Assembly: GCF_030122805.1 (NCBI RefSeq)
Contig: NZ_CP126080.1
Coordinates: 501,001 to 565,000, forward strand
Source of the DNA: Mesobacillus sp. AQ2
GTDB taxonomy: Bacteria; Bacillota; Bacilli; Bacillales; Cytobacillaceae
Reading direction: 5' to 3'
Length of the DNA stretch: 64,000 bases
Shown: positions 1-64,000 of the stretch, in pieces
Layout: each line of letters begins with the position of its first letter
Numbering within the stretch: the first letter of the stretch is position 1
The notes under the pieces: model-generated
Database searches by the model: none
Told to the model about the DNA's origin: nothing
The model's input: only the letters and a program-made list of their open reading frames with translations
Program-made: the position numbers and the translations under genes

Positions 1-545
1 GTCAAAAAACTCCCGTGATTTAGACAGGTTTGATGCTGAAGGCGGAAAAGCTGTCAAAATAAGCCCGTGATTTAGACAGGTTTGAGGGTGGAGGAGGAAA
101 AGCTGTCAAAAAAAGCGCGTGATTTAGACAGGTTTGGGGTGCTAAGGGGAAAAGCTGTCAAAAAACGCCCGTGATTTAGACAGGTTTGATGCTGAAGGCG
201 GAAAAGCTGTCAAGAAAAGCTCGTGATTTAGACAGGTTTGATGGTGAAAGGGGAAAAGCTGTCAAGAAAAGCGCGTGATTTAGACAGGTTTGGGGTGCTA
301 AGAGGAAAAGCTGTCAAAAAAAGCGCGTGATTTAGACAGGTTTGGGGTGCTAAGAGGAAAAGCTGTCAAAAAAAGCTCTGGATTTAGACAGGTTTGATGC
401 TGAAGGCGGAAAAGCTGTCAAAAAAAGCGCGTGATTTAGACAGGTTTGAAGGTGGAAGGGTAAAAGCTGTCAAAAAAAGCTCTGGATTTAGACAGGTTTG
501 GGGTGCTAAGAGTAATAGCTGTCAAAAATAGTCCTGGGATTAATC
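1..545. repeat. 52-bp tandem repeat array 1 (11 units)
   Basis: Eleven copies of a 52-base unit lie in perfect register: the GTCAAA-type start recurs at 1, 53, 105, 157, 209, 261, 313, 365, 417, 469 and 521. Each unit carries a box AGCTGTCAAAAA, a box GATTTAGACAGGTTTG and a variable linker such as GATGCTGAAGGCGGAAAA. CTGTC and GACAG within a unit are complementary, so each copy could form an imperfect hairpin. The window edge cuts the left end; the last unit decays after about 545. There is no open frame across it. The unit is related, in reverse complement, to the array at 24512-25245. Confidence 0.95.
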
Positions 546-627
546 AGGGCTAAGGGTATTAAGAAAGAAGCTAGAAAAAGTGGAGCAATGAGAAGTACAA
601 AAATGGACAAAACGATTATGAACATAG

Positions 628-653
628 AAAAAACCACTCTAAAGTGGTTTTTT
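628..653. terminator. Bidirectional terminator of the SASP gene
   Basis: The stem CCACT/AGTGG is flanked by an A-run and a T-run. It lies directly downstream of the minus-strand SASP stop codon and can work in both directions. Confidence 0.7.
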
Positions 654-807
654 AATCCCGCATGGCTCCTGCTTCCCGGGAGGTCATCGCTCCCTGGCCT
701 GCCTGTACATCTTTTTGGATTTGCTGTTTTACTTGCTGTGCATCTGTGCCTGCAAATCCGGCAGTTGCAGCATTGCCGCTTTTTGCTTTTTGTTGATTCT
801 GTTGCAT
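652..807 (-). CDS. Small acid-soluble spore protein, gamma-type-like (51 aa)
   Basis: A 51-residue, Gln/Ala/Gly-rich protein starting MQQNQQKAK. The core FAGTDAQQVKQQIQ resembles the repeat of gamma-type SASPs (SspE family: F-A-x-T-D-A-Q-Q-V-R-Q-Q). Such proteins are made in the forespore, are not DNA-binding, and serve as an amino acid store degraded at germination. Start chosen at ATG 807 because GAGGAGGAA lies ideally upstream. It is shorter than SspE and has only one such repeat. A terminator follows immediately. Composition and core motif support the family; the exact subtype is uncertain. Confidence 0.65.
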   Translation of the reverse strand: MQQNQQKAKSGNAATAGFAGTDAQQVKQQIQKDVQAGQGAMTSREAGAMRD

Positions 808-947
808 ATTATGGATTCCTCCTCAGTTATCGTTTTATCAGCATTAGTATTTACTAAAGTAGTATCAATATGTGCTCGTATCTTGCCTAAGTTAGACGGA
901 AGAACTGTCCTATCGCCTCCAATCTGGGCTAAACTGTAAAATGGGCA

Positions 948-976
948 TTGACACCAAAATGATATAGGAGTAATTT
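948..976 (+). promoter_or_regulatory. Possible sigma-A promoter for the ktrB leader
   Basis: TTGACA at 948-953, a 17-base spacer and a TAATTT -10-like box at 971-976 lie just before the c-di-AMP riboswitch. The -10 match is imperfect. Confidence 0.35.
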
Positions 977-1007
977 ATATGTATTCATTTTAATAACAAA
1001 CCTTTTT

Positions 1008-1150
1008 GCTGAATCCTATGAGCGGGGGAACCATTTTTGGATAAATTGATTTTATCTTGGGGTGAATTTTAGCGTGTGCAGCTAAAAGGGGATGCTCTCA
1101 ATCCCTAATCCGACAGCTAACTCCGTAAGCGCGGTTGGGAGAAGGGTCTT
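1008..1150 (+). promoter_or_regulatory. c-di-AMP riboswitch (ydaO/yuaA class) upstream of ktrB
   Basis: The leader has the hallmark blocks of the ydaO-yuaA aptamer in order: GAGCGGGGGAACC (from about 1021), TGGGGTGAAT (about 1058), then CCGACAGCTAACTCCGTAAG (1109-1128), ending in the pairing TTGGGAGAAGGG. This class binds cyclic di-AMP and turns genes off at high ligand. It precedes a K+ uptake protein, the classical target. A terminator hairpin follows at 1155-1181, so control is likely by premature termination. The second copy in the window is at 22866-22990. Confidence 0.93.
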
Positions 1151-1154
1151 ATGG

Positions 1155-1181
1155 CCATTCTTTATTTGGGATGGTTTTTTT
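1155..1181 (+). terminator. Riboswitch expression-platform terminator
   Basis: The stem CCATTC (1155-1160) with GGGATGG (1168-1174) is followed by seven T. It lies right after the c-di-AMP aptamer and before the ktrB ribosome binding site, as expected for an OFF switch. It overlaps the upstream ATG at 1151, which argues against that start. Confidence 0.7.
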
Positions 1182-1243
1182 GTGGTTTTTTAAGGGATGG
1201 GGATTCTATCCCGTATAAGTTGAAAAGTAAAGAAGGGGTATCT

Positions 1244-2593
1244 TTGGTCAATATTTTGAGAAGGAATCGCTTAAAGCCGGCTCAGATCATTGTTTTGTTT
1301 TATGTTTTCGCTGTTTTGATCTCGGCTGCGTTACTTAGCTTGCCAATCGCGTTGAAGCCGGGGGTGAGCTGGACATTCATTGATGTCTTGTTTACAGCAG
1401 TGAGTGCGGTGAGTGTAACCGGTCTTGCTGTCGTGTCTACGCCGGATACCTTCAGCACAACCGGCATTTTTATCCTAATGTTCATCCTCCAGTTTGGTGG
1501 AATCGGAATCATGACGCTCGGTACATTTTTTTGGCTGGTGCTGCGAAAAAAAATCGGCCTTAAAGACCGGCAGTTAATCATGACGGACCAGAACCAATCC
1601 CAAATGTCGGGCCTGGTCAAACTGATGAGGCAGATTTTGATTATCATCCTGTTGATTGAAGCACTGGGAGCGTTGATTTTAGGGACTTATTTTCTAGGGT
1701 ATTTTCCGACATGGGAGGAAGCGTATCTTCAGGGAGCGTTTGCGGCTGTCAGTGCAACGACCAATGCGGGATTTGATATTACGGGAAGCTCGATGATTCC
1801 GTTTGCGAATGATTACTTTGTGCAGACTGTGAACATTATTCTGCTGACCCTGGGTGCGATTGGATTCCCTGTCTTGGTCGAATTGAAGGAATTTTTCCTG
1901 AATCGCAAAAAACACAATCGAACCCATTTTTCTTTGTATACCAAGGTGACTTCCTTGACCTTTTTTGCACTGATGTTCTTCGGTGCATTCGCCATCTTGC
2001 TGTTTGAGTATAATCACTTTTTTAAAGATTATAATTGGCATGAATCCTTCTTCTTTGCCTGGTTTCAATCGTCATCCACCAGGAATGGCGGCCTTGCTAC
2101 GATGAATGTCAGTGATTTTTCTGACCCGACATTGCTGCTTCTTTGCTTCTTAATGTTCATCGGGGCTTCGCCAAGCTCGGTGGGCGGGGGAATACGGACG
2201 ACGACTTTCGCTGTAATATTATTGGTCATTATCAACTTTGCAAAAGGGCATAACTCGATCAAGGTATTTGGCCGTGAATTGCATGAAGAAGATATCCGGA
2301 AATCAGTGGTCGTAAGCTTTTTGGCGATCATCCTCTGTTTTGCTGCGGTGGTCATTTTGAATGCAACAGAGAAGTTCTCGATGATGGAAATCATGTTCGA
2401 GGTCAGTTCTGCTTTCGGAACAACTGGCTTGTCAATGGGGATAACACCTGATCTGAGTTACGCAGGGAAGGTCGTCATCATTGCCATGATGTTTATCGGA
2501 AGAATCGGGATCCTGTCCTTCATTTTCTTGTTTAACCGTGGAAAAGCAGAGCCTAAATGCCATTATCCGAAAGAAAGATTGATTGTGGGGTAA
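1244..2593 (+). CDS. ktrB: KtrB/TrkH-family potassium uptake membrane subunit
   Basis: Membrane ion-conducting subunit of a Ktr-type Na+-dependent K+ uptake system; it works with a cytosolic RCK subunit (KtrA/KtrC) not found in this window. The four membrane-pore-membrane repeats show the filter regions SVTGLAV, TTNAGFD, STRNGGLA and FGTTGLSMG, each with the key glycine. Using TTG 1244 gives 449 aa, matching the family (about 445-450). This start has AGAAGGGG just upstream and lies after the riboswitch terminator, whereas the ATG at 1151 lies inside the terminator region. Expression is probably lowered by c-di-AMP through the leader. A strong terminator follows. Confidence 0.92.
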   Translation: MVNILRRNRLKPAQIIVLFYVFAVLISAALLSLPIALKPGVSWTFIDVLFTAVSAVSVTGLAVVSTPDTFSTTGIFILMFILQFGGIGIMTLGTFFWLVLRKKIGLKDRQLIMTDQNQSQMSGLVKLMRQILIIILLIEALGALILGTYFLGYFPTWEEAYLQGAFAAVSATTNAGFDITGSSMIPFANDYFVQTVNIILLTLGAIGFPVLVELKEFFLNRKKHNRTHFSLYTKVTSLTFFALMFFGAFAILLFEYNHFFKDYNWHESFFFAWFQSSSTRNGGLATMNVSDFSDPTLLLLCFLMFIGASPSSVGGGIRTTTFAVILLVIINFAKGHNSIKVFGRELHEEDIRKSVVVSFLAIILCFAAVVILNATEKFSMMEIMFEVSSAFGTTGLSMGITPDLSYAGKVVIIAMMFIGRIGILSFIFLFNRGKAEPKCHYPKERLIVG

Positions 2594-2598
2594 AAGTA

Positions 2599-2633
2599 AA
2601 AAAACGCTGTTGAGCCTCAACAGCGTTTTTTTT
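2599..2633. terminator. Bidirectional terminator between ktrB and GNAT gene
   Basis: ACGCTGTTGAG/CTCAACAGCGT is an 11-bp perfect stem flanked by an A-run and eight T. It serves convergent ktrB and the minus-strand gene ending at 2638. Confidence 0.9.
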
Positions 2634-2637
2634 GATA

Positions 2638-3084
2638 TTATAAAGAAATCTTCATGAATTTGCTGACATCCTTAAATCCCATTTTCTCATATAACTTTAT
2701 TGCTTTTTCATTGTGTGAATAGACGTTCAGCCTTACATCGCTATATCCGTTTTTACGAAACTCCTTAAACGCTTCTTCCATCAATAATTTGGAATAGCCT
2801 TTGCCTCTGTAGGGCGCTTTTACATATAAATCATTGATCCAGCCGATTTCATCCCCCGTTAAGTAATCGAATGCTTTATCAATTTGAACCCAGCCAATAA
2901 GTGTGTCGGCATCCATCAAGCAAACAAAATAAGCATTATATTTCGCAGAATGCTCATATGCTTCAATCATTTTTTGCTGATTATCTTCTGAATCGTGATT
3001 TGTTGCTTCTTTACGGTTGACTCCAGCATATTCATAGATTTCGTGCAGCTCCATTTCGTCAGCGATTTTAAAGCTCAGCGCCAT
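2638..3084 (-). CDS. GNAT family N-acetyltransferase
   Basis: A 148-aa single-domain GNAT. The acetyl-CoA pyrophosphate loop appears as PYRGKGYSKLL (about residues 92-102), preceded by the beta-4 strand INDLYV, and the C-terminal NEKAIKLYEKMGF is the usual acceptor-side helix/strand. It transfers acetyl from acetyl-CoA to an unknown amine. Start ATG 3084 has GAGAGGGTG upstream. It is convergent with ktrB and shares its terminator. The substrate cannot be deduced. Confidence 0.85.
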   Translation of the reverse strand: MALSFKIADEMELHEIYEYAGVNRKEATNHDSEDNQQKMIEAYEHSAKYNAYFVCLMDADTLIGWVQIDKAFDYLTGDEIGWINDLYVKAPYRGKGYSKLLMEEAFKEFRKNGYSDVRLNVYSHNEKAIKLYEKMGFKDVSKFMKISL

Positions 3085-3579
3085 GCGTTCACCCTCTCAA
3101 AATGACTATAGATTTTAGCCTTATTATATACGACAATTGTTCACGAAGTCCTTCTTGGTGAAACCCTGCTAATTGGTTAATGCCATCATTATCTGCAGTT
3201 TGACCATGAAAAGGGTGCTCAAGACTGTATTTTTAAAAAATGTCGTTCTATTTCAGTATAGAATCTGTTTACATCCTTGTTTGAAAGGCATTAGCGTTCC
3301 TATTTGGACCTGCTTGCCATGTTTTTGGCGAAAAAATAATTTTATTGGCGATGTTCACAACTTTTTTGGCGACTTGGAAATTTTCTTTGATTTTTACCAG
3401 TTCGGCTGTGCATAGGTGCATCCAATTTTTCTTGGAACAACCAGCATATTAAAGTCAGCCTCGGCGGTGCAATAACCGTTGAGTGCAGGATTTTTGTTGA
3501 CAATGAATTGATTTATCCTGAGCATGAGATCCACTAAAATACAGAAAGGAGCTTAACTTAGTTGAGCTCCTTTGAAATA
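3085..3579. other. Intergenic stretch, no supported gene
   Basis: About 495 bases without a convincing gene. Open frames here lack ribosome binding sites and family features. The part near 3350-3540 may be decayed coding sequence, but nothing recognisable remains. Confidence 0.5.
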
Positions 3580-4347
3580 TTAAATTTTCTTTTGCTCTTT
3601 TTTTCTCTGGTAAAAATAGATGGCGATTAACACAGCTGATGCAAGTAAAAATGTAAGGATAATAATCGTGATGTACAGGGAATCATTGTTTGTTTCATCC
3701 GGGATGAATCGGGTGGCAATTGAACCAATGGATATAAATAAAGGAATCAGGACAGTGAACCAGGTTTTGGTGTAAAGAGCTGCACCAATGAAAATCACAG
3801 CACAGAGGACGATGATCCAGTTGTTTTGCGCTGGGGTTGCAATAAAGGTGGGTTCGAAATCCTGTGCTTTGTACCAGAGCAGGAATACCACGATTAAACT
3901 GGTTGTCGCTATAGAGATACCGAAAAAAATAACATAGCCCCATTTAGAATGAAAGAATTTTGGCAGCACCTTGAATAAGAATAAACCGTAGGTCAGGATG
4001 CCTATGCCGCTAATGATAATTGCAAACCAGATGGTGCCTTGAGAAACGGAAAACGTCCCTTCGATTGCCGGCCCAATGCTTAAATAGGCTGTGATCATCA
4101 GGATCATCAATGGAACAAGGCCGGCCAACTGACCATAATCGGTCTTCATTGATTCGCCGATGCTCTTCATATAATTCTTCGGACTGTCTCCGATGATATG
4201 GCTGACATCCTTGCCGGCAGCTTCTGCCTCCATTAAATGCACTTCAAGTTCTTCGGTGATTTCATTGATTTCCTGGTCGTTTTTCCCCTTTGAGATCAAA
4301 TACATCCGCAGTTCCACTAAAAATTGTTCCGCTTTTTTCGAGACCAT
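3580..4347 (-). CDS. HAAS-domain membrane protein, PadR-associated
   Basis: 255 aa. Residues 1 to about 75 form a soluble helical region typical of the HAAS signalling domain found beside PadR regulators (EQFLVELRMYLISKGK, then ITEELEVHLMEAEAAGKDV, then IGDSPKNYMKSIGESM). It is followed by about six hydrophobic segments and a short basic tail (RKKEQKK). Known context: such proteins sit downstream of padR genes and are thought to be the regulated membrane partner. Here it lies 181 bases downstream of padR on the same strand, starting with MVSKKAEQF after a GGGGGAAA-type ribosome site. The biochemical role is unknown. Confidence 0.75.
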   Translation of the reverse strand: MVSKKAEQFLVELRMYLISKGKNDQEINEITEELEVHLMEAEAAGKDVSHIIGDSPKNYMKSIGESMKTDYGQLAGLVPLMILMITAYLSIGPAIEGTFSVSQGTIWFAIIISGIGILTYGLFLFKVLPKFFHSKWGYVIFFGISIATTSLIVVFLLWYKAQDFEPTFIATPAQNNWIIVLCAVIFIGAALYTKTWFTVLIPLFISIGSIATRFIPDETNNDSLYITIIILTFLLASAVLIAIYFYQRKKEQKKI

Positions 4348-4528
4348 CCCATCGTTTCCCCCTTTTGTTTAGGCTCTTTTCTCAAACTTTTTTGCTATTG
4401 GCTACACCATAGAAGTGAATGAACTATGCTTCTTCTTTAAGTAGATTCTTGCTATGAGAAAAGAGCATACCAACTTAATACCGACCTACAAAATAGCTTT
4501 GTATTACGTTAAAATTGGCTTTAGGATT

Positions 4529-4873
4529 TTAACAACTATCATTACGAAAATAGCCTTTATTCAATACATTGTTCACCGAGGCGCTCAGCTGCGTCCACCG
4601 GATGATGAATTGCTCCAATTCCTGCTCACCTTTTTCGGTCAATGTGTAATATTTACGTTTCGGCCCAGCAGTGGATTTCCTTAGCGTTGTGCTCACCAGG
4701 CCTTCTTTTTGCATCCTCAGCAGCAGGGGATAGATCGTCCCTTCGCTAAAAGAATGGAAGCCATAGGACTCTAGCTTGGCGGCCAATTCATACCCATAGA
4801 TTTCGCCCTCTTTGATGATGGATAAAAGGCATCCATCCAGGATCCCTTTGAGCATTTGTGTCGTATCAGCCAT
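4529..4873 (-). CDS. PadR family transcriptional regulator
   Basis: 114 aa with the PadR winged helix: MLKGILDGCLLSIIKEGEIY, then GYELAAKLE, then EGTIYPLLLRMQKEGLV, then GPKRKYYTLTEKGEQEL as the wing, and a short C-terminal helix. Start at ATG 4873 because GAAAGGAG lies before it; an upstream in-frame start would add eleven residues overlapping that site. Three CTTG-N5-CAAG palindromes upstream (4895-4983) are likely its own operators. PadR proteins repress and usually autoregulate. The downstream HAAS gene and possibly the divergent cytochrome gene at 5062 are candidate targets. The effector is unknown. Confidence 0.88.
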   Translation of the reverse strand: MADTTQMLKGILDGCLLSIIKEGEIYGYELAAKLESYGFHSFSEGTIYPLLLRMQKEGLVSTTLRKSTAGPKRKYYTLTEKGEQELEQFIIRWTQLSASVNNVLNKGYFRNDSC

Positions 4874-4894
4874 ATAGAAGGCTCCTTTCAGTAG

Positions 4895-4983
4895 CTTGTA
4901 TTGCAAGGTATTTGATGCGAAGAGTGGTACCTTGTATTACAAGATATACATATACTCTACATTACGGTATCTTGCAATGCAAG
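4895..4983. promoter_or_regulatory. Three palindromic candidate PadR operators
   Basis: CTTGTATTGCAAG (4895-4907), CTTGTATTACAAG (4931-4943) and CTTGCAATGCAAG (4971-4983) are 13-base palindromes with the shared form CTTG(T/C)A-W-T(A/G)CAAG, spaced 36 and 40 bases apart. They fill the gap between padR and the divergent cytochrome gene, so the regulator could control both. Confidence 0.65.
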
Positions 4984-5061
4984 GGTTAAAAACTTCTCGG
5001 CGAATAATTTCGATAAAAAATTAAGAAGCTATTATATGAAATTATTTTAGGAGTTGAAAAA

Positions 5062-6045
5062 ATGCGGAAGAAGCCAATTTGGGTAGTTTTTTTGATGTTG
5101 GCGCTTGTGTTTTCATTTGCAGCCTGCAGCAATGATAATGCCCATAAAGATCCTGAAGAGAGTCAAAGCAAGAATACGGAAGGAAAGACGAATGAGCAGG
5201 CCGCTGACAGTAAAAAGGGCGGGGGAGAAAATGAAGGCGGGGATGCGGCTTATAATCCGCCGTCAATGGACGATCTCGATCCGAAAAATCCCATGACCGA
5301 ATACATTACATATGGGCAAAAAGTATTCCATGAAACGGATACTGTTCTGGATGGATATGTCGGGAACCAGTTGTCCTGTTCCAGCTGCCATGCCGATGCA
5401 GGGCTTGCGAAGTCTGCTTCGATGGTGGGGGTGACCACTCAATTTCCTCAATACCGGCCGAGGGAAGGTGTTGTTTATACGCTTGAAGACCGAGTAAATG
5501 GCTGTATGGTCCGAAGCATGAATGGAAAAAAGCTGCCTAATGACAGCAAAGAGATGCGGTCGATGATTTCCTATCTGACTTATATCTCAGAGGGGATTGA
5601 AGTTGGCACTGAGCTCCCGTGGAGAATGCAGAACACGATGAAAGAAATCCCGCTGCCGAAAGTCGAGGATGGCGAGAGACTGTATACCGAAAAAGGCTGT
5701 GTCGCCTGCCACGGTGAAAATGGCGAAGGGAAAGGTGCGACAATTGGACCGTCCCTATGGGGAGAAAACTCCTTCAACGATGGGGCAGGAATGGGAAGAT
5801 TGTCAAAAATAGCAGGGTATATCCAGAATAATATGCCGCCGAATGGCGGAACCTTAACGGATCAGGAAGCAGCAAATCTTGCAGCTTTTATCCTTTCCCA
5901 GGATCGTCCGGTCTGGGAAGGCCATGATAAAGATTGGCCAAATGGCGGCAGACCGACAGATATCATTACCAAAGACCGCCGCGAAAAGATTCGTGCAGGA
6001 ACCTTCGACTGGTCTGAGATTGATAATGTCATCCAGCCAGATTAG
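5062..6045 (+). CDS. Di-heme c-type cytochrome lipoprotein, TsdA-like
   Basis: 327 aa. A lipoprotein signal (VFSFAAC, Cys at about residue 22) is followed by a Glu/Lys-rich linker and two cytochrome c domains with CSSCH and CVACH heme motifs. The first domain contains VNGCMVRSMNGKKLPNDSKEM, closely resembling thiosulfate dehydrogenase/tetrathionate reductase TsdA, where a similar stretch follows the first heme. It would be anchored outside the membrane and pass electrons between a sulfur compound and the respiratory chain. The distal heme ligand cannot be assigned by eye, so activity on thiosulfate is inference. Start ATG has TTTAGGAG upstream. Divergent from padR. Confidence 0.8.
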   Translation: MRKKPIWVVFLMLALVFSFAACSNDNAHKDPEESQSKNTEGKTNEQAADSKKGGGENEGGDAAYNPPSMDDLDPKNPMTEYITYGQKVFHETDTVLDGYVGNQLSCSSCHADAGLAKSASMVGVTTQFPQYRPREGVVYTLEDRVNGCMVRSMNGKKLPNDSKEMRSMISYLTYISEGIEVGTELPWRMQNTMKEIPLPKVEDGERLYTEKGCVACHGENGEGKGATIGPSLWGENSFNDGAGMGRLSKIAGYIQNNMPPNGGTLTDQEAANLAAFILSQDRPVWEGHDKDWPNGGRPTDIITKDRREKIRAGTFDWSEIDNVIQPD

Positions 6046-6054
6046 TCTGAAAAG

Positions 6055-6093
6055 AAGCAGCCAGGAGCAAAATCAATCCTGGCTGCTTTTTTA
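6055..6093 (+). terminator. Terminator of cytochrome gene
   Basis: AAGCAGCCAGGA pairs with TCCTGGCTGCTT, followed by a T-run, just after the stop codon at 6045. Confidence 0.88.
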
Positions 6094-6190
6094 TTAGGAC
6101 GGTCAGAAAGAGCTCCAAAACCTATGTCTCTATTTGCCAATTTGTGGTATTGTTGAAGTGGTAGACAGTTATAAGAAAAGGGTGGTCAGC

Positions 6191-6376
6191 TTGAAGAAAA
6201 TAATCATTTTCCTATTGATCACTTTAGCTTCTTGTAATCCTAATGAATCACTTACAAATTGGACAGACACTACCGAAAATCAGTTACCGCGTCTGGATGA
6301 AGCGAAGATCAAATATGAAATCAGAGATGCCCAGATTTGGGTTAGAGAGAAAGACTTAAAGAAAGTCATGGCTTGA
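6191..6376 (+). CDS. Small lipoprotein of unknown function (possible nonsense truncation)
   Basis: 61 aa from TTG 6191, which has AAAAGGGTGG upstream. A short signal (KKIIIFLLITLASC) has the lipobox LASC, then WTDTTENQLPRLDEAKIKYE and a C-terminal VREKDLKKVMA. It resembles small Bacillus lipoproteins that, as far as I recall, end in a Cys-Cys-Ser tail; here GCT is followed by TGA, TGT, TCT, TGA, so a TGA stands where the first Cys would be. Function unknown. It may be co-expressed with the sigma-fusion gene 84 bases downstream. Confidence 0.6.
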   Translation: MKKIIIFLLITLASCNPNESLTNWTDTTENQLPRLDEAKIKYEIRDAQIWVREKDLKKVMA

Positions 6377-6459
6377 TGTTCTTGAAGGCAAGGTGTTTTT
6401 AAAGGTGACTGATTATTCAAAAATTATGCTCGGGATCGCTGTCCCTGGGGGGAATATAG

Positions 6460-8529
6460 ATGATACTGGAAAAACTAGAGCCGATTTCGATAGCGGCGAT
6501 CCAGGAGAAAGGGATTGAATCTGTCGTTGATTGGTTTGATCAGTATAAGAAATATTTTTATACGCTGGGCTGGTTCTATGTTCAAAACCAGCAGCAGATG
6601 GAGAATCTCTTTTACCGGTCAATTGTGAGGGTGCATAAGGAGTGGCCGAGGTATAAAGGGGATATCTCTTTTAAAATGTGGGTGACAACGATTTTTGTTC
6701 AGAACGCACGGGAGCTTTCTAAAGATGGCGGTTTGCAAGACTCTGAGAAAACAAGGGAGGACTTATTCAAAGCGATTGACCATCTTAATAATGATGATAA
6801 GGAAGCGCTTATCCTTACTTATGCAGCGAGCTTTTCCCTTGAGGAGGCATCACAAATCCTTGGGATTGCCGTGGATAAAATAAAGGGACATCTGTTCTCA
6901 GGGATTCAGTCTGTCCGGGACCAGCTGTATGGAGATGACTATCATGGCTGTGAAGAATACCATAAGCATTATATCGATTATCTGGAAAAATTGATGGATC
7001 GTCAGGCAAAGATTGAATTTGAAATGCACCTTTATTACTGCCCGGAATGCCAGGCTGATTTAGGGAGCTTTCAGGAAATGGCAATGACCAGTCTGAACCA
7101 GGTCGAGGAGGTGCAAGGACTTACGATACCTTCTCAACTCCTGGAAAACGTCAGGAAAAGGCTGTCAGAAAAAAAGGAAAACCGGCAAAAGAAGAATAAA
7201 AAGCGTAACAAGCTGGCCCTTATTTTTGCAAGTGTATTTGCATTTGTAATGGCGTTTGGTTTCATGACGGGTGCGCTGCCGAAGGTCTACTATGCATGGG
7301 CGGAAGATGATGAACAATTACGTTCCTTTTTGCAGCAAGGCCTTGGTAAAAGGCTGAGCCTGGAAGCGGAAAGTGCAGGAGTAACGGTGAAAATCAACGG
7401 GGTGGTTGCTGATGACATCCAGACGCTGGTTTTTTATGAGATTCATGCTACGGAGGAGAATAAGCAATATTTCATGGGCTTTGATGATGGAGTTTCCGTT
7501 GAGAATGAACAGGACATTATGGAAACGCAAAGCTATCCGCGGTTTTCTATTCCTGATGCTGAAGCGGGAATGAACAAAAGGGAGAAGAATGTGTTTTACG
7601 GCAAGGTTGCTCTCAGTCCGCTAAAAGAGGAGGAGGGGCTGATCAAGCTGAGGATCACCAAGATCCAGGAATTGACGAACGACACTGCATTGAGATTTGG
7701 TTTCACTCCTGGTGAGTATAAAACAGGGGATTGGTCCTTCGAATTCCCGGCAACCAAACAGCCTTCCCTGGAATACTCTGTCAATCAACAAAAAGAAATC
7801 GAGGGAGTCCCAATCAGGATTGATAAATTGACGATTGCTCCAACGACAACGATTTTACAGTATGCGATCAATACAGAAAAACTGGAGAAACGGATTGATA
7901 GGATTGATTTCCGTACTCTTGAAGTCAACAAGAACGAAGTGGAGGCTGACATGTATAGCAGCTACTTTATGGACTACCAGCAGGACAATGATTGGATTGC
8001 TTTTCAAACTTACTTCGATCCCGTTCATGGGGAAAAGCCAAAAGAGGTGAGAGCCAAGTTAAAATCGGTGTATTTATCCGTAATCCAACCTAAAACCATC
8101 GACCTTGGCGAAACCCGGCAATTCCCCCAGACAATCAAGTATGCAGGCAGTGACATCAGCATCGATAAGGTTGAAAATGGGCAGATGACCAATGTCGTAA
8201 TAACAGATAACGAAATCAAAAATCGGGAATACGACTCGCTTCAGTTCGATTTTAACGACGGTTATGCAGATCAGCCAATCATCAACCATATGGAATCTAA
8301 AGGAGTGCTCATTGATAAAAATGGCATCGAATACGATGAGAATAAAGGGCCGGTCGATTATGAAAAATTGGTGGAGCCCCGCTATTTTGTCACCGAACAG
8401 ACACTGGGAATCGATGGCCTCGAAAAGAATGATATGAAACTAAAGATAACGGGGTATAATGCTTTGAAATATGTGAAAGAAGTCTGGGACCTGGCGCCGG
8501 TTAAGCTGTCCGAGAAAAAAGGGGAATAA
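6460..8529 (+). CDS. Sigma-70-like / anti-sigma (DUF4179-type) fusion membrane protein
   Basis: 689 aa. Residues 1 to about 165 resemble an ECF sigma factor: region 2 (YKKYFYTLGW to MWVTTIFVQNARE) and region 4 helix-turn-helix (NDDKEALILTYAASFSLEEA, then SQILGIAVDKIKGHLFSG). Residues about 170-215 hold a zinc-finger-like HLYYCPECQ. A basic stretch and one membrane helix (LALIFASVFAFVMAFGFM, about 248-266) follow, then a large outside domain as in DUF4179/DUF5643 anti-sigma proteins. In Bacillus these parts are normally two genes; here they are one frame with no internal stop. Start ATG has CTGGGGGG upstream. Inference: a membrane-tethered sigma that may need proteolysis for release, or a degenerate sigma domain. 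Confidence 0.78.
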   Translation: MILEKLEPISIAAIQEKGIESVVDWFDQYKKYFYTLGWFYVQNQQQMENLFYRSIVRVHKEWPRYKGDISFKMWVTTIFVQNARELSKDGGLQDSEKTREDLFKAIDHLNNDDKEALILTYAASFSLEEASQILGIAVDKIKGHLFSGIQSVRDQLYGDDYHGCEEYHKHYIDYLEKLMDRQAKIEFEMHLYYCPECQADLGSFQEMAMTSLNQVEEVQGLTIPSQLLENVRKRLSEKKENRQKKNKKRNKLALIFASVFAFVMAFGFMTGALPKVYYAWAEDDEQLRSFLQQGLGKRLSLEAESAGVTVKINGVVADDIQTLVFYEIHATEENKQYFMGFDDGVSVENEQDIMETQSYPRFSIPDAEAGMNKREKNVFYGKVALSPLKEEEGLIKLRITKIQELTNDTALRFGFTPGEYKTGDWSFEFPATKQPSLEYSVNQQKEIEGVPIRIDKLTIAPTTTILQYAINTEKLEKRIDRIDFRTLEVNKNEVEADMYSSYFMDYQQDNDWIAFQTYFDPVHGEKPKEVRAKLKSVYLSVIQPKTIDLGETRQFPQTIKYAGSDISIDKVENGQMTNVVITDNEIKNREYDSLQFDFNDGYADQPIINHMESKGVLIDKNGIEYDENKGPVDYEKLVEPRYFVTEQTLGIDGLEKNDMKLKITGYNALKYVKEVWDLAPVKLSEKKGE

Positions 8530-8536
8530 GCATACT

Positions 8537-8636
8537 GTGGCACGGGATGGACTTCGTGAGGATTCTGGTGTCCCGGAGAACAGGAGTGAACATGTGTTTT
8601 GAGGGGATGGGAGAACCGTCCCTTTTTGTTTTTTAA
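8537..8636 (+). repeat. Two-hairpin GGGACGG/CCGTCCC dispersed repeat, copy 1
   Basis: Contains TTCTGGTGTCCCG followed after about 45 bases by GGGATGGGAGAACCGTCCC and a T-run. Near-identical blocks occur at 9634-9716 and 41687-41770, always just after a stop codon. The second hairpin with its T-run can act as terminator of the sigma-fusion gene. Confidence 0.75.
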
Positions 8637-8720
8637 GGGTAAGTTTTTCAAAAAAAAAACAAATAGTATTCTCTTCGGAAACCGCGTAAAATGGAAGCAA
8701 ACAAAAAAAGGAGTGATCAC

Positions 8721-9311
8721 TTGAAATATAAAATGGCTCAGATGTTAGGGGACCAAAAGAATGTTCATATCCTATACTCATATGATGGTATGAGAAATTA
8801 CATAGAACAGGCCATAAGATATATAGAAGAAGGTGTTCTGTCGGGGGATTATGTGATCCTGATTGAAAATGATCGGATTTACAAAATCCTGCATGCAGAA
8901 CTGAACAAACGGTTAACATCAGTCCAAATGGAATTGGTTCACTGGGTCAATAACTTCGATTTTTATTATTCAAGTGGAAGTTACCATCCTCCTGCGATTA
9001 CGGAGTATTTTCAAAAAACAGTCCAGCCATATGTGGAAAATGAAATTTCTTTCCGGTCATGGGCACATGTCGAGTGGGCTTCTATAAAAGAGCCTCTGAA
9101 TATTATTGAAGATTTTGAGAGAATAGTAGACGATGCTGTAAACGAACTATTCTTTCCATTGATTTGCGCTTATCAAGGGGTGAAAATGCCAGAGCACCTC
9201 AGAAAAATCCTGATGGAAACACATCCTTATGTCCTGCTGGAGGATGAGCTTGTCCCATCCGAACAGTATAGTGAATTGGAGACGGTTCTGGCAGCGGAAG
9301 AAAGTAAATAA
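8721..9311 (+). CDS. MEDS-domain (DcmR-like sensory) protein
   Basis: 196 aa from TTG 8721, chosen because AAAAGGAGTGATCAC lies directly before it; ATG 8691 would place this site inside the gene. The single MEDS domain (named after methanogen/methylotroph DcmR sensory proteins) shows HILYSYDGMRNYIEQAIRYI, VILIENDRIYKIL, NNFDFYYSSG and FRSWAHVEW. The family is RecA-fold-like and thought to sense small ligands or regulate kinases. No output domain is attached, so it probably acts with a partner. The paralogue at 60810-61349 shares NNYDFYYATG and RSWAHVEW. Confidence 0.75.
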   Translation: MKYKMAQMLGDQKNVHILYSYDGMRNYIEQAIRYIEEGVLSGDYVILIENDRIYKILHAELNKRLTSVQMELVHWVNNFDFYYSSGSYHPPAITEYFQKTVQPYVENEISFRSWAHVEWASIKEPLNIIEDFERIVDDAVNELFFPLICAYQGVKMPEHLRKILMETHPYVLLEDELVPSEQYSELETVLAAEESK

Positions 9312-9449
9312 GAAGTAATTTAGAGGGGGCGGGATAACCGTCCTTTTCTTTTTTGGCGTGATTGGTATAAAATTTGCCACGATCAAATATATAAAGAATA
9401 TGGACAACTACTGCTTTTCGATAAATTGGAACTATAAGGTGCTGATCGT

Positions 9450-9629
9450 TTGAATAGGAATAAGAATTTGCAATTAGCCATCTATTTGCTTCTAGGTTTG
9501 CTTATAGTTTTAATTGTTCATGTCATACTCCACACAAAGGTCTATGTCGTGTTTAGTGCAAGTCTTGGTTCAGTTTTCATGATTGGATTGATCATCTTTC
9601 TGATTATATACCTTTATTTAAATGGATAA
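9450..9629 (+). CDS. Small two-helix membrane protein (59 aa)
   Basis: TTG start at 9450 with AAGGTG eight bases upstream; the frame runs 59 codons to TAA at 9627. It encodes a basic N-terminus (LNRNKN), one hydrophobic helix (LAIYLLLGLLIVLIVHVIL), a short loop and a second hydrophobic helix (GSVFMIGLIIFLIIYLYL). No family recognised. Followed at once by a dispersed repeat with terminator-like hairpin. Confidence 0.5.
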   Translation: MNRNKNLQLAIYLLLGLLIVLIVHVILHTKVYVVFSASLGSVFMIGLIIFLIIYLYLNG

Positions 9630-9633
9630 AAAG

Positions 9634-9716
9634 GTGGGACATGGGGAAGGTTCTGGTGTCCTGGAAAAGGAATATAAAAAACTTTATGAGACGGGTGAAC
9701 CGTCCTTTTGTGTTTT
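9634..9716 (+). repeat. Two-hairpin GGGACGG/CCGTCCC dispersed repeat, copy 2
   Basis: GTGGGACATGGGGAAGGTTC, TGGTGTCCTGG and ACGGGTGAACCGTCC then a T-rich tail match the copies at 8537 and 41687. A half copy (GGGCGGGATAACCGTCC plus T-run) lies at 9322-9352 after the MEDS gene. Confidence 0.7.
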
Positions 9717-9832
9717 ATTGAAACATTTTTTTTGTTTAAAACGTAAGTGTTAGTAAGAAATTCTTTATACTTCTGCTCTTAACAGGTTTTAAAAACCATC
9801 TAATATATCCAACCATTCAAAGGAGTGATTTA

Positions 9833-9976
9833 ATGTCCAGGCATGGCCGAGATGATGATAAAAGTAAAATAGACGGTGATGACGGCTGGAATAGGGCTGT
9901 ATACGGAAGTCCTACAAAGGGTGGTTGTTTTGTTTTTGTACTGATTATCATATTGATTGTCTGGTTCATGAAGTAG
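9833..9976 (+). CDS. Small tail-anchored membrane protein (47 aa)
   Basis: ATG 9833 with AAAGGAGTGATTTA upstream; 47 codons to TAG. The charged first half (MSRHGRDDDKSKIDGDDGW) is followed by NRAVYGSPTKGGC and one C-terminal helix (FVFVLIIILIVWFM) ending in Lys. No family recognised with confidence. It is 29 bases before the next membrane gene and likely in one operon with it. Confidence 0.6.
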   Translation: MSRHGRDDDKSKIDGDDGWNRAVYGSPTKGGCFVFVLIIILIVWFMK

Positions 9977-10005
9977 CCTGATGTTATAAGAATGGAGGGA
10001 ACGTT

Positions 10006-10362
10006 CTGGGCAAAATAAAGTACGTTTTAGTCATCAGCTTAATCGTATTTTCTCTTTTGGTCCTGATATCGGTTTTGTTTACTTCCAGCATCAACAGAGA
10101 TGTGATTGGTCTGGGAGGAATTGCGGCAGGTATTATTTTAATGCTGCCATCTGTTAAAATACATCGGCTATTTTTCTTTGGAGGCCGAGCTAAACAAGCA
10201 AATGAGAATTTTCCAGATGAACATCTGCAGCAAAAGGTCCTTAAACAAATCGAAAAAGAAGAACGTTTTGATGAGGAAGGTAAAACCAATATAATATTAG
10301 ACTCTCTTGGATACTCAGGAATGGTGATATTCGTTCTATCTCTGTTCATTGTTCCATTATGA
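10006..10362 (+). CDS. Membrane protein of unknown function, possible CTG start
   Basis: The frame extends upstream of the first conventional start (TTG 10057) to CTG 10006, which has GGAGGGA six bases before it and gives a complete first helix (KYVLVISLIVFSLLVLISVL). Starting at 10057 would remove most of that helix and lacks a ribosome site. From CTG the protein is 118 aa with helices at about 5-24, 33-48 and 100-118 and a charged middle (HLQQKVLKQIEKEERFDEEG). No family recognised. Confidence 0.55.
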   Translation: MGKIKYVLVISLIVFSLLVLISVLFTSSINRDVIGLGGIAAGIILMLPSVKIHRLFFFGGRAKQANENFPDEHLQQKVLKQIEKEERFDEEGKTNIILDSLGYSGMVIFVLSLFIVPL

Positions 10363-10382
10363 TCGAATTCAATTTAACAGAA

Positions 10383-10412
10383 AAGCAGCGAAGTCCATTA
10401 GCTTCGCTGCTT
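10383..10412. terminator. Bidirectional terminator
   Basis: AAGCAGCGAAG/CTTCGCTGCTT is an 11-bp perfect stem between convergent genes ending at 10362 and 10419. Confidence 0.8.
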
Positions 10413-10418
10413 CCGTTA

Positions 10419-12308
10419 TTAAGAGACTAGTTCGTTATCCTCTACAGTATAAATCAAGGAATGTTCCACGCTTAGCATGCTTTTTCGCAAGTCCTTCTTA
10501 TCGTTGAGGATAATCACACATGTATCCTCGAACTCGCCTAGACCATTAATATACTTTTCATATAAAGCTTCTTCAGCTTCATCTAGATCCGTGGTTTTCG
10601 GAAGTGACAGATCAAGTCCAAGCACGTACTGTTTACGCTCAGGAATTGAGTTGAGCTGCTTTCGTACAAGGTAAGCATTTGTGATTTCTTTGTACTGTGC
10701 GAGTTGATTCATTCCTGCGATGATTTCTTTGCTTTCTTTGTCGTGAGTGATAAAGCGGTCCTTTGGCTGGATAAAGTCGCATTCTTCGTTGGAAGCTTCT
10801 ACGATTTCTTCCCACTTTTCCAGTTCCTCTCTCGTCTTTTCGAATAACTCGCTCTGTTCTGTTTCATAATAGTATCCGCATAATAGGTCAAGCCCTGGCA
10901 AACGCAATTCCCAATCGTACGACATAGCCAGGTTGATCAATTGGATTCCTTTTTCCGCTGTGTCCCTGGAATCCAGATAATACTCACCTAAAGTCATTAA
11001 TGCTCCTGCGGTTCGCTGATCTTCCGAGTGTTTTTTCGCTATTTCTTCATACAATGGAATCGCGGCTTCCAGACTATTAAACTCTACTGTCAAAAAAGCT
11101 TTTTCCAGCAATTCTTCAAGGTTGGCAACTTGTTTGGCCGATAATTCTTTGAATCGCAGCTTAGAATCATTGAAGTTTTCAATTTCTTGTTTCCAGTCAT
11201 CCTGATTGTGGTCCACCCACATTTTATTGAAGTCATTCAGGATCCGGCCTGGGTAGGCGAAGAAGTAATCAAGCGCAGAAGCTTGTTGTCTCTCTGGTAA
11301 CAGTGCTTCTGCCCCCAGTGCTGAAAGTCTGTCTTTTAAACAAGGATGGGTATCCGTCACATAACTCTCAACTTCCAGCTGTTCGCTGAAATATTTAGTT
11401 GCTTTTTGCTCGCTAAGTGACCGGTACTGCTCGGCAAAGTTTGAATATGGCTGAGGTACACTATTGGTCTTCGCACATTCTTCAAACAATTCACTGTAAA
11501 AATCACGGTAGTAATAGGGGGCCGCCACAGAGATCATAGCTAACGCTTCTCCCATTGCCTGCTGGGATGTGACCGATGCTGCGGAGCGGTCTGCATCGTA
11601 TTCTTCCTGCCTGGCCATGGCGAATGAATAGGCATCAAACCTCGGGTAATACCACTGAAAAAACTTCCTGAAAATAAAAGTGCCAAATTGTTCGTTTTCC
11701 TCAAGGGAATGCATTAAGCGCCCCCAGCTCATTCTCAAACGGTATATTCTTGCACCCAGGGCCGTATCGGAATTCGAAATATGGGCAAGTTCGTGGGCAA
11801 GAACAGCCGTAAATTGTTCCTGGGAAAGAGTCGACAGTAGCGGGATGCCGATGACCAGGACGTTCCGCTTTTTCCCGATGAATCCATAGCGTGAAATTTG
11901 GGCGACGGAGGCATTGAATTCGCTGTCGAGTACAATTTCATCAATCGGTGGTGTATTCATTTTTAGGCGCAAAGAGTCAATCATCTCAAACAGCTTAGGA
12001 GCTTCCTCCTGTTGCAGATAATACCCTTCAGGCATTTCCATTTTCACAATCAGGGCTCTGATAATGAAGAATGACAAGGTCCCCGTCAAGAGCAGAACTT
12101 TCACATTCCCAAAGGTGAAATTCCCATCCACAATCATGGCTGCTGAAATCGCCATTAAAAATAAAAATAACGACAAAAATAATGCGACATAACCAAAACC
12201 AAGACCAGTGAGCATGATGACCTTGAATCTGTAAAGCTTAGGGTTGGCAGAAGCCTGTTTTTCAAGCTTGTTCACCAGTGTTTCAAACTCTTGAATTGTC
12301 ATTCTCAT
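10419..12308 (-). CDS. M48 family zinc metalloprotease, membrane-anchored
   Basis: 629 aa. N-terminal helices (about 28-55 and 66-84) are followed by the protease domain with HELAHISNSD (HExxH, residues about 171-175) and the third ligand Glu in EEYDADRSA. Known M48 members (HtpX/Ste24-like) cleave membrane or periplasmic-side proteins with one zinc. The C-terminal 250 residues are helical, with tetratricopeptide-like character (EAAIPLYEEIAKKHSEDQ, GALMTLGEYYLDSRDTAEKG), suggesting a protein-binding platform. Start ATG 12308 is preceded by AAGGGGAATG. Single-gene unit with its own terminator. Confidence 0.85.
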   Translation of the reverse strand: MRMTIQEFETLVNKLEKQASANPKLYRFKVIMLTGLGFGYVALFLSLFLFLMAISAAMIVDGNFTFGNVKVLLLTGTLSFFIIRALIVKMEMPEGYYLQQEEAPKLFEMIDSLRLKMNTPPIDEIVLDSEFNASVAQISRYGFIGKKRNVLVIGIPLLSTLSQEQFTAVLAHELAHISNSDTALGARIYRLRMSWGRLMHSLEENEQFGTFIFRKFFQWYYPRFDAYSFAMARQEEYDADRSAASVTSQQAMGEALAMISVAAPYYYRDFYSELFEECAKTNSVPQPYSNFAEQYRSLSEQKATKYFSEQLEVESYVTDTHPCLKDRLSALGAEALLPERQQASALDYFFAYPGRILNDFNKMWVDHNQDDWKQEIENFNDSKLRFKELSAKQVANLEELLEKAFLTVEFNSLEAAIPLYEEIAKKHSEDQRTAGALMTLGEYYLDSRDTAEKGIQLINLAMSYDWELRLPGLDLLCGYYYETEQSELFEKTREELEKWEEIVEASNEECDFIQPKDRFITHDKESKEIIAGMNQLAQYKEITNAYLVRKQLNSIPERKQYVLGLDLSLPKTTDLDEAEEALYEKYINGLGEFEDTCVIILNDKKDLRKSMLSVEHSLIYTVEDNELVS

Positions 12309-12604
12309 TCCCCTTTATTAAGTTATCGATAGTATTATAGCAGGGAGGAAGTTATTGCTAAAAGATGTTTTTTATTGGAAAAGTAAAAATTATTAGATAG
12401 GGAGGGAATTCCTTACGTCCAGAAATGAAGGCAGGGCGATTCATCCCCATTCTCTCGATGAGGGGGATGTTATTTTTCAAATGAATAAGGGGGACAGAAC
12501 ATATAAGAATTGGTGCTAATAATCAATCAGTATAACAACGGCCCGGTTTTATGGCTCTTTAACTGCCGCAAAACCAGGTCGCCTGTTTCTCCAGCGGCGT
12601 TACT
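12309..12604. other. Intergenic stretch with palindromic fragments
   Basis: No gene seen. Contains CATCCCCATTCTCTCGATGA followed by GGGGGATG, a hairpin-forming fragment loosely like the GGGAC/GTCCC repeat family, and AAGGGGGACAGAAC at about 12488. Confidence 0.4.
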
Positions 12605-13060
12605 TTACAATTCTTTCTTCATAAATAAGCTATTCGGGTCCTCGGTATAATCTGCAAAAGGCGGGCAATAATCAAAGCCGTATTTTTCATAAAGTTTCCT
12701 TGCTGGTATGAACGCTTCCATTGAACCTGTTTCCAGGCTCAGTTTTTTATAGCCGCGGCCTTTGGCTTCTGAAATGATGTGCTGAAGCATGGCCTGCGCG
12801 ACACCTTTACGAAGATGGGCAGCTGCGGTTCTCATCGATTTCACTTCACCATGCTCGCGATCGAGCTCCTTCAATGCACCGCAGCCCATCAACTGGTCTC
12901 CATCCCAGACTGTCCAGAATGTAATTTCAGGTTTTTTCAACGCCTCAAGTCCGAGGGCGTGTATGCTCTCCGGCGGGGAGTGAAGTGTCATTCCATGCAA
13001 GTGCTCCCCGATTAATGCTGTCACCTTAGGACTTGTTAGATCATCCGCTTTAATTTCCAT
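12605..13060 (-). CDS. ysnE: GNAT family N-acetyltransferase YsnE
   Basis: 151 aa from ATG 13060 (TGGAGGT upstream; the longer in-frame start has no ribosome site). It matches B. subtilis YsnE along its length as I recall it: DDLTSPKVTALIGEHLHGMT, SPPESIHALGLEAL, CGALKELDREHGE, KSMRTAAAHLRKGVAQAML and SLETGSMEAF, ending DPNSLFMKKEL. The acetyl-CoA loop is HLRKGVA. YsnE has been linked in related Bacillus to indole-3-acetic acid formation from tryptophan, but the reaction is not settled. It stands near another GNAT gene on the same strand. Confidence 0.85.
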   Translation of the reverse strand: MEIKADDLTSPKVTALIGEHLHGMTLHSPPESIHALGLEALKKPEITFWTVWDGDQLMGCGALKELDREHGEVKSMRTAAAHLRKGVAQAMLQHIISEAKGRGYKKLSLETGSMEAFIPARKLYEKYGFDYCPPFADYTEDPNSLFMKKEL

Positions 13061-13182
13061 TTCGAACCTCCAGATTATTTTAAAAAAGTAGTTCAATTTC
13101 ACGTTGTTTTTCCGGATCCGGGAAATCGAATGCATCATGATTAATATCATTGGAAGAAGAAAAAATGCGAATGGAACGTCCT

Positions 13183-13728
13183 CTATTTGGAATCACTTTT
13201 TGTATTCCTGAGAACGGTAATGAATCCATCCAGAATTTGATGGCTTATTTTAAAGCCTTTACTTATGTAGAAATTTAGCGCCGCATCATTCCCATTGGAA
13301 ACATAGATGAACTGGTCGTCGATGCCGTCATATGAATCGAGCCAGCGCTTTGATTTTTCAAAGAGAACAGTTCCGATTCCCATGCTGCGATATCCGTCTT
13401 TGATATAAAATTGCGAAAGGCAGCCGACATCACTTCCCTTTACCGAATCCATATCGAAAAAAACAGCGAAATCATTCGAATAAACTTCTTTTGGGGAAAC
13501 ATTGCTGTACACGTATCCGACCAGCTCATCACCGTCCATCGCAGCAATGATTTGATTCGCCTTCGCGTTTTTAACCGAAGGGATCATTCTGGTTTCAAAG
13601 CTCATGCCATCAAAGAGCTCGGGACGTATAGTGGCTAGTGACTTTTGGTAGGCCATCAGCTCATTGCAAAGATGTTTCACAGTATCCATCTGCTCATCAG
13701 GGATTAACTCGTAACGAATTGCCATCAT
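13183..13728 (-). CDS. GNAT family N-acetyltransferase
   Basis: 181 aa. The GNAT fold is seen in DELVGYVYSNV (beta-strands 2-3), CLSQFYIKDGYRSMGIGTVL (beta-4 plus the Q/RxxGxG/A-type CoA loop, here RSMGIG) and NDAALNFYISKGFKI near the C-terminus. Start at or beside ATG 13728 (two adjacent ATG codons) with AAAGGGCG upstream. Substrate unknown. Confidence 0.82.
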   Translation of the reverse strand: MMAIRYELIPDEQMDTVKHLCNELMAYQKSLATIRPELFDGMSFETRMIPSVKNAKANQIIAAMDGDELVGYVYSNVSPKEVYSNDFAVFFDMDSVKGSDVGCLSQFYIKDGYRSMGIGTVLFEKSKRWLDSYDGIDDQFIYVSNGNDAALNFYISKGFKISHQILDGFITVLRNTKSDSK

Positions 13729-13864
13729 TCAACGCCCTTTCTTACAAGGTTTTTAATCTGATTATATCGTAATCCCACCATTCTCGATATCGAAAAACTA
13801 AGGTTAACAGCTTGTCATGATTAGGTACCATTGTTCATAGACTCTATCAAAAGGGGGTGTAGAG

Positions 13865-14083
13865 TTGAACCGCATACCTAACAGGGTGGATTATTATCTG
13901 AAAGAAAAATGTCTTTTAAGTGCCAATGTAAAACATTGGGAGCACTATATTGCAGCATTGAGGGCGAGTAATACGGTAACAATCAACAAGAAAGAATATA
14001 TGGTAGAGAAAATCAATATGGTCCATGACCCATCAACCGTTGTCCTGAAAATCAGCGTTGAACCGCTTAAAATCTATGTTTGA
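13865..14083 (+). CDS. Small hypothetical protein (72 aa)
   Basis: TTG start at 13865 preceded by AAAGGGGGTGTAGAG. Charged soluble protein starting LNRIPNRVDYYLKEKCLLSA with a mixed alpha/beta pattern (TVTINKKEYMVEKINMVHD, STVVLKISVEPLKIYV). No family recognised. A hairpin terminator follows at once. Confidence 0.6.
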   Translation: MNRIPNRVDYYLKEKCLLSANVKHWEHYIAALRASNTVTINKKEYMVEKINMVHDPSTVVLKISVEPLKIYV

Positions 14084-14110
14084 GTATCCTTCGGGATGCT
14101 TTTTATTTTT
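14082..14110 (+). terminator. Terminator of the 72-aa gene
   Basis: AGTATCC/GGATGCT stem (one G-U pair) with loop TTCG, then TTTTTATTTTT. Confidence 0.65.
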
Positions 14111-14332
14111 GTTGCTGGGGACGGCTCCATCTTGTTTTGTACAAGGAGAAGGGAATATTCAGTGTGGGGGATTTTTGAAAAGTGTTGATCGGTTATTTAT
14201 AATTTTCTTATGTTTATTTATAGGGATGCTTACTTTTGCTATTTTCCTATCATTCTATTATATAAATGTTCTTTAAGGACCTTTCGGTAAAATAAGACCC
14301 TATTTCACTTTTAAACAAAGAGGAGAGTCAAT

Positions 14333-14803
14333 ATGGAAATAATCTATTTTGCTGGTGGTTGTTTATGGGGGGTACAGACTTTTATAAAAACTTTGCCTGG
14401 AGTCAAGTTTACAGAAGCGGGAAGAGCGAATGGGACCAGTCAAACACTTGATGGTGATTATGATGGCTACGCCGAATGTGTGAAAACTGGATTTGATCCA
14501 AAGATTGTAACGGTCCGGGAATTGATGGGGTATTTTTTTGAAATTATTGATCCCTATAGTTTGAATAAACAAGGACAGGATGTTGGGGAGAAATACAGAA
14601 CTGGAGTGTATAGTGAAAAGCCTGAACACTTAACCGAAGTGAAGGCGTTCCTTAATGAGAGAGATGATTATGACCTTATCGTTGTGGAAGTTTTACCTCT
14701 TACAAATTATGTAAGAAGTGCGGAAGAGCACCAAGATCGCTTAGCTAAATGTCCAAATGATTATTGTCATATTCCAGATGAATTATTAAGTAAATACTTA
14801 TAA
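14333..14803 (+). CDS. msrA: Peptide-methionine (S)-S-oxide reductase MsrA
   Basis: 156 aa. Reduces the S-epimer of methionine sulfoxide in proteins using thioredoxin. The catalytic motif is FAGGCLWGVQ with Cys 9; the usual Phe after Cys is Leu here. Further family features: DYDGYAECVKTGFDP, EIIDPYSLNKQGQDVGEKYR (related to the usual FFxxHDPT-NxQGxDxGxQYR) and a C-terminal Cys pair region (CPNDYC) that could supply resolving cysteines. The divergence from the standard GCFWG and HDPT blocks places it in a less common MsrA subgroup. Start ATG has AGAGGAGAG upstream. Own terminator. Confidence 0.85.
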   Translation: MEIIYFAGGCLWGVQTFIKTLPGVKFTEAGRANGTSQTLDGDYDGYAECVKTGFDPKIVTVRELMGYFFEIIDPYSLNKQGQDVGEKYRTGVYSEKPEHLTEVKAFLNERDDYDLIVVEVLPLTNYVRSAEEHQDRLAKCPNDYCHIPDELLSKYL

Positions 14804-14844
14804 AAAAAGCAATCCAGTTCTGTTTGAATTGGATTGCTAATTTA
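14804..14844. terminator. Terminator of msrA
   Basis: AGCAATCCA pairs with TTGGATTGCT, flanked by an A-run and T-rich tail. Confidence 0.75.
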
Positions 14845-14887
14845 GCATGCTAGTTGATTTTTCACTCCATTGTTTCTAGACATCTTA

Positions 14888-15520
14888 TTATTGGCTGTCA
14901 CTCACATTTCCTTCTGCCGGAATCGGATGTTCCTTCAGCAGCCGGGCAAAATGCAGTAAATTGTAGGCAGTGGTTTTTACGTGTTGCATCGTAAATTCGT
15001 TCTCTCTCCCGTTTGCCTCGATAAAGGAAGGGCCAGGGCCCGCTTCACCTACCCAATAGGTATCGACATTTGGAGGTATTGTAAACCCAATATGGGACAA
15101 GGCGTAAATTAGGTAGCTAGAGACATTTTTCGCTCCGTCTTCATTCCCGGTCACTGCCACTCCGCCTACCTTGTTATAGTAGATATACTGGCCTTTTTCG
15201 TTCGTAAGGCTGCTTCCGCCATACAATCTTTCCACCACTAAAGTGGCCAGACTGCTCTGTTCGCCAAGCCAAACCGGCGAGCCAAGCAAAAGGATATCCG
15301 CCTGCTTCACTTTTTCAAAGATTTCTGGCCAGTGATCCTTTTCATTAACTGCCTCATGGGTAATCCCAAAGCCGATATGGTAGTCTGCCATCCTGAGTAC
15401 TTCCGTCTCCACTCCGTTTTCATCAAAAATCTTTACAATCTCGTCGATCAGCGCACGGGTATTGGATTGCTGCGTGCTGTCTTTCAAACTGCAATTCAAA
15501 ACTAGCGCTTTAATGCTCAT
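14888..15520 (-). CDS. Flavodoxin-like NAD(P)H-dependent FMN reductase
   Basis: 210 aa flavodoxin fold. First strand and phosphate loop: ALVLNCSLKDSTQQSNTRAL (about 5-24); LLLGSPVWLGEQSS (about 75-88) is the FMN isoalloxazine loop; GGVAVTGNEDGAKN (about 118-131) the third flavin-contact loop. Such enzymes reduce free flavin, quinones or azo dyes. No metal or quinone partner is adjacent. Start ATG 15520 is preceded by AAGGAGATGTAGCA. Substrate is not deducible. Confidence 0.8.
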   Translation of the reverse strand: MSIKALVLNCSLKDSTQQSNTRALIDEIVKIFDENGVETEVLRMADYHIGFGITHEAVNEKDHWPEIFEKVKQADILLLGSPVWLGEQSSLATLVVERLYGGSSLTNEKGQYIYYNKVGGVAVTGNEDGAKNVSSYLIYALSHIGFTIPPNVDTYWVGEAGPGPSFIEANGRENEFTMQHVKTTAYNLLHFARLLKEHPIPAEGNVSDSQ

Positions 15521-16040
15521 TGCTACATCTCCTTATGTCATGGTATTAGTATTTCTTTACCCTGAGGTTTTTTAAAAAAACCAGGAATCCGGTTTTGTAC
15601 GCGGCATAATAGGCAGTTGAAAAGTGAATGGAAGGGCAGTTAAATAACAAGCTCAATTACAGGCTTATTTTTTGACTGATAAGTGGAAGAATATATTAAG
15701 ATTTTTGCAGCTAAAGAAATTGGCTGTGCACAATATGGTTTACCTGGTTGCTATACAACATGATGCGAAGGCTCTGGACCAGCCCCAAAAAGGTATGAAA
15801 ACTTTAAAAAACAGAGAATAATTGGTACACAGAAAAGAATGGGCTTCCATTCTTTTTTTAATTGTTAATTGTTTAACTAGCCTGTACTTCTTAAGTAATT
15901 ACACCAGTAATTGAAACAGTACATCCTTCTAGAATCGACCCGTAAAATGCAGTCCCTTAAAATCTGACCATATCCAACCGGATCAGATCTTATAATATTC
16001 TAATAATCGTTTGACTATTTGAAATCCATTGCATATACTG
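15521..16040. other. Intergenic stretch upstream of cadC
   Basis: About 520 bases with no supported gene. A short coding-like remnant around 15700-15770 would read AAKEIGCAQYGLPGCYTT before a stop; it is too short to classify. A weak hairpin with ATTCTTTTTTT is near 15840-15860. Confidence 0.4.
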
Positions 16041-16063
16041 ATACTCAAATGAATGTTTGAATG
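16041..16063. promoter_or_regulatory. CadC operator
   Basis: ATACTCAAATGAATGTTTGA (from 16041) is followed by ATG; CTCAAAT and the facing GTTTGAATGAG form an imperfect dyad. It closely resembles the known CadC operator of plasmid pI258 and lies just before the cadC ribosome site, so CadC binding would block transcription of cadCA. Confidence 0.65.
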
Positions 16064-16078
16064 AGAGGTGAGAATCGT

Positions 16079-16447
16079 TTGAAACATGATGATGTGTGTG
16101 AAATAACATGTTTTGATGGACCAAAAGTGAACAGGGTAAAGGAATCTTTATCTAAACATAATACAGTTTCTGTTTCTAAAATGTTCAAGGCATTGGCAGA
16201 CGATACAAGACTAAAAATAGCTTTTGCATTAAGTGAAGAAGATGAGCTTTGTGTGTGTGACGTCGCCAATATTGTAGAGTGTACAACAGCAACTGCTTCT
16301 CATCATTTACGCCTGCTCCGCAACATGGGGCTGGCAAAACATCGTAAAGATGGAAAGCTTGTGTTTTACTCGCTGGATGATGAACATGTCAAACAACTGA
16401 TTCAACTAGCCTTCACTCATGAAAAGGAGGGGAAAGTGCATGGATAA
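16079..16447 (+). CDS. cadC: CadC, ArsR/SmtB-family metal-responsive repressor
   Basis: 122 aa from TTG 16079 (GAGAGGTGA upstream); this matches CadC length. The N-terminal DDVCEITCFDGPKVNRVK and the helix motif ELCVCDVANI supply the Cys residues that bind Cd(II)/Pb(II)/Zn(II) in characterised CadC. The helix-turn-helix is TATASHHLRLLRNMGLAKHR, followed by the wing KDGKLVFYSLDDEHV. Metal binding releases it from the operator at 16041. Its stop codon overlaps the cadA start by eight bases, so the two are translated as a coupled operon. Confidence 0.9.
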   Translation: MKHDDVCEITCFDGPKVNRVKESLSKHNTVSVSKMFKALADDTRLKIAFALSEEDELCVCDVANIVECTTATASHHLRLLRNMGLAKHRKDGKLVFYSLDDEHVKQLIQLAFTHEKEGKVHG

Positions 16448-18569
16448 AGCGATTGAGCAATCAGCCGAAAAACATGTTTACCGTGTACAGGGATTCTCCT
16501 GAGCAGGCTGTGCTACTACGTTCGAAAAGAACGTAAAACACCTGGAGGGTGTTTCAGATGCAAGTGTTAACTTTGGCGCTTCCAAACTTGTTTTATACGG
16601 GAATGTTTCCATTGAACAACTTGAAAAGGCCGGGGCTTTCGAGAATCTTAAAGTCATACCGGAGAAGGAACGATTTGAAGAAAAGAAAGAGCCATTTTTG
16701 AAAAAGCATGCTACAGTCATCAGCTCATTTGTTTTCTTGCTGATGGGATGGATTTCCGGACAATTGAACGGTGAAGAGAATATTGCGTCCATTATTGCAT
16801 ACGCAGCCTCTATCTTAATAGGGGGCTATCGTCTGTTTAACACAGGATTGAAAAACCTGTTTCGATTAAATTTTGATATGAAAACCTTAATGACCATTGC
16901 CGTCATTGGTGCAGCAGTCATTGGTGAATGGGGAGAAGGTGCTACGGTTGTCATCCTGTTTGCCATCAGTGAAGCCCTTGAAACCTACTCGATGGATAAA
17001 GCCCGTCAATCCATTCGGTCATTAATGGACATTGCACCAAGGGAAGCCCTGATCAGAAGAGGCAGTCAGGAACTGATGATCCAGGTCGATGAAATTCAAA
17101 TTGGAGACATCATGATTGTCAAACCCGGGCAAAAAATTGCGATGGATGGCATCGTTTTAAAGGGAACTTCTGCTGTTAACCAGGCAGCGATCACTGGAGA
17201 GTCCGTACCAGTGGCTAAAAAAATCGATGATGAAGTTTTTGCCGGAACTCTTAATGAAGAAGGACTGCTAGAGGTTAAAGTAACCAAGCATGTAGACGAC
17301 ACGACCATTGCGAAAATCATTCATCTGGTTGAAGAAGCTCAAGGTGAGCGAGCACCTTCACAGGCGTTTGTTGACCGCTTTGCTAAGTACTATACGCCTG
17401 TCATCATGTTAATCGCCCTTGGAGTTGCCGTACTTCCCCCGCTTTTCGGAGCTGATTGGAGCACCTGGATTTATCAAGGGTTGGCTGTACTGGTGGTCGG
17501 TTGCCCTTGCGCCCTTGTAGTTTCTACTCCTGTTTCAATTGTTACTGCAATCGGAAATGCAGCCCGGAACGGTGTATTAATTAAGGGTGGAATTCATCTG
17601 GAAGAATTGGGATCGATAAAAGCCATTGCTTTCGATAAGACAGGAACATTGACAAAAGGGGTTCCTGTCGTCACCGATTACCTTCCGCAAGATGGAGCCT
17701 CAAACGAACAATTAAAAATCATTGCTGCCCTGGAAAATGGATCACAACACCCGTTGGCTTCGGCGATCATGAAAAAGGCAGAGGAGGAAAGCCTGGATTA
17801 TCAAAGTGTTGATATTACTGATTTCACCTCGATAACTGGGAAAGGGATTAAAGGGAATATCAATGGTGAGACCTATTTTGTCGGCAGTCCGAATTTGTTG
17901 GACGAAATCCTTGCTGGGGGGATTAGCGCCGAACTAAAGAAGAAAGTGGAAGCCCTGCAAAATCAGGGTAAGACTGTAATGGTTGCTGGAACGTCAACGA
18001 AAATTACCGCATTGATCGCTGTTGCAGATGAAGTGAGGGAAAATAGTCAAAAAGTGATACAAAAACTTCACTCCTTAGGTATCGAGAAAACAATCATGTT
18101 AACAGGAGATAACTCAAGGACTGCGAATGCCATTGGACAGCAAGTAGGCGTTTCGGATATTAAAGCAGAGCTTTTACCGCAGGATAAGCTTAACTACATC
18201 AAAGACCTCAGAAATGAATTTAACCGCGTATCCATGGTCGGTGATGGAGTGAACGATGCTCCTGCTCTTGCAGCCTCCACTGTTGGGGTGGCAATGGGAG
18301 GTGCGGGAACAGACACAGCATTAGAAACCGCTGATATTGCCCTGATGGCCGATGACTTAGGAAAGCTTCCCTATACGGTAAAACTAAGCAGAACAGCTTT
18401 AGCGATCATTAAACAAAATATAACCTTCGCTTTAGGCTTAAAGCTTATCGCGTTATTGCTGGTGATTCCAGGGTGGCTCACCCTTTGGATTGCAATATTC
18501 GCTGATATGGGCGCAACTTTACTTGTTACCTTGAACAGCCTAAGACTTCTCGGAGTTAAAGACAAATAA
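16440..18569 (+). CDS. cadA: CadA heavy-metal (Cd/Zn/Pb) P1B-ATPase with in-frame UGA at codon 21
   Basis: Exports Cd2+, Zn2+ or Pb2+ across the membrane. From ATG 16440 the frame reads [20 protein letters not shown], then TGA (16500-16502), then [20 protein letters not shown]: the UGA stands where CadA proteins have the first Cys of the HMA motif CxxC. The rest is intact: TGES actuator ([11 protein letters not shown]), metal site CPC (VGCPCALV), DKTGTLTKG phosphorylation site, HP locus (SQHPLASA), MLTGDN and [12 protein letters not shown]. If UGA stops translation, a product could restart at TTG 16698 without the HMA domain (623 aa). A SECIS-like hairpin follows the UGA. Nonsense mutation, sequencing error or selenocysteine are all open. 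Confidence 0.85.
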
Positions 18570-18573
18570 ACAA

Positions 18574-18602
18574 TAGCTTCCCAGGAATGGGAAGCTTCTT
18601 TT
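18574..18602 (+). terminator. Terminator of cadCA
   Basis: AGCTTCCC/GGGAAGCT stem followed by TCTTTT directly behind the cadA stop. Confidence 0.75.
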
Positions 18603-19318
18603 ATGCTGATAAATGCTGATTCGAAAAAGTTTCTGTTGAGCATTAGATTTTCTTTGAGAAATTCTGAAACAAAATATCAAATATCATTGCACCTGGTAAA
18701 ACGGCATCTGTGTACTGTGAAATTTGAGGATATTTCCTCTTTTTGTAACGTGTACACTTTTGTAAGTACAGGGAAAAAGACAGTAAAAGAGATAATTTCA
18801 TATGTAGTCAAAATGGATTAGTGACTGTTGCACTGTTTAAGAAGACTGTAAGTTCAAAGCAGAAGAGAGATTAACCTTATGGGTTATGAGTTGGGCTCAG
18901 TGTGATTTTTTTGTTAGGAAGCCCGTTTAATAAGGGTTTAGTTTATTTAATCAAACGTTTGATTAAAATTGGAGGATTGATTGGCTGTGTTTTTCAGTAG
19001 AGATATCATGCTTTGGAAAAATACAGAGCAGATCCCTTGGTGCCCGATTCTAACTCTTTGCCATTTCCTGCATTTACACCTTAATGGTTTTGGATTTTCT
19101 TAAGGGCAGTGAGCGGGGCATTTTCTAGCTTAAGAAATGAACTTGCCATGAAATCCATCGTGTTCGCTAAAGGTATTCATTTCTATGGAAGCTATAGAAA
19201 AAAATTAAGAACGGCTGCTTTGAGGAGCCACCGCAGATGGAGGACAGAACGGCGATCATAAAGAAAGGACAGTGAGGGGCTTTGGAAAGTTCCCCTTGTA
19301 TCCTTCCGTTTAAAATCC
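18603..19318. other. Intergenic stretch with orphan operator
   Basis: About 715 bases with no supported long gene. It holds the 22-base palindrome at 18946-18967, after which a TTG with GGAGG upstream opens a 40-codon frame (18980 to about 19102, LAVFFSRDIMLWKN...) that looks like nothing known. The remainder appears to be decayed sequence. Confidence 0.4.
18946..18967. promoter_or_regulatory. Perfect 22-bp palindrome, orphan TetR-type operator
   Basis: The two half-sites TTTAATCAAAC and GTTTGATTAAA meet without a spacer. Such AT-rich palindromes centred on ACGT are typical of TetR-family operators, but no TetR gene is adjacent. The ribosome-site-like TTGGAGGATTG follows directly. Confidence 0.55.
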
Positions 19319-19350
19319 AAAAAGGCAAAGGGGATGTCCCTTTGCCTTTT
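19319..19350. terminator. Terminator of ferritin gene
   Basis: AAAGGCAAAGGG/CCCTTTGCCTTT stem, downstream of the minus-strand ferritin gene. Confidence 0.75.
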
Positions 19351-19402
19351 AACGTGAAATTGAGATAGTTATCAGCCAGCTAAATCGTACCTATACCAAA
19401 GT

Positions 19403-19912
19403 TTAGCCTGCTGCCGGGGCAGCCGCTCTGGCCCCTAATTCTTGATCAATCAGTAAAAGAGCGGAAGGGTTATTTCCCGCAAGTTTAAGGCGATCAATGA
19501 TGGTTTTGGCTTGTGCTTCTTCATCTATTTGTTCCCTTAAAAGGTCCTGGACGATCAAAGCAGCCTGAGGGTCGATTGGATTCACATAGTTATAGGCCTG
19601 GCGGTAAGTATTGGTGACATACTGTTCATGGCTCAATACCTTTTGAAATGTCTCAAGCGGAGTTCCGAAGTCGGTTGGCTGGGCAGGAATGCTGTTTATT
19701 TGGACTGTACCATCCCGGTCCAGGACAAAATCAACTAAGGTCAGCATATGGGTTCTCTCTTCTTCTGATTGCAGCCTTAACCAATGAGCAATACCTGTAT
19801 AATTCTGTCTGGCCATAGCAGCGGACATCGCGAGGTATAAGGTTGAAGAAACATGCTCCAGTTGAATTAAATCATTAAACAAGCTTTGAAGTTCCTCATT
19901 CATTTTTTTCAC
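19403..19912 (-). CDS. Non-heme ferritin
   Basis: 169 aa four-helix bundle. Ferroxidase-type residues are seen in helix A (LIQLEHVSSTLYLAMSAAM, Glu 18) and helix B (LRLQSEEERTHMLTLVDFV, EExxH), with more acidic ligands in helix C (QYVTNTYRQA) and helix D (REQIDEEAQAKTIIDRL). The family oxidises Fe(II) and stores ferric mineral in a 24-mer. The tail ARAAAPAAG is an unusual low-complexity end. Start MKKMNEEL with CGGGGAGTG upstream. Monocistronic. Confidence 0.85.
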   Translation of the reverse strand: MKKMNEELQSLFNDLIQLEHVSSTLYLAMSAAMARQNYTGIAHWLRLQSEEERTHMLTLVDFVLDRDGTVQINSIPAQPTDFGTPLETFQKVLSHEQYVTNTYRQAYNYVNPIDPQAALIVQDLLREQIDEEAQAKTIIDRLKLAGNNPSALLLIDQELGARAAAPAAG

Positions 19913-20091
19913 TCCCCGATTTCAATAAAATCTACAGTTTAGTTTATAGGAAATGGGCATTTGTGAAACTTGTTTTATATGTTTTTATTCGGGCTCTTTT
20001 TTTCAAGGAGGTCCTAAGAATTCAAATACATTATTTGGATGGAACAGGAAAAACTATAATAACATCTTGTTGTTTTTCTGGAGGGGTATGT

Positions 20092-21108
20092 ATGGAAGCA
20101 TCAAATCAAAAGGCTCATTTAACCTGTGCGGAGATTTCGAATTTATGGGATACATATATTAACGACAGTGTTGTTAAATGTATACTGACTCATTTCCTTC
20201 AAATGGTTGATGATCCGGAAGTAAAACCACTTCTTGAATTCACGATCGAAGTGGCGGACTCTCATTTGGAAGACATTAGTGAAATTTATAAGCAGGAGGG
20301 CATCGCCAGGCCAGAAGGATTCCCGGTTGAAAAGCATGTGAATCTGTCTGCTCCACGGCTCTTTTCTGATATTTTTTACATGGAGTACATGCAGCATATG
20401 AGCAAGTTTGGCTTGACGAGCCATTCCAGTGCCATTGCGACTTCATCCAGGGATGATATCCGAGCCCTTTTTGAAAAATTCCACAAACAGGCGACGGAGC
20501 TTTATCGTGAGATTACCACACTGATGAAGAAGAAAGGGGTTTACATCCGGCCTCCATACATGAACTATCCCAAGAAGGTGGACTTCGTGGAAAAGCAAAA
20601 CTTTCTGACAGGCTGGTTCGGGAAAAAGCGGCCGCTTCTGGGGAATGAGGTAAATCATCTCTATTTGACCTCGCTTCATAATGAGTTGGGGAAATCCACA
20701 CTATTAGGCTTTGCCCAGGTAACCCAGGATCGTGATCTGAAATCTTATTTTTATTCAGGTGTCCAATTTTGCGACAAAATCTTGAGGGAGAGCCATCATG
20801 TTTTGATGGAAAGCAATGTCCCCAACTCGATGACCTGGGATGCTATCGTCAGTGATTCAACTGATGCGCCATATTCTGACCGGCTGATGCTCTTTGTGGT
20901 TGGCATCCTTTCCCAATTGGGAATAGCTGCTTATGGAATGGCTTTGTCCCTGAGTATGAGAAGAGATGTAGGAGCCATGTACAGCGGTTTTATTTTAAGA
21001 GCTTTAGCCTATTCCGAAGATGGAGCCCAGATGATTATTGAAAGAGGCTGGCTCGAGCAGCCTCCGATGTTTGTGGATCGGGAAAAGCTCATTAAAGGGG
21101 AAGAGTAG
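20092..21108 (+). CDS. DUF3231 family protein
   Basis: 338 aa, start at ATG 20092 because GGAGGGG lies just upstream. It has two similar halves: AEISNLWDTYINDSVVKCIL (about 12-31) and NEVNHLYLTSLHNELGKSTL (about 187-206), each leading a helical bundle, as in DUF3231 proteins, which are ferritin-like in predicted fold and common in spore-formers. Both halves carry downstream His/Glu such as VADSHLEDISEIYKQEG. Function is not established; association with spores is family inference. Divergent from the ferritin gene. Own terminator. Confidence 0.82.
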   Translation: MEASNQKAHLTCAEISNLWDTYINDSVVKCILTHFLQMVDDPEVKPLLEFTIEVADSHLEDISEIYKQEGIARPEGFPVEKHVNLSAPRLFSDIFYMEYMQHMSKFGLTSHSSAIATSSRDDIRALFEKFHKQATELYREITTLMKKKGVYIRPPYMNYPKKVDFVEKQNFLTGWFGKKRPLLGNEVNHLYLTSLHNELGKSTLLGFAQVTQDRDLKSYFYSGVQFCDKILRESHHVLMESNVPNSMTWDAIVSDSTDAPYSDRLMLFVVGILSQLGIAAYGMALSLSMRRDVGAMYSGFILRALAYSEDGAQMIIERGWLEQPPMFVDREKLIKGEE

Positions 21109-21121
21109 CAATGTTCACAGG

Positions 21122-21153
21122 GAAGCGCCTGATCATAGGCGCTTCTTTTTTTT
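21122..21153 (+). terminator. Terminator of DUF3231 gene
   Basis: GAAGCGCCT/AGGCGCTTC perfect stem followed by eight T. Confidence 0.88.
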
Positions 21154-21730
21154 AGGTTCAACGTGGAAGACACATGTAAAGCAGTTAATAAAAACTTTTC
21201 AGCCAGGAAAATGCAAGGAGTGATGACGAAAAGGAATGCTGAAAAAGCTTCATTATAACTGGGTATTCTCGGTCTCTCTTAGTGCATTTCAGGTGGGAAA
21301 CCTGTAGCCTGAGCGGCCGCTTTTTATTGAATTCTTTTATTAAATTAAGGAAGTAGGTTAATTTATAGAAGGATTATTCCTTATCAGGAAGAATAATACA
21401 GTTTAGTAAAGTTTATGAAAAGATGAATTATAACGATGGATAGACAAAGACCACTTTTCTATGGAGATATAATTTACCCCAGTACCAGATGTGTTGTATT
21501 GGATGGATGATTACGATTAAGCATTTCGTTATATTGGGTTTATTATCTCCCTTATTTGTGACGCTCGGTTAATCATGGATGTAATTCCGGTCTTTTAAAA
21601 GATCTGCAGGATTTTAAAGGAAAATAAACTTGCAAGAAGGATTAAAGCACTCTTATGAAGGTCTTATTGAATAACGAGGGAGTTTAGCTTAAAAGGATAT
21701 GAAGGCTTTTCATTAGATAAAAAGTGGAAT
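21154..21730. other. Intergenic stretch, probable gene decay
   Basis: About 575 AT-rich bases. A short frame from ATG 21436 (MDRQRPLFYGDIIYPSTRCV) ends after about 25 codons and may be a remnant. Nothing else is recognised. Confidence 0.35.
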
Positions 21731-22552
21731 ATGGGTGAAATAATGAATAAAATCATTAACTATTACAATCAATTTGATGAGTGGGGAAGATTAGAGCGTG
21801 AACCAATTGAATTCCAAGTGAATTGGCATTTTATAAAAAAACATATGCCCCAAAATGGTTACGTCCTTGATAATGGTGCTGGACCCGGCAAGTATTCAAT
21901 GGAACTTGCAAAAGAAGGTTATAAGGTAACACTCACGGATTTAACCCCACGATTAGTTGAAATCGCAAAAGATAAAGCTAAGGAATTGAAATTAGAAGGG
22001 CAATTCGAAGGGTTTTATGCAGCGGATGCCAGAGAGCTTAATATGATTAAAGATGAACAATTCGACGCATCGTTAATGCTTGGTCCTATGTATCATTTAC
22101 AAAAAGAAGATGAACGTATCCAGGCTGTCGAAGAGTTAAATAGAGTAACCAAAAAAGGCGGACTAGTTTTCGTTGCTTTTATGCCCAGAATTAGGCACAT
22201 ACTTACATCGCTGATAAATCCGATGAATTGGAAGCCGAATGATAATATGGATACCATTAATCGGTTTTCTCAAACAGGTTGCTTTAACCACGCTGATGAG
22301 GGACGTTTTACAGGGGCGTATTATTTTAATATTGCAGACATCAATCCTTTTATGGAATCACAAGGATTTGAAACATTGGATTTAATAGGTTCGAATCCAG
22401 GAGCGATACTTAACAATGATAGTTGGAGTTATTGGAGAGATAAAGGTGATCAAGAAGTAAGAAAAATTATTGATTTAATAAAAGAAAAAGCTACTGACCC
22501 TAGTATTCTTGGGGTTTCAACACACTTACTTTATATTGGCAGGAAGAAGTAA
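21731..22552 (+). CDS. Class I SAM-dependent methyltransferase
   Basis: 273 aa (269 if ATG 21743 is used; GGGTGAAATA before it is a plausible ribosome site). Motif I is VLDNGAGPGKYSMELAKEG (about 46-64), motif II is VTLTDLTPRLVEIA, and motif IV region is FDASLMLGPMYHLQ, followed by LNRVTKKGGLVFVAFM. The insertion around NRFSQTGCFNHADEGRFTG is typical of small-molecule methyltransferases of Bacillus. Substrate unknown. No clear operon partner. Confidence 0.8.
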   Translation: MGEIMNKIINYYNQFDEWGRLEREPIEFQVNWHFIKKHMPQNGYVLDNGAGPGKYSMELAKEGYKVTLTDLTPRLVEIAKDKAKELKLEGQFEGFYAADARELNMIKDEQFDASLMLGPMYHLQKEDERIQAVEELNRVTKKGGLVFVAFMPRIRHILTSLINPMNWKPNDNMDTINRFSQTGCFNHADEGRFTGAYYFNIADINPFMESQGFETLDLIGSNPGAILNNDSWSYWRDKGDQEVRKIIDLIKEKATDPSILGVSTHLLYIGRKK

Positions 22553-22865
22553 CATTTTAGAAAAATGGGGAAAAGAAGATAATTACAATGGAGTTGTAAA
22601 CGGAGGGAATTCACCCGGCATTTTTGTTGTGAAAAAAACTGATATATCGTGACTATCAGATTTCGTCATACGTTTTAGATTTAGGTTTTATAGGGATTTT
22701 GGTCAAAATTGCAAACAATAAAATTAGTTAAAAGGCCATAAGGATCAATTAGTTATTTAGTCGGTTCCAAGGGGGGAAGATTGCCAACGGGATGAATCAG
22801 GAAAATTTTTTTTGTTCCCAAAATCGGATAAACCTGATATTATATTAAAAAAATAATACATAATC

Positions 22866-22990
22866 GCTTAATCCTTTGAGCGGGGGAACCAATTGTTACT
22901 TTTTTTAGTAATTGGGGTGAATCCTTAACAGGTAGGGTACTCTCAAAACCCGAACCCGACAGCTAACCTCGTAGGCGTGTTGAGAGGAAA
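22866..22990 (+). promoter_or_regulatory. c-di-AMP riboswitch (ydaO class) upstream of DAACS symporter
   Basis: Conserved blocks in order: TTGAGCGGGGGAACCAA (from about 22876), ATTGGGGTGAATCC (about 22911), then CCCGACAGCTAACCTCGTAG (22956-22975) and TTGAGAGGAAA. Same class as the copy at 1008. The terminator at 22993-23018 lies between it and the symporter gene, so ligand binding would be expected to shut the gene off. Confidence 0.92.
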
Positions 22991-22992
22991 AC

Positions 22993-23018
22993 ACTGCATT
23001 CATGCACAGTGGTTTTTG
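22993..23018 (+). terminator. Riboswitch expression-platform terminator
   Basis: CACTG (22993-22997) and CAGTG (23008-23012) form a short stem followed by GTTTTT, directly behind the aptamer and 60 bases before the gene start. Confidence 0.55.
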
Positions 23019-23077
23019 CCTCTGTGTATTTTTATTGCCTTTTTCAGGAAAATATTCACAACTTGGAGGTTACCTTT

Positions 23078-24301
23078 ATGAAACTGTCTACCAAAATTAT
23101 CATAGCCCTTATAGCCGGCGGAATCACTGGGCTGCTGATCAATCTGTTTGCACCCGGCATTTTTCCGCAGCTCGATCAGTTTGTGTTCACACCGCTGGGG
23201 AAAATCTTTTTAAACCTTATCAATATGCTCGTAGTGCCAATTGTCTTCTTTTCGATTACACTTGGAACCGCGGGACTTGGCGATCCGAAGAAGCTTGGCA
23301 GGATCGGCCTTAAAACCATTTCTTATTTCCTTATGACTACGACTATGGCTCTCATCATCGGCATCTCTCTGAGCTATGTTTTCCAGCCTGGTAATGTCGG
23401 TACTTTTGACACCGCCAATGCGGAGTTCCAGTCAAAAGAAGCTCCGCCGGTTTCTGATACGCTGTTAAATATTATCCCTAAAAATCCTATCCAAGCCTTT
23501 GCAGAAGGAAACATGCTCCAAATCATCACCTTCTCCGTCTTTGTCGGCTTCGCCCTGACCATGCTTGGCAACAAAACGAAAGGGATACTGAACCTCGTTG
23601 AACAGGGGAATGACCTGTTAATGTACTTAGTCAACCTGGTGATGAAGTTTGCACCATATGGTACATTCGGACTGATTGTTTCAGCAGTGGGCAGCCAGGG
23701 ACTCGATGCCATCAAAGCCATGGGCCTTTACATGTCTGTTGTCCTGCTGGCACTTCTGATTCATTCCATTTTCGTTTACGGATCTTCGGTGGCACTGTTG
23801 GCAAAGAAAAGTCCGATTTGGTTCTTTAAAGGGTTTGCCCCGGCGATGGGCGTTGCTTTCAGTACTTCGAGCAGCAATGCTACCCTGCCGCTTTCCATGA
23901 GCACCGCACAGAAAAATCTAAAAGTCCCTGAGTCAATCAGCAGTTTCGTTCAACCGCTCGGTGCGACAATCAACATGGATGGTACGGCCATCATGCAAGG
24001 GGTAGCGACAATTTTTATCGCACAGGTATTTAACGTGGATCTGACCTTAACCCAACTGATCACCGTTGTCCTGACAGCTGTTCTGGCCAGCATAGGAACA
24101 GCGGGTGTTCCGGGAGTAGGGCTGATCATGCTGGCGATGGTCCTCCAATCCGTTAACCTGCCAGTGGAAGGGATCGCCCTGATTATCGGAATTGACCGTT
24201 TGCTAGACATGACTCGCACGGCTGTAAACATCACAGGTGATGCTGCCTGTGCCGTGATTGTAGCAGAGACGGAAGGAAAAAGAGAAACTACAAAAGCGTA
24301 A
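23078..24301 (+). CDS. DAACS family dicarboxylate/amino acid:cation symporter
   Basis: 407 aa from ATG 23078 (TTGGAGGT upstream; a longer frame from 23009 overlaps the riboswitch terminator). The family takes up glutamate, aspartate or C4-dicarboxylates with Na+ or H+ and is trimeric with elevator transport. Diagnostic regions: hairpin 1 FSTSSSNATLPLSM, TM7 ATINMDGTAIMQG (NMDGT cation site), hairpin 2 ASIGTAGVPGVG, and TM8 DRLLDMTRTAVNITGD with the substrate-binding Asp, Arg and Asn. The leader riboswitch links it to osmotic/K+ homeostasis through c-di-AMP. Related to GltT/GltP/DctP; which substrate is used is not settled. Confidence 0.9.
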   Translation: MKLSTKIIIALIAGGITGLLINLFAPGIFPQLDQFVFTPLGKIFLNLINMLVVPIVFFSITLGTAGLGDPKKLGRIGLKTISYFLMTTTMALIIGISLSYVFQPGNVGTFDTANAEFQSKEAPPVSDTLLNIIPKNPIQAFAEGNMLQIITFSVFVGFALTMLGNKTKGILNLVEQGNDLLMYLVNLVMKFAPYGTFGLIVSAVGSQGLDAIKAMGLYMSVVLLALLIHSIFVYGSSVALLAKKSPIWFFKGFAPAMGVAFSTSSSNATLPLSMSTAQKNLKVPESISSFVQPLGATINMDGTAIMQGVATIFIAQVFNVDLTLTQLITVVLTAVLASIGTAGVPGVGLIMLAMVLQSVNLPVEGIALIIGIDRLLDMTRTAVNITGDAACAVIVAETEGKRETTKA

Positions 24302-24361
24302 AAAAAGGAGCCGGTGAAGATTGTTAGTGGCCCGGTTCAAAACTTAGGATACGGATTTATT

Positions 24362-24399
24362 TGCAAGCGAATTTTTCATAATTCGCTTGTTTTTTTATT
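24362..24399 (+). terminator. Terminator of symporter gene
   Basis: CAAGCGAATT/AATTCGCTTG stem with a T-run, 60 bases after the stop. Confidence 0.85.
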
Positions 24400-24511
24400 A
24401 TAAGGAAAAGGCTTGCTAGGTTTTAGCGTGGGAAATAGCAGCAGATATGGCAACATGGTTTCTGAACGATGTTTTGAGTCAAGAACTAGCCACTAACTAC
24501 CCGCATCATCC

Positions 24512-25245
24512 TGGATGATTGATAGCTTTTTGGCTTCAACCCCCGAACCTGTCAAAATACCGATGCTATCTTGACAGCTTATCAGCTTCTGCCCCAGAAC
24601 CTGTCAAAATAACTATGTATTCTTGACAACTTTTCGGCTTCAACCCCCGAACCTGTCAAAATACCGATGCTATCTTGACAGCTTATCAGCTTCTGCCCCA
24701 GAACCTGTCAAAATAACTATGTATTCTTGACAACTTTTCGGCTTCAACCCCCGAACCTGTCAAAATAACAATGCTATCTTGACAACTTTTCGGCTTCAAC
24801 CCCCGAACCTGTCAAAATACCGATGTATTCTTGACAACTTTTCGGCTCCTGCCCTCGGACCTGTCTAAAAAACGATGCTTTCTTGACAGCTTATCGGCTT
24901 CAACTCCAGAACCTGTCAAAATACCGATGCTTTCTTGACAGCTTATCGGCTTCAACCCCCGAACCTGTCAAAATACCGATGCTTTCTTGACAACTTTTCG
25001 GCTTCTGCCCTCGGACCTGTCCAAAAAACGATGCTTTCTTGACAGCTTATCGGCTTCTGCCCTCGGACCTGTCAAAATACCGATGTTATCTTGACAACTT
25101 TTCGGCTTCTAGCCCCGAACCTGTCAAAATAATGATGCTATCTTGACAACTTATCGGCTTCAACCCTCGGACCTGTCAAAATACCGATGCTATCTTGACA
25201 GCTTATCGGCTTCAACCGCCGAACCTGTCAAAATAATGACGCTGG
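24512..25245. repeat. 52-bp tandem repeat array 2 (14 units)
   Basis: The GTCAAA or GTCTAAA/GTCCAAA core recurs at exactly 52-base steps fourteen times, from 24551 to 25227, with a partial unit before. Each unit reads ACCTGTCAAAATACCGATG, then (C)TATCTTGACA(G/A)CTT, then ATCGGCTTCAACCCCCGA with limited variants. TGTCAA and TTGACA form an inverted pair 15 bases apart. Reverse-complementing the unit of the array at 1-545 gives the same order of boxes (ACCTGTCTAAA, TTTGACAGCTT, GCTTC), so the two arrays are diverged relatives in opposite orientation with identical period. Confidence 0.95.
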
Positions 25246-25428
25246 ATTAACATCTTCAACCAGTAATTTAGAATCATTGATATAGTGATTTAACAAACAA
25301 ATCTCTTCCATATAGTTGGATACTAAGAGGGATTATTGAATGTTTTATAGAAAGTATTTAAAAGCAATGAAATGTTTGTTCCAGGACGATCAATGTAAAG
25401 ATAACTAGGAAAGTAAGGAGATTCAATA

Positions 25429-26283
25429 ATGTCCTATTGGGAAACGAGATTAATTAATACCGCACGTGGATACTTTGAGGTTTTTGTTAAGGGAGAGGGC
25501 AGTCCGATTTGCGTTACTCATCATTATTCAGAGTTTAACCATACAGGTGATTACTTCGCAGATACTTTTACAGAGAATAATATGGTCTATCTCGTGAATT
25601 TAAAGCAGGCCGGAAATTCAAGTAAGGCAAATGAGGCTCATGAGTTGAGTATGTTTGATGCTGTATACGATCTTGAAGCAATCCGGGAGGCCCTGGGTTA
25701 TTCCCAGTGGAGCTTTGCCGGTCACTCAACAGGAGGTATGATAGGGGTCATTTACGGTATTCATTTTTCTGAGTCACTCACTTCACTAATAATTGTCGGG
25801 GCAGCTGCAAGGAAATATGCTAATTCATCCTCTAAATGTATCTATCATCCTGACCACCCACAGTTCGACCGAATGCAGCAGCTTATAGAGACTTTAAAAA
25901 GCACTGAATTAACACCTAGTGAAAGAGAGCGTTTCTCAAAAGAGAGAACTAAACTGTCTTTATTTCATCCAGATAAGTATGATGAATATTTTCCTTTAGG
26001 CATACATAAAAAGATGTCTGCTTCAAGAATGAATTTTTTTATTAGGGAAGAAATGATTTTTGATGTAACCCGTGAGTTAGAAAAGCTCTCAACTCCTACC
26101 TTAATTTTGAGTGGCCGACATGATGTACAATGCCCGTATTCTTTCTCCGTAGAAATGAGCGAGTTAATCCCAAGATCCCAACTAATTGTTTTTAATGAGA
26201 GCAATCATTACCCTTTCCTAGAAGAAAAGTTGTTGTTTAAACAAGTCATTTCAACTTTCTTAACAGAAACTGTTTTTTATTGA
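25429..26283 (+). CDS. Alpha/beta hydrolase
   Basis: 284 aa. Nucleophile elbow GHSTGGMIG (Ser about 103), acid in ILSGRHDVQCPYSF (Asp about 229) and His in FNESNHYPFLEE (about 263) form the catalytic triad order of the fold. The oxyanion His stretch VTHHYSEF precedes. A cap region with RERFSKERTKLSLFHPDKYD lies between. Start ATG has AAGGAG upstream. Such enzymes cleave esters, lactones or amides; the substrate is unknown. It opens a short plus-strand run of accessory-looking genes after the repeat array. Confidence 0.85.
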   Translation: MSYWETRLINTARGYFEVFVKGEGSPICVTHHYSEFNHTGDYFADTFTENNMVYLVNLKQAGNSSKANEAHELSMFDAVYDLEAIREALGYSQWSFAGHSTGGMIGVIYGIHFSESLTSLIIVGAAARKYANSSSKCIYHPDHPQFDRMQQLIETLKSTELTPSERERFSKERTKLSLFHPDKYDEYFPLGIHKKMSASRMNFFIREEMIFDVTRELEKLSTPTLILSGRHDVQCPYSFSVEMSELIPRSQLIVFNESNHYPFLEEKLLFKQVISTFLTETVFY

Positions 26284-26433
26284 ACTATTTACGCAGCAAA
26301 GTTCAATAGAAGGACAATTTATATATAGAAACTAAATGTTAGAATACAGCGAAGAAGGTTAAAACTTGGATTCAATAGAAGGTAAGCATCCATCAGTGTT
26401 TGGCAATAATTGTATAAAAAAGGAGTGTTTGGA

Positions 26434-26565
26434 ATGGTCCTTGTTCTCACTCTTACAATAGCTGCAATTATAGGTATAATCTATGGAATAGGTAAGAAAA
26501 ACAAACCTTCGATAGTCGGATCAGCCACTCTATTGGTTTTCATATTAAATAAAGAGGTACTATAA
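26434..26565 (+). CDS. Small hydrophobic protein (43 aa)
   Basis: ATG 26434 follows AAAAAAGGAGTGTTTGG, a very strong ribosome site; 43 codons to TAA at 26563. First helix VLVLTLTIAAIIGIIYGIG, basic turn KKNKPS, second hydrophobic stretch SATLLVFIL. No family recognised. It ends one base before the start of the Nudix gene, so the two are probably co-translated. Confidence 0.6.
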   Translation: MVLVLTLTIAAIIGIIYGIGKKNKPSIVGSATLLVFILNKEVL

Positions 26566-26566
26566 A

Positions 26567-27001
26567 GTGCAAAAATGGTTTGGTTCTTCAGGTGTATGTA
26601 TTAATGAAAATGGTGATTTGTTAATGGTTTTGCAAGGAAAACCCGAAGAGAAAAAAACGTGGTCTATTCCATCGGGTGGAAAGGAACATAACGAAACATT
26701 CCAAGAATGTTGTGTTAGAGAAATTGAGGAAGAAACAGGTTATATTGCCGAAATAGTTGAAGAAATAAAGGTTAAAAGAGGAATTTATGAACACCTTAAT
26801 ATTTCATTTGAAGTCCATTATTTTTTAGTAAAGACAGTCGGTGGAAAAAGAAATTTCCAAGATCCAGATAATCTGATTTATGATATTGCTTGGAAAAACG
26901 TTGATGAAATAAAGACTTTAGAATTATCATTTCCAGAAGATAGAGATTTTTTAATGGACTACATAACGAAAGAATACAAGTCCCAATCTCTATTGAAGTA
27001 A
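26567..27001 (+). CDS. Nudix hydrolase
   Basis: 144 aa, GTG start. The Nudix box is complete: GGKEHNETFQECCVREIEEE followed by TGY (G-x5-E-x7-R-E-x2-E-E-x-G), about residues 42-64, binding the divalent metal that cleaves a nucleoside diphosphate linked to another moiety. It is preceded by TWSIPSGG, typical for the fold. Substrate unknown. Coupled with the 43-aa membrane gene upstream. The 3' end carries a copy of the dispersed hairpin repeat at 27002-27045. Confidence 0.87.
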   Translation: MQKWFGSSGVCINENGDLLMVLQGKPEEKKTWSIPSGGKEHNETFQECCVREIEEETGYIAEIVEEIKVKRGIYEHLNISFEVHYFLVKTVGGKRNFQDPDNLIYDIAWKNVDEIKTLELSFPEDRDFLMDYITKEYKSQSLLK

Positions 27002-27045
27002 TGGGTGCGTTGATCCAGGAAGGAGATCGACCACCTTTTTTGGGA
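27002..27045 (+). repeat. Dispersed cassette-type hairpin repeat, partial copy
   Basis: GGTGCGTTGATCCAGGAAGG, then CCACCTTTTTTGG, matches the 5' half of the repeats at 55585 and 59547. The 3' half is missing; the T-run is followed directly by the ribosome site of the next gene. Confidence 0.7.
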
Positions 27046-27052
27046 GGAAATA

Positions 27053-27307
27053 ATGAGGAAGATCAAATACCTATTTCTAGTGATAAGCTTTTTGGGATTT
27101 TGTGTTGTTGCCGGAATATTGCATATTGAATATATAAAAGCAGATGAGTATGCAAAGTTTGACGGAAGTCTGGAGGCAGCTAAAAAAGCATTGAATTTAG
27201 AAATTATAAATTCAATATATTTCCCCGTAATACTAATCATTCATCTCACTCTTTTTATTATCTTTAAATTCAAAGGATCACGGAAATCCCTTTCAAATGA
27301 AAATTAA
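27053..27307 (+). CDS. Small membrane protein (84 aa)
   Basis: ATG with TGGGAGGAAATA upstream. Two hydrophobic helices (YLFLVISFLGFCVVAGILHI, about 6-25, and IYFPVILIIHLTLFIIF, about 55-71) are separated by a charged loop KADEYAKFDGSLEAAKKALN, with a basic C-terminus. Function not recognised. Confidence 0.65.
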   Translation: MRKIKYLFLVISFLGFCVVAGILHIEYIKADEYAKFDGSLEAAKKALNLEIINSIYFPVILIIHLTLFIIFKFKGSRKSLSNEN

Positions 27308-27430
27308 TACCTAGATGAAATGATAACACGTCTCTCGAATTGGACTATGTAAGCACGATAATGGAATGGATTGTAATTAGCAATAACACTTATTGAGAAT
27401 GCATATTCGTATTATTGGGGATGAGGACTG

Positions 27431-27940
27431 ATGGGTACACAAAACAAAGAACCAATGAAAGATAATGGTGTTAAATTGGAATTCTATAATTCGGAGTATG
27501 AGTTGGCGTTAAGTGAATTTTTCTTACCTGGCTCTCAACAGCAATTTACAGCACTGCCTATAGAGATGTTAGAAAAAGCAAAGACTGATAAGAGTAGACA
27601 CCCGATAGTAATCTTGAGCGAAGAAGAACCAGTCGGCTTCTTCGTATTACGTACAGGAGATGAAATATTGGAGTTTACTGAAAATCCACGAGCATTGCTC
27701 TTAATAGCATTATCAATTAACTCTTCTGAGCAAGGCAAGGGTTATGCGAAGTTAGGAATGAACCTATTAAACGATTTTGTACTCAGAAACTACCCAAATT
27801 CAAATGAGGTTGTTTTAGCAGTTAACAGCAGAAATATCCCTGCTCAAAAGCTATATGGAAAGGTAGGATTCGTTGATACTGGGAGACGAAAAATGGGTAA
27901 GATAGGTGAACAAATGATATACGAACTAAAAATTAATTAG
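27431..27940 (+). CDS. GNAT family N-acetyltransferase
   Basis: 169 aa. EEPVGFFVLRTGDE gives strands 2-3, LLLIALSINSSEQGKGYAKL holds beta-4 and the CoA loop EQGKGYA, and NIPAQKLYGKVGF the C-terminal motif. Start ATG with ATGAGGACTG upstream. The substrate is unknown; a spermine/spermidine- or amino-sugar-type acceptor cannot be told apart by eye. Confidence 0.85.
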   Translation: MGTQNKEPMKDNGVKLEFYNSEYELALSEFFLPGSQQQFTALPIEMLEKAKTDKSRHPIVILSEEEPVGFFVLRTGDEILEFTENPRALLLIALSINSSEQGKGYAKLGMNLLNDFVLRNYPNSNEVVLAVNSRNIPAQKLYGKVGFVDTGRRKMGKIGEQMIYELKIN

Positions 27941-28156
27941 AAGGATTTCACAGAAAGTTGATTGACTTCTAAAAACTATCCATAAGTGAACTGTAAAAGT
28001 GTTATTCAAGTAAAGGAGCCATTATTTACTTGAACTGGCCTCGAAAGCATGGTGACGTACCCTATGTTGGGAAATTTTCAAATTAATGGTTTCTTAACAT
28101 TCTGTCAATATTGGTGTGGTAAGTTAGTGAGGAAAACACCAATAAGGAGTGAGAAA

Positions 28157-29794
28157 ATGTTCCGTCAAAAGTTTTCTGTTTTTGCCTTGATTTTGATGCT
28201 GCTGTCTCCAACTTTGTTTCATTTCGCCTCCGAAGTGTCTGCGGAAAATGCGCTTGACCAGGCGCCTGAGCTTCAGCCCTACGGAACTGCGAATGGCAAG
28301 AGGGTGCTATTCGACAATACTCATGGCCAAACGGCAGGTGCTGCCGACTGGGTTCTCGATGGGGCCTTCTCTGATTTTGCCAGCGCCCTGGCGAATAAGG
28401 GATACTATGCGAAAGAACTGAGGAAAAACACTTCCATTACGTACGAGGATTTAAAAGCCTATGATGTCTTTATCATCGGCGAAGCGAATATACCATACAA
28501 ATCGTCTGAACAGGCTGCGATGCTTCAGTATGTGCAAGATGGCGGAAGCATATTTTTCATCGGTGATCATTATAATGCGGACCGAAACAAGAACCGCTGG
28601 GATGCTTCTGAGATTTTTAACGGATACCGCCGCGGTGCTTACTATGATCCGGCAAAAGGAATGGGTTCAGAGGAAGCTTCATCTTCAGCCATGCAGGGAG
28701 TCACGGGTTCTGACTGGCTTGGAGACAACTTTGGGGTGCGATTCCGCTACAACGCAATTGGCGACGTAACGGCGAATGACATTGTTGCGCCGAGTCAGGC
28801 GTTCGGGATTACATCCGGAGTCGGGACTGTGGCGATGCATGCAGGGTCAACTTTGGCGATTATGGACCCAAACAAGGCAAAAGGTGTTGTCTACTTGCCT
28901 CAAACTACAGCGGCCTGGACACATGCTGTTGACCAGGGTGTCTATAATGGGGGCGGCAGGGCAGAGGGACCTTATGCAGCGGTTTCCAAGGTTGGATTAG
29001 GGAAGGCTGCGTTCATTGGGGATTCTTCCCCGGTAGAAGATTCAACTCCAAAATACCTGCGTGAAGAAACGGGCGGTACGAAAACTACCTATGATGGATT
29101 TAAAGAGCAGAACGACAGTACTTTGCTTGTCAATTTGATTGATTGGCTAGCCAAGCAGGAAAATTATACTTCTTTATCACAGGTTAGCGGATTGCAGCTT
29201 GATCAGCCAACAGACCTGTTAGCGATGGAAACACCTGAGACTTCCACTGAACCAGAAGCGGAGCCTTGGTCACAGCCTTCAGCGGACTACAAGTAGTATG
29301 ACCCATCAACCTTCAAGTCGGGATCATATGGTTACGATGATGGCGGCACTGTGGGACCAGCAACAGTGGATGAGGATTTTGAGTCAGGGACAAAGGGAGC
29401 GTATTCTGCAGGGAATGTGTCGCTATCAAGTGGATCCTGGTATTTTGACAATGCGTTGCTTGGCAATTTATCCAGTGATAAGAAAAATGGTATACAGTCT
29501 GCGCGCGTCCGGTCATATGGGACCCTTACAATGAAATTTGATGTAAACGGGGCAAAAAGTGTACAAGTTTCCCACGCGAACTTTGGAACCGACACTGGTG
29601 CCTCATGGCAGCTGCAAATGTCGACGAATGGAGGAACGTCTTGGACCAACGTCGGCAGCTCGAATACCAGCGGATCGGCATTAGCGGTTAAAACTTTTAC
29701 ATTAAACCTAACCTCACCTGTAAGGTTCAGGATCGTTGTTTCTGGAACTTCCGGAAAAAGGCTCAATTTCGATGATATTTTGATCAGTAATTAA
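28157..29794 (+). pseudogene. Secreted protein interrupted by an in-frame TAG
   Basis: Start ATG 28157 with AAGGAGTGAG upstream. Signal peptide MFRQKFSVFALILMLL... with cleavage near VSA-EN. The first part (RVLFDNTHGQTAGAADWVLD, then DVFIIGEANIPYKSSEQAAM, then DGGSIFFIGDHYNADR) resembles glutamine-amidotransferase-like/DUF4350 domains used in secreted nuclease-type proteins. TAG at 29294-29296 follows SADYK; the same frame continues as YDPSTFKSGSYGYDDGG to a beta-rich C-terminal module ending RLNFDDILISN at 29794. The uninterrupted protein would be 545 codons. Either a real amber mutation or a sequence error; function not established. Confidence 0.7.
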
Positions 29795-29805
29795 GTTTTG
29801 CATCC

Positions 29806-29841
29806 GGGCTTGCCTTCCAATTGAGGAGGCAGGCCTTTTTT
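29806..29841 (+). terminator. Terminator of secreted-protein gene
   Basis: GCTTGCCTTCC pairs with GGAGGCAGGC and is followed by TTTTTT. Confidence 0.75.
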
Positions 29842-30122
29842 GTATAGCCTGCATTTTGAACGAGCTGCACCAGATTCCCTTATGAACCGTAGGCTATGTA
29901 CTTAAACTCTCCATTCCCGATTCCGGTAAGCGGTCCATCTATATTGGCTCTAGTTAGTATGGTCACCTGCTTCTTCAATCTCCTTGAAAGCATACATGGA
30001 AAAGCTGGTTCCTCCAGAAGAATTTCATTTTACATTCTCTTCATGTTTTTTTACATAAACAAAGCAGACTTTTAAAATCTCTTTGCTATTCTATCAATAG
30101 ATTGAATAGGGGAGGGATCTTT

Positions 30123-31337
30123 ATGTCGAATAAGGGATTAGGTAAAGGAATTGAAAGGCGAGATTTTTTAAAGGCGGGAGGAGTGGGTGCTCTTGCATTG
30201 ACACTGGCATCCACGGGAATTCCGGCTAATTTGTTTGAACCAAAGGCATATGCGGCGGCAAATGTGGAAATGAAGCTTCAATTCAAACCTGATGGTAAAT
30301 TTAAGATTGTCCAGTTCAATGATACGCAGGATGATGAGAATATTGATAGAAGGACGATTGAATTAATGGGAAAAGTCCTTGATGAAGAAAAGCCGGACTT
30401 TGTGGTGCTGAACGGAGACAATATAACAGGCGGCTGTGATACCCCTGATGAAATGAAGCAGGCCATCAACAATGTAGCCCAGCCAATGGAAAAAAGGGGA
30501 ATCAAATGGGCTATTACATATGGGAATCACGACGAGGATTCCACACCAAAAAGCGGCCTGAATGAGGATGACATGCTCAATATTTATATGTCCTACAAAT
30601 TCAATATGAATCAGCCGGGTCCGAAGGGAATTACTGGAACAGGCAATATGAATCTCCTGATCAAGAATTCCCACGGAAAAAAAGCTGCCTTCAATCTTTG
30701 GCTGCTTGACAGCGGACGGTATGCGCCGAAAACGATTGCCGGACAGGACTTCAGCGGCTACCCAACATGGGACTGGCTGCGTTTCAATCAGGTGAATTGG
30801 TACTATGAAACATCAAAGAGTCTCGAACAGCAAGTCGGCCATAAAGTCCCTTCCCTTATGTTCATCCATATTCCACTTTGGGAGCATCGTTTTATGTGGT
30901 TCGCAAGCGTCGATGGTAGAACGGATGCACATCATGCGAACGCTGTGGAAAAGCATGGAATCACTGGCGAAAGAAATGAAGACGAATGTCCCGGTCCGAT
31001 CAACAGCGGCATGTTCTCTGCCATTCTTGACCGCGGTGATGTCAAAGGCGTATTTTGCGGGCATGACCACATCAATACGTATTCAGGAAACTATTATGGA
31101 GTCATGCTTGGATATGGAGGCAGTACAGGTTTTGGCACCTATGGCCTGCCTGGAGCCGACCGCAACCGGTTAAGAGGCGCAAGGGTTTTCAATCTGGATG
31201 AAAATAATGAAAACGTGCTGGTTGAAACACATATGGTCTTCGCAAAGGACTATGGCATCGATTTAACCGCAAATGACCAGAGCGTTGCTCCTGCTCCAAT
31301 TGATGAAAGCAAGAAGAAAGAAAAAGTAGTTAGATAG
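30123..31337 (+). CDS. Tat-exported metallophosphoesterase
   Basis: 404 aa from ATG 30123 (GGGGAGGG upstream). Twin-arginine signal: ERRDFLKAGGVGALALTLAS, then a site near AYAAA. Calcineurin-like motifs: FKIVQFNDTQ (usual DxH replaced by NDTQ), VVLNGDNITGG, TYGNHDED, FIHIPLWEH and GVFCGHDHINTY. The missing first Asp/His suggests altered metal site 1. Family members hydrolyse phosphate mono- or diesters outside the cell, often under phosphate starvation. Only the signal and motif set are seen; substrate is inference. Confidence 0.87.
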   Translation: MSNKGLGKGIERRDFLKAGGVGALALTLASTGIPANLFEPKAYAAANVEMKLQFKPDGKFKIVQFNDTQDDENIDRRTIELMGKVLDEEKPDFVVLNGDNITGGCDTPDEMKQAINNVAQPMEKRGIKWAITYGNHDEDSTPKSGLNEDDMLNIYMSYKFNMNQPGPKGITGTGNMNLLIKNSHGKKAAFNLWLLDSGRYAPKTIAGQDFSGYPTWDWLRFNQVNWYYETSKSLEQQVGHKVPSLMFIHIPLWEHRFMWFASVDGRTDAHHANAVEKHGITGERNEDECPGPINSGMFSAILDRGDVKGVFCGHDHINTYSGNYYGVMLGYGGSTGFGTYGLPGADRNRLRGARVFNLDENNENVLVETHMVFAKDYGIDLTANDQSVAPAPIDESKKKEKVVR

Positions 31338-31418
31338 ATTTTAAAGAGAAGCAATTTGGACGAATTTTAGAAGAACGAAGTCGCTTACCGTCATAAATAT
31401 TTTAAAAAATTCAAGAAT

Positions 31419-31445
31419 GCCTATCCCTCGGGATGGGCGTTTTTT
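31419..31445 (+). terminator. Terminator of phosphoesterase gene
   Basis: GCCTATCCC/GGGATGGGC stem (one G-U pair) and a T-run. It overlaps the upstream ATG of the next open frame, which is therefore unlikely to be used. Confidence 0.75.
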
Positions 31446-31488
31446 GTGTAAAAGGATACTAGCCAGGATCGATAGGGATTTGATCACG

Positions 31489-31782
31489 ATGTATCCGGCA
31501 TGGGGTTCAGGATATGTAAAGGATCATAAGTTAATCGCAAAATATGATGAAAAGTATTTCGTCCTAAATATGATAGAGATGATAAAGGAACAGAACAACC
31601 TAGATCAAGTTTTTATTGATTGTGTGAAATGGGATATTGTAAATGCAATTATGGAAAGTTCATTTAGCATAAAAGAAAATGAAGTCAGCTTTTTTAAAGA
31701 ATTACTAAAATTGTATGAATCGGGTAATTACCCTTGCGGAGCTCAAGTGAAAGGTAATGGAGTAACATTATTGATTTACTAA
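31489..31782 (+). CDS. Hypothetical soluble protein (97 aa)
   Basis: From ATG 31489 the protein begins MYPAWGSGYVKDHKLIAKYD and continues with helical segments (FVLNMIEMIKEQNNLDQVF, CVKWDIVNAIMESSFSIKEN) and ends GAQVKGNGVTLLIY. The longer frame from 31417 starts inside the preceding terminator. The ribosome site (AGGGAT) is weak and far, so the start is uncertain. No family recognised; it could be the 3' part of a larger gene. Confidence 0.45.
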   Translation: MYPAWGSGYVKDHKLIAKYDEKYFVLNMIEMIKEQNNLDQVFIDCVKWDIVNAIMESSFSIKENEVSFFKELLKLYESGNYPCGAQVKGNGVTLLIY

Positions 31783-31945
31783 GTTTCATCAACTAAAGGG
31801 GCAGTAATGTGGAATAAGAAAATCGTCATTTGTGTAATGCGTAATAGGCCGTTATTGCAAAATGAAAAAGCCAGAATTTCTTCTGGCAAAGGGGGGTACC
31901 TATTCTTATAACTTTTAGTTGCGAATCCTAGTTTATAAGGTTATT

Positions 31946-32152
31946 TTAGAAAAATAACCTAAAAAGAGCAACAATTAGAGCTAATCGAATAAGTAATCGT
32001 ACTAAACGACCTCTAATGCGTGTTTCTAAAACAAGAGAATCACTTCCAACAGATAAAAGGGTACCTCTATAGGTGCCTTCTGTTGTAATAACTTCAACAT
32101 CTTCACCTACTAGTTTATGTGCTCCATTTATAAAATTATCCTTACTGTTCAT
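31946..32152 (-). CDS. Small LSm-like/DUF2642-type protein
   Basis: 68 aa from ATG 32152 (AAAGGTGGTGG upstream). KLVGEDVEVITTEGTYRGTL followed by LSVGSDSLVLE is the small barrel pattern found in DUF2642-like Bacillus proteins; the end RLVRLLIRLALIVALFRLFF is a basic-hydrophobic helix that may bind membrane or nucleic acid. The family is often spore-associated (inference). An analogous barrel appears in the protein at 50836. Confidence 0.6.
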   Translation of the reverse strand: MNSKDNFINGAHKLVGEDVEVITTEGTYRGTLLSVGSDSLVLETRIRGRLVRLLIRLALIVALFRLFF

Positions 32153-32164
32153 CTTGTCCACCAC

Positions 32165-32827
32165 CTTTCTTGTTATTATTAAATGCGATTAACATAGAAA
32201 GGTTTGGACATTTATTAGAGTGAAAAAATTTTTTATTGTAAATAAAATTCATACAAGAAGTTTAATTAGTAGTTCAATGATAAAGTGTATTAAATAACAT
32301 TATTTGTCCTAACTTTGTGAAACAATGTACTTAAAGTAAAGGGTTCTTAGCTAAACATCCTCATTGATGAAAATCGCTTAACGTCAACGTTAAGTGATTT
32401 TTGATTTTCTCGGTAAAAATGTACCGTAATTTGATGACCCACAGGATATTCAGTTAAATCACAATATGATTTACTAAGTCGAAATAGACCCTGTTGCTCT
32501 TAGGAAAGCATTTTACCAAAGTAGGCGTTCTTCATTGTTAATTCAAGTGGTTTTAAAAGGATATCATTTTGTAAGCCTACGAAACTTCCGATATTTCTTC
32601 ATATTCTTCCCTCAGCAGTCGTGAGTCTGGCTCATCCAGATTTAACCCAGTATTTCTTTGGAATGTTACCGCTTCCATTCACTATCTCGGCCTTATGCTC
32701 GCGAATGGCTCCGCATCCCTTGAATGTCATTCTGAGGATGTTACCATAGATAACGTTGGTAAAAAAAGAACGGTTTACGAACACTTTTTGAATGAGGTGC
32801 TCAGGCAGATTTACAAGGAGGTATTGG
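32165..32827. other. Long leader region before proB
   Basis: About 660 bases without a supported gene. A piece near 32319-32355 (TTGTGAAACAATGTACTTAA) is related to the repeat at 60318. On the minus strand, 32590-32750 reads as a short coding-like stretch (RMTFKGCGAIREHKAEIV) broken by stops, perhaps a dead gene. No T-box specifier or the conserved AGGGTGGNACCGCG was found. Confidence 0.45.
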
Positions 32828-33952
32828 ATGTTAGAGCAAGACAGGAAGATAAAAAGAGTTGTAATTAAGATTGGCAGCAGTTCACTAACGAGTATGCACG
32901 GGGAAATCAGCCGCAGGAAGCTGGAAAACCTGGCGAACCAGATTGTTGCCTTGAAGGATGCGGGGTATGAAACGGCGGTGGTTTCATCAGGCGCTGTGGC
33001 AGCAGGCTACCGCAAGCTTGGATGCATCGAGCGGCCGACTTCATTGCCGGAAAAACAGGCAGCAGCTTCGATTGGCCAGGGCTTGTTGATGGAATCTTAC
33101 TCAGAACTCTTTTTATCTCATGGGTATGTGGCTTCCCAGATTTTGATCACGAGAAGCGACTTCGCGAATGAGAATCGATACAACAATATGAAAAATACGT
33201 TGAACGTGCTGTTGGAGAGAGGGATCATCCCGATTATCAACGAAAATGATACGGTTACGGTCGACCGTCTTCGTTTCGGCGACAATGACACATTATCGGC
33301 GAAGGTCGCGGCGCTGATAGAGGCAGATCAGTTGATCATCCTTTCCGACATCGATGGGTTGTATGATGCGAATCCGAATTCGAACCCAGAGGCTAAGCTG
33401 CTTGATAAGGTGCGCGGAATCACTCCCGAAATCGAAGCGGCAGCAGGCGGTTCTGGAAGCGCTGTTGGTACTGGGGGAATGAAATCGAAAATCTCCGCTG
33501 TAAAAATTGCGATGGCATCGGGAATTGATTCATTTTTAGGAAAGGCCGACAGCGAAAACATTTTGATGAAGGCGGTGACTGGAAGTGCAAAGGGGACATA
33601 TTTCAACCAGGATCCGGAGGGCTTCAACCTCGATAACAATCAGCAATGGATCGCTTTCCATTCCGGGCCTGAGGGGGAAGTAATCATCCGCCCAGAATCA
33701 AGTGCGGCGATCATTGAAGACCGGAAAAATATCCTCCCATCCGACATCCTTCAGGTAAAAGGGAAGTTCGGTGAGGGGGCCGTCGTCAGAGTAATGGATG
33801 TAGACGGAGAAGAGATCGGCCTTGGACGAATCAATTATTCCAGCGTGAAATTGGAAGAAACACTGATTGAAGAAGAATGTGAGCGAAAAGAAGCGATCGA
33901 ACAGGGCACCTTTGTCTGTTCACTTGATTTTGCATTACCGGTATCAGTCTAA
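32828..33952 (+). CDS. proB: Glutamate 5-kinase ProB
   Basis: 374 aa from ATG 32828 (AAGGAGG upstream). Catalyses ATP-dependent phosphorylation of glutamate, the first step of proline synthesis. Amino acid kinase domain: RVVIKIGSSSLTS (about 8-20), VSSGAVAAGYRKLG, PIINENDTVTVDRLRFGDND and GTGGMKSKISAVKIAMASGI; the C-terminal PUA domain spans about 275-365 (NILPSDILQVKGKFGEGAVV). Followed after 21 bases by proA. Product feedback by proline or an osmotic signal is expected, but the leader shows no clear T-box. Confidence 0.95.
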   Translation: MLEQDRKIKRVVIKIGSSSLTSMHGEISRRKLENLANQIVALKDAGYETAVVSSGAVAAGYRKLGCIERPTSLPEKQAAASIGQGLLMESYSELFLSHGYVASQILITRSDFANENRYNNMKNTLNVLLERGIIPIINENDTVTVDRLRFGDNDTLSAKVAALIEADQLIILSDIDGLYDANPNSNPEAKLLDKVRGITPEIEAAAGGSGSAVGTGGMKSKISAVKIAMASGIDSFLGKADSENILMKAVTGSAKGTYFNQDPEGFNLDNNQQWIAFHSGPEGEVIIRPESSAAIIEDRKNILPSDILQVKGKFGEGAVVRVMDVDGEEIGLGRINYSSVKLEETLIEEECERKEAIEQGTFVCSLDFALPVSV

Positions 33953-33973
33953 AACTTTACAGGAGGCGTTTTG

Positions 33974-35239
33974 ATGACATTGACCATGACCAAAACTATG
34001 ACAGTAGAAGATCAGGCCATTGCAGCGAAAAAGGCAGCGAAACAGCTGAGCATCCTTTCCACTGAGGAAAAAAATGAAGCACTGCTGGTCCTCGCTGCTG
34101 CACTGGAGAAAAATTATGAAGCCATTTTAGCAGAGAACGAAAAGGATCTGCAGAACGGAAGGGAAAAAGGCTTCGAGGATGCATTCATGGATCGGCTCGA
34201 ACTTACTCGCGAGCGAATCGTGGACTTTGCGGAAGGGCTGCGCCAGGTGGCGGAGCATGATGATCCAGTCGGGGACGTCCTTTCAGACTGGACGCTCGAG
34301 AACGGACTCAATGTAAAAGAAATCCGTGTTCCGCTTGGTGTCATCGGGATGATTTATGAAGCACGCCCGAACGTGACCGTCGATGCAGCAGGGCTGGCGC
34401 TCAAATCAGGCAACGCAATCATTTTAAAAGGCGGATCTTCTGCATTGTCATCGAACAATGCTATAGTCGACATCCTGCACAAGGCTCTGGAAAACACAAA
34501 GGTGCCAAAAGACGCCATCCAATTCATTGCGACAGCAGACCGTGAAGCAACCCAGCAGCTGTTCACGATGAAAGAGCATATTGATGTTTTAATCCCGCGC
34601 GGAGGCGGAGCTCTGATTAGAGCAGTCGTCGAAAATGCGATCGTTCCTGTGCTTGAAACAGGAGTTGGCAACTGTCACCTGTATGTGGACGAAGAAGCGG
34701 ACACTGAAAAAGCGCTGAACATCATGATCAATGCCAAGACAGACCGCCCGGCTGTGTGCAACGCAGCGGAAACACTTATCGTCCATCAGGGATGGCTTGA
34801 GAATAACAAGGAGAAGCTTGCTGCAGCATTCCAGGATAACGGAATCACCGTGCATGGAGATGAAAAAGCAGCAGCCGCACTGCCGAACGTAATCCCGGCA
34901 ACGGAAACCGACTGGACCGATGAATATTTGAGCCTCGACATGGCCGTTAAAGTCGTCGATAACATCGATGAAGCCATCGAGCATATCGATCAGTACGGTA
35001 CGAAGCACTCAGAAGCAATCATTACCGAAAACGAAGACAACGCCAGGAAGTTCCTGCAGCTTGTTGATGCAGCAGCACTGTATCATAATGCTTCCACCCG
35101 TTTTACCGACGGGGGAGCATTGGGGTTTGGAGCAGAAATCGGAATTTCCACACAGAAGCTCCATGCAAGAGGACCAATGGGACTGTCCGCTTTGACGACG
35201 AGAAAGTACGTCATGGTCGGGGATGGATTGGTGAGATAA
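33974..35239 (+). CDS. proA: Gamma-glutamyl phosphate reductase ProA
   Basis: 421 aa; NADPH-dependent reduction of glutamyl-5-phosphate to glutamate semialdehyde. Aldehyde dehydrogenase-like fold: GVIGMIYEARPNVTVDAAGL (about 117-136), LKSGNAIILKGGSSALSSN, LIPRGGGALIRAV and the catalytic Cys in RPAVCNAAETLIVHQ (about residue 259). Start ATG 33974 (AGGAGG upstream), with a TTG directly before it. Operon with proB and closed by a very strong terminator. One more gene (proC) completes the pathway elsewhere. Confidence 0.95.
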   Translation: MTLTMTKTMTVEDQAIAAKKAAKQLSILSTEEKNEALLVLAAALEKNYEAILAENEKDLQNGREKGFEDAFMDRLELTRERIVDFAEGLRQVAEHDDPVGDVLSDWTLENGLNVKEIRVPLGVIGMIYEARPNVTVDAAGLALKSGNAIILKGGSSALSSNNAIVDILHKALENTKVPKDAIQFIATADREATQQLFTMKEHIDVLIPRGGGALIRAVVENAIVPVLETGVGNCHLYVDEEADTEKALNIMINAKTDRPAVCNAAETLIVHQGWLENNKEKLAAAFQDNGITVHGDEKAAAALPNVIPATETDWTDEYLSLDMAVKVVDNIDEAIEHIDQYGTKHSEAIITENEDNARKFLQLVDAAALYHNASTRFTDGGALGFGAEIGISTQKLHARGPMGLSALTTRKYVMVGDGLVR

Positions 35240-35244
35240 ATCAG

Positions 35245-35291
35245 ACAGGGTGACGGTTCCTATTTTTCAGGAACCGTCACCCTGTTTTTTT
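35245..35291. terminator. Strong bidirectional terminator of proBA
   Basis: ACAGGGTGACGGTTCC pairs perfectly with GGAACCGTCACCCTGT (16 bp) followed by seven T. It overlaps the 3' end of the convergent gene at 35267. The arm is related to the dispersed GGGACGGTTC repeat. Confidence 0.93.
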
Positions 35292-35722
35292 ACGATAAAC
35301 CTCGGCTCATAATCGCTGATGACTTCGAAAACTCCATCATTATACATATAAATATGATGCTCAACGTGTGGGGCATCCTCACTGCCGAGCCAGGGAAGCT
35401 GATCATACCATGCGATATAGTCTGATTGTAAGGCTTTATAAAAATGATGCGCGGCCGGGTCAGTAAGTTTGGAGTGGTCGGCGCGGTCAATGAACTTGTT
35501 CAGGTCAGACCTTGCTATCTCATTTGCGTAACGAAACGTCCAGACACAGTCGCCCACAATTGGTGAATGCTTATCATAAATCACTTCCACCATAGTTCCT
35601 TTGATATCCGTCAGGACAATTTTAAGACCGCCCTGATCTTCTGTATCAAAATATTGAAAGGTTGCCCCAATAATGTTGCCTTTCACCAGACATATGACCG
35701 GCTGCCAGACTTGTAATTCCAT
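35267..35722 (-). CDS. Hypothetical protein (151 aa)
   Basis: Soluble protein with an N-terminal beta-rich half (VWQPVICLVKGNIIGATFQY, then LKIVLTDIKGTMVEVIYD) and a helical second half (AHHFYKALQSDYIAWYDQLP). The final residues and stop are encoded within the proBA terminator stem. No family recognised. Start ATG 35722 with GAGGGGGAAGA upstream. Confidence 0.65.
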   Translation of the reverse strand: MELQVWQPVICLVKGNIIGATFQYFDTEDQGGLKIVLTDIKGTMVEVIYDKHSPIVGDCVWTFRYANEIARSDLNKFIDRADHSKLTDPAAHHFYKALQSDYIAWYDQLPWLGSEDAPHVEHHIYMYNDGVFEVISDYEPRFIVKKQGDGS

Positions 35723-36040
35723 TTTAATCTTCCCCCTCTTTTAACCAAGTTTATCAGAATAAGAACAAACTTACAGAAAATTGAAACTATCGTGTGCTAA
35801 TTCCTATAGAGAGGAAGAGTCAGGATTGTTGCCGGTTTTTTGACAAGTTTAAGGTTAGTTGATGAAAACCAGTCAAAATAATACTTATCTGAAGTAAGGG
35901 CAGGTTAAGAGATAACCGAGGCCAAAGCTGCTCGCTTTGTCCAAACCAAATTAACTAATTATTCACATAAAATTAGCAGAAGTGCCAAACAGAAGCTTAA
36001 AATAGAGTTGAAGGAAAATAATAGACTGGAGGGAATCGTG
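35723..36040. other. Intergenic stretch with solitary 52-bp-type unit
   Basis: No gene. TTGACA at 35840 and GTCAAAATA at 35872 are 32 bases apart, the same spacing as between the two boxes of the 24.5-25.2 kb array, with AAGTTT and AACCA around them. It may be a lone decayed copy. Confidence 0.35.
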
Positions 36041-36802
36041 ATGAAATTAGAAGGCAAAGTGGCTGTAGTGACGGGTGCTGCGTCGGGGATGGGAAAGGCG
36101 ATTGCGGAATTATATGCCCAGGAGGGTGCGAAGGTTTTACTGGCTGACTATAATTTTGATGGTGCTGAGGATGTTGCGAAAGGGATTGTTGCGAACGGCG
36201 GGACTGCAAAAGCGCTAAAAGTGAACGTGGCGGATCTTGCGGATGTTGAGAATATGATCGATACTGCTGTAAGTGAGTATGGAACACTGGATATTTTGGT
36301 GAATAACGCGGGGATTATGGATGGCTTTGAGCCTGTTGGTGATATCACAGACGAGAGATGGGACCAGATTTTTGATGTGAATACAAAGGGCGTGATGCGC
36401 GCGATGCGTAAGGCGATACCGCTTTTCCTTGAAAAAGAAAAAGGTATCATCATTAATATAGCCTCCACCGGCGGATTTAGCGGTGCCCATGCTGGTGCAG
36501 CTTATGGTGCATCCAAGCATGCCGTGATCGGGCTGACAAAGAACACTGGCTTCATGTATGCGCAAAAAGGGATCCGCTGCAATGCGATTGCACCGGGAGC
36601 GGTCGAAACCAACATCGGATCAAGCATGAAGGGCATTAATGAGTTTGGCATGTCACGTGCAGGCTTGACCCACTCATTATCGCCACGCGCCGGGAAGCCA
36701 GAAGAAATTGCGCAGGCAGCACTGTTCCTTGCATCTGATGACTCCAGCTTTGTTAATGGAACCGTGATTACCGTCGATGGCGGCTGGACATCTGCTTTTT
36801 AA
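36041..36802 (+). CDS. Short-chain dehydrogenase/reductase (SDR)
   Basis: 253 aa from ATG 36041 (TGGAGGGAATCG upstream). Classical SDR: cofactor loop TGAASGMGKAIAE (TGxxxGxG, about 12-24), NNAGIMDG (about 87-94), catalytic Ser in NIASTGGFSG and YGASKHAV (YxxxK, about 156-160), then PGAVETNI. An Asp at the end of strand 2 (VLLADYNFDG) suggests NAD+ preference. Oxidises or reduces an unknown alcohol/ketone. It stands just before the quinone-response cluster but has no MhqR site itself. Confidence 0.9.
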   Translation: MKLEGKVAVVTGAASGMGKAIAELYAQEGAKVLLADYNFDGAEDVAKGIVANGGTAKALKVNVADLADVENMIDTAVSEYGTLDILVNNAGIMDGFEPVGDITDERWDQIFDVNTKGVMRAMRKAIPLFLEKEKGIIINIASTGGFSGAHAGAAYGASKHAVIGLTKNTGFMYAQKGIRCNAIAPGAVETNIGSSMKGINEFGMSRAGLTHSLSPRAGKPEEIAQAALFLASDDSSFVNGTVITVDGGWTSAF

Positions 36803-36941
36803 AGACTCTTTAATTTAAGAAGTTCACTTTGAAAAATAAAACAAGAAACGGAACTCGAATCGTCGTTTGGGTTCCGTTTTGATTTAGGAGAAAAAGAATG
36901 AAAATTATCTATTGACATCCTTGTGGAATATATGATAAATT

Positions 36942-37006
36942 TATCTCGAATTAAAAATAAATTAATTCGAGATATTTTTTTAAATCAATATCTCGAATTC
37001 GAGATA
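36942..37006. promoter_or_regulatory. Two MhqR operators upstream of yceI
   Basis: TATCTCGAATTCGAGATA at 36989-37006 is a perfect 18-base palindrome identical in form to the known MhqR box of B. subtilis. A second, split site has TATCTCGAATT (36942-36952) and AATTCGAGATA (36964-36974) eleven bases apart. TTGACA at 36912-36917 upstream may be the -35, which would place the sites over and behind the -10. Confidence 0.85.
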
Positions 37007-37032
37007 AAAACAATATTAGGAGGAATTTTAAA

Positions 37033-37560
37033 ATGGCAAAATGGACAGTCGATCAGGCACACTCAGCAATTGGATTTGAAGTGAAACACATGATGGTATC
37101 AAAGGTGAAGGGTCATTTCGATTCTTATACTGCAGATGTTGAGGCAGCGGATCTTACAGATTTAACAACTGCTTCAATTGCATTCAAAATTGATGTAGCT
37201 AGCATTGACACTCGTAATGAAGATCGTGAAAATCACTTGAAATCAGCTGACTTCTTTGATGTTGAGAAGTATCCAACCATTGATTTCAAATCTACAAGCA
37301 TTACAAGAGACGGCGATGACTACAAAGTAACGTGTGACTTGACAATCAAGGATGTAACGAAACCAGTCACATTCGATGTGGAATTCGGCGGCAAAGGCAC
37401 AAACCCATGGGGCGTAGAAGTTTATGGCTTTGAAGCAGAAACAAAAATCAACCGTGAAGAATTTGGTCTGACATGGAATGCAGCACTTGAGACAGGCGGC
37501 GTCTTGGTGGGAAAAGACATCAAAATCAAAGTTGAATTAGAAGTAAACCCTGCAGCTTAA
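37033..37560 (+). CDS. YceI family protein
   Basis: 175 aa lipocalin-like beta-barrel, with no signal peptide. Starts MAKWTVDQAHSAIGFEVKHM and contains IDVASIDTRNEDRENHLKSA, KYPTIDFKSTSI and LTIKDVTKPVTFDVEFGG, all typical of YceI; the family binds polyisoprenoid/quinone-like lipids. Preceded by a double MhqR operator, so it is likely induced with the quinone-detoxification genes and may hold a lipophilic quinone; this role is inference. Followed 61 bases later by mhqR. Confidence 0.9.
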   Translation: MAKWTVDQAHSAIGFEVKHMMVSKVKGHFDSYTADVEAADLTDLTTASIAFKIDVASIDTRNEDRENHLKSADFFDVEKYPTIDFKSTSITRDGDDYKVTCDLTIKDVTKPVTFDVEFGGKGTNPWGVEVYGFEAETKINREEFGLTWNAALETGGVLVGKDIKIKVELEVNPAA

Positions 37561-37621
37561 AACCTTTGGCCATTATGCTGGATTACATGCGAATCCAGCA
37601 TAATGTAAAGGAGTTGGAAAA

Positions 37622-38056
37622 ATGGAAAAGCCAAGAGAAGAGTTAAAAGCTGTAACCGTGATTATTCGTGCCGCGCAGGCTATTCACGATGTGATTCGAA
37701 AAGACGCAGCACAGTATGGATTGAATCCTACGGAATTTTCTGTGATGGAGCTGCTTTATCACAGGGGGGAGCAGCCTATTCAAATTATTGGAAAAAAGGT
37801 TCTGATTTCGAGCGGCAGCATAACTTATGTCATTGATAAGCTTGTGGAGAAAAATTATGTGAGACGGCGGGCCTGTCCCGAAGATCGCCGCGTCACTTAT
37901 GGGGTTTTAACGAATGAAGGTAAAGAGCTGATGGATACTATTTTTCCTCAGCATGAAATGGAAATGAGCAGGATTTTTGCAGATTTGGATGCCGAGGAAG
38001 TCAATCAGACAGTCAGTTTATTAAAACGAATCGGTTATCGGGCAAAAGGCCTTTAA
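37622..38056 (+). CDS. mhqR: MarR family regulator, MhqR-like
   Basis: 144 aa winged helix: PTEFSVMELLYHRGEQPIQI, then SSGSITYVIDKLVEKNYVRR as recognition helix and RRACPEDRRVTYGVLTNEGK as the wing. In B. subtilis MhqR represses dioxygenase, DoxX, nitroreductase and MhqD genes and is released by hydroquinones/catechol-type electrophiles. Identity is supported by perfect MhqR boxes at 36989 and 38076 on both sides of the gene and by the downstream gene set. Start ATG has AAAGGAGTTGG upstream. It may be autoregulated through the yceI promoter. Confidence 0.85.
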   Translation: MEKPREELKAVTVIIRAAQAIHDVIRKDAAQYGLNPTEFSVMELLYHRGEQPIQIIGKKVLISSGSITYVIDKLVEKNYVRRRACPEDRRVTYGVLTNEGKELMDTIFPQHEMEMSRIFADLDAEEVNQTVSLLKRIGYRAKGL

Positions 38057-38075
38057 ATACATTTTTATCACTATA

Positions 38076-38093
38076 TATCTCGAATTCGAGATA
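38076..38093. promoter_or_regulatory. MhqR operator before the dioxygenase operon
   Basis: A second perfect TATCTCGAATTCGAGATA, 23 bases before the DoxX start and just before AGGAGG. It would block transcription of the whole downstream operon. Confidence 0.88.
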
Positions 38094-38115
38094 AAAATTC
38101 AGGAGGATTATATAA

Positions 38116-38514
38116 ATGATGGATTTAGGTTTGTTAATCATACGATTGGTAATTGGTATTTTATTTATTGGACATGGTGCGCAAAAGCTGTTTGGCTGGT
38201 TTGGGGGCTATGGATTAAAAGGAACAGGCGGCTGGTTTGATTCGATCGGCATGAAGCCTGGAGTCACGCTGGCACTCTTTGCGGGATTAGCAGAACTTCT
38301 CGGGGGAATATTATTGGCAGCAGGGCTTTTCACTCCACTCGCAGCTTTGATGATTGCCGGAACCATGCTGATGGCCATTTTAAAAGTGCATGGCCCAAAT
38401 GGTTTGTGGTCCACTTCAAATGGCTATGAGTATAACTTGACATTGATTGCTGTCACGATTGGATTAGCACTGATTGGCCCTGGCCGATACGCTATAGATG
38501 CTATTTTATTCTAA
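38116..38514 (+). CDS. mhqP: DoxX family membrane protein (MhqP-like)
   Basis: 132 aa with four hydrophobic helices: LLIIRLVIGILFIGHGAQKL, GVTLALFAGLAELLGGILLA, TPLAALMIAGTMLMAILKVH and LTLIAVTIGLALIGPGRYA. GHGAQKLFGWFGG is a DoxX signature. In B. subtilis the DoxX protein YdfP (MhqP) is in the mhqNOP operon under MhqR. First gene of an operon of five tightly spaced genes. The role may be in membrane redox or thiol homeostasis; it is not biochemically certain. Confidence 0.87.
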   Translation: MMDLGLLIIRLVIGILFIGHGAQKLFGWFGGYGLKGTGGWFDSIGMKPGVTLALFAGLAELLGGILLAAGLFTPLAALMIAGTMLMAILKVHGPNGLWSTSNGYEYNLTLIAVTIGLALIGPGRYAIDAILF

Positions 38515-38546
38515 ATTATATTAGATTATAAATGGGAGTGTTAATA

Positions 38547-39485
38547 ATGACCAAAAAAACAATGGGCATTCACCATATTACCGCAATAGTCGGCCATCCA
38601 CAGGAAAACGTTGATTTTTACAGTGGTGTATTAGGACTGCGAATGGTAAAGAAAACCGTCAATTTCGACGATCCAGAGACATATCATCTTTATTTTGGAA
38701 ATGAAGGCGGCAAGCCGGGAACCATCATCACCTTCTTTCCATGGGCAGGTGCTCGCCAGGGAGTCATTGGCGACGGACAGGTAGGAGTGACTTCCTATGT
38801 GGTTCCGAAAGGATCTATCGATTTTTGGAAAAACCGCCTTGAAAAATTTAATGTACCATTCACAATTATGGAGCGGTTCGGCGAACAATATTTAGAGTTT
38901 GATGATCCTCATGGTCTCCACCTGGAGATTGTGGAACGAGAAGAAGGGGAAATCAATGAGTGGAGCTTCGGTGAGGTAACGCCTGATGTTGCCATCAAAG
39001 GATTTGGCGGAGCGACACTGTTATCGACCCAGCCGGAAAAAACAGCAGATCTGCTGGAAAAAGTGATGGGACTTGAGGTTGTCGGAAAAGAAGGAGACTT
39101 CATTCGCTTCCGATCTTCTGCAGACATCGGGAATGTCATCGACCTTAAATTGACACCGATTGGCCGTGGGGAGATGGGTGTAGGAACCGTGCATCATATT
39201 GCCTGGAGGGCTGTCGATGACGCAGACCAGCTGGATTGGCAGCAATACGTGGCAGACAATGGCTATGGTGTAACACCTGTAAGGGACAGAAACTACTTCA
39301 ATGCGATTTATTTTAGAGAGCATGGTGAAATCCTGTTTGAAATTGCGACGGATCCACCAGGATTTGCTCACGATGAATCACAGGAAACGATGGGTGAGAA
39401 ATTAATGCTGCCAGAACAATATGAACAGTATCGCGGGCAGCTGGAGAGAAGGCTCATTCCGATCGAAGTGAGAGAGCTGGATTGA
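38547..39485 (+). CDS. Ring-cleaving dioxygenase, VOC family (MhqA/MhqO-like)
   Basis: 312 aa from ATG 38547 (GGGAGTG upstream). Two vicinal-oxygen-chelate modules: IHHITAIVGHPQENVDFYSG (metal His about 7) with the partner LEFDDPHGLHLEIVE, then VHHIAWRAVDDADQ and ILFEIATDPPGF with the final Glu ligand. Known relatives in B. subtilis (MhqA, MhqO, MhqE) are extradiol-type enzymes that cleave hydroquinone or catechol rings. Its stop codon overlaps the next gene's start (TGATG). Paralogous to 40129. Confidence 0.9.
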   Translation: MTKKTMGIHHITAIVGHPQENVDFYSGVLGLRMVKKTVNFDDPETYHLYFGNEGGKPGTIITFFPWAGARQGVIGDGQVGVTSYVVPKGSIDFWKNRLEKFNVPFTIMERFGEQYLEFDDPHGLHLEIVEREEGEINEWSFGEVTPDVAIKGFGGATLLSTQPEKTADLLEKVMGLEVVGKEGDFIRFRSSADIGNVIDLKLTPIGRGEMGVGTVHHIAWRAVDDADQLDWQQYVADNGYGVTPVRDRNYFNAIYFREHGEILFEIATDPPGFAHDESQETMGEKLMLPEQYEQYRGQLERRLIPIEVRELD

Positions 39486-40099
39486 TGGCGATGCTTCCGG
39501 TTGACCCAGACCAGCTTTCCGAGAGAGAGAATTACAAGTTTCTGATTGGCAGCATCATTCCCAGGCCAATCGCCTTCGTCACAACAGCTTCCGAGGATGG
39601 AGTCTTGAACGGTGCGCCGTTCAGCTACTTCAATATCGTATCGTCCAATCCGCCGATGATTTCGCTATCCATCCAGCGGTCAGGAGGAAAGCAGAAGGAT
39701 ACGGCGAGGAACATTCTTGAATCCGGGGAATTTGTCGTTCATATCGTTGATGAACAGAATGTTGAAAAAATAAACCAAACAGCCGCCAGCCTTGCTCCTG
39801 AAGAAAGTGAAGTCGAGCTGGCTCAGTTAACTCCGGTTAAAAGTGTGAAAGTTTCAGTGCCAGGGGTGAAGGAAGCAAAAGTCAGGATGGAATGCGTGCT
39901 GGAGCAGGCGTTGGAATTAGGGGGCGGAAATGTGTCGGGCTGCGATTTCATCATCGGGAAAGTCGTACAGTTCCATATAGAGGATAGCATCTACAATCAT
40001 GGAAGGATCAATCCGGAGGGGCTGGCGGCTGTGAGCAGGCTGGCAGGGAATAATTACGCGAAAGTCGGAGAAATTTTTGAAATCGAAAGGCCCAAGTAG
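39485..40099 (+). CDS. Flavin reductase family protein (flavoredoxin-like)
   Basis: 204 aa. FMN-binding split barrel: NYKFLIGSIIPRPIAFVTTA (about 14-33), NGAPFSYFNIVSSNPPMISL and KDTARNILESGEFVVHIVDE are diagnostic. Such proteins bind FMN and reduce flavins or act in two-component monooxygenases. Overlaps the preceding dioxygenase by one base, so they are translationally coupled; it may supply reduced flavin or reduce quinones in the same pathway (inference). No counterpart is part of the B. subtilis mhq operons that I recall. Confidence 0.87.
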   Translation: MAMLPVDPDQLSERENYKFLIGSIIPRPIAFVTTASEDGVLNGAPFSYFNIVSSNPPMISLSIQRSGGKQKDTARNILESGEFVVHIVDEQNVEKINQTAASLAPEESEVELAQLTPVKSVKVSVPGVKEAKVRMECVLEQALELGGGNVSGCDFIIGKVVQFHIEDSIYNHGRINPEGLAAVSRLAGNNYAKVGEIFEIERPK

Positions 40100-40128
40100 T
40101 ATCCGATCGGAGAAAGGGTGAAAAGGAA

Positions 40129-41070
40129 ATGCAAAAGACAACAGGTATCCACCATATTACGGCCATGGTCAACGATGCGCAGCGGAATATTGATTTTTAC
40201 GCAGGTGTATTAGGTCTTAGGCTTGTGAAAAAGACGATTAACTTCGACCGGCCTGAAGTGTATCATCTTTATTTTGGCAACGAAGCCGGGGATCCTGGAA
40301 CAGTCATCACCTTCTTTCCATGGGAAAACCAGATGAAAGGGCGAATTGGCACCGGACAGGTTGGTGTGACCAGCTATGTCATACCCGCCGGATCCCTGTC
40401 TTTTTGGAAGGATCGGTTGAAACGATTTGGAGTCAGGTTCATTCAGAATGTCCGTTATGGCGAAACCTATTTGCAGTTCCAGGATCCTGACGGGCTTGAA
40501 ATCGAACTGGTTGAAAGGAATGAGGGAGCCATGAATCCCTGGAGCTATGGAGGAGTTACATCTGATGTTGCGATCAAAGGGTTTGGGGGAGCGACATTGA
40601 TTTCAGCCCAGCCTCATAAAACGGCAGAGGTACTTGAAGATATTCTCGGACTTGAGCCAGTTGGCCAGGAAGAAAGCTTCCTCAGGTTTAAAACAGAGAT
40701 TGGCAACACGATTGACATCAAGCTTAGTCCTTCGGTACGCGGATTGATGGGAGCAGGAACGGTCCATCATATTGCCTGGAGAGCGAGAGATGAAGAAGAC
40801 CATCAAAGGTGGAGAGAACTTCTAGTGGAGAAGGGATTTTATCCAACAGAAATTCTCGACCGTAACTATTTTAAGGCCCTGTATTTTCACGAGGGCGGGA
40901 GCATTCTTTTTGAAATCGCAACGGATGCACCGGGCTTTGGGGTAGATGAGCCAGCGAACGCACTCGGAAAAAAACTGATGCTGCCGTCATGGCTCGAGTC
41001 AAAGAGGGAAGAATTAGAGCACAAGCTTCCGCAGGTGGAGGCACGTGTTTTGGAGGGAGATAAACAATGA
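40129..41070 (+). CDS. Ring-cleaving dioxygenase, VOC family (MhqE/MhqO-like)
   Basis: 313 aa, ATG preceded by AAAGGGTGAAAAGGAA. Very similar to the product at 38547: IHHITAMVNDAQRNIDFYAG, NRDYL-type middle block YLQFQDPDGLEIELVE, VHHIAWRARDEEDH and ILFEIATDAPGFGV. The two metal His and one Glu are conserved, consistent with Fe/Mn-dependent extradiol cleavage. The paralogous pair probably arose by duplication, with flavin reductase lying between. Its stop overlaps mhqD by four bases (ATGA). Confidence 0.9.
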   Translation: MQKTTGIHHITAMVNDAQRNIDFYAGVLGLRLVKKTINFDRPEVYHLYFGNEAGDPGTVITFFPWENQMKGRIGTGQVGVTSYVIPAGSLSFWKDRLKRFGVRFIQNVRYGETYLQFQDPDGLEIELVERNEGAMNPWSYGGVTSDVAIKGFGGATLISAQPHKTAEVLEDILGLEPVGQEESFLRFKTEIGNTIDIKLSPSVRGLMGAGTVHHIAWRARDEEDHQRWRELLVEKGFYPTEILDRNYFKALYFHEGGSILFEIATDAPGFGVDEPANALGKKLMLPSWLESKREELEHKLPQVEARVLEGDKQ

Positions 41071-41675
41071 AACATATATTCAACAAGGGTAAGGTATCAA
41101 CAAAACCAACATTATTAATGCTTCACGGCACAGGAGGCAATGAATTGGACCTGCTGCCTCTAGCTGGAATGATTGATGATGAAGCTTCTGTCTTAAGTGT
41201 CCGCGGGAACGTATTGGAAAACGGAATGCCAAGATTTTTCAAAAGGCTGGCAGAAGGTGTGTTTGACGAAGAGGATTTAATTTTCCGGACAAAAGAATTG
41301 AATGAATTCCTTGATGAAGCAGCTGAAAAATACGACTTTGACCGTAACAATGTGATTGCCGTCGGTTATTCAAACGGAGCGAATATCGCGGCAAGCCTGC
41401 TGTTCCACTATGAAAATGCCTTGAAGGGAGCCATCCTTCATCACCCAATGGTGCCGAGAAGAGGTATTGAACTGCCTGACCTGACAGGAACTCCGGTATT
41501 CATTGCGGCAGGAACGAATGATCCAATCTGCTCACCGATGGAATCTGAACAACTTAAATCCCTGCTTGAGAAAGCTGGTGCTGATGTGAAACTCCATTGG
41601 GAGAATAGAGGCCATCAGTTGACCCGTGAGGAAGTCGAAGCTGCGGCGCAGTGGTACCTGGGACACGAGAGGTAA
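41067..41675 (+). CDS. mhqD: MhqD, phospholipase/carboxylesterase-like hydrolase
   Basis: 202 aa alpha/beta hydrolase closely resembling B. subtilis MhqD (YodD): LHGTGGNELDLLPLA (oxyanion region), VGYSNGANIAASLLFHY (nucleophile Ser), AGTNDPICSPMES (Asp) and WENRGHQLTREEVE (His). In B. subtilis mhqED is MhqR-controlled and contributes to resistance to methylhydroquinone. The final gene of this operon; likely hydrolyses the ring-cleavage product or a quinone conjugate (inference). A two-hairpin repeat follows. Confidence 0.9.
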   Translation: MKHIFNKGKVSTKPTLLMLHGTGGNELDLLPLAGMIDDEASVLSVRGNVLENGMPRFFKRLAEGVFDEEDLIFRTKELNEFLDEAAEKYDFDRNNVIAVGYSNGANIAASLLFHYENALKGAILHHPMVPRRGIELPDLTGTPVFIAAGTNDPICSPMESEQLKSLLEKAGADVKLHWENRGHQLTREEVEAAAQWYLGHER

Positions 41676-41686
41676 GAGTAGAAAAG

Positions 41687-41770
41687 GATGGGACACGGGG
41701 ACGGTTCTGGTGTCCCGACAGAAGAATAAAATATAACCTTGGGGACGGGAGAACCGTCCCCATTTCCTTT
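41687..41770 (+). repeat. Two-hairpin GGGACGG/CCGTCCC dispersed repeat, copy 3
   Basis: GGGACACGGGGACGGTTC, TGGTGTCCCG, then GGGGACGGGAGAACCGTCCC: the most complete copy. Hairpin 1 pairs GGGACAC with GTGTCCC; hairpin 2 pairs GGGGACGG with CCGTCCCC. It separates convergent mhqD and the dehydratase gene and likely terminates both. Confidence 0.8.
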
Positions 41771-41773
41771 TCT

Positions 41774-42721
41774 TTAGCTGATCAATCCAGAGATCTTCCC
41801 CAAATCCACATTCCCGCCTGAAATGACGGTCACCACTTTTTTATCCTTAAAAGGCAGTTTGTTATGCATGGCAGCTGCGACTGTTGTTGCGCTTGAAGGT
41901 TCGATCAGCTGTTTCATTCGTTCCAAAACGAAGCTAAATGCATGGCGGATTTCTTCTTCACTGACCAGGACAAGGTCATCGAGGTATTTCATCAGGACAG
42001 GGAAGGTCAGGTCTCCAGGCTGGCTGCTCCTCAAGCCATCAGCGATTGTGGAGGTGGCTGGGATTGCGGTGATCTTCTTGTTTTTTAAAGATAGATAAGT
42101 GTCATTCGCAATCTCGGGTTCTACACCGATTACTTTGATCCGTGGGTTTGTCTCTTTTATGGCAGTGAGTATCCCCGAAAGAAGACCGCCACCGCCAATC
42201 GGAACAATCACGGCATCGACATCTTGTATCTGTTCGAGAACCTCCAATCCTACCGTTCCCTGACCAGCCATGATATACGGATCGTCATAGGGTGGGATGA
42301 ATACACCATTTTCTTGCTCAGCGATTTCCTGGGCCCTTGGCAGCCGCTCCGCAGACGTTATGCCGCACATTTCGGTCTTGCCATTATAGGCTTGAATGGC
42401 GTTCATTTTACATTGGCTGATATCCTCTGGAACGACAATGGTAGCAGGCACTCCATATTTATTCGCCACATAGGAAACTGCCTGGCCGTGATTGCCCGAG
42501 GAGGCTGCGGTTACATACTTTGCGCCATTCTCGACAGCTTGTTTCACTTTATTACTCGCGCCGCGGATCTTGAATGAGCCAGTCTTTTGCAAGTGCTCTG
42601 ATTTGAAAAAAATCTGGTTGCCGCATGCCATCGATAGTTGGTCTGATTTTAGGATAGGTGTTACATGAACGATGTCGCTAATTCGTTCCCGCGCTTCCTT
42701 CACATCTTTTAATGAGATCAT
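41774..42721 (-). CDS. Threonine/serine dehydratase-like PLP enzyme
   Basis: 315 aa from ATG 42721 (AAAGGGGGAATT upstream). Fold type II PLP enzyme: KTGSFKIRGASNK with the Schiff-base Lys (about 53), SSGNHGQAVSYVA phosphate-side loop, PIGGGGLLSGI (glycine-rich PLP phosphate cup) and VVTVISGGNVD near the end. It lacks the C-terminal ACT-like regulatory domain of biosynthetic IlvA, so it fits catabolic threonine dehydratase or serine racemase/dehydratase. Product would be 2-oxobutyrate or pyruvate plus ammonia. Exact substrate unresolved. Confidence 0.87.
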   Translation of the reverse strand: MISLKDVKEARERISDIVHVTPILKSDQLSMACGNQIFFKSEHLQKTGSFKIRGASNKVKQAVENGAKYVTAASSGNHGQAVSYVANKYGVPATIVVPEDISQCKMNAIQAYNGKTEMCGITSAERLPRAQEIAEQENGVFIPPYDDPYIMAGQGTVGLEVLEQIQDVDAVIVPIGGGGLLSGILTAIKETNPRIKVIGVEPEIANDTYLSLKNKKITAIPATSTIADGLRSSQPGDLTFPVLMKYLDDLVLVSEEEIRHAFSFVLERMKQLIEPSSATTVAAAMHNKLPFKDKKVVTVISGGNVDLGKISGLIS

Positions 42722-42903
42722 TTGTAATTCCCCCTTTGTTTTCACAACCATAAAACTGCCGACAAGAGCTTATTTATTCTATCTCTATTCGATACCAACT
42801 TTGAATATCCTTCTAAACGGAGGCATGAAGGGAAGCGATAAAATCCTTTAAAAGATAGAATCCAATATGAGATGATTATATAAGGAAGAAAGAGGTGAAT
42901 CAC

Positions 42904-43191
42904 TTGAAAAGGAAAGAGCTAAAAATCTTCACAACCATGTCATTCTTTATCGCGATAGCTGTAATCATTGTGATTCCTCTTTCGCTTTTCACATCTATAC
43001 CAAGAGAACTTGGATCATTCATATTCATCCTTACCTTGGTTGGCATCCCTTTCAGCATCATTTCGATGTTCAGCAAAGAGAGTTTATTGAAAAGGATTTT
43101 TGTCTTGATTGTCAATCTTGTGCCTATTAGTCTTTTCGGCTATGCCATCATTATGGATTTTATAGATGAATTTTTTCGATTGGCACCGTAG
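42904..43191 (+). CDS. Small three-helix membrane protein (95 aa)
   Basis: TTG start at 42904 with AAGAGGTGA upstream. Helices FTTMSFFIAIAVIIVIPLSL, LGSFIFILTLVGIPFSIISM and IFVLIVNLVPISLFGYAIIM; ends DFIDEFFRLAP. No family recognised. Confidence 0.6.
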   Translation: MKRKELKIFTTMSFFIAIAVIIVIPLSLFTSIPRELGSFIFILTLVGIPFSIISMFSKESLLKRIFVLIVNLVPISLFGYAIIMDFIDEFFRLAP

Positions 43192-43217
43192 CTGGAATCC
43201 TGAAACAATGACCAGTG

Positions 43218-43946
43218 TCAACGCTTCTTGAACACTCCGAATACAATCGTGATCAGGATGATGGCAGATAAGACATAGGAAGTGGTGCTCACTAGCGGAT
43301 GGGCGGCAGCATTTTTAACACCGATTCCAATGAAGGCCCAGACGAAGACCAGTGGATAGATGCGATCCTCATTTTTATATTGAAAATAAACAGCCAGGAG
43401 TGTAGCGATAACGAGCATGATGAGTGTCCAGGCCACATCGGATAGACCGAAGCCGTTCCAGCCGATATATTTCAAGTAATAGCTGATATTCGCGATGGTG
43501 GCGACGCTGATCCAGCCGAGGTAGACAGAAAAAGGGAGCAGATCCCAAAAAGAATGTTCTTCATTTTTGATCAGCTGATAAAGCTTGATAAGTGTCAGCA
43601 GCAAACCAATCATTACAAAAACCGTCAATAGGAAGAACTCGTAATGCCATAAAAGAATCCAGGCGGTATTGAGGACAGAGCTTAGCACATAAAGCGGAGC
43701 GGACTTTTGGTAGACCGGCAAATCCCTTCGTGAAGCCGGAAACTGCCTGATTGTCCAAATGAACAATAAAAAATAAATCAATCCCCAGATGCCAAAAACA
43801 TATCCTGCCGGAGTAAACAAAACATACAGCTTATTCGAAATTTCCCCGGTGTTCTGCCCATTGATCGGCAGAATATTCGCAAGTGCATTGACCGCGACCA
43901 CAACGATCGAGGCAAGCAGAATTAAAAGAAATCGTCCCATCCTCAT
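43218..43946 (-). CDS. TspO/MBR-related tryptophan-rich membrane protein
   Basis: 242 aa, about seven hydrophobic helices. The blocks FTPAGYVFGIWGLIYFLLFI, NTAWILLWHYEFFLLTVFVM and PFSVYLGWISVATIANISYY correspond to the TspO/MBR-like superfamily (tryptophan-rich sensory protein), though longer than TspO itself (about 160 aa). TspO proteins bind tetrapyrroles or related ligands; whether this larger relative does is unknown. Start ATG 43946 has AGCTGGGATG nearby, a weak ribosome site. Confidence 0.75.
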   Translation of the reverse strand: MRMGRFLLILLASIVVVAVNALANILPINGQNTGEISNKLYVLFTPAGYVFGIWGLIYFLLFIWTIRQFPASRRDLPVYQKSAPLYVLSSVLNTAWILLWHYEFFLLTVFVMIGLLLTLIKLYQLIKNEEHSFWDLLPFSVYLGWISVATIANISYYLKYIGWNGFGLSDVAWTLIMLVIATLLAVYFQYKNEDRIYPLVFVWAFIGIGVKNAAAHPLVSTTSYVLSAIILITIVFGVFKKR

Positions 43947-44132
43947 CCCAGCTTTCCTTTTCGTATTTGTTCATACTATTCCACAACAAGCAAGTGCATA
44001 ACTACATTTAGCCTTCAGCGAAGGGAATAAAACTTATTGGGGCACATCACCGTCCCTCTGTCCCGTTTGTGTTCCTTGGTGAATATAAAGCGTATATTAT
44101 ATAATGAAATTAAAAGCAGGAAGGGTGAGATC

Positions 44133-44696
44133 ATGAGCTTACCAGAAGATCGACGTATATCACTAAGTGAATTTTATCGATATAGAGAGGATTCCGACCA
44201 GCTACTGGAGTATATAGACGGTATGGTTTTTATGACACCTTCTCCTTCCACGAAGCATCAAAGAATATCAGGACGTTTGCATGCTCAGTTGTTCCAGCTG
44301 CTTGATGGCTCAGGATGTGAGGTGTTCCAAGCGCCGTTTGATGTAGAGCTAAAGAGCGATCATATGGAAGGGACCAGGATTGTTATCCCTGATCTTTCTA
44401 TCATTTGCGACAAAACAGGTTTCCAGGAAAATAGATATGTAGGGGTTCCTTCACTGATCATTGAGATTATTAGTCCTTCGAATCAATCGCATGACCTGGT
44501 TTTCAAACTGAACCTTTACATGCAGTTTGGTGTAAAGGAATATTGGATCGTGAATCCGCTCATAAATACCATTCAAGTGTATGTCTTAGATGAAAAGAAG
44601 ACATTTAAATTACATGACGTTGCTAAAGATAAAGGCATCATAAGGTCGGCGTTCTTGAAAGAATTCAACGTTGATGTAGAGAAAATCTTTGCTTAA
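44133..44696 (+). CDS. Uma2/DUF820 family PD-(D/E)XK nuclease-like protein
   Basis: 187 aa from ATG 44133 (AGGAAGGGTGAG upstream). Uma2 pattern: LLEYIDGMVFMTPSPSTKHQ (about 24-43), ISGRLHAQLFQLL, VIPDLSIICDK (catalytic Asp), PSLIIEIISPSNQSHDLVFK (ExxSPS with Glu and Lys) and YMQFGVKEYWIVNP. These are predicted endonucleases, widespread in cyanobacteria and sporadic in Bacillus, of unknown biological role. Stand-alone gene, likely acquired. Confidence 0.87.
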   Translation: MSLPEDRRISLSEFYRYREDSDQLLEYIDGMVFMTPSPSTKHQRISGRLHAQLFQLLDGSGCEVFQAPFDVELKSDHMEGTRIVIPDLSIICDKTGFQENRYVGVPSLIIEIISPSNQSHDLVFKLNLYMQFGVKEYWIVNPLINTIQVYVLDEKKTFKLHDVAKDKGIIRSAFLKEFNVDVEKIFA

Positions 44697-44728
44697 ATCG
44701 AAGGCTTAGACAATATGTGTATACAAAA

Positions 44729-44757
44729 GAGGATAGCCACTAAGCTATCCTCTTTAT
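44729..44757. terminator. Bidirectional terminator
   Basis: GAGGATAGC/GCTATCCTC stem with T-rich tail between two convergent genes. Confidence 0.78.
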
Positions 44758-44764
44758 ATTTCGC

Positions 44765-45235
44765 TTACAATCCAGGAATGAAGAAAATCACCAGCAATAG
44801 GATCAATAATGTCCAAACAAATGATGATCTGATTTTTTGTTGATTTCCTAAACTTTTATTATTTTTATGAACAATCGATAAGGTTAAAACATTGGCTAAA
44901 AATAGAAAGTAGTAAAGAATGATATACAAGATCCAGCGGCTATGTTCCACTGCGGACGCCAATGGAGTAAACATGACCAGGCTAATGAAAATGACGACTG
45001 AAAGGAAAAAGACCACCAATACCACGATATTCATTTTATCCCATGCCGGATGGATTAAGAATGATTGGCTCGTCTTCGTTTGAAAATATAAGATCAAGCT
45101 AATTATTCCTAAAACAGCGGCAATGAACAAAGTTGATAAGAGAAATTGCAAATATGGATATTGAACGGTATTGCTAGAAAGATTGTCCTTATACAAGTCT
45201 GCTATGAAAGCGAGAATGACCAAAATGATGATCAT
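44765..45235 (-). CDS. Membrane protein of unknown function (156 aa)
   Basis: Four strongly hydrophobic helices (IIILVILAFIADLY; FLLSTLFIAAVLGIISLILY; MNIVVLVVFFLSVVIFISLV; WILYIILYYFLFLANVLTLS) and a fifth at the C-terminus (SFVWTLLILLLVIFFIPGL). No motif points to a function. Start is taken at ATG 45235 with a weak AAGG site. Confidence 0.6.
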   Translation of the reverse strand: MIIILVILAFIADLYKDNLSSNTVQYPYLQFLLSTLFIAAVLGIISLILYFQTKTSQSFLIHPAWDKMNIVVLVVFFLSVVIFISLVMFTPLASAVEHSRWILYIILYYFLFLANVLTLSIVHKNNKSLGNQQKIRSSFVWTLLILLLVIFFIPGL

Positions 45236-45318
45236 AATGCCTTGATAGATTTTCCATTTTGAAATGATTTTGCAACACCACCATATATTAAAATCACGTA
45301 CCTATGTAACTAGCTAAT

Positions 45319-46341
45319 TCAAATACCGCTTAAGAGCCCCTGTTCCACAGCCTCCATGATGTCATAGGCACCCTCGGATTTATTGGAGCAGACCACGGCG
45401 ATGGCCTGGGTGGCCGGGTAGTAGGCGGAGTGGAAGCTGACTCCTGGGTCATAGCCCATCACATGGTATTTAGCTACTTGCCCGGATTCATTCTTGATCC
45501 AGATGCCGTACCCGTAATAGCCGGTTTCGTTGGCTTGCGCGTGGGGGGTGAGCAGTCGTTCCAAGGTCTCCTTTGTGAGTAAAAGCTGCCCAAATAACGC
45601 TTTCCACAGCTCGGCCATGTCGTTTACGGTGATATAGGCTCCTCCGTCAGAGCCGCCTTTTACCGGCAGGGAATAGATATTGGTTTTCCATGTTCCGTCA
45701 GGAAGATCGATATAGCCGGTCGCTGTATTGGCGGGCAATTGATCAAATGAAAAATAACCTGAATCATTCATGCCAGCTCTTTTGAAAATATGTTCCTCGA
45801 CATAATCCGTGAATGTCATCTTGGAAGCCTGTTCAACAATCAGTCCGAGTAAAATATAGCCAGCATTATTGTAGTGAAAAGCTTCACCGGGAGCAGCTTT
45901 CATTTGTTCATTTTGGAACATCGGCAAAAAATCGCTGAGGTTCCTGATGTGGTACATCGGTCTCGCCACCCAGAGATCCTCGAAATCATCCATGATTTTT
46001 TCATCAAAATAATCAGGAATCCCCGAGGTATGCGTCAGCAAATGTTGAATCGTAATCTCTTCATTAAATCTAGGAAACTTGATGTCAAGACAGTCTCTCA
46101 ATCTCGTATCAAAGGTGAGTTTTCCATCCTCGACAAGCTGGCAAATGGCAATTGCCGTGAACAGCTTGCAGCCAGAAGCGATGCCGAAACGCGTGTCAGT
46201 GTTGTTTTTTACCTGATCCGAGCGGTTGGAAAAGCCAAAGCTTGCACTTGCTGCCGGAGCATTCCCCTGCTGGACGAAAACCGTACCTGAAAAATCGATC
46301 TTTGTGTGAATACCTGATAAAACCTGATTCAAATTCTTCAA
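45319..46341 (-). CDS. Serine hydrolase, beta-lactamase/PBP-like (class C fold)
   Basis: 340 aa without signal peptide. Active-site SxxK is FGIASGCKLFTA (Ser about 56, Lys about 59), the second motif is YNNAGY (YxN) and the third region near HVMGYDPGVSFHSAYYP replaces the KTG/HxG triad. ITIQHLLTHTSGIPDYF is typical of the esterase/D-aminopeptidase-like branch. Cytosolic location makes a peptidase or esterase more likely than antibiotic resistance. Start ATG 46341 with CTGGAGGTTG upstream. Confidence 0.87.
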   Translation of the reverse strand: MKNLNQVLSGIHTKIDFSGTVFVQQGNAPAASASFGFSNRSDQVKNNTDTRFGIASGCKLFTAIAICQLVEDGKLTFDTRLRDCLDIKFPRFNEEITIQHLLTHTSGIPDYFDEKIMDDFEDLWVARPMYHIRNLSDFLPMFQNEQMKAAPGEAFHYNNAGYILLGLIVEQASKMTFTDYVEEHIFKRAGMNDSGYFSFDQLPANTATGYIDLPDGTWKTNIYSLPVKGGSDGGAYITVNDMAELWKALFGQLLLTKETLERLLTPHAQANETGYYGYGIWIKNESGQVAKYHVMGYDPGVSFHSAYYPATQAIAVVCSNKSEGAYDIMEAVEQGLLSGI

Positions 46342-46453
46342 TTCAACCTCCAGTGCTATGTATGACCTGTTTTTATGTTACCATAAATATACAAAGTTGG
46401 ATGTTATCGGTCAGGGTTGACGAATGTTTTTAAATAAAAGTGGGGAAGAAGCA

Positions 46454-47284
46454 ATGAACAATAAAATAGCATTATGGTTGTTAGCTGGTATGGACTTATT
46501 GCTTGTCATCATGCATATGGCAGGATACTTCTTTCTGTTTTTGAAGCCAACGGGGTACTTGATTCCATTGGCCGCAAATGTGATTGTTTTAGCGGTCATC
46601 GCTTATCGGTCATCCCGTCGCAAAAAATGGGGTGCAGCCATTGGAGTGACCGTGATCGTTCCGGTTATGCTGCTTCACGGTCTCATGCTTCTGGTCAAGG
46701 AAAATCACTTTAAGAAAATTGAATCGCCGTGGAACAACCAGTCCGTCGTCATTGAATACCGATTCTTTTCGCTAGGCGAAACGACGTATCAATACCATTT
46801 TTACAGAACAAGGTTTGGCTTGATTGGCAAACTGCTTGATGATCAATCGATCACCATGGTTGTACAGGGAACGGAACATCCAGGTTTGGATGCGGAAGGA
46901 ATCCTCGGTGTGGACAGGGCTGAATGGGTGACGGAAAGCACGGTGCGTTTTCCTGCCTGGAAGGGAATGAAAGAGGTTCATCTTGGACCGTTCAAGCCAG
47001 GGCAGAGTGTAGCTGATCACACTAGTGATATCGTGACTTTCATGAAAAAAGCCGAGATGAAAGAAAACGGCCACATCATTGTAGTCAATGGAAACCGGCT
47101 GACAACACGTTATGACGAAGCAACAGGTGAGAGCTGGATTGATGTGACAAGCGAAGAAGATAAGGGACCCATTCCAAGACAGCAGTGCAACCGCATCGTG
47201 CCGAATGAAGAGCGAGGCTATTATATGCTGGAAGAGTGTACGCATCAGTGGGAATATCCTTTATTCCCTTTGAGTGGTGACTGA
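46454..47284 (+). CDS. Membrane-anchored protein of unknown function
   Basis: 276 aa from ATG 46454 (GTGGGGAAGAAG upstream). Three N-terminal helices (ALWLLAGMDLLLVIMHMAGY; GYLIPLAANVIVLAVIAY; AAIGVTVIVPVMLLHGLMLL) are followed by a 190-residue beta-rich outside or cytosolic domain (VVIEYRFFSLGETTYQYHFY, then TRYDEATGESWIDVTSEEDK) ending YPLFPLSGD. No family recognised. Confidence 0.65.
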   Translation: MNNKIALWLLAGMDLLLVIMHMAGYFFLFLKPTGYLIPLAANVIVLAVIAYRSSRRKKWGAAIGVTVIVPVMLLHGLMLLVKENHFKKIESPWNNQSVVIEYRFFSLGETTYQYHFYRTRFGLIGKLLDDQSITMVVQGTEHPGLDAEGILGVDRAEWVTESTVRFPAWKGMKEVHLGPFKPGQSVADHTSDIVTFMKKAEMKENGHIIVVNGNRLTTRYDEATGESWIDVTSEEDKGPIPRQQCNRIVPNEERGYYMLEECTHQWEYPLFPLSGD

Positions 47285-47441
47285 TTGGTTGTGCTGTAGG
47301 AGCCAAACTATTATGTGTGATTTTCGGGACTTTTTTATCATTAACTATATTACAATCCAATAACAATTCCTTTAAAACCTTCTATTTCTTCGAGAAATGT
47401 GATACTATGACGGACATGTTGGTTGAAAGGGGAGTTTGTTT

Positions 47442-48140
47442 ATGATGAAGCGATTTTTAACAGGCGTTCTTTTCTTGAGCATCGCCGCCCTAGTGCTTGG
47501 CGCATGCAGCAATGATAGCTCGAAAGGGAATGCTGAAAAAGAAAATAAAGAAGATATAGTTGCAACAGTAGATGGAAAAGATATTTCAAAAAAAGAATAT
47601 AAAAAAGAACTGGATGCCATGAAGGCAACTTACGAACAGCAAGGTATGCCGGCAGACCAGATGGATAGCAAGATGAAGGAACAACTTGAAAAGTCTGTTC
47701 TGGATCAAATGATCAATGCGGAGCTGCTTCTCCAGACAGCAGAGAAGGACGGCGTCTCTGTTGAACAGAAAGAAATCGATGCAGAATTGGAAAAGATCAA
47801 AACCAACTTCGAAGATGAAAAACAGTATGAAGAAGCATTGAAAAAGAACAAATTGAGTGAGAAAGAACTTAAGGCCCAACTGAAAAAGCAAATGACTGTC
47901 ACACAATATCTGGACAGCAAGATCGGCAAGGTAGAAGCCTCCGATGAAGAAATCCAGGCAATGTATGATCAATACAAGCAGCAAGCTGAAGGCCAAAAGC
48001 AAAAGCCAGAAGAACTCGAAAAAATCAAACCACAGCTTGAGCAGCAAGTTCTAGCACAAAAGAAAGATGAAAAGATCACCCAGCTAGTGGAAAAAATCCG
48101 CAAAGACAATGAAGATAAAGTGAAAATCCGTAAGGCGTAG
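47442..48140 (+). CDS. SurA N-terminal-domain lipoprotein (foldase-like)
   Basis: 232 aa. Lipoprotein signal ALVLGAC (Cys about 21). The mature part is KE-rich and helical: VATVDGKDISKKEYKKELDA, then LEKSVLDQMINAELLLQTAE (SurA_N/trigger-factor-like chaperone domain), then EASDEEIQAMYDQYK. It resembles PrsA/SurA proteins but the parvulin isomerase domain is absent; the chain goes straight to the C-terminal helical arm (EKIKPQLEQQVLAQKKDEKI). Likely a membrane-bound chaperone for secreted proteins. Start ATG with AAAGGGGAG upstream. Confidence 0.82.
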   Translation: MMKRFLTGVLFLSIAALVLGACSNDSSKGNAEKENKEDIVATVDGKDISKKEYKKELDAMKATYEQQGMPADQMDSKMKEQLEKSVLDQMINAELLLQTAEKDGVSVEQKEIDAELEKIKTNFEDEKQYEEALKKNKLSEKELKAQLKKQMTVTQYLDSKIGKVEASDEEIQAMYDQYKQQAEGQKQKPEELEKIKPQLEQQVLAQKKDEKITQLVEKIRKDNEDKVKIRKA

Positions 48141-48166
48141 AAAGGTTCCTGCCTCGGATTTTTAAT

Positions 48167-48198
48167 GGGGGATAGACCTATGTCTATCCTCTTTTTTA
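48167..48198 (+). terminator. Terminator of SurA-like gene
   Basis: GGATAGAC/GTCTATCC stem followed by a TCTTTTTT tail. Confidence 0.8.
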
Positions 48199-48373
48199 TG
48201 GACTTGGGATTAGCATCATAGGAATGTCATTTTATTTGCTAAAATACCAACCATTTTAATCAATCATCTGGAGAACCTGCAAGTAAAACAATGTGAAACC
48301 TTCTTTACAATTAACTCGTATAAATTTATACAAAATCAATCGAGTTTTGATTAAGCTAAAAGAGGGATTGGAA

Positions 48374-48823
48374 TTGGGAAATCAAGAGATTTTCATGTAT
48401 TATTTAATACTCATACTTGGAGTCTTGTTTGTTTTAGGGGCAGTGTTTATTTTTAGTGGTATGTATAGTAACAAGGATTATTCAATATTAAATATAGGTA
48501 AGAGCTTGGGAATCCTTTTACTTGGTGTTTTATTTTTAGCCATTACTCTTCCAAGCATAAAATATATGGTTCTTAAGGAATATGATGTCGTCGCAGGGAA
48601 ATGTGTTATCGAAATCGATTCATCAGGTCGTTCATCAGTAACGACCTTTAGAATACTCGATTCAGATGAAATATTTACCTTCAGAGATATTCCTGCACTT
48701 GATGCTTATGGAAAGTCAATTCCATATTATTGCGAGCTCACAGTTACAAAAGATCATATGTTTGAAATTAGTTATAAAATATACGACGTTAAAACACGAA
48801 AATTAATCGTAACAAATCAATAG
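48374..48823 (+). CDS. Membrane protein of unknown function (149 aa)
   Basis: Start TTG 48374 with AGAGGGAT upstream (a GTG at 48293 is in frame but lacks a ribosome site). Two helices, YYLILILGVLFVLGAVFIFS and KSLGILLLGVLFLAITLPSI, then a beta-rich domain of about 85 residues (YDVVAGKCVIEIDSSGRSSV, TFRILDSDEIFTFRDIPA). First gene of the AT-rich accessory region; followed by the first cassette-type repeat. Confidence 0.6.
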   Translation: MGNQEIFMYYLILILGVLFVLGAVFIFSGMYSNKDYSILNIGKSLGILLLGVLFLAITLPSIKYMVLKEYDVVAGKCVIEIDSSGRSSVTTFRILDSDEIFTFRDIPALDAYGKSIPYYCELTVTKDHMFEISYKIYDVKTRKLIVTNQ

Positions 48824-48844
48824 TAGATTCTTACCTAAACAACG

Positions 48845-48921
48845 GATGCGTTGGTCAATATCCAGCTTCCATAGGTGGCGGCTGTTTTTATTGAATTCCT
48901 TATTGAACTCCCTCAGTTAGA
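48845..48921 (+). repeat. Cassette-type hairpin repeat, diverged copy
   Basis: GATGCGTTGGTC, then GGTGGCGGCTGTTTTTATTG, then AATTCCTTATTGAACTCCC. The 3' part matches other copies well; the hairpin arm has diverged. Confidence 0.6.
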
Positions 48922-49171
48922 TACCATTATCTCTCGAATACTCACTTATTCGCAGGATTTCAAATCACTTGAAAGAATAGTAGGGGATAGATTGAATGAG
49001 TCTGAACATTATGGCTACCTGAAGGCGTACTTTAATAAAGGATTTACTGCTAAATCCAATGATTTCCATATAATGTACGTTTTCTCCACGCTACCCCTGG
49101 AGGTTTTCACTCCCATGTCTCAACGGGTCAAAAGCCCTCTCATTCCTTCGTTACACCTATCCAAGTGGTAG
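48875..49171 (+). pseudogene. Possible gene fragment upstream of IS110 element
   Basis: A GTG-started frame of 98 codons overlaps the repeat at its 5' end. The stretch IISRILTYSQDFKSLERIVG to SNDFHIMYVF has protein-like composition, but there is no ribosome site and the C-terminus (VKSPLIPSLHLSKW) looks random. Probably the middle of a gene cut off by the neighbouring IS element. Confidence 0.3.
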
Positions 49172-49199
49172 AGGCCGGTCTTTCTAAAGAAACGGGTCT

Positions 49200-50700
49200 G
49201 AGCCCTTTTGTTCAATAAATCCGGTACTTGTACATTCTTTGAGTCCTGCGAAAAAGGCAGTATTCGAAAGGTATTAAATCTAAAGTATTTCTTTAATTAT
49301 TAACTAAACGTTAGGCAGCTATTGGCGTAATCGATTGGATCTTCTCGGAACGATAAGAATCATTCTTTCTGGCCATTCCTACTAATACTCTGGCGAGTTT
49401 ATGGATTAATTTCATTATTGATTTCATTTTCTTCATCTTCTTCACATTAACATTCTTAGCGTGCAGCTCTTTAAAATCAGGGTTGTTCATGACAAGACTC
49501 ATTGTGGCTAAATACAAAAAGCGCCGTAAACGCGATCTGCCACGCTTAGAAAGGACAATTTGTCCTTTCCATTTACCTGAACTGGCCTCTGAAAGATGTA
49601 ATCCAGCATGGCGCAATAGAGAATTACCATGCGCAAAACCACTGAGGTCACCCGATTCTCCAAGAATGCCTGCAAGTGCAATTTCACTAATTCCTTTGAT
49701 GGCAAGCAACTTTTTTGCGAAAGGAATTTGTTTAAGTAGGGAAGTGACTTCCTGTTCAACTCGTTCAAGTTGCGCAGTGGCTAAATCAAACTCTTCAATT
49801 AGCTGTTCCAGGTGTAGTTTATAAGCATCGAGTGCTTGTCGAGTGCCGACTGAATGCACAGCTAATTCAATTAAGGCTTGTGCTTTTTTTATCCCAGGTT
49901 GTCTTTTCATTTGGGATTTCCAACCTTCAACGACATCGGGTGCTTTCATGGAGCGTAGTTCAAGTGGTGTAGGGAATAGGCGCAGAGTCGCCATAGCCCC
50001 TTTGCCTTTGACATCTTTGAATACCTGTCGAAGTTCTGGAAAAACAATATCGACCCAACGGTTAATTTGATTGATGGCACTAACAAGTCTCTTAACTGTC
50101 ATATCACGGTTAGACATTAAAACTCTTAGTTTTTCAAAGACCTCTGAATTAGGGCGAATAAAGGAATAATAACCATTCTTGACCATATCAGCGATAACGA
50201 GAGCATCTTTTTTATCACTTTTCGATCGGCTATTATCACGGTTTTCTTTATTCTTTTTTACATGATGAGGGTTAACAGTTACTGCTTCAATGTCTTGATC
50301 ATATAGCCATTTTGAAAGGTTAATCCAATAATGTCCTGTAGGTTCCATCCCTATGATAGTTGAAGAAAAGCCTCTTAAGGTTTTTAACTGGTTTATCCAC
50401 TGTAGTAATTTAGCAAAACCTTCTTCATTATTTTCGAAGGTAAGTGGATCTCCCACTATTATTCCACGGAAATTCACAGCTCTGGCTACATGTAATTCTT
50501 GTGCAATATCCACACCAACTACAAGGTGGCTATCTGAAATTCTCTCTATCAGTTGATTTTGTTTGTCCTGCATTTTAAACTTCATAGTAAGGGTTCCTCC
50601 TTAGGGTTCTGAGTTAGAGTGGTGTCTATACTCATATCTTACTGAGGGACCTTATTTTATTCAAAGTTGAGAATTAGCTTTCTACAGGAATTCTATAGCA
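49200..50700 (-). mobile_element. IS110-family insertion sequence A
   Basis: Contains an intact transposase gene (49311-50585). The transposase-proximal left end reaches to about 50693: the sequence from ATTCCTGTAGA through CCTCAGTAAGATATGAG to AAGGAGGAA is repeated at 61463-61560, which fixes that side. The other end is not determined; boundaries are approximate. IS110 elements have no terminal inverted repeats. Confidence 0.7.
49311..50585 (-). CDS. IS110 family transposase (DEDD recombinase)
   Basis: 424 aa, intact. N-terminal RuvC-like DEDD domain: VVGVDIAQELHVARAVNFRG (first Asp), IIGMEPTGHYWINLSKWLYD (Glu) and SRSKSDKKDALVIADMVKNG (Asp pair). C-terminal Tnp20 domain: LLAIKGISEIALAGILGESG and KWKGQIVLSKRGRSRLRRFL with the Ser nucleophile. 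IS110 recombinases are guided by a bridge RNA encoded in the element's noncoding end (established for the family). Start ATG 50585 with AAGGAGGAA upstream. Confidence 0.93.
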   Translation of the reverse strand: MKFKMQDKQNQLIERISDSHLVVGVDIAQELHVARAVNFRGIIVGDPLTFENNEEGFAKLLQWINQLKTLRGFSSTIIGMEPTGHYWINLSKWLYDQDIEAVTVNPHHVKKNKENRDNSRSKSDKKDALVIADMVKNGYYSFIRPNSEVFEKLRVLMSNRDMTVKRLVSAINQINRWVDIVFPELRQVFKDVKGKGAMATLRLFPTPLELRSMKAPDVVEGWKSQMKRQPGIKKAQALIELAVHSVGTRQALDAYKLHLEQLIEEFDLATAQLERVEQEVTSLLKQIPFAKKLLAIKGISEIALAGILGESGDLSGFAHGNSLLRHAGLHLSEASSGKWKGQIVLSKRGRSRLRRFLYLATMSLVMNNPDFKELHAKNVNVKKMKKMKSIMKLIHKLARVLVGMARKNDSYRSEKIQSITPIAA

Positions 50701-50835
50701 GCATGATAGGTTCAATAAGAATGAAGATACTATTATTAAAATCTTTATTATTAGGGAGGATCCGACTATAAAAAATTTTATTTTAATTTTAAAGCCTATT
50801 TGGATATCCCAAACAGGCTTTAATTTCGGCTAAAG

Positions 50836-51108
50836 TTACTCTATACGAAGAGCAACTATGTCACGGCAGTCGACAAAAAGAGTGGTACCTGGCTCTTTTT
50901 CTTCGTCTTTAAATGTTGCACAGCAAGTTCTATTATTAATTCTCAAGAAGATTACATCTTCTAATACTTTACCACCTGATAAAAATACATCTACTTCTGT
51001 TCCTCGCTCTAACCTGTTTAGTATATTACAAGCACATTTATCACATCTGCTGCGGCTTGAACTTGTCCTCTTTTGATGACCCTCATTAGAATCACAGTAT
51101 TCACACAT
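50836..51108 (-). CDS. Small Cys-rich zinc-ribbon-like protein (90 aa)
   Basis: Start ATG 51108, nine bases after AAGGAGG; an in-frame ATG six bases earlier is possible. The N-terminus has MCEYCDSNEG and RCDKCACNIL, two CxxC pairs suited to bind one zinc. The second half, GTEVDVFLSGGKVLEDVIFL and CRDIVALRIE, has the small barrel pattern seen also in the 68-aa protein at 31946. No family name assigned. Confidence 0.6.
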   Translation of the reverse strand: MCEYCDSNEGHQKRTSSSRSRCDKCACNILNRLERGTEVDVFLSGGKVLEDVIFLRINNRTCCATFKDEEKEPGTTLFVDCRDIVALRIE

Positions 51109-51432
51109 TATCATTATCCTCCTTTCATTTATTGAATTACTTGCAATATCAATATATGTGGAGAAAAAAATGGTGTATAAACAAGTTCCCTGATTCAAAG
51201 GCACATTTTATTCTGATAATGAAAACCAAGTTCAAATTATAGATAAACTCAAAGAAACAATTGGGGGTAAAATCTCCCCAAGGTGCAGTCGAAAATGATG
51301 AACCTTACTTTAAATACAAACGATGCAGGGAGTTGAAGAAGAACTCTTGAATAGTATCTCACTTTTTAGTCTCTGAAGAACTAATACAAAATAAAAGGTA
51401 CTTCACTATAGTGAAAGCACCTGTACTATAAT

Positions 51433-51903
51433 TTAATCCCAAATTCGTATCCGTGGAACCCCTGCAGTTCTTAAATAATCCAATAGCTGACCAGTGTGAA
51501 TTGATTCGTGGTAGGCAATACGGAGGAGCATATCCCCCAAGTCTCTTATGTATCCTGAATCAGAGCGGTCTATCTTTATTTTTGTTAAATCTTCCTCAGA
51601 AAATGACTTGATTGTGTCGAAGAACTTATTACGATATGGTTTTGCAAACTCCATTTCCGCGCTTACTGTAGTGAAAGGCCTGTTTTCGAAAGGAGAAGTA
51701 AACTCTGGAAGGCTCCCTCTATTAATGATAGCTAGGTGATAATAATGTTCGCTTTCCAAAACATGCCTGATCATTTCTATGCAATTCATGGCTTCATCAT
51801 CAGGCTTCCATTTTAGTTTTTCTTCAGGTATTGATGACCACACCTTAATACTTCTTCTTCTAACTTCATTAAAGTTTAAAATAATTAGGTCAATTGAATT
51901 CAA
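51433..51903 (-). CDS. DinB family protein
   Basis: 156 aa four-helix bundle. Metal ligands expected of DinB/YfiT-like proteins are seen as the helix-2 His in EMIRHVLESEHYYHL and the C-terminal HESIHTGQLLDYLRTAG. Family members are metal-dependent transferases (often bacillithiol or mycothiol S-transferases). Length and the ending GVPRIRIWD are typical of Bacillus DinB proteins. Start ATG 51903 with AAGGGAGGGG upstream. Confidence 0.83.
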   Translation of the reverse strand: MNSIDLIILNFNEVRRRSIKVWSSIPEEKLKWKPDDEAMNCIEMIRHVLESEHYYHLAIINRGSLPEFTSPFENRPFTTVSAEMEFAKPYRNKFFDTIKSFSEEDLTKIKIDRSDSGYIRDLGDMLLRIAYHESIHTGQLLDYLRTAGVPRIRIWD

Positions 51904-52158
51904 AAAGAACCCCTCCCTTGATAGTCATAAATAAATAATACACGAATATATGTTCTTGCGGGACTTTTTGTTGAAGTTTATTAGAAATTATCTTAATAAC
52001 GAGTTTAATGGTATTTTTGGAGATAAGTAATAAGCTGTCATTCTTGGCGGTTTTTTTATTGAGAATTATTTATGTAAAAAATTGTTGCTGATTCCGAAAA
52101 ATGGAACCTTGAAAAATTTCAAATCGTCTAATTATCAAAAACAAGGTTGTGAGCAAAT

Positions 52159-52682
52159 ATGATTGACCCGGTAAAGAATTTAAACCGAGAGGAAAAACTG
52201 AAATGGCTCATGAATACATTTGGCAATGATATTATCAGGATTGCCTTTACATATCTGAAACAAAAAGATTAGCAGAAGATGTGGCGCAAGATGTATTTAT
52301 AAAATGTTATGAAAAGATGGATTCCTTTCGTAATGATTCATCTTATAAAACCTGGCTGATCCGAATTACGGTGAACAGGTGTAAGGATGTATTGAAGAGT
52401 TGGCATTATAAAAATTTATTTTTGACTGATTTTTTTAAACAAAATCATCAAACTGTTTCTGCAATTTATCATCATGAAGATGAATTAATATCACTTCATG
52501 TATTAAAACTCCCTATAAAACAGAGAGAAGTCATTATTCTATTTTATTATCAAGATCTATCCATCGAGGAAATCTCAGATCTGTTAGAGATTAACTCTAA
52601 TACCGTTAAAACAAGACTGCATCGAGGACGTCATAAATTAAAAGAATCATTGGAAGGAGCGGGAGCAATTGATGGAAAATAA
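52159..52682 (+). pseudogene. ECF sigma factor, one-base frameshift
   Basis: From ATG 52159 the frame reads MIDPVKNLNREEKLKWLMNT to FTYLKQKD, then stops at TAG. One missing T near 52269 would join it to LAEDVAQDVFIKCYEKMDSF (region 2) and to region 4, LPIKQREVIILFYYQDLSIE then EISDLLEINSNTVKTRLHRG. The rebuilt protein (about 175 aa) resembles YlaC-type ECF sigma factors. The anti-sigma gene overlaps its 3' end. Either a real frameshift that silences the pair, or a read error. Confidence 0.75.
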
Positions 52683-53430
52683 ACTTGATAATTTAAAAGA
52701 AAAAATGGATAACACCATTTTGAAAGATGTGAATTTTGATGATAGGCATCATCAGCAAGTCTTGAACTCCATAAAAAAGACCAAAATTGAAAAACACGTA
52801 TTTCAGCTGAAAAATAAATTTAACACTCTACTTAGTGTTTCGGTGGTTTCGGTCTTGTTTTTAGGTATTCTATATTTTGTTGGAATCCAGCTAAACTTAT
52901 TAAATGGACCTAACATGAGACAGGCTGGGGAGCCAAAGGAGTCTCTAAATAAGCCTTCAAATGAGGATGCGACATCTATACAAAGAAATAAAGAAGCAAT
53001 TAAAAAAATACTTGAGCTTGAGTTTACCGGTCCAGATGAGAAGTTAATGGGTCTAATGTGGAATCCTAAATATAAGACTGTTGTGAATGGTCAAGAAGAG
53101 AACAAAGAATTTGATCAATATTTAGAAGAGAAGTACGGTTCTTTCTTTACAGATGCGGGTCTCCATTCCTTCATAGCAGCATATGGCGGTACTCAATACC
53201 AGACATATGCTTACAACGCTGGTTATAAGTTAAGCTTTAAGGGAGTTACCACCGAGCAAAATCAGCATAACCCGAGACTTTATATCTTTGTTGCGAAAGT
53301 TGGTTATCAAAAGAGCGGCGAAGAAGAAAAAACTGTGGATGTAGAAGGTAAGGTTTTGATGTCAGAAGGAAAAATAGGAGAATTTAAGTATGGAAATGAC
53401 GAAGGTTTGTCAGATAAATTGAGGGAATAA
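52672..53430 (+). CDS. Anti-sigma factor-like membrane protein
   Basis: 252 aa from ATG 52672. Cytosolic N-terminus (ENKLDNLKEKMDNTILKDVN, FDDRHHQQVLNSIKKTKIEK), one membrane helix (LLSVSVVSVLFLGILYFVGI, about 50-70), then an outside domain of about 180 residues with repeated aromatic stretches (SFIAAYGGTQYQTYAYNAGY). Gene position, 11-base overlap with an ECF sigma gene and topology mark it as the cognate anti-sigma. No zinc-binding HxxxCxxC motif is present, so it belongs to a non-ZAS type. Confidence 0.75.
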   Translation: MENKLDNLKEKMDNTILKDVNFDDRHHQQVLNSIKKTKIEKHVFQLKNKFNTLLSVSVVSVLFLGILYFVGIQLNLLNGPNMRQAGEPKESLNKPSNEDATSIQRNKEAIKKILELEFTGPDEKLMGLMWNPKYKTVVNGQEENKEFDQYLEEKYGSFFTDAGLHSFIAAYGGTQYQTYAYNAGYKLSFKGVTTEQNQHNPRLYIFVAKVGYQKSGEEEKTVDVEGKVLMSEGKIGEFKYGNDEGLSDKLRE

Positions 53431-53456
53431 GAAATTTAATGATGACTTTATTAATT

Positions 53457-53535
53457 GTGCGTTGCTCTAGGAAAGATTAACGCACTTTGATGTTTCATTT
53501 CTTATTGCACAAACGATGCAGGAATGTTGAACAAG
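53457..53535 (+). repeat. Cassette-type hairpin repeat
   Basis: GTGCGTT...AACGCAC hairpin (53457-53494), then TTTCTTATTGCACAAACGAT and GCAGGAATGTTGAACAAG. One copy between the anti-sigma gene and the GNAT gene; the hairpin can terminate the upstream operon. Confidence 0.8.
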
Positions 53536-53582
53536 CAAAAGTGTTGGAATATTTATTCAGCGACTTCTAGGGAGGGGAAATT

Positions 53583-54010
53583 TTGAAAATAACTCAACAA
53601 TGGAACCAAGAAGATAGTGAATACATTCGAAAGAATGTAATTGAACATAATCTTTCTAAGCTACCTGATGATGTAAAACATCCAGTTAAGAATATTAGCT
53701 TTATTCTTAGGGATGAAGGAGGAGAAATATTAGGTGGCATAAAGGAACAATTTTTTGGTATAACTTACATATTGATTTCCTGTGGGTTGATGAATCACTT
53801 AGGGGTAGCGGTTATGGGAAAGAGTTATTAAATCATATAGAAAAAATAGCGAGAGAAAACAGGTGCCAATTAATTCAACTTGATACGTTTAGCTTTCAAG
53901 CACCGGACTTCTATCAAAAAAATGGTTATGAGATAGTCGGTGTAATTGAAGGACATCCAAACAAAGAAAATCAGCAGTATTACCTAAAAAAGACATTAAC
54001 TTATAGATGA
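53583..54010 (+). pseudogene. GNAT acetyltransferase, one-base frameshift
   Basis: TTG start after AGGGAGGGGAAA. The first frame (NWEDSEYI-like start, then SFILRDEGGEILGGIKEQFF) runs out at 53831. Adding one T to the six-T run near 53752 restores WYNLHIDFLWVDESLRGSGY, then GKELLNHIEKIARENRC and APDFYQKNGYEIVGVIEGHP to TGA 54010, a full GNAT with CoA loop RGSGYG. A homopolymer deletion is a common sequencing error but is also a common natural mutation. Confidence 0.75.
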
Positions 54011-54049
54011 ATCATATATACACTCAGAGGGCAAGTGATCTTTATAGCA

Positions 54050-54095
54050 TAAGAACAGGCAGCGTTGTTATTGAACAAACGAAGCAGTTATATGG
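54050..54095 (+). repeat. Cassette-type repeat, 3' part
   Basis: AGCGTTGTTATTGAACAAAC, then GAAGCAGTTATATGGAAGAA matches the downstream box of the other copies; the hairpin arm upstream is decayed. Confidence 0.55.
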
Positions 54096-54174
54096 AAGAA
54101 GGTATTCCAAATTTGTGTTTAAAGAAGCATCCAGTTAGCTGTCTAATCAGGAATAGTTTTGGAGGCAATTATGA

Positions 54175-54780
54175 ATGAGCAGACTATTTAAACTTTGCAT
54201 TTGCAATCTTGTATTGATAATTTTCTTAGTCAGTTGTTCCAATTCAACAAATGTGTCAGAGGATAAGGAAGACATAAATCTATATGCATCGTCGTTTGAG
54301 AAACTGCTAGATGATTATCCGCAATTGGAATCCACATATAACAGAATACCTACAAAACTTCATGATAAGATTGTTGCTCCATCGCTAGAAGAAATCCCTT
54401 TTAAAGTTGAGGAAGTAAAGTTAGATTACGATAATGACCCAACAGGAATGATTCCTGCAATAATGATTCTATACACTGGAGATAATAAAAGGGTTACAAG
54501 TACGGTTTGGTATCATGATGGTACTTCTATTCCAGGTAAAGAGTTATTGTTGGATCATGATATCAAGGCTTTTTACCTCAACAATATAGAGGAAATAGCT
54601 ATTACTTGGAGAGATCCTGATAAGAATAGTAAGCTATTATACCGTGTAGGATTGTTAACGTTTGAAAAGGGTTCATTAACTAAAGCAAAAAATCAATTAT
54701 CTAAAGATGATGCTGTATCTATCGCTAATAGTATGATTAATAATTACTATCGTTCTAGAAGCGAAACACAGAACGATTAA
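54175..54780 (+). CDS. Lipoprotein of unknown function (201 aa)
   Basis: ATG 54175 with GGAGGC upstream. Signal with lipobox FLVSC (Cys about 20). Mature part of mixed alpha/beta: SFEKLLDDYPQLESTYNRIP, then PFKVEEVKLDYDNDPTGMIP, AIMILYTGDNKRVTSTVWYH and a helical end (DDAVSIANSMINNYYRSRSE). No family recognised; anchored at the outer face of the membrane. Flanked on both sides by cassette-type repeats. Confidence 0.7.
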   Translation: MSRLFKLCICNLVLIIFLVSCSNSTNVSEDKEDINLYASSFEKLLDDYPQLESTYNRIPTKLHDKIVAPSLEEIPFKVEEVKLDYDNDPTGMIPAIMILYTGDNKRVTSTVWYHDGTSIPGKELLLDHDIKAFYLNNIEEIAITWRDPDKNSKLLYRVGLLTFEKGSLTKAKNQLSKDDAVSIANSMINNYYRSRSETQND

Positions 54781-54805
54781 CTCTTCTTTTTCATAAAATG
54801 ATAAT

Positions 54806-54894
54806 TGGTTGTTAGCAAAGTGGCGGTTTTTCATTAACGAATAATCCCTTTTTCTTCATATTAAAGTAACGATGCAGGTTAGTTCAACAAGAAT
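54806..54894 (+). repeat. Cassette-type hairpin repeat, diverged copy
   Basis: GGTTGTTAGC...GGCGGTTTTTCATTAACGAA, then CTTCATATTAAAGTAACGAT and GCAGGTTAGTTCAACAAGAA. The 3' box is among the best preserved. Confidence 0.65.
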
Positions 54895-55152
54895 TTAGAG
54901 AACAGTTAGGAATGAAGGATTACGAGTCAGTAGGAAGTTCAAAAATAATTGCAGATTAGGTGTGAGCAGGTGTAGATCCAGCAGTGAGAAGAACTGGCTT
55001 GGAGTTATCAGTTGGCAGCGGACTGAGTTTGATTAGTCAAATTAGGCCCGAATAGGGGAAGTGGCTTCTTAAGATTTAGATGCCTATATAAACATATTTT
55101 TGAAACTTCTGACGACTTTATTCGTAATAAATACTATAAAAGGGGGGATACA
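54895..55152. other. Short intergenic stretch with decayed coding
   Basis: Contains TTAGAGAACAGTTAGGAATG and similar coding-like pieces broken by stops; nothing recognised. It is part of one cassette-like interval. Confidence 0.3.
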
Positions 55153-55479
55153 TTGAAGTTAAAATGGTATATATTTTTCGTTTTACTAGTCCTGGTTTTA
55201 GAATTAGGTTTGCTTTTTGGGGTATCACATTATTTTGAAACAAATCTTGTAGATACAATGTTTTTAGGGTCAGTTGGATTTACCATTATAGCATTTTTAT
55301 TTAGTTCTAAAGGAGACGCATTGTCAAAGAATTCACAGGTAGCAGTTTTCCATATGTTCTTAGGAAATTACAAGCCACAACATGAGAAAGCAACATTTAC
55401 CATTAATCCCTTCTTAGTAGGATCTCTATTGTGCTTTATTGCATATTTTGTTCTTTATTATTTAGGAGTTATAAGTTAG
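55153..55479 (+). CDS. Small three-helix membrane protein, paralogue 1
   Basis: 108 aa, TTG start after AAAAGGGGGGATACA. Helices WYIFFVLLVLVLELGLLFGV, FLGSVGFTIIAFLFSS and PFLVGSLLCFIAYFVLYYLG. The pattern VSHYF...VDTMFLG...FLFSSKGD...SKNSQ is shared in order with the product at 58105 (VSHFL...IDYSFFVG...FFTSRGG...TQNSN), so they are paralogues. Family not named here; function unknown. Confidence 0.7.
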   Translation: MKLKWYIFFVLLVLVLELGLLFGVSHYFETNLVDTMFLGSVGFTIIAFLFSSKGDALSKNSQVAVFHMFLGNYKPQHEKATFTINPFLVGSLLCFIAYFVLYYLGVIS

Positions 55480-55584
55480 AAATAATTAGTTTATAAAAAA
55501 TATTGATACAAAAGTGTTTAGGCACATTCTTGCTTATTTTCGAACAGGGGGGAGCAGTTTAGCAAAAGAAGGGTCGGCGAAGGG

Positions 55585-55661
55585 GTGCGTTGATCCAAAA
55601 GGATTAACGGCCTTTTTTATTGATTTCCTTATTTAGCTAACATGCAGTTATGTTGAAGAAG
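55585..55661 (+). repeat. Cassette-type hairpin repeat
   Basis: GTGCGTTGATCC (55585-55596) pairs with GGATTAACGG (55601-55610), then CCTTTTTTATTGATTTCCTT and GCAGTTATGTTGAAGAAG. A typical full copy with terminator potential. Confidence 0.85.
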
Positions 55662-55698
55662 GAAGTAAACGATTTAAGAATTTCTAAGGGGTAAGGTT

Positions 55699-56265
55699 AT
55701 GAAAGTTGAGAGGAAATTTAAAAATGAAACAGAACAAGATAAACGAAGTCTATTGAGAGCCCAGAAAACATCATTATATTGGTTGCTAGGAATAATATAT
55801 GTTTCTTTTTTAGGAGTGCAGCTTGGTCGGATCCAAGCTATAACTGATTTTAATTATTCATTACACGAGATGTTGTATATACCTGCAACTTTGTCTTCTT
55901 TTATTGTTCCAATAACGTTTTTAATATATATGTATTTTGTAATAAAATACTTACGAAAATGGGGAATCCAAAAGCCGAATATAAACCCTGTTATAAAAGC
56001 AGTGTTAGTAATAATCTCCTTATTAACAATATTTTCTTTATTAAATTTTCAATCTAAAGAAGTTTCTACTGGTGGAGTATTTAAGGTTGAACAGAAAATT
56101 CAAGAAGATACAAAATACTATTTGATATTAAACGATAAAAAAATTAGGGTGTCAAGGAATGAATTTTATTTAGTTGATTTAAATAAGGAATACTTAGGGA
56201 CTTTTGTTTGGAATTCACAAACTAACAGAGGCAGACTTGAAACTATTGAGCCAATCTTGAAATGA
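55699..56265 (+). CDS. Membrane protein of unknown function (188 aa)
   Basis: ATG with AAGGGGTAAGG upstream. Three helices (SLYWLLGIIYVSFLGVQLG; LYIPATLSSFIVPITFLIYM; VIKAVLVIISLLTIFSLL) preceded by a charged N-terminus, then a soluble beta-rich tail of about 70 residues (KVEQKIQEDTKYYLILNDKK). No family recognised. Confidence 0.65.
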   Translation: MKVERKFKNETEQDKRSLLRAQKTSLYWLLGIIYVSFLGVQLGRIQAITDFNYSLHEMLYIPATLSSFIVPITFLIYMYFVIKYLRKWGIQKPNINPVIKAVLVIISLLTIFSLLNFQSKEVSTGGVFKVEQKIQEDTKYYLILNDKKIRVSRNEFYLVDLNKEYLGTFVWNSQTNRGRLETIEPILK

Positions 56266-56303
56266 AGTATGATTCAAGGTCAGGAAAGAACCTTATTCTC
56301 TCC

Positions 56304-56352
56304 AATGCGATGATCCAGGAAGGGATAAGCAACTTTTTTGTGAAAATCCTTA
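56304..56352 (+). repeat. Cassette-type repeat, 5' half split by IS110
   Basis: AATGCGATGATCCAGGAAGG, GATAAGCAACTTTTTTGTG and AAAATCCTTATT match the 5' half of other copies. The matching 3' half (GAACGGTGCAGGATAGTT) lies at 57990-58020 on the other side of the IS110 element, as though the insertion split one copy. Confidence 0.65.
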
Positions 56353-56441
56353 TTAAACAAAACCAGCTAATAGTTTGTCAATATTTTTCATTAAAATTAT
56401 AAAATTCATCGTGATATACTAAAAAAGGGTATACCAAATAA

Positions 56442-56472
56442 CCTTCATATTCTTAGAATTGGAAGGTTTTTC
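56442..56472 (+). terminator. Terminator-like hairpin inside IS110 B
   Basis: AACCTTC (56442-56448) pairs with GAAGGTT (56462-56468), followed by TTTTC. It could shield the element from outside transcription. Confidence 0.5.
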
Positions 56473-56494
56473 GTAATTTAGTTAGATGTTGTTT

Positions 56495-57730
56495 CTAAGC
56501 TATATCTTGGAAAGTGGTCCGGTTTCTTAAAAGGGCAAATATCCAATGTAAGAGCTTATTTACACAAGCAATTACAGCTACCTTAAATGGCTTTCCTTCT
56601 TCACGCTTCTTGTCGTAAAACTCACGCATTCGTTTGTTTCGGGGAATGATTTCATCCGTCGTTTTCTGTTTACGACAATCGCGTATGGCACATCGAACAG
56701 CCATATATAAGGCGTGACGAAGCCTGCTGGAACCTCTTTTGGTGATTCGGTTTTTGGTGGCAGTAAACTTGCCAGATTCGAAAACACTAGGGTCTACTCC
56801 AGCGAAAGCCACGAGCTTTTTAGGGTCAGTAAATCGATCTATCTCTCCAATTTCAGAAATGATCGTTGCCGCGATCTTTTCTCCGATACCAGGGATAGAT
56901 TTGATAATATTATATTCTTCAACTTCTTTAGCGAGGGCATCTATCTCTGACTCCAACGTGGATAGGTGTTCTTTGTATTGAAGAATAATATCAATATACA
57001 TACCTAAGCTTAAGATATGACTCTGATAGACTGTCTTTTCAAAGGGATTGCGAGCTGCCGCCTCTTTTAGTTGTAAGGCTTTTTCATTGGCCCATCTGAT
57101 TGAGCGACTTTTACATAATTCCTTAATCCTATTTGAGAGTGCTTCATCACTAGCCTTTAATATGTCTTCAGATGATGGAAACTCCTTTAACGTTAAGAGT
57201 GATACCACAGAATATAAATCACCGAACACCCCTCGATACTCAGGGAATACTTGATCCAGAATAGCCTGGAACTGCAGCTTTGTCTGAATCATGACTCCTG
57301 TAATATTCTCGTGTTGTCTTGTAAGGTTACGAAGGTTTAAAAGCTGGACCCCTCGCTTTTTATATGGCTCTAACTCTTCCTTGTAATACAACTCGCAGAG
57401 GTGGTAAGCATCGACGGCATCTGTCTTTACTTTCCTTAAACTTGAACTTTTCGCCTTGTAGGAAATTAAAGGGTTAATAATGATTAATAAATACCCACGT
57501 TCCTCTAAATATTGGACTACTGATGTTTGATAGTGTCCAGTAGCTTCAAGAATAACTGGAGGTTTTAGACCCGATTCTTTTTGTACTACCTCTAAAAACT
57601 CTACAAGTGACTCAAGCCCCTGAAGTGTATGAGCTACTTTAAAGCTCTTACGGAATGGTTTGCCTTTATCGACAAAAGCTTGAACCTGACTTTCCCCCTT
57701 AGAAATATCCAGACCAACGACTGGATTCAT
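56495..57730 (-). CDS. IS110 family transposase (DEDD recombinase)
   Basis: 411 aa, intact. RuvC-like domain: PVVGLDISKGESQVQAFVDK (Asp), PPVILEATGHYQTSVVQYLE (Glu), LRKVKTDAVDAYHLCELYYK (Asp pair). C-terminal Tnp20: IIKSIPGIGEKIAATIISEI and FTATKNRITKRGSSRLRHAL with the Ser nucleophile. Start ATG with TTAGGAGATGG upstream. Only distantly related to the transposase at 49311; the two elements are different IS110 lineages. Confidence 0.93.
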   Translation of the reverse strand: MNPVVGLDISKGESQVQAFVDKGKPFRKSFKVAHTLQGLESLVEFLEVVQKESGLKPPVILEATGHYQTSVVQYLEERGYLLIIINPLISYKAKSSSLRKVKTDAVDAYHLCELYYKEELEPYKKRGVQLLNLRNLTRQHENITGVMIQTKLQFQAILDQVFPEYRGVFGDLYSVVSLLTLKEFPSSEDILKASDEALSNRIKELCKSRSIRWANEKALQLKEAAARNPFEKTVYQSHILSLGMYIDIILQYKEHLSTLESEIDALAKEVEEYNIIKSIPGIGEKIAATIISEIGEIDRFTDPKKLVAFAGVDPSVFESGKFTATKNRITKRGSSRLRHALYMAVRCAIRDCRKQKTTDEIIPRNKRMREFYDKKREEGKPFKVAVIACVNKLLHWIFALLRNRTTFQDIA

Positions 57731-57975
57731 CCATAACCATCTCCTAATCTTTTATTTTGCCGGTACCCCTTATTTTCCTTGCAGTGTCACAGCTTCGCTT
57801 GTTATACGAGATCTATGTCCCAACCAGCCTCAATCATGTTTCTACAAGTAGGGGGCAAACTGTTTTGTTGACGGGATCCAGGTCCCACGTGCAGTTACGT
57901 TTTACCCCGGCTACCGTTATAATAAGACCATATAGAAAAAGGTCAACCAGAAATATTTTCTTATCTGGATGACCT
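57731..57975 (-). ncRNA. Candidate IS110 bridge RNA region
   Basis: In IS110-group elements a structured bridge RNA is encoded between the left end and the recombinase start (established for IS621). Here that interval is about 240 bases, non-coding, and unusually GC-rich for the area, with potential stems such as GTGGGACCTGGATCCCGTC on the minus strand and a promoter-like TTGACC...TATAAC set near its outer end. No covariation check was possible. Confidence 0.45.
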
Positions 57976-57989
57976 TATAATACGATGAC

Positions 57990-58020
57990 CTTATAATACG
58001 AACGGTGCAGGATAGTTAAA
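57990..58020 (+). repeat. Cassette-type repeat, 3' half split by IS110
   Basis: ATACGAACGGTGCAGGATAG followed by TTAAAAAAG is the downstream box of the repeat with no hairpin arm; the arm is found at 56304-56352, on the other side of IS110 B. Confidence 0.65.
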
Positions 58021-58104
58021 AAAGTAAACCAGCCAGGTTTTACACACATAAATGAAACTTTCCCCCAAATTTTACGTAATAATTAAGAAAAGGGGGGAGT
58101 ATTT

Positions 58105-58422
58105 GTGGGGAAGATTCTTAATATTGTTATAACTTTGGTTTTGATATTGGGAATAAACTATGTAGTATCCCATTTTTTAAATGCAGCCTTTATAGATTAC
58201 TCTTTTTTTGTGGGACTTATAACTTCAATAATAATTGGATTTTTCACTTCCAGAGGTGGCCTTACTACTCAAAATAGCAATATGTTGATCCAAGCTCAAA
58301 CTATGTATAAAATGGCACCTGAAAAATTTAAAATCAGACCAAACTTTGCGTTATATACTGCAATTGCCTATACCATTCTTTCTTTAATAACAATGATTTT
58401 TGTTTACAGAGATTATTTTTAA
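58105..58422 (+). CDS. Small three-helix membrane protein, paralogue 2
   Basis: 105 aa, GTG start after AAAAGGGGGGAGTATTT, nearly the same leader as paralogue 1 at 55153. Helices ILNIVITLVLILGINYVVSH, FFVGLITSIIIGFFTS and FALYTAIAYTILSLITMIFV. The soluble loop TSRGGLTTQNSNMLIQAQTM is the most conserved part versus paralogue 1. Function unknown. Confidence 0.7.
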   Translation: MGKILNIVITLVLILGINYVVSHFLNAAFIDYSFFVGLITSIIIGFFTSRGGLTTQNSNMLIQAQTMYKMAPEKFKIRPNFALYTAIAYTILSLITMIFVYRDYF

Positions 58423-58435
58423 TTTTGATTCTAAT

Positions 58436-58475
58436 ATCCTTACAATTTGAACAAAAGGAGCAGTAATCTTGAAGA
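58436..58475 (+). repeat. Cassette-type repeat, 3' part
   Basis: ATCCTTACAATTTGAACAAA, then AGGAGCAGTAATCTTGAAG, nearly identical to the 3' part of the copy at 59547. Confidence 0.65.
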
Positions 58476-58513
58476 GGAATTGTGGCTACATCAATAAAAA
58501 GGTGAAAACATTT

Positions 58514-58606
58514 ATGATAGAAGCTCTAAGTAATTTCTTCGGTGCAATAGCTTCGGCTTTATGGGGCAAAAAATCTAAAAAAGAGAAAGTTAATAAATCA
58601 TTCTAG
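58514..58606 (+). CDS. Very small protein (30 aa) between repeats
   Basis: ATG 58514 with AAAAGGTG upstream; reads MIEALSNFFGAIASALWGKK and ends KKEKVNKSF. Amphipathic first half and basic tail resemble short membrane-active or membrane-associated peptides. An in-frame TTG at 58469, with AAAAGGAGCAG before it, would lengthen it to 45 aa. No family recognised. Confidence 0.4.
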   Translation: MIEALSNFFGAIASALWGKKSKKEKVNKSF

Positions 58607-58626
58607 ATGGACAAATGGGTGTGTTT

Positions 58627-58709
58627 GAATGCGATGATCGATAAAGGATTAACGCATTTTTTGTTGAATTTCTTATTTAAGTAAAGATACAGGTGTCTTG
58701 AATAAATAG
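58627..58709 (+). repeat. Cassette-type hairpin repeat
   Basis: AATGCG (58628-58633) pairs with CGCATT (58652-58657) around GATGATCGATAAAGGATTAA, then TTTTGTTGAATTTCTTATTT and AAGTAAAGATACAGGTGTC. Full copy. Confidence 0.82.
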
Positions 58710-58720
58710 GAGGGTAATAA

Positions 58721-58843
58721 ATGGAGCTAGTTATAGCAATATTAGCTGTTTTATCTTCTATAGGGATACTTTATTATATGGGGAAGTCTGGATTTAAATG
58801 GGGCGAGAACATCGACCAACAAGATGAAAAGGATAGGAAGTAA
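58721..58843 (+). CDS. Small membrane protein (40 aa)
   Basis: ATG 58721 after AGGAGGGTAATAA, an excellent ribosome site; TAA at 58841. One helix (LVIAILAVLSSIGILYYMG) then a charged tail (ENIDQQDEKDRK). It fills one complete interval between two repeat copies. No family recognised. Confidence 0.55.
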   Translation: MELVIAILAVLSSIGILYYMGKSGFKWGENIDQQDEKDRK

Positions 58844-58870
58844 CATTGAAAAAGGTAAGTATTAATAGCA

Positions 58871-58940
58871 AGGATGCATTGTTCTTGAAGAATAATGCAA
58901 TTCCTTATTTAACATAAGGAGCAGGTTAGTTAAAGAACAT
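58871..58940 (+). repeat. Cassette-type hairpin repeat, diverged copy
   Basis: AGGATGCATTGTTCTTGAAG, then AATAATGCAATTCCTTATTT (stem TGCATT/AATGCA), then AGCAGGTTAGTTAAAGAAC. The hairpin is kept while its sequence has changed, which points to a structural constraint. Confidence 0.72.
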
Positions 58941-58975
58941 TTAGGGCACATTACTTTCAAAAAGGAGTAACCTAA

Positions 58976-59521
58976 ATGAAAAATTCATTATTAATTAGCT
59001 TGTACATTGTATGTAGCATTTTTATGTTATTAGGAAATCCTGTTTATTCACGAGCTTCTTATCCAAATAAAGTTGACTACCTGTATCCTGCAAATACGGA
59101 AAAAATAATTGATGAAACTGTAGATGGATTTTACCAGGCTCTAAGAGATAGAAGGTATCCAGTACATCAGGAATTTTACGTAAGACATAAGTATAGCCAA
59201 GAAGATTTGGATGCTGGTCTCTTTAAAGAAATGACTGATGCATCAGTTAATATTAGGAAAAAGGTATTGTTTAATGAGCTTAAAGGATTCAATTATATGA
59301 CTTGGGATGGAAATGTTTTTCATACCTATCCTGATATAGATTTAAAATACCATCAGACAGTCAGCCCCAATAGGCAAGTTTTTTTCTTCTATTCCTTTAA
59401 AGACACAGAGAAAGAATTTAGAGGTAAATATGCAATTTATGATGTTGAAACAAAAGAATTCCTATCAGGTGGAGGTATGTATTTCCCGAAATATCCGACT
59501 TATAAGGATCATTTGAAGTAA
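58976..59521 (+). CDS. Secreted protein of unknown function (181 aa)
   Basis: ATG with AAAAAGGAGTAACC upstream. Signal peptide (LLISLYIVCSIFMLLGNPVY) with a likely cleavage near SRAS. The mature region includes IDETVDGFYQALRDRRYPVH, FKEMTDASVNIRKKVLFNEL and a beta-rich end (VFFFYSFKDTEKEFRGKYAI). No Cys, so not a lipoprotein. No family recognised. Confidence 0.68.
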   Translation: MKNSLLISLYIVCSIFMLLGNPVYSRASYPNKVDYLYPANTEKIIDETVDGFYQALRDRRYPVHQEFYVRHKYSQEDLDAGLFKEMTDASVNIRKKVLFNELKGFNYMTWDGNVFHTYPDIDLKYHQTVSPNRQVFFFYSFKDTEKEFRGKYAIYDVETKEFLSGGGMYFPKYPTYKDHLK

Positions 59522-59546
59522 CAAATGAGTATTTTTAAAGAAACGG

Positions 59547-59624
59547 GTGCGTTGATCCAGAAGGATTAGCCACCTTTTTTGTTGAATTCCTTATTGAACA
59601 AAAGAAGCAGTAATCTTTAAGAAC
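59547..59624 (+). repeat. Cassette-type hairpin repeat
   Basis: GTGCGTTGATCC pairs imperfectly with GGATTAGCCAC, then TTTTTTGTTGAATTCCTTAT, TGAACAAAAGAAGCAGTAAT. Close to the family consensus. Confidence 0.83.
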
Positions 59625-59686
59625 TTTATCGACACATCACTGTAAATCGTGTAAAATTTTGGTATCACTTTTTGGGGGAAATCATT

Positions 59687-60280
59687 TTGATTGGAATAGA
59701 ACCATTAGCGTTTTTAAGCAGTATTATATTCCTTATAATTTACTTCATTAGGTTGAAAAATAAGAGAATTACAGTCGGTCGTTCAATTATTGACGCAGTT
59801 TTTTTAATTTATTTGATATGTCTATTAAATATAACTATTTTTCCAATTCCATTTCAAAAGAACTTTATTAATGATTACTTAATATCCCTTGGTGTTGATG
59901 TTCCTTATAAGTATAATTTAATTCCTTTTATGACTGTCTGGAATTCACTTCAGAACGCAGTTACTTATCATACCTATTTTTTAGAACTTAGAAATATAGG
60001 AGGGAATCTTGTTCTATTGGCTCCCTTAGGATTATATTTCCACTTTATTAAGAGGAATTTAAGCCTAAGGAAATTAATAGTTAGCGGATTTCTAATTTCA
60101 TTTTTGATTGAGATTATTCAGTTATCAATTTCCTTATCTATTGGTTATTCTTATCGTAGTTTTGATATTGATGATTTACTTCTAAATACATTAGGTTTTA
60201 TATTTGGTTATAAGGCATTTTTATTAATAAAAAATGAAATTTTAAAACAGGGAACAGTATCTTCTAAAATCAAAGTTTAA
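59687..60280 (+). CDS. VanZ family membrane protein
   Basis: 197 aa from TTG 59687 (GGGGGAAATCATT upstream). Five hydrophobic helices; VanZ-type conserved pieces are DAVFLIYLICLLNITIFPIP, KYNLIPFMTVWN, NIGGNLVLLAPLGLYFHFIK and SFLIEIIQLSISLSIGYSYR followed by SFDIDDLLLNTLGFIFGY. VanZ domains are linked to low-level teicoplanin resistance, but most stand-alone members have unknown function. Last gene of the cassette-like series; a terminator follows. Confidence 0.87.
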   Translation: MIGIEPLAFLSSIIFLIIYFIRLKNKRITVGRSIIDAVFLIYLICLLNITIFPIPFQKNFINDYLISLGVDVPYKYNLIPFMTVWNSLQNAVTYHTYFLELRNIGGNLVLLAPLGLYFHFIKRNLSLRKLIVSGFLISFLIEIIQLSISLSIGYSYRSFDIDDLLLNTLGFIFGYKAFLLIKNEILKQGTVSSKIKV

Positions 60281-60281
60281 G

Positions 60282-60305
60282 CGATGCTTTTAAGCATCGC
60301 TTTCC
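60282..60305 (+). terminator. Terminator of vanZ-like gene
   Basis: GCGATGCTT/AAGCATCGC stem with two-base loop and CTTTCC tail. Confidence 0.65.
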
Positions 60306-60317
60306 TACTTAATACAG

Positions 60318-60530
60318 GCTTTGTGAAAAAATGTACTTAAACATAAGGGTGCTTTACTTTAATAAAGAAGTAAAAGAAAAGAACTAGAATTTTTCATATC
60401 TAGTTCCTTCTTTATTGCTAAATAGGATGCGCTTTGGTTTGCTAATTCATATATGAAACTTGTTGTTATTTGCTATGCTTTTTCCTATTTTGCATTTCAA
60501 AAGAGAAAACGGTACTTTGCAGGATATTGG
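60318..60530. repeat. Dispersed repeat of about 200 bp, copy 1
   Basis: Blocks GGGTGCTTTACTTTAATAAA, then the ACTAGAA...TTCTAGT-like hairpin (GAACTAGA at about 60379 with TCTAGTTC at about 60399), then TTTGCATTTCAAAAGAGAAA and GGTACTTTGCAGGA recur in the same order at 62876-63055. No ORF in either copy. Confidence 0.65.
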
Positions 60531-60809
60531 TTCTCTTTTGGAGTGCAAAACGTGAAAAAACTAAACAAAAGGCATGCTGAATCCATATGATTTTGCATGC
60601 CTTTTAATTGATATATCAAGGTTTATGACGTTTTTTCATAAGAATTAACACTGTATTTAGCACACTGATTAGCAGCATGAGAATGGTCATCATCACACTG
60701 TTATTTTATATGCTATAATACCAACCATTTTATTCAAAGTGAGCTTAATTTCGTAAACAGGACATATTCAGAAAAAATAAATCTGTAATAATATGTTTAT
60801 CCTGTTGCT
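60531..60809. other. Intergenic stretch
   Basis: Contains a stem AAAAGGCATGC/GCATGCCTTTT around 60568-60606 (terminator-like). Otherwise nothing recognised; the TAATACCAACCATTTTAT at about 60716 also occurs near 48245 in a similar setting. Confidence 0.4.
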
Positions 60810-61349
60810 TCACTGCTTCTCTTTTACAAGAAAGTTGTGGCAAGGTAGAAGCCCTTCCTTAAATTCCTTACTAACCCTTTTTGAATCGTAGGCACAAACA
60901 GAAAGAAGATTTGTTTCGGTCACAATTTTATCAGCTTCATTTTCAGAATCCAATAATTTTTTACTTACTTCCCGCTCATCCCGCCATTCTACATGGGCCC
61001 AGCTTCGGGCGACTAAATCAATTTCTGAATTACCTCCAGTTAAGTCAGGAAGATAATCGAAAATAGAATTAACTCTAAAGTCTCCCGTGGCATAATAGAA
61101 GTCATAATTATTGACAAACACCACTTTTTCTAATTGGTATTCATTCACTAATAACGTGAGTCTTTTTTTAATCAACAATGTATTTCGATCATTTTCTACA
61201 ATGATACAATATTCATTCAGTTCCAAACCGGAAGTGATAAATTCGGCCGCATTTAAAATATACTGATCCTGATTCTCATAGAAATATAAAACATGGCCCT
61301 TAGTAAGGTTTTGAATTTCATTAACTTCCATTAAATGCGTACTTTCCAC
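60810..61349 (-). CDS. MEDS-domain (DcmR-like sensory) protein, paralogue
   Basis: 179 aa. HVLYFYENQDQYILNAAEFI, IIVENDRNTLLIKKRLTLLV, NNYDFYYATGDFRVNSIFDY and ARSWAHVEWRDEREVSKKLL align with the MEDS protein at 8721; overall identity is modest. No output domain. Start ATG 61349; the sequence before it (GATGTGGAAAGTACGC-like) shows only a weak ribosome site, and an ATG at about 61331 is another candidate. Ligand unknown. Confidence 0.75.
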   Translation of the reverse strand: MESTHLMEVNEIQNLTKGHVLYFYENQDQYILNAAEFITSGLELNEYCIIVENDRNTLLIKKRLTLLVNEYQLEKVVFVNNYDFYYATGDFRVNSIFDYLPDLTGGNSEIDLVARSWAHVEWRDEREVSKKLLDSENEADKIVTETNLLSVCAYDSKRVSKEFKEGLLPCHNFLVKEKQ

Positions 61350-61462
61350 ATCTGCACCCCATTGAAATAGACATATGAGCCTTTAAATAACTTTATCATA
61401 AATTTATGCTGAAAAGGGTTCCGCCAGCAAAATAAAACATTAAATAAGCTAAACAGGCAGTT

Positions 61463-61560
61463 TAGCATTCCTGTAGATTGTTGTTTTTGAGCTTTGATAA
61501 AAATAGGGCTCCTCAGTAAGATATGAGTTAGACACGACTCAAATTCAACCTTAAGGAGGA
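61463..61560 (+). mobile_element. IS110 left-end remnant
   Basis: ATTCCTGTAGA, TTTGATAAAAATAGGGCT, CCTCAGTAAGATATGAGT, TAGACACGACTC and CTTAAGGAGGAA match, in order and spacing, the reverse complement of 50594-50693, the noncoding end and ribosome site of the IS110 transposase gene at 49311-50585. No transposase sequence follows; a YciI-like gene starts instead. Confidence 0.75.
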
Positions 61561-61567
61561 ATTTTTT

Positions 61568-61918
61568 ATGCTGTTTATGTTGATTGTCAAAGCCTCGAAG
61601 AATTCAGAAGGCGGAAATCTCCCGAGCCCAGAGCTCATGGAAGCCATGGATAAGTACAATGAGGAATTAGATAAGGCAGGTGTGCGGGTTATGGCTAAAG
61701 GGCTTCATCCAAGTACAAAGGGGATTCGCATTTATTTCCCGAAAACAGGTGAAAATCCGGTGGTTACGGACGGCCCATTTCCGGAAACAAAGGAATTGAT
61801 TGCCGGGTTCATTTTGATTGATGTGAATACGAGGGAAGAAGCCATCGAGTGGGCCATGCGGATGCCCGACCCGCAAGGACAAGGGGAAGGTCAGATTGAA
61901 TTACGACAAGTATTTTAG
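61568..61918 (+). CDS. YciI/DGPF-domain protein
   Basis: 116 aa. YCII-related domain: MLFMLIVKASKNSEGGNLPS, YNEELDKAGVRVMAKGLHPS, VVTDGPFPETKELIAGFILI (the DGPF signature) and EEAIEWAMRMPDPQGQGEGQ, with the family's His replaced. Members are small dimeric proteins, sometimes fused to sigma factors; the reaction is unknown. The ribosome site AAGGAGGAA belongs to an IS110 remnant. Confidence 0.87.
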   Translation: MLFMLIVKASKNSEGGNLPSPELMEAMDKYNEELDKAGVRVMAKGLHPSTKGIRIYFPKTGENPVVTDGPFPETKELIAGFILIDVNTREEAIEWAMRMPDPQGQGEGQIELRQVF

Positions 61919-62084
61919 GCACGAGAGGTAACCAAGGATCTTTTAAGCAAGAACTCAAGCTAATTATTAGTTGAAACTTGTTTCTTCTTTTTCCACTAAC
62001 GGTACTATATAAATTATTATTTTTGTGTTAAAATTTTAACGTCTGAAAATTCAGTCTAATATTTTCATTTAGGAGGTAGATATT

Positions 62085-62141
62085 ATGGCAAAGAAAAAAT
62101 ATATTGGGATAATGAATACTAAGGGGAATACGTCTAAATAA
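62085..62141 (+). CDS. Tiny open frame (18 aa), doubtful
   Basis: ATG 62085 after TTAGGAGGTAGATATT; reads MAKKKYIGIMNTKGNTSK. The ribosome site is strong, the frame ends after 18 codons. It may be the surviving 5' end of a lost gene rather than a peptide. Confidence 0.25.
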   Translation: MAKKKYIGIMNTKGNTSK

Positions 62142-62183
62142 ATTTAATAATGCGTTTTCCTATAATTGAAAGGGGAAAATCAC

Positions 62184-62741
62184 TTGAATCAAACATTATT
62201 AATTATTGATGCCCAACAAGAGTTAATTGATGGAAATCAGAAAGAAAGTGCTGTATTTAATAAAGAACAACTAATAAGTAATATCAATTCAGTAATTGAA
62301 AAAGCAAAAACATTCGGTGTTCCAGTTGTCTTTGTAAGAGATTTAGATGTTGCTAAAGGAAAAGATAAAGGATTTCAAGTTCATGAAGAAATTAATATTC
62401 CTGCGGATACAATGATTTTTGATAAAGCTGCAACGAATTCTTTTCATGGAACAGGACTACTGAATTACCTAAAATCTCAAAAGAGTGAGCATGTCGTTAT
62501 AATGGGGTGTAAAACTGAGCACTGTATAGACAGTGCAGTCAGAACAGCCACGATTAATGGGATGGATGTTACATTAGTAGGTGATGGACATTCAACAACG
62601 GCTAGTGGTGCTTTAAGTGCAGAACAAATTATTAAGCATCATAATAAAACTCTTCATGGTCATTACAATGTGGAACACTTTTCAGTTGTTAGAAATGCAA
62701 TGGAAGACTTGTTCAATCCAATTCATGATTCATATAGGTAA
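62184..62741 (+). CDS. Isochorismatase-family cysteine hydrolase
   Basis: 185 aa from TTG 62184 (AAAGGGGAAAATCAC upstream). Catalytic triad of the fold: Asp in LLIIDAQQELID (about 10), Lys in FDKAATNSFHGTGLL (about 88) and Cys in VIMGCKTEHCIDSAVRTATI (cis-peptide MGCKTE and nucleophile Cys about 117). The family includes nicotinamidases, N-carbamoyl-amide hydrolases and isochorismatases; this gene stands alone, so the substrate is open. Confidence 0.87.
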   Translation: MNQTLLIIDAQQELIDGNQKESAVFNKEQLISNINSVIEKAKTFGVPVVFVRDLDVAKGKDKGFQVHEEINIPADTMIFDKAATNSFHGTGLLNYLKSQKSEHVVIMGCKTEHCIDSAVRTATINGMDVTLVGDGHSTTASGALSAEQIIKHHNKTLHGHYNVEHFSVVRNAMEDLFNPIHDSYR

Positions 62742-62781
62742 ATAGAAAATATAGAATAGAAATTTTTCATATTAACAGTAA

Positions 62782-62816
62782 AAGCCCAATTTCTTACTAA
62801 GAAATTGGGCTATTTT
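62782..62816 (+). terminator. Terminator of isochorismatase-family gene
   Basis: AGCCCAATTTCTT/AAGAAATTGGGCT is a 13-bp perfect stem followed by ATTTTAATTT. Confidence 0.8.
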
Positions 62817-62875
62817 AATTTGTTATACAATTTATTAAGTTAAGTTTTAAAAATCAATTAAATCAAAAATAATGC

Positions 62876-63055
62876 ACCTATACTATAGGATGCTTTACTT
62901 TGAACAAAGAATACAAATGAAAGGAGCTAAGATTTTTTAGATCTAACTCCTTTTTTATTAAGCGATTTGGCCTGCTATTTCATAATGCTTTTTTCAAATT
63001 TGCACTTCAAAAGAAAACCCATTACTTTGCTGGAAGGAAATGTCCCTTTGCTTTC
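62876..63055. repeat. Dispersed repeat of about 200 bp, copy 2
   Basis: GGATGCTTTACTTTGAACAA, GGAGCTAAGATTTTTTAGAT, CTAACTCCTTTTTTATTAAG, TTTGCACTTCAAAAGAAAAC and CATTACTTTGCTGGAAGGA repeat the order of 60340-60520. The central hairpin has compensating changes, which suggests a folded element. Confidence 0.65.
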
Positions 63056-63351
63056 TATTTTGAAATCGGCTCGGCATTAAATAGCTTTACTTCTGTTGGA
63101 GCGGCCATGAATTGTGGTGCTTTGGCCATGAAGGCGGTGAAATGCTCTGCCTGGTTATGAAGCTTGACGGCCTCCATGTCTTTCCATAATTCAACCATTG
63201 TGTAGGCTCCGGCTTTTTCGGTGTCTTTTAAAAGGTCATAGGAGACATTGCCTTGCTCGGCTCTTGATGCTTCGATTAATGGCTTTATTTCTTTTAGAAA
63301 CTCCTGTTCTACGTCTGCTTTTACTTGAAAACCGGCATGAATGATAATCAT
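63055..63351 (-). CDS. Antibiotic biosynthesis monooxygenase (ABM) domain protein
   Basis: 98 aa ferredoxin-like dimeric alpha/beta barrel: MIIIHAGFQVKADVEQEFLK, IKPLIEASRAEQGNVSYDLL, YTMVELWKDMEAVKLHNQAE and HFTAFMAKAPQFMAAPTEVK. The His/Trp/Asn positions match quinol monooxygenase YgiN-type ABM proteins. It lies 21 bases after the nitroreductase gene and probably shares its transcript; both point to quinone or nitroaromatic metabolism. Confidence 0.87.
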   Translation of the reverse strand: MIIIHAGFQVKADVEQEFLKEIKPLIEASRAEQGNVSYDLLKDTEKAGAYTMVELWKDMEAVKLHNQAEHFTAFMAKAPQFMAAPTEVKLFNAEPISK

Positions 63352-63372
63352 TGTTCATTTCTCCTTTTTCTA

Positions 63373-64000
63373 TTATTTCCACTGTGCGATGACATCTACA
63401 GGCAAGCGGACTGATTGGTACCCCTGGTCAGCGGCTTTCCCGATGGAGATGAGCATGACAGGGTAAAAACGATCCTTGTCCAGGTCAAAGGCTTCTGCGA
63501 TTTGGTCTTTTTCGTATCCGCCAATTGGGTTTGTATCATAGCCGTGTGCGCGAGCTGCGAGCATCAATTGCATGGAAACGAGTCCAGCATCGATGAGGAA
63601 CATTTCTTTCTTTTGCTCGGTTGTCATGGTTTCCACAAGTCCTGCGATTGCGGGAACCTGTTGGTCTCTGACTTCAGCTGGCATTAACCCTTTTTTCACT
63701 GCAGTATTATAGATCGTTTCCAGGTATTCTTCACTGTTCATGTCTACAAACACTGCGATCATGGCCGCTGATGTTTCGACTTGTCTCTGGTTGAATTTTG
63801 CTAAAGGTGCAAGGGTTTCTTTTCCTTCCTTCGAATCAATCACGACGAAACGCCATGGCTGCAGGTTCACGGAGGATGGAGCCAGAGTTGCTTCCTCAAG
63901 GATTTGGGCCATTTCTTCTTTGCTGATTTTTACCGTTGAATCATAGTTCCTGATGGAGCGGCGGCCTGTGATGATTTCTTTGAAGTCGTTCTGTGTAAGT
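63373..64000 (-). CDS. Nitroreductase family protein, 5' end outside window
   Basis: The frame is open from 63373 to the window edge; the start lies beyond 64000. Visible part (209 codons) begins TQNDFKEIITGRRSIRNYDS, the usual FMN-phosphate region (RRSIRNY), followed by MAQILEEATLAPSSVNLQPW and RFVVIDS, LMLAARAHGYDTNPIGGYEK and FYPVMLISIGKAADQ. Uses FMN and NAD(P)H to reduce nitro groups or quinones; relatives (MhqN) are in the MhqR regulon, but its promoter is not visible here. Confidence 0.9.
   Translation of the reverse strand, partial: LTQNDFKEIITGRRSIRNYDSTVKISKEEMAQILEEATLAPSSVNLQPWRFVVIDSKEGKETLAPLAKFNQRQVETSAAMIAVFVDMNSEEYLETIYNTAVKKGLMPAEVRDQQVPAIAGLVETMTTEQKKEMFLIDAGLVSMQLMLAARAHGYDTNPIGGYEKDQIAEAFDLDKDRFYPVMLISIGKAADQGYQSVRLPVDVIAQWK

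Follow-up and report, generated by a model that had tools for sequence, protein, structure and literature searches.

Between an anti-sigma gene and a vanZ gene of Mesobacillus sp. AQ2, the window (the whole 64,000-nucleotide stretch that we analyzed) contains a row of short genes with a repeat in every gap (Table 1). An initial annotation had proposed this gene-repeat order, and a 43-column profile of the conserved part of the repeat, a dyad, bore it out. Nine dyads, all on the + strand, start at 53497, 54063, 54853, 55623, 57986, 58439, 58668, 58900, and 59586. They score 13.1–44.0, compared to a top + strand score of 0.7 within positions 1–20000 and no matches on the reversed sequence. The annotation's list lacked three weaker dyads (21332, 26272, and 31780). 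Copies it had placed at 56304 and 57990 are real and constitute a single site, split by an IS110 element. An IS110-family element occupies the same position in two different site copies. As for outlying copies, that at 48845 retains a hairpin region and left arm and is truncated, that at 27002 has a hairpin without a dyad (score -10.9), and a trace near 51310 matches the repeat partially, over a short 26-nt stretch (89% identity, E 0.053 for the genome; dyad score -7.0, far under threshold). Nothing was found at a second supposed trace near 52030 (dyad score -11.1). A tRNA scan of the window detected none, and no Rfam family matched the array at gathering; two matches, at E 2.5 and 4.7, were far under the gathering score.

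Table 1. Features of the array, in window coordinates. Cassettes are delimited by the predicted crossover points, and scores are from the dyad profile.
Feature	Position	Strand	Remarks
Truncated site, retaining only hairpin region and left arm	48845..48905	+	Nearby dyad score at best -8.8
Site 1: terminator hairpin and putative recombination dyad	53457..53539	+	Profile match 53497-53539, score 43.6
Cassette, 566 bp	53518..54083	+	Acetyltransferase-like frame, not continuous (53583-53831 open); GNAT resemblance by eye
Site 2: dyad	54063..54105	+	Score 36.9; hairpin not clear
Cassette, 790 bp	54084..54873	+	No Pfam match; ORF 54175-54780 resembles a lipoprotein by eye
Site 3: dyad	54853..54895	+	Score 42.7
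Cassette, 770 bp	54874..55643	+	No Pfam match; ORF 55153-55479 looks like a small membrane protein by eye
Site 4: hairpin and dyad	55585..55665	+	1-nt deletion in dyad; score 13.1
Membrane-protein ORF of the cassette after site 4	55699..56265	+	No Pfam family above cut-off
Site 5, portion left of the interrupting IS110: hairpin and left arm	56304..56355	+	
IS110-family transposase inside site 5	56495..57730	-	PF01548, PF02371
Site 5, portion right of the IS110: spacer and right arm	57986..58028	+	Score 34.5
Cassette, 453 bp	58007..58459	+	ORF 58105-58422; ~96% identical copy at 2427.7 kb
Site 6: dyad	58439..58481	+	Score 24.3; hairpin not clear
Cassette, 229 bp	58460..58688	+	Longest ORF 45 aa
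Site 7: hairpin and dyad	58627..58710	+	Score 27.5
Cassette, 232 bp	58689..58920	+	Longest ORF 40 aa
Site 8: hairpin and dyad	58871..58942	+	Score 44.0
Cassette, 686 bp	58921..59606	+	ORF 58976-59521, unknown protein; 89% identical cassette at 3805.8 kb
Site 9: hairpin and dyad	59547..59628	+	Score 37.1
VanZ-family gene beyond last site	59672..60280	+	PF04892

We characterized the repeat. The conserved dyad, TTTTCTTATTnAACTAACGnnGCAGGTTAGTTnAAnAAG, lies 3′ of a covarying terminator hairpin in most gaps and consists of two 14-bp inverted arms, CTTnTTnAACTAAC, flanking a 7-bp asymmetric spacer, GnnGCAG, in which GCAG is nearly invariant (93–97% per base). A second, partial dyad, AACTAAC-GGGTGC, lies ~60–64 nt upstream. 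Repeats fill all gaps, as described for a hairpin-plus-tail unit, but the hairpin is not universal (none was clear by eye at 54063, 57986, and 58439), and the shared element is the dyad. The compensating changes noted in the hairpins are supported by a covariation score of 0.260, compared to 0.170 ± 0.016 after shuffling, where none of 500 shuffles reached the observed value. For the dyad arms, 67.3% of cells were paired in 72 copies compared to 68.7% after shuffling, and none of four arm pairings was significantly above shuffles (z -0.7, -2.4, +1.5, and -0.3; 130 and 355 cassettes). Since the arms do not covary, by a test that cannot rule folding out altogether, the dyad is probably a double-stranded protein site.

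Repeats occur at 34 distinct places in this genome. They are clustered (24 of 33 neighboring gaps are <2.5 kb, compared to 0.59 expected) and not spread evenly as a common terminator, the pattern that the initial annotation had named as contrary to a cassette array. Over 366 cassette intervals (median 694.5 bp), one ORF plus one site, co-oriented, is the layout; 307 of 363 longest ORFs point the same way, compared to 154 of 298 in reversed sequence. A promoter consensus scan gave 18 promoter-like matches compared to 26.4 in shuffles, and the intergenic terminators argue against one shared promoter for the cassettes.

Comparison of cassettes between loci placed the borders. Among pairs that were homologous downstream, 1 of 386 was also homologous upstream at sites, compared to 371 of 824 at control points. 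The identity profile put the breakpoint at motif positions 22–25, the GCAG block; the profile is ragged, with an excess also at some left-arm positions in downstream-homologous pairs. Similarity between homologous cassettes extends from one dyad to the next, and beyond these their neighbors differ. No neighbor was common in 42 of 53 homologous pairs (27 families; the pairs are non-independent), and the 8 pairs with both neighbors in common come from this genome and another of its species (G118) or from the same locus (L046/G045). The 5′ border was sharp (≤5 nt) in 45 of the 53 pairs and the 3′ border in 20, and only 24 of 177 alignments ended at sites on both ends. Within this genome, the copy of cassette 58007..58459 at 2427.7 kb is flanked by different neighbors, and homology between cassette 58921..59606 and its counterpart at 3805.8 kb runs from crossover to crossover. 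Cassettes are also common to different genera, at 94–96% identity. In three cases, a gain or loss (558, 1545, and 2429 nt) was precise, with every junction ≤19 nt from sites and reading at GCAG, as anticipated if genes change at repeat borders; in 15 of 19 candidate rows, not all junctions were at sites. Together, these comparisons indicate that cassettes enter, leave, and are swapped exactly at the site, and they strongly support the cassette-array logic first proposed.

The same data bear on what the repeat is not. The folded hairpin had been proposed as the recombination site; because breakpoints map to the spacer of the adjacent dyad, we rejected it, and the hairpin behaves as a terminator. 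Since the gene travels with its terminator, the alternative of a mobile terminator is also unsupported. An inserted repeat such as a MITE was ruled out, as site homology is one-sided, with the single pair of 386 having both flanks homologous.

Arrays of this kind in related strains and on plasmids contain a tyrosine recombinase of ~280 aa that is XerA/XerD-like. When the Mesobacillus protein was aligned with 13 viral relatives, R, K, HxxR, H, and Y, the catalytic residues of tyrosine recombinases, were invariant. An intact copy of the gene lies at L046:15663-16499, on the minus strand, in Mesobacillus subterraneus DSM 13966. The best family model is NF040815 (XerA-type; 202–212 bits, curated cut-off 220), while all five proteins compared with the integron-integrase model TIGR02249 scored 92–105 bits, far from its cut-off of 265, and thus do not qualify as IntI. 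The recombinase or a remnant was detected in 67 of 151 family genomes, within arrays in the loci examined, and many copies are broken. Genomes with the recombinase or a remnant contain a median of 14 sites, compared to 3 in those without (within-genus permutation p = 4e-4). The initial annotation had suggested looking for a tyrosine recombinase elsewhere in the genome; a Pfam model recovered XerC, XerD, and one 188-aa relative there and no others. The dedicated enzyme resides in arrays of relatives, and a genome of the same species has it. Thus, the arrays of this genome are probably either orphans or acted on in trans. Three of 12 array-bearing genomes (G081, G091, and G119) likewise had no recombinase at E ≤ 1e-50.

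Of 29 listed recombinase loci (28 distinct, some broken), nine have a dyad 77–92 nt from the recombinase gene and divergent from it, and this dyad may have an attI-like role in some loci. In seven others (six distinct), the nearest dyad is 1004–1008 nt away, behind a conserved gene; three have a dyad elsewhere, and ten have none within -1200 to 1500 nt. In a quick tree, which was read leaving out the empty row of the 188-aa relative, 26 array recombinases form one clade with 0.994 support, support for wider clades is weak (0.58 and 0.17), and the G216 sequence falls among viral ones. Viral relatives occur at 25 loci, 20 at 49–66% identity and five at 37–41%. The dyad profile matched one of them (L177), and L186 has one different palindrome. 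Other repeats were looked for in three of the 25, and arrays of a diverged site may exist at viral loci.

We considered four other explanations. In the first, the array is the remnant of a canonical integron, with degenerate attC sites that are moved by IntI and recognized as folded single strands. The layout of one gene plus one site is the same, in some loci an attI-like site lies close to an integrase that is divergent, and the upstream partial dyad recalls attC, which contains two simple sites. However, the low integron-integrase scores and arms that are conserved in sequence without significant covariation, both in the 72 copies and for the four pairings, make this unlikely. It is slightly less likely still that host XerC/XerD act on the sites as on dif modules, with the array recombinase incidental. 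The two-arm geometry and the complement of Xer proteins in this genome fit this idea, but a distinct recombinase or remnant in 67 of 151 genomes, located in arrays in the loci examined, does not. We give very little weight to RecA-dependent recombination between dispersed repeats with no dedicated enzyme: although this genome has arrays without such an enzyme, the common stretch is ~40 nt and imperfect, the breakpoint centers on a 4-bp block instead of spreading across the repeat, and recombinase presence correlates with site number within genera. A transcription-factor operator controlling a regulon, with ordinary terminators as hairpins, would explain the dyad symmetry, single orientation, and location upstream of genes, but we rejected it as the least probable of all, since cassettes switch partners exactly at the site with almost no two-sided homology (1/386), the site-to-ORF-start distance varies (interquartile 60–181 nt), the asymmetric GCAG is nearly invariant, and relatives' arrays contain a recombinase.

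A model that accommodates these data, and that we consider very likely, is that the array consists of mobile single-gene cassettes belonging to an integron-like system in Bacilli that has a separate integrase lineage and sites recognized by sequence. Genome comparison shows the cassette borders, the breakpoint, gains and losses, cassettes common to different genera, and the association with a recombinase. Each cassette would be a single short gene, in most cases oriented like its neighbors, with a dyad on both sides and, in many cases, a rho-independent terminator at its end. The dedicated recombinase would bind both arms in double-stranded form, with strand exchange inside the GCAG block, such that a cassette enters or leaves as a unit, terminator included. 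Circular intermediates are expected, although no circular form was seen. The array recombinase is the presumed acting enzyme, and the dyad next to and divergent from its gene in some loci could serve as the attI-like site.

The dyad is present in 134 of 151 family genomes, and copies are also plasmid-borne. The system was seen in Bacilli only, except for a plasmid record named Arthrobacter citreus. A literature search covering titles and the starts of abstracts, with bioRxiv and most subscription papers outside its range, returned no description of such a system, and searches with the site strings returned only papers unrelated by title. We favor, with less confidence than for the cassette model, a wider proposal: Gram-positive Bacilli have an independently evolved and widespread integron of their own, with a phage-related XerA-like integrase, double-stranded dyad sites, cassettes that spread across genera as well as on large plasmids, and orphan arrays family-wide. 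Integrons are the textbook system for single-gene capture. If the proposal is correct, standard models would overlook an equivalent in a large Gram-positive family, because integrase and site both differ. Many small lineage-specific genes would be explained, cassette exchange would have a second solution, apparently one that is independent of folding, and a recombinase whose site is compact and readable would become available. The origin of cassettes would become testable in a second system.

Among known systems, integrons (IntI, attI, and attC, including sedentary chromosomal integrons and CALIN) are similar in having one-gene cassettes in one orientation with exact borders, in the integrase gene being divergent from an attI-like site in some Bacilli loci, and in many arrays lacking an integrase. 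The cassettes are also alike in content: those of Bacilli encode GNAT, NUDIX, glyoxalase, methyltransferases, and unknowns, and integron cassettes carry similar kinds of genes. They differ in that the Bacilli integrase is XerA/XerD-like, far under the IntI model, and lies inside arrays, the site has conserved inverted arms without a fold signal, and a terminator is built into many sites. Integrons are extremely rare in Firmicutes according to the IntegronFinder 2.0 survey, which lists one complete integron (Limnochorda pilosa) and a few CALIN (PMC9024848). The XerA-type recombinases of NF040815 provide the best model for the array recombinase, which differs in scoring under their curated cut-off and in its proposed role in cassette exchange. 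Xer/dif and pdif modules have two inverted arms around a short spacer, with genes bracketed by sites. The Bacilli sites share this layout, but their arrays are long, with sites in direct orientation and a dedicated recombinase within. Lastly, IS1111-attC insertion sequences target attC, much as the IS110-family element recurs at one place in two Bacillaceae site copies, except that the target here is the Bacillaceae dyad and not attC.

The repeat between the small genes is bipartite. Its 5′ part (GTGCGTTGATCC..GGATTAACGCAC) combines a hairpin and a T-run and looks like a rho-independent terminator. As the initial annotation had described, the repeat is present in all gaps of the array (Table) and its hairpin varies with compensating changes. 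Comparison of 32 copies from several genomes revealed a covariation score of 0.260, compared to 0.170 in shuffles (none of 500 equaled it), and 25 cells altered on both sides versus 10.7 ± 2.4 after shuffling. The two conserved words reported 3′ of the hairpin are also present, but they form one dyad, TTTTCTTATTnAACTAACGnnGCAGGTTAGTTnAAnAAG, in which two 14-bp arms (CTTnTTnAACTAAC) flank the asymmetric spacer GnnGCAG. This dyad is the constant part of the repeat. A clear hairpin is absent from several window copies, and, by eye, the sequence 5′ of the dyad differs in other genera. We detected no covariation between the dyad arms in 72 copies, as 67.3% of cells pair versus 68.7% in shuffles. 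Since the arms are symmetric in sequence and vary at the same two positions without compensation, they would carry the imprint expected of a protein dimer bound to double-stranded DNA.

A 43-column dyad profile (threshold 13) picked out 12 dyads in the window, whereas all scanned loci, once reversed (939,331 and 628,945 bases), gave no match. In the AQ2 genome (4.80 Mb, one contig, with the window at 501001-565000), a covariance model gave at least 35 matches at E ≤ 1, in at least 34 distinct places, among the best 150 of 1497 candidates scored. An even spread over the genome, the case raised against a cassette array, does not describe these places: 24 of 33 neighboring gaps were below 2.5 kb versus 0.59 expected, with clusters near 0.55, 2.08, 2.16, 2.42-2.43, and 3.80-3.86 Mb and single places elsewhere. 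Of 151 family genomes, 134 had one or more matches at E ≤ 0.01; as at most 42 candidates were scored in each, the highest counts are lower bounds. With 150 candidates scored, one family genome (G020) gave at least 72 matches at E ≤ 0.05. Across the phylum, only 3 of 348 genomes, AQ2 counted, had sites at E ≤ 0.001 (at most 18 candidates scored each). The majority site strand agreed with the sign of the GC skew in 21 of 21 array regions computed, although gene strand bias could have the same outcome.

We collected 366 cassettes, defined as intervals of 150-2500 bp between consecutive dyads scoring at least 18, a few duplicate loci included. Their median length was 694.5 bp, and the longest ORF was co-oriented in 307 of 363, compared to 154 of 298 in reversed sequence. 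For a random draw of 60 out of 149 cassette proteins, the Pfam families listed (25 of 56) include GNAT (3), NUDIX (2), and methyltransferases (2), with glyoxalase, VanZ, SUFU, TerC, and a beta-lactamase-family hydrolase once each, and several DUFs. Two defense models matched two cassette proteins each. Among seven proteins scanned from the window cassette region and its neighbors, VanZ and the sigma factor belong to clear families, and the others had no family above cut-off.

Homology rarely continues across a site. At 452 sites, 295 pairs were homologous downstream, 291 upstream, and 1 on both sides; a repeat at 588 sites, with same-species and duplicate loci left out, gave 386, 410, and 1. 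At control points (9000 of the 27,879 grid points lying over 1.5 kb away from the nearest site), the numbers were 824, 857, and 371. In an ungapped comparison of non-independent pairs, the variable spacer bases at motif positions 20 and 21 had identities of 0.74 and 0.79 where the upstream side is homologous, 0.57 and 0.57 where the downstream side is, and 0.55 and 0.48 in random pairs; at position 26 the values were 0.39, 0.61, and 0.45, respectively. Positions 20 and 21 thus track the upstream cassette and position 26 the downstream one, which places the exchange within GCAG or at its edges. The profile is ragged: pairs with downstream homology also have above-random identity at a few positions of the left arm (12, 13). 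Of 521 blastn alignments kept, 177 touched sites in both sequences; counting the sites of either sequence, at least one end was no more than 25 nt from a site in 158 and both ends were in 24 (6.4% of random positions lie this close).

Whole cassettes behave similarly. Two window cassettes have copies elsewhere in the AQ2 genome (Table); for the 686-bp cassette, homology spans crossover to crossover and the neighbors are unrelated. Among 53 homologous cassette pairs (27 families), 42 shared no neighbor, 3 shared one, and 8 shared both, the last all AQ2/G118 (same species) or L046/G045 (same locus). Borders were exact to 5 nt at the 5′ side in 45 of 53 pairs and at the 3′ side in 20. Some pairs between genera are 94-96% identical (G053/G127 and G020/G091).

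Gain or loss exactly at repeat borders, proposed as a check, was borne out in part. Of 19 cases of two blocks that adjoin in one sequence and are separated in another, 4 had each of the three junctions no more than 19 nt from a site, with inserts of 558, 1545, and 2429 nt; the other 15 did not, several lying far from sites. As G045 and L046 represent the same locus, the 4 cases are 3 distinct events. Where the 558-nt insert is missing, the sequence at the junction is ..CTTATTGAACTATAGGGGCAG/CATTCCTG..; where it is present, the sequence is ..CTTATTGAGCTATAGAAGCAG/GTTAGCTC...cassette...GTTATTGAACTAAAGAGGCAG/CATTCCTG.. (slashes mark junctions). Separately, two copies of an IS110 element with 93.75% identity over 1681 nt sit at the same position within two different site copies, as if the element targets the site.

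Positions of features in the window and in compared sequences
Feature	Sequence	Position (nt unless stated)	Remarks
Repeat in all gaps	window	53430-59690	
Cassette, 686 bp	window	58921-59606	
Cassette, 687 bp	AQ2 genome	3805.8 kb	~89% identical to the 686-bp cassette
Cassette, 453 bp	window	58007-58459	
Copy of the 453-bp cassette	AQ2 genome	2427.7 kb	~96% identical
IS110 copy	window	56495-57730	
IS110 copy	genome G000	about 3818.5-3820.2 kb	
Second transposase-like ORF	window	49311-50585	IS110-type by eye, unlike the first; adjoins truncated site
Truncated site	window	48845	
Tandem arrays, 52-nt unit	window	1-624; 24415-25338	near the riboswitches; similar stretch in G118
c-di-AMP riboswitches	window	997-1146; 22855-22991	
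Repeats with GGAC..GTCC words	window	8549-9717; 41673-41771	several copies; REP-like by eye
Start of G118 recombinase segment	L148 / AQ2 genome	10907 / 188586	24 nt after glmS-like gene
Palindrome CAACTAACGACGAAGCGTTAGTTG	viral contig L186	4345	1.65 kb from recombinase gene

A search over 12 array-bearing genomes revealed one group of tyrosine recombinases (~280 aa) inside or beside arrays, present at E ≤ 1e-50 in 9 and not found at that threshold in G081, G091, and G119. For five of these proteins, the best NCBIfam model was XerA-type NF040815 (202-212 bits, cut-off 220), followed by XerD and XerC, and the integron-integrase model scored 92-105 bits, below its cut-off of 265. The nearest solved structures by sequence were XerD (1a0p), a XerC-like protein (4a8e), a XerD-FtsK construct (5dcf), and XerA (5hxy), with IntI4 (2a3v) a weaker match. 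In the family, 72 of 151 genomes matched at E ≤ 1e-50; dropping 5 with matches below 40% identity left 67 with a gene or remnant, 47 of them with an uninterrupted full-length copy by our reading of the table. These 67 genomes had more scored sites than the remaining 84, with medians of 14 and 3 (Mann-Whitney p = 3e-8; within-genus permutation p = 4e-4). In many genomes, copies of the recombinase gene are frequently interrupted or incomplete, which suggests repeated decay of the system.

The initial annotation had advised looking for a tyrosine recombinase elsewhere in the genome; the array recombinase was not found in AQ2. In G118, of the same species, an intact gene lies on a segment, 9.1 kb of which was tested and is absent from AQ2. 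The segment follows a gene that we take to be glmS, with short AT-rich repeats at the border, and presumably resembles a Tn7-type insertion. Outside the family, 2 of 348 phylum genomes had the recombinase at E ≤ 1e-70: G418, with sites, and G216, with no matches to this site model; G344 has sites without the recombinase. Relatives occur on eight plasmid records (three Peribacillus, Sporosarcina, Cytobacillus, Niallia, Metabacillus, and one named Arthrobacter citreus), three annotated as tyrosine-type recombinase/integrase. Small genes stand in a row on both sides of the Arthrobacter citreus relative and in a shorter row at the Sporosarcina one. In a viral contig whose recombinase is 57% identical, there is a palindrome with dyad-like arms (Table), possibly an attP.

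Of the 29 recombinase loci listed (28 distinct, with 5 broken or partial, and some chosen for holding the gene), 9 have an attI-like dyad that is divergent from the recombinase gene and 77-92 nt upstream of it. These nine share an extra stretch left of GCAG (GGAATTATTGCC..TAGAAAT.., with variants) and differ in sequence to its right. Seven loci (six distinct) have their nearest dyad at a distance of 1004-1008 nt; G045, the one translated, has an alpha/beta-hydrolase-like gene in between. By eye, a few other loci have a dyad one base shorter. Five of 29 full-length cases have a left arm plus GGGTGCG or a variant 64-74 nt past the 3′ end of the gene. Together with the divergent dyads, this arrangement suggests that the array carries the recombinase gene as an inverted module.

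A further left arm plus GGGTGC occurs ~60-64 nt upstream of the main dyad, scoring above 7 in 132 of 366 cassettes; left-arm scores above 8 occurred upstream of 33% of sites versus 18% of control stretches. Two full dyads seem to flank the terminator in one plasmid array and in L170 (G216:C47). The latter locus comes from a genome of a different order within the class, and its recombinase, 50% identical, and its own double dyads make it a diverged relative system. Covariation was significant in none of four arm pairings tested. With two dyads and no significant arm covariation, the layout is like that of an integron and recognition appears to be by sequence.

We infer the exchange reaction, the recombinase as its enzyme, and the attI role of the divergent dyad from sequence comparison, by which the array system appears to work like an integron. 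Membership among integrons is not established: two defining features, IntI and folded attC, were tested, and neither was found in the Bacilli system. We regard it as a variant of the cassette array, with a fair chance of independent origin. The attC of integrons contains two simple sites, which the second, partial dyad and main dyad of the Bacilli sites recall.
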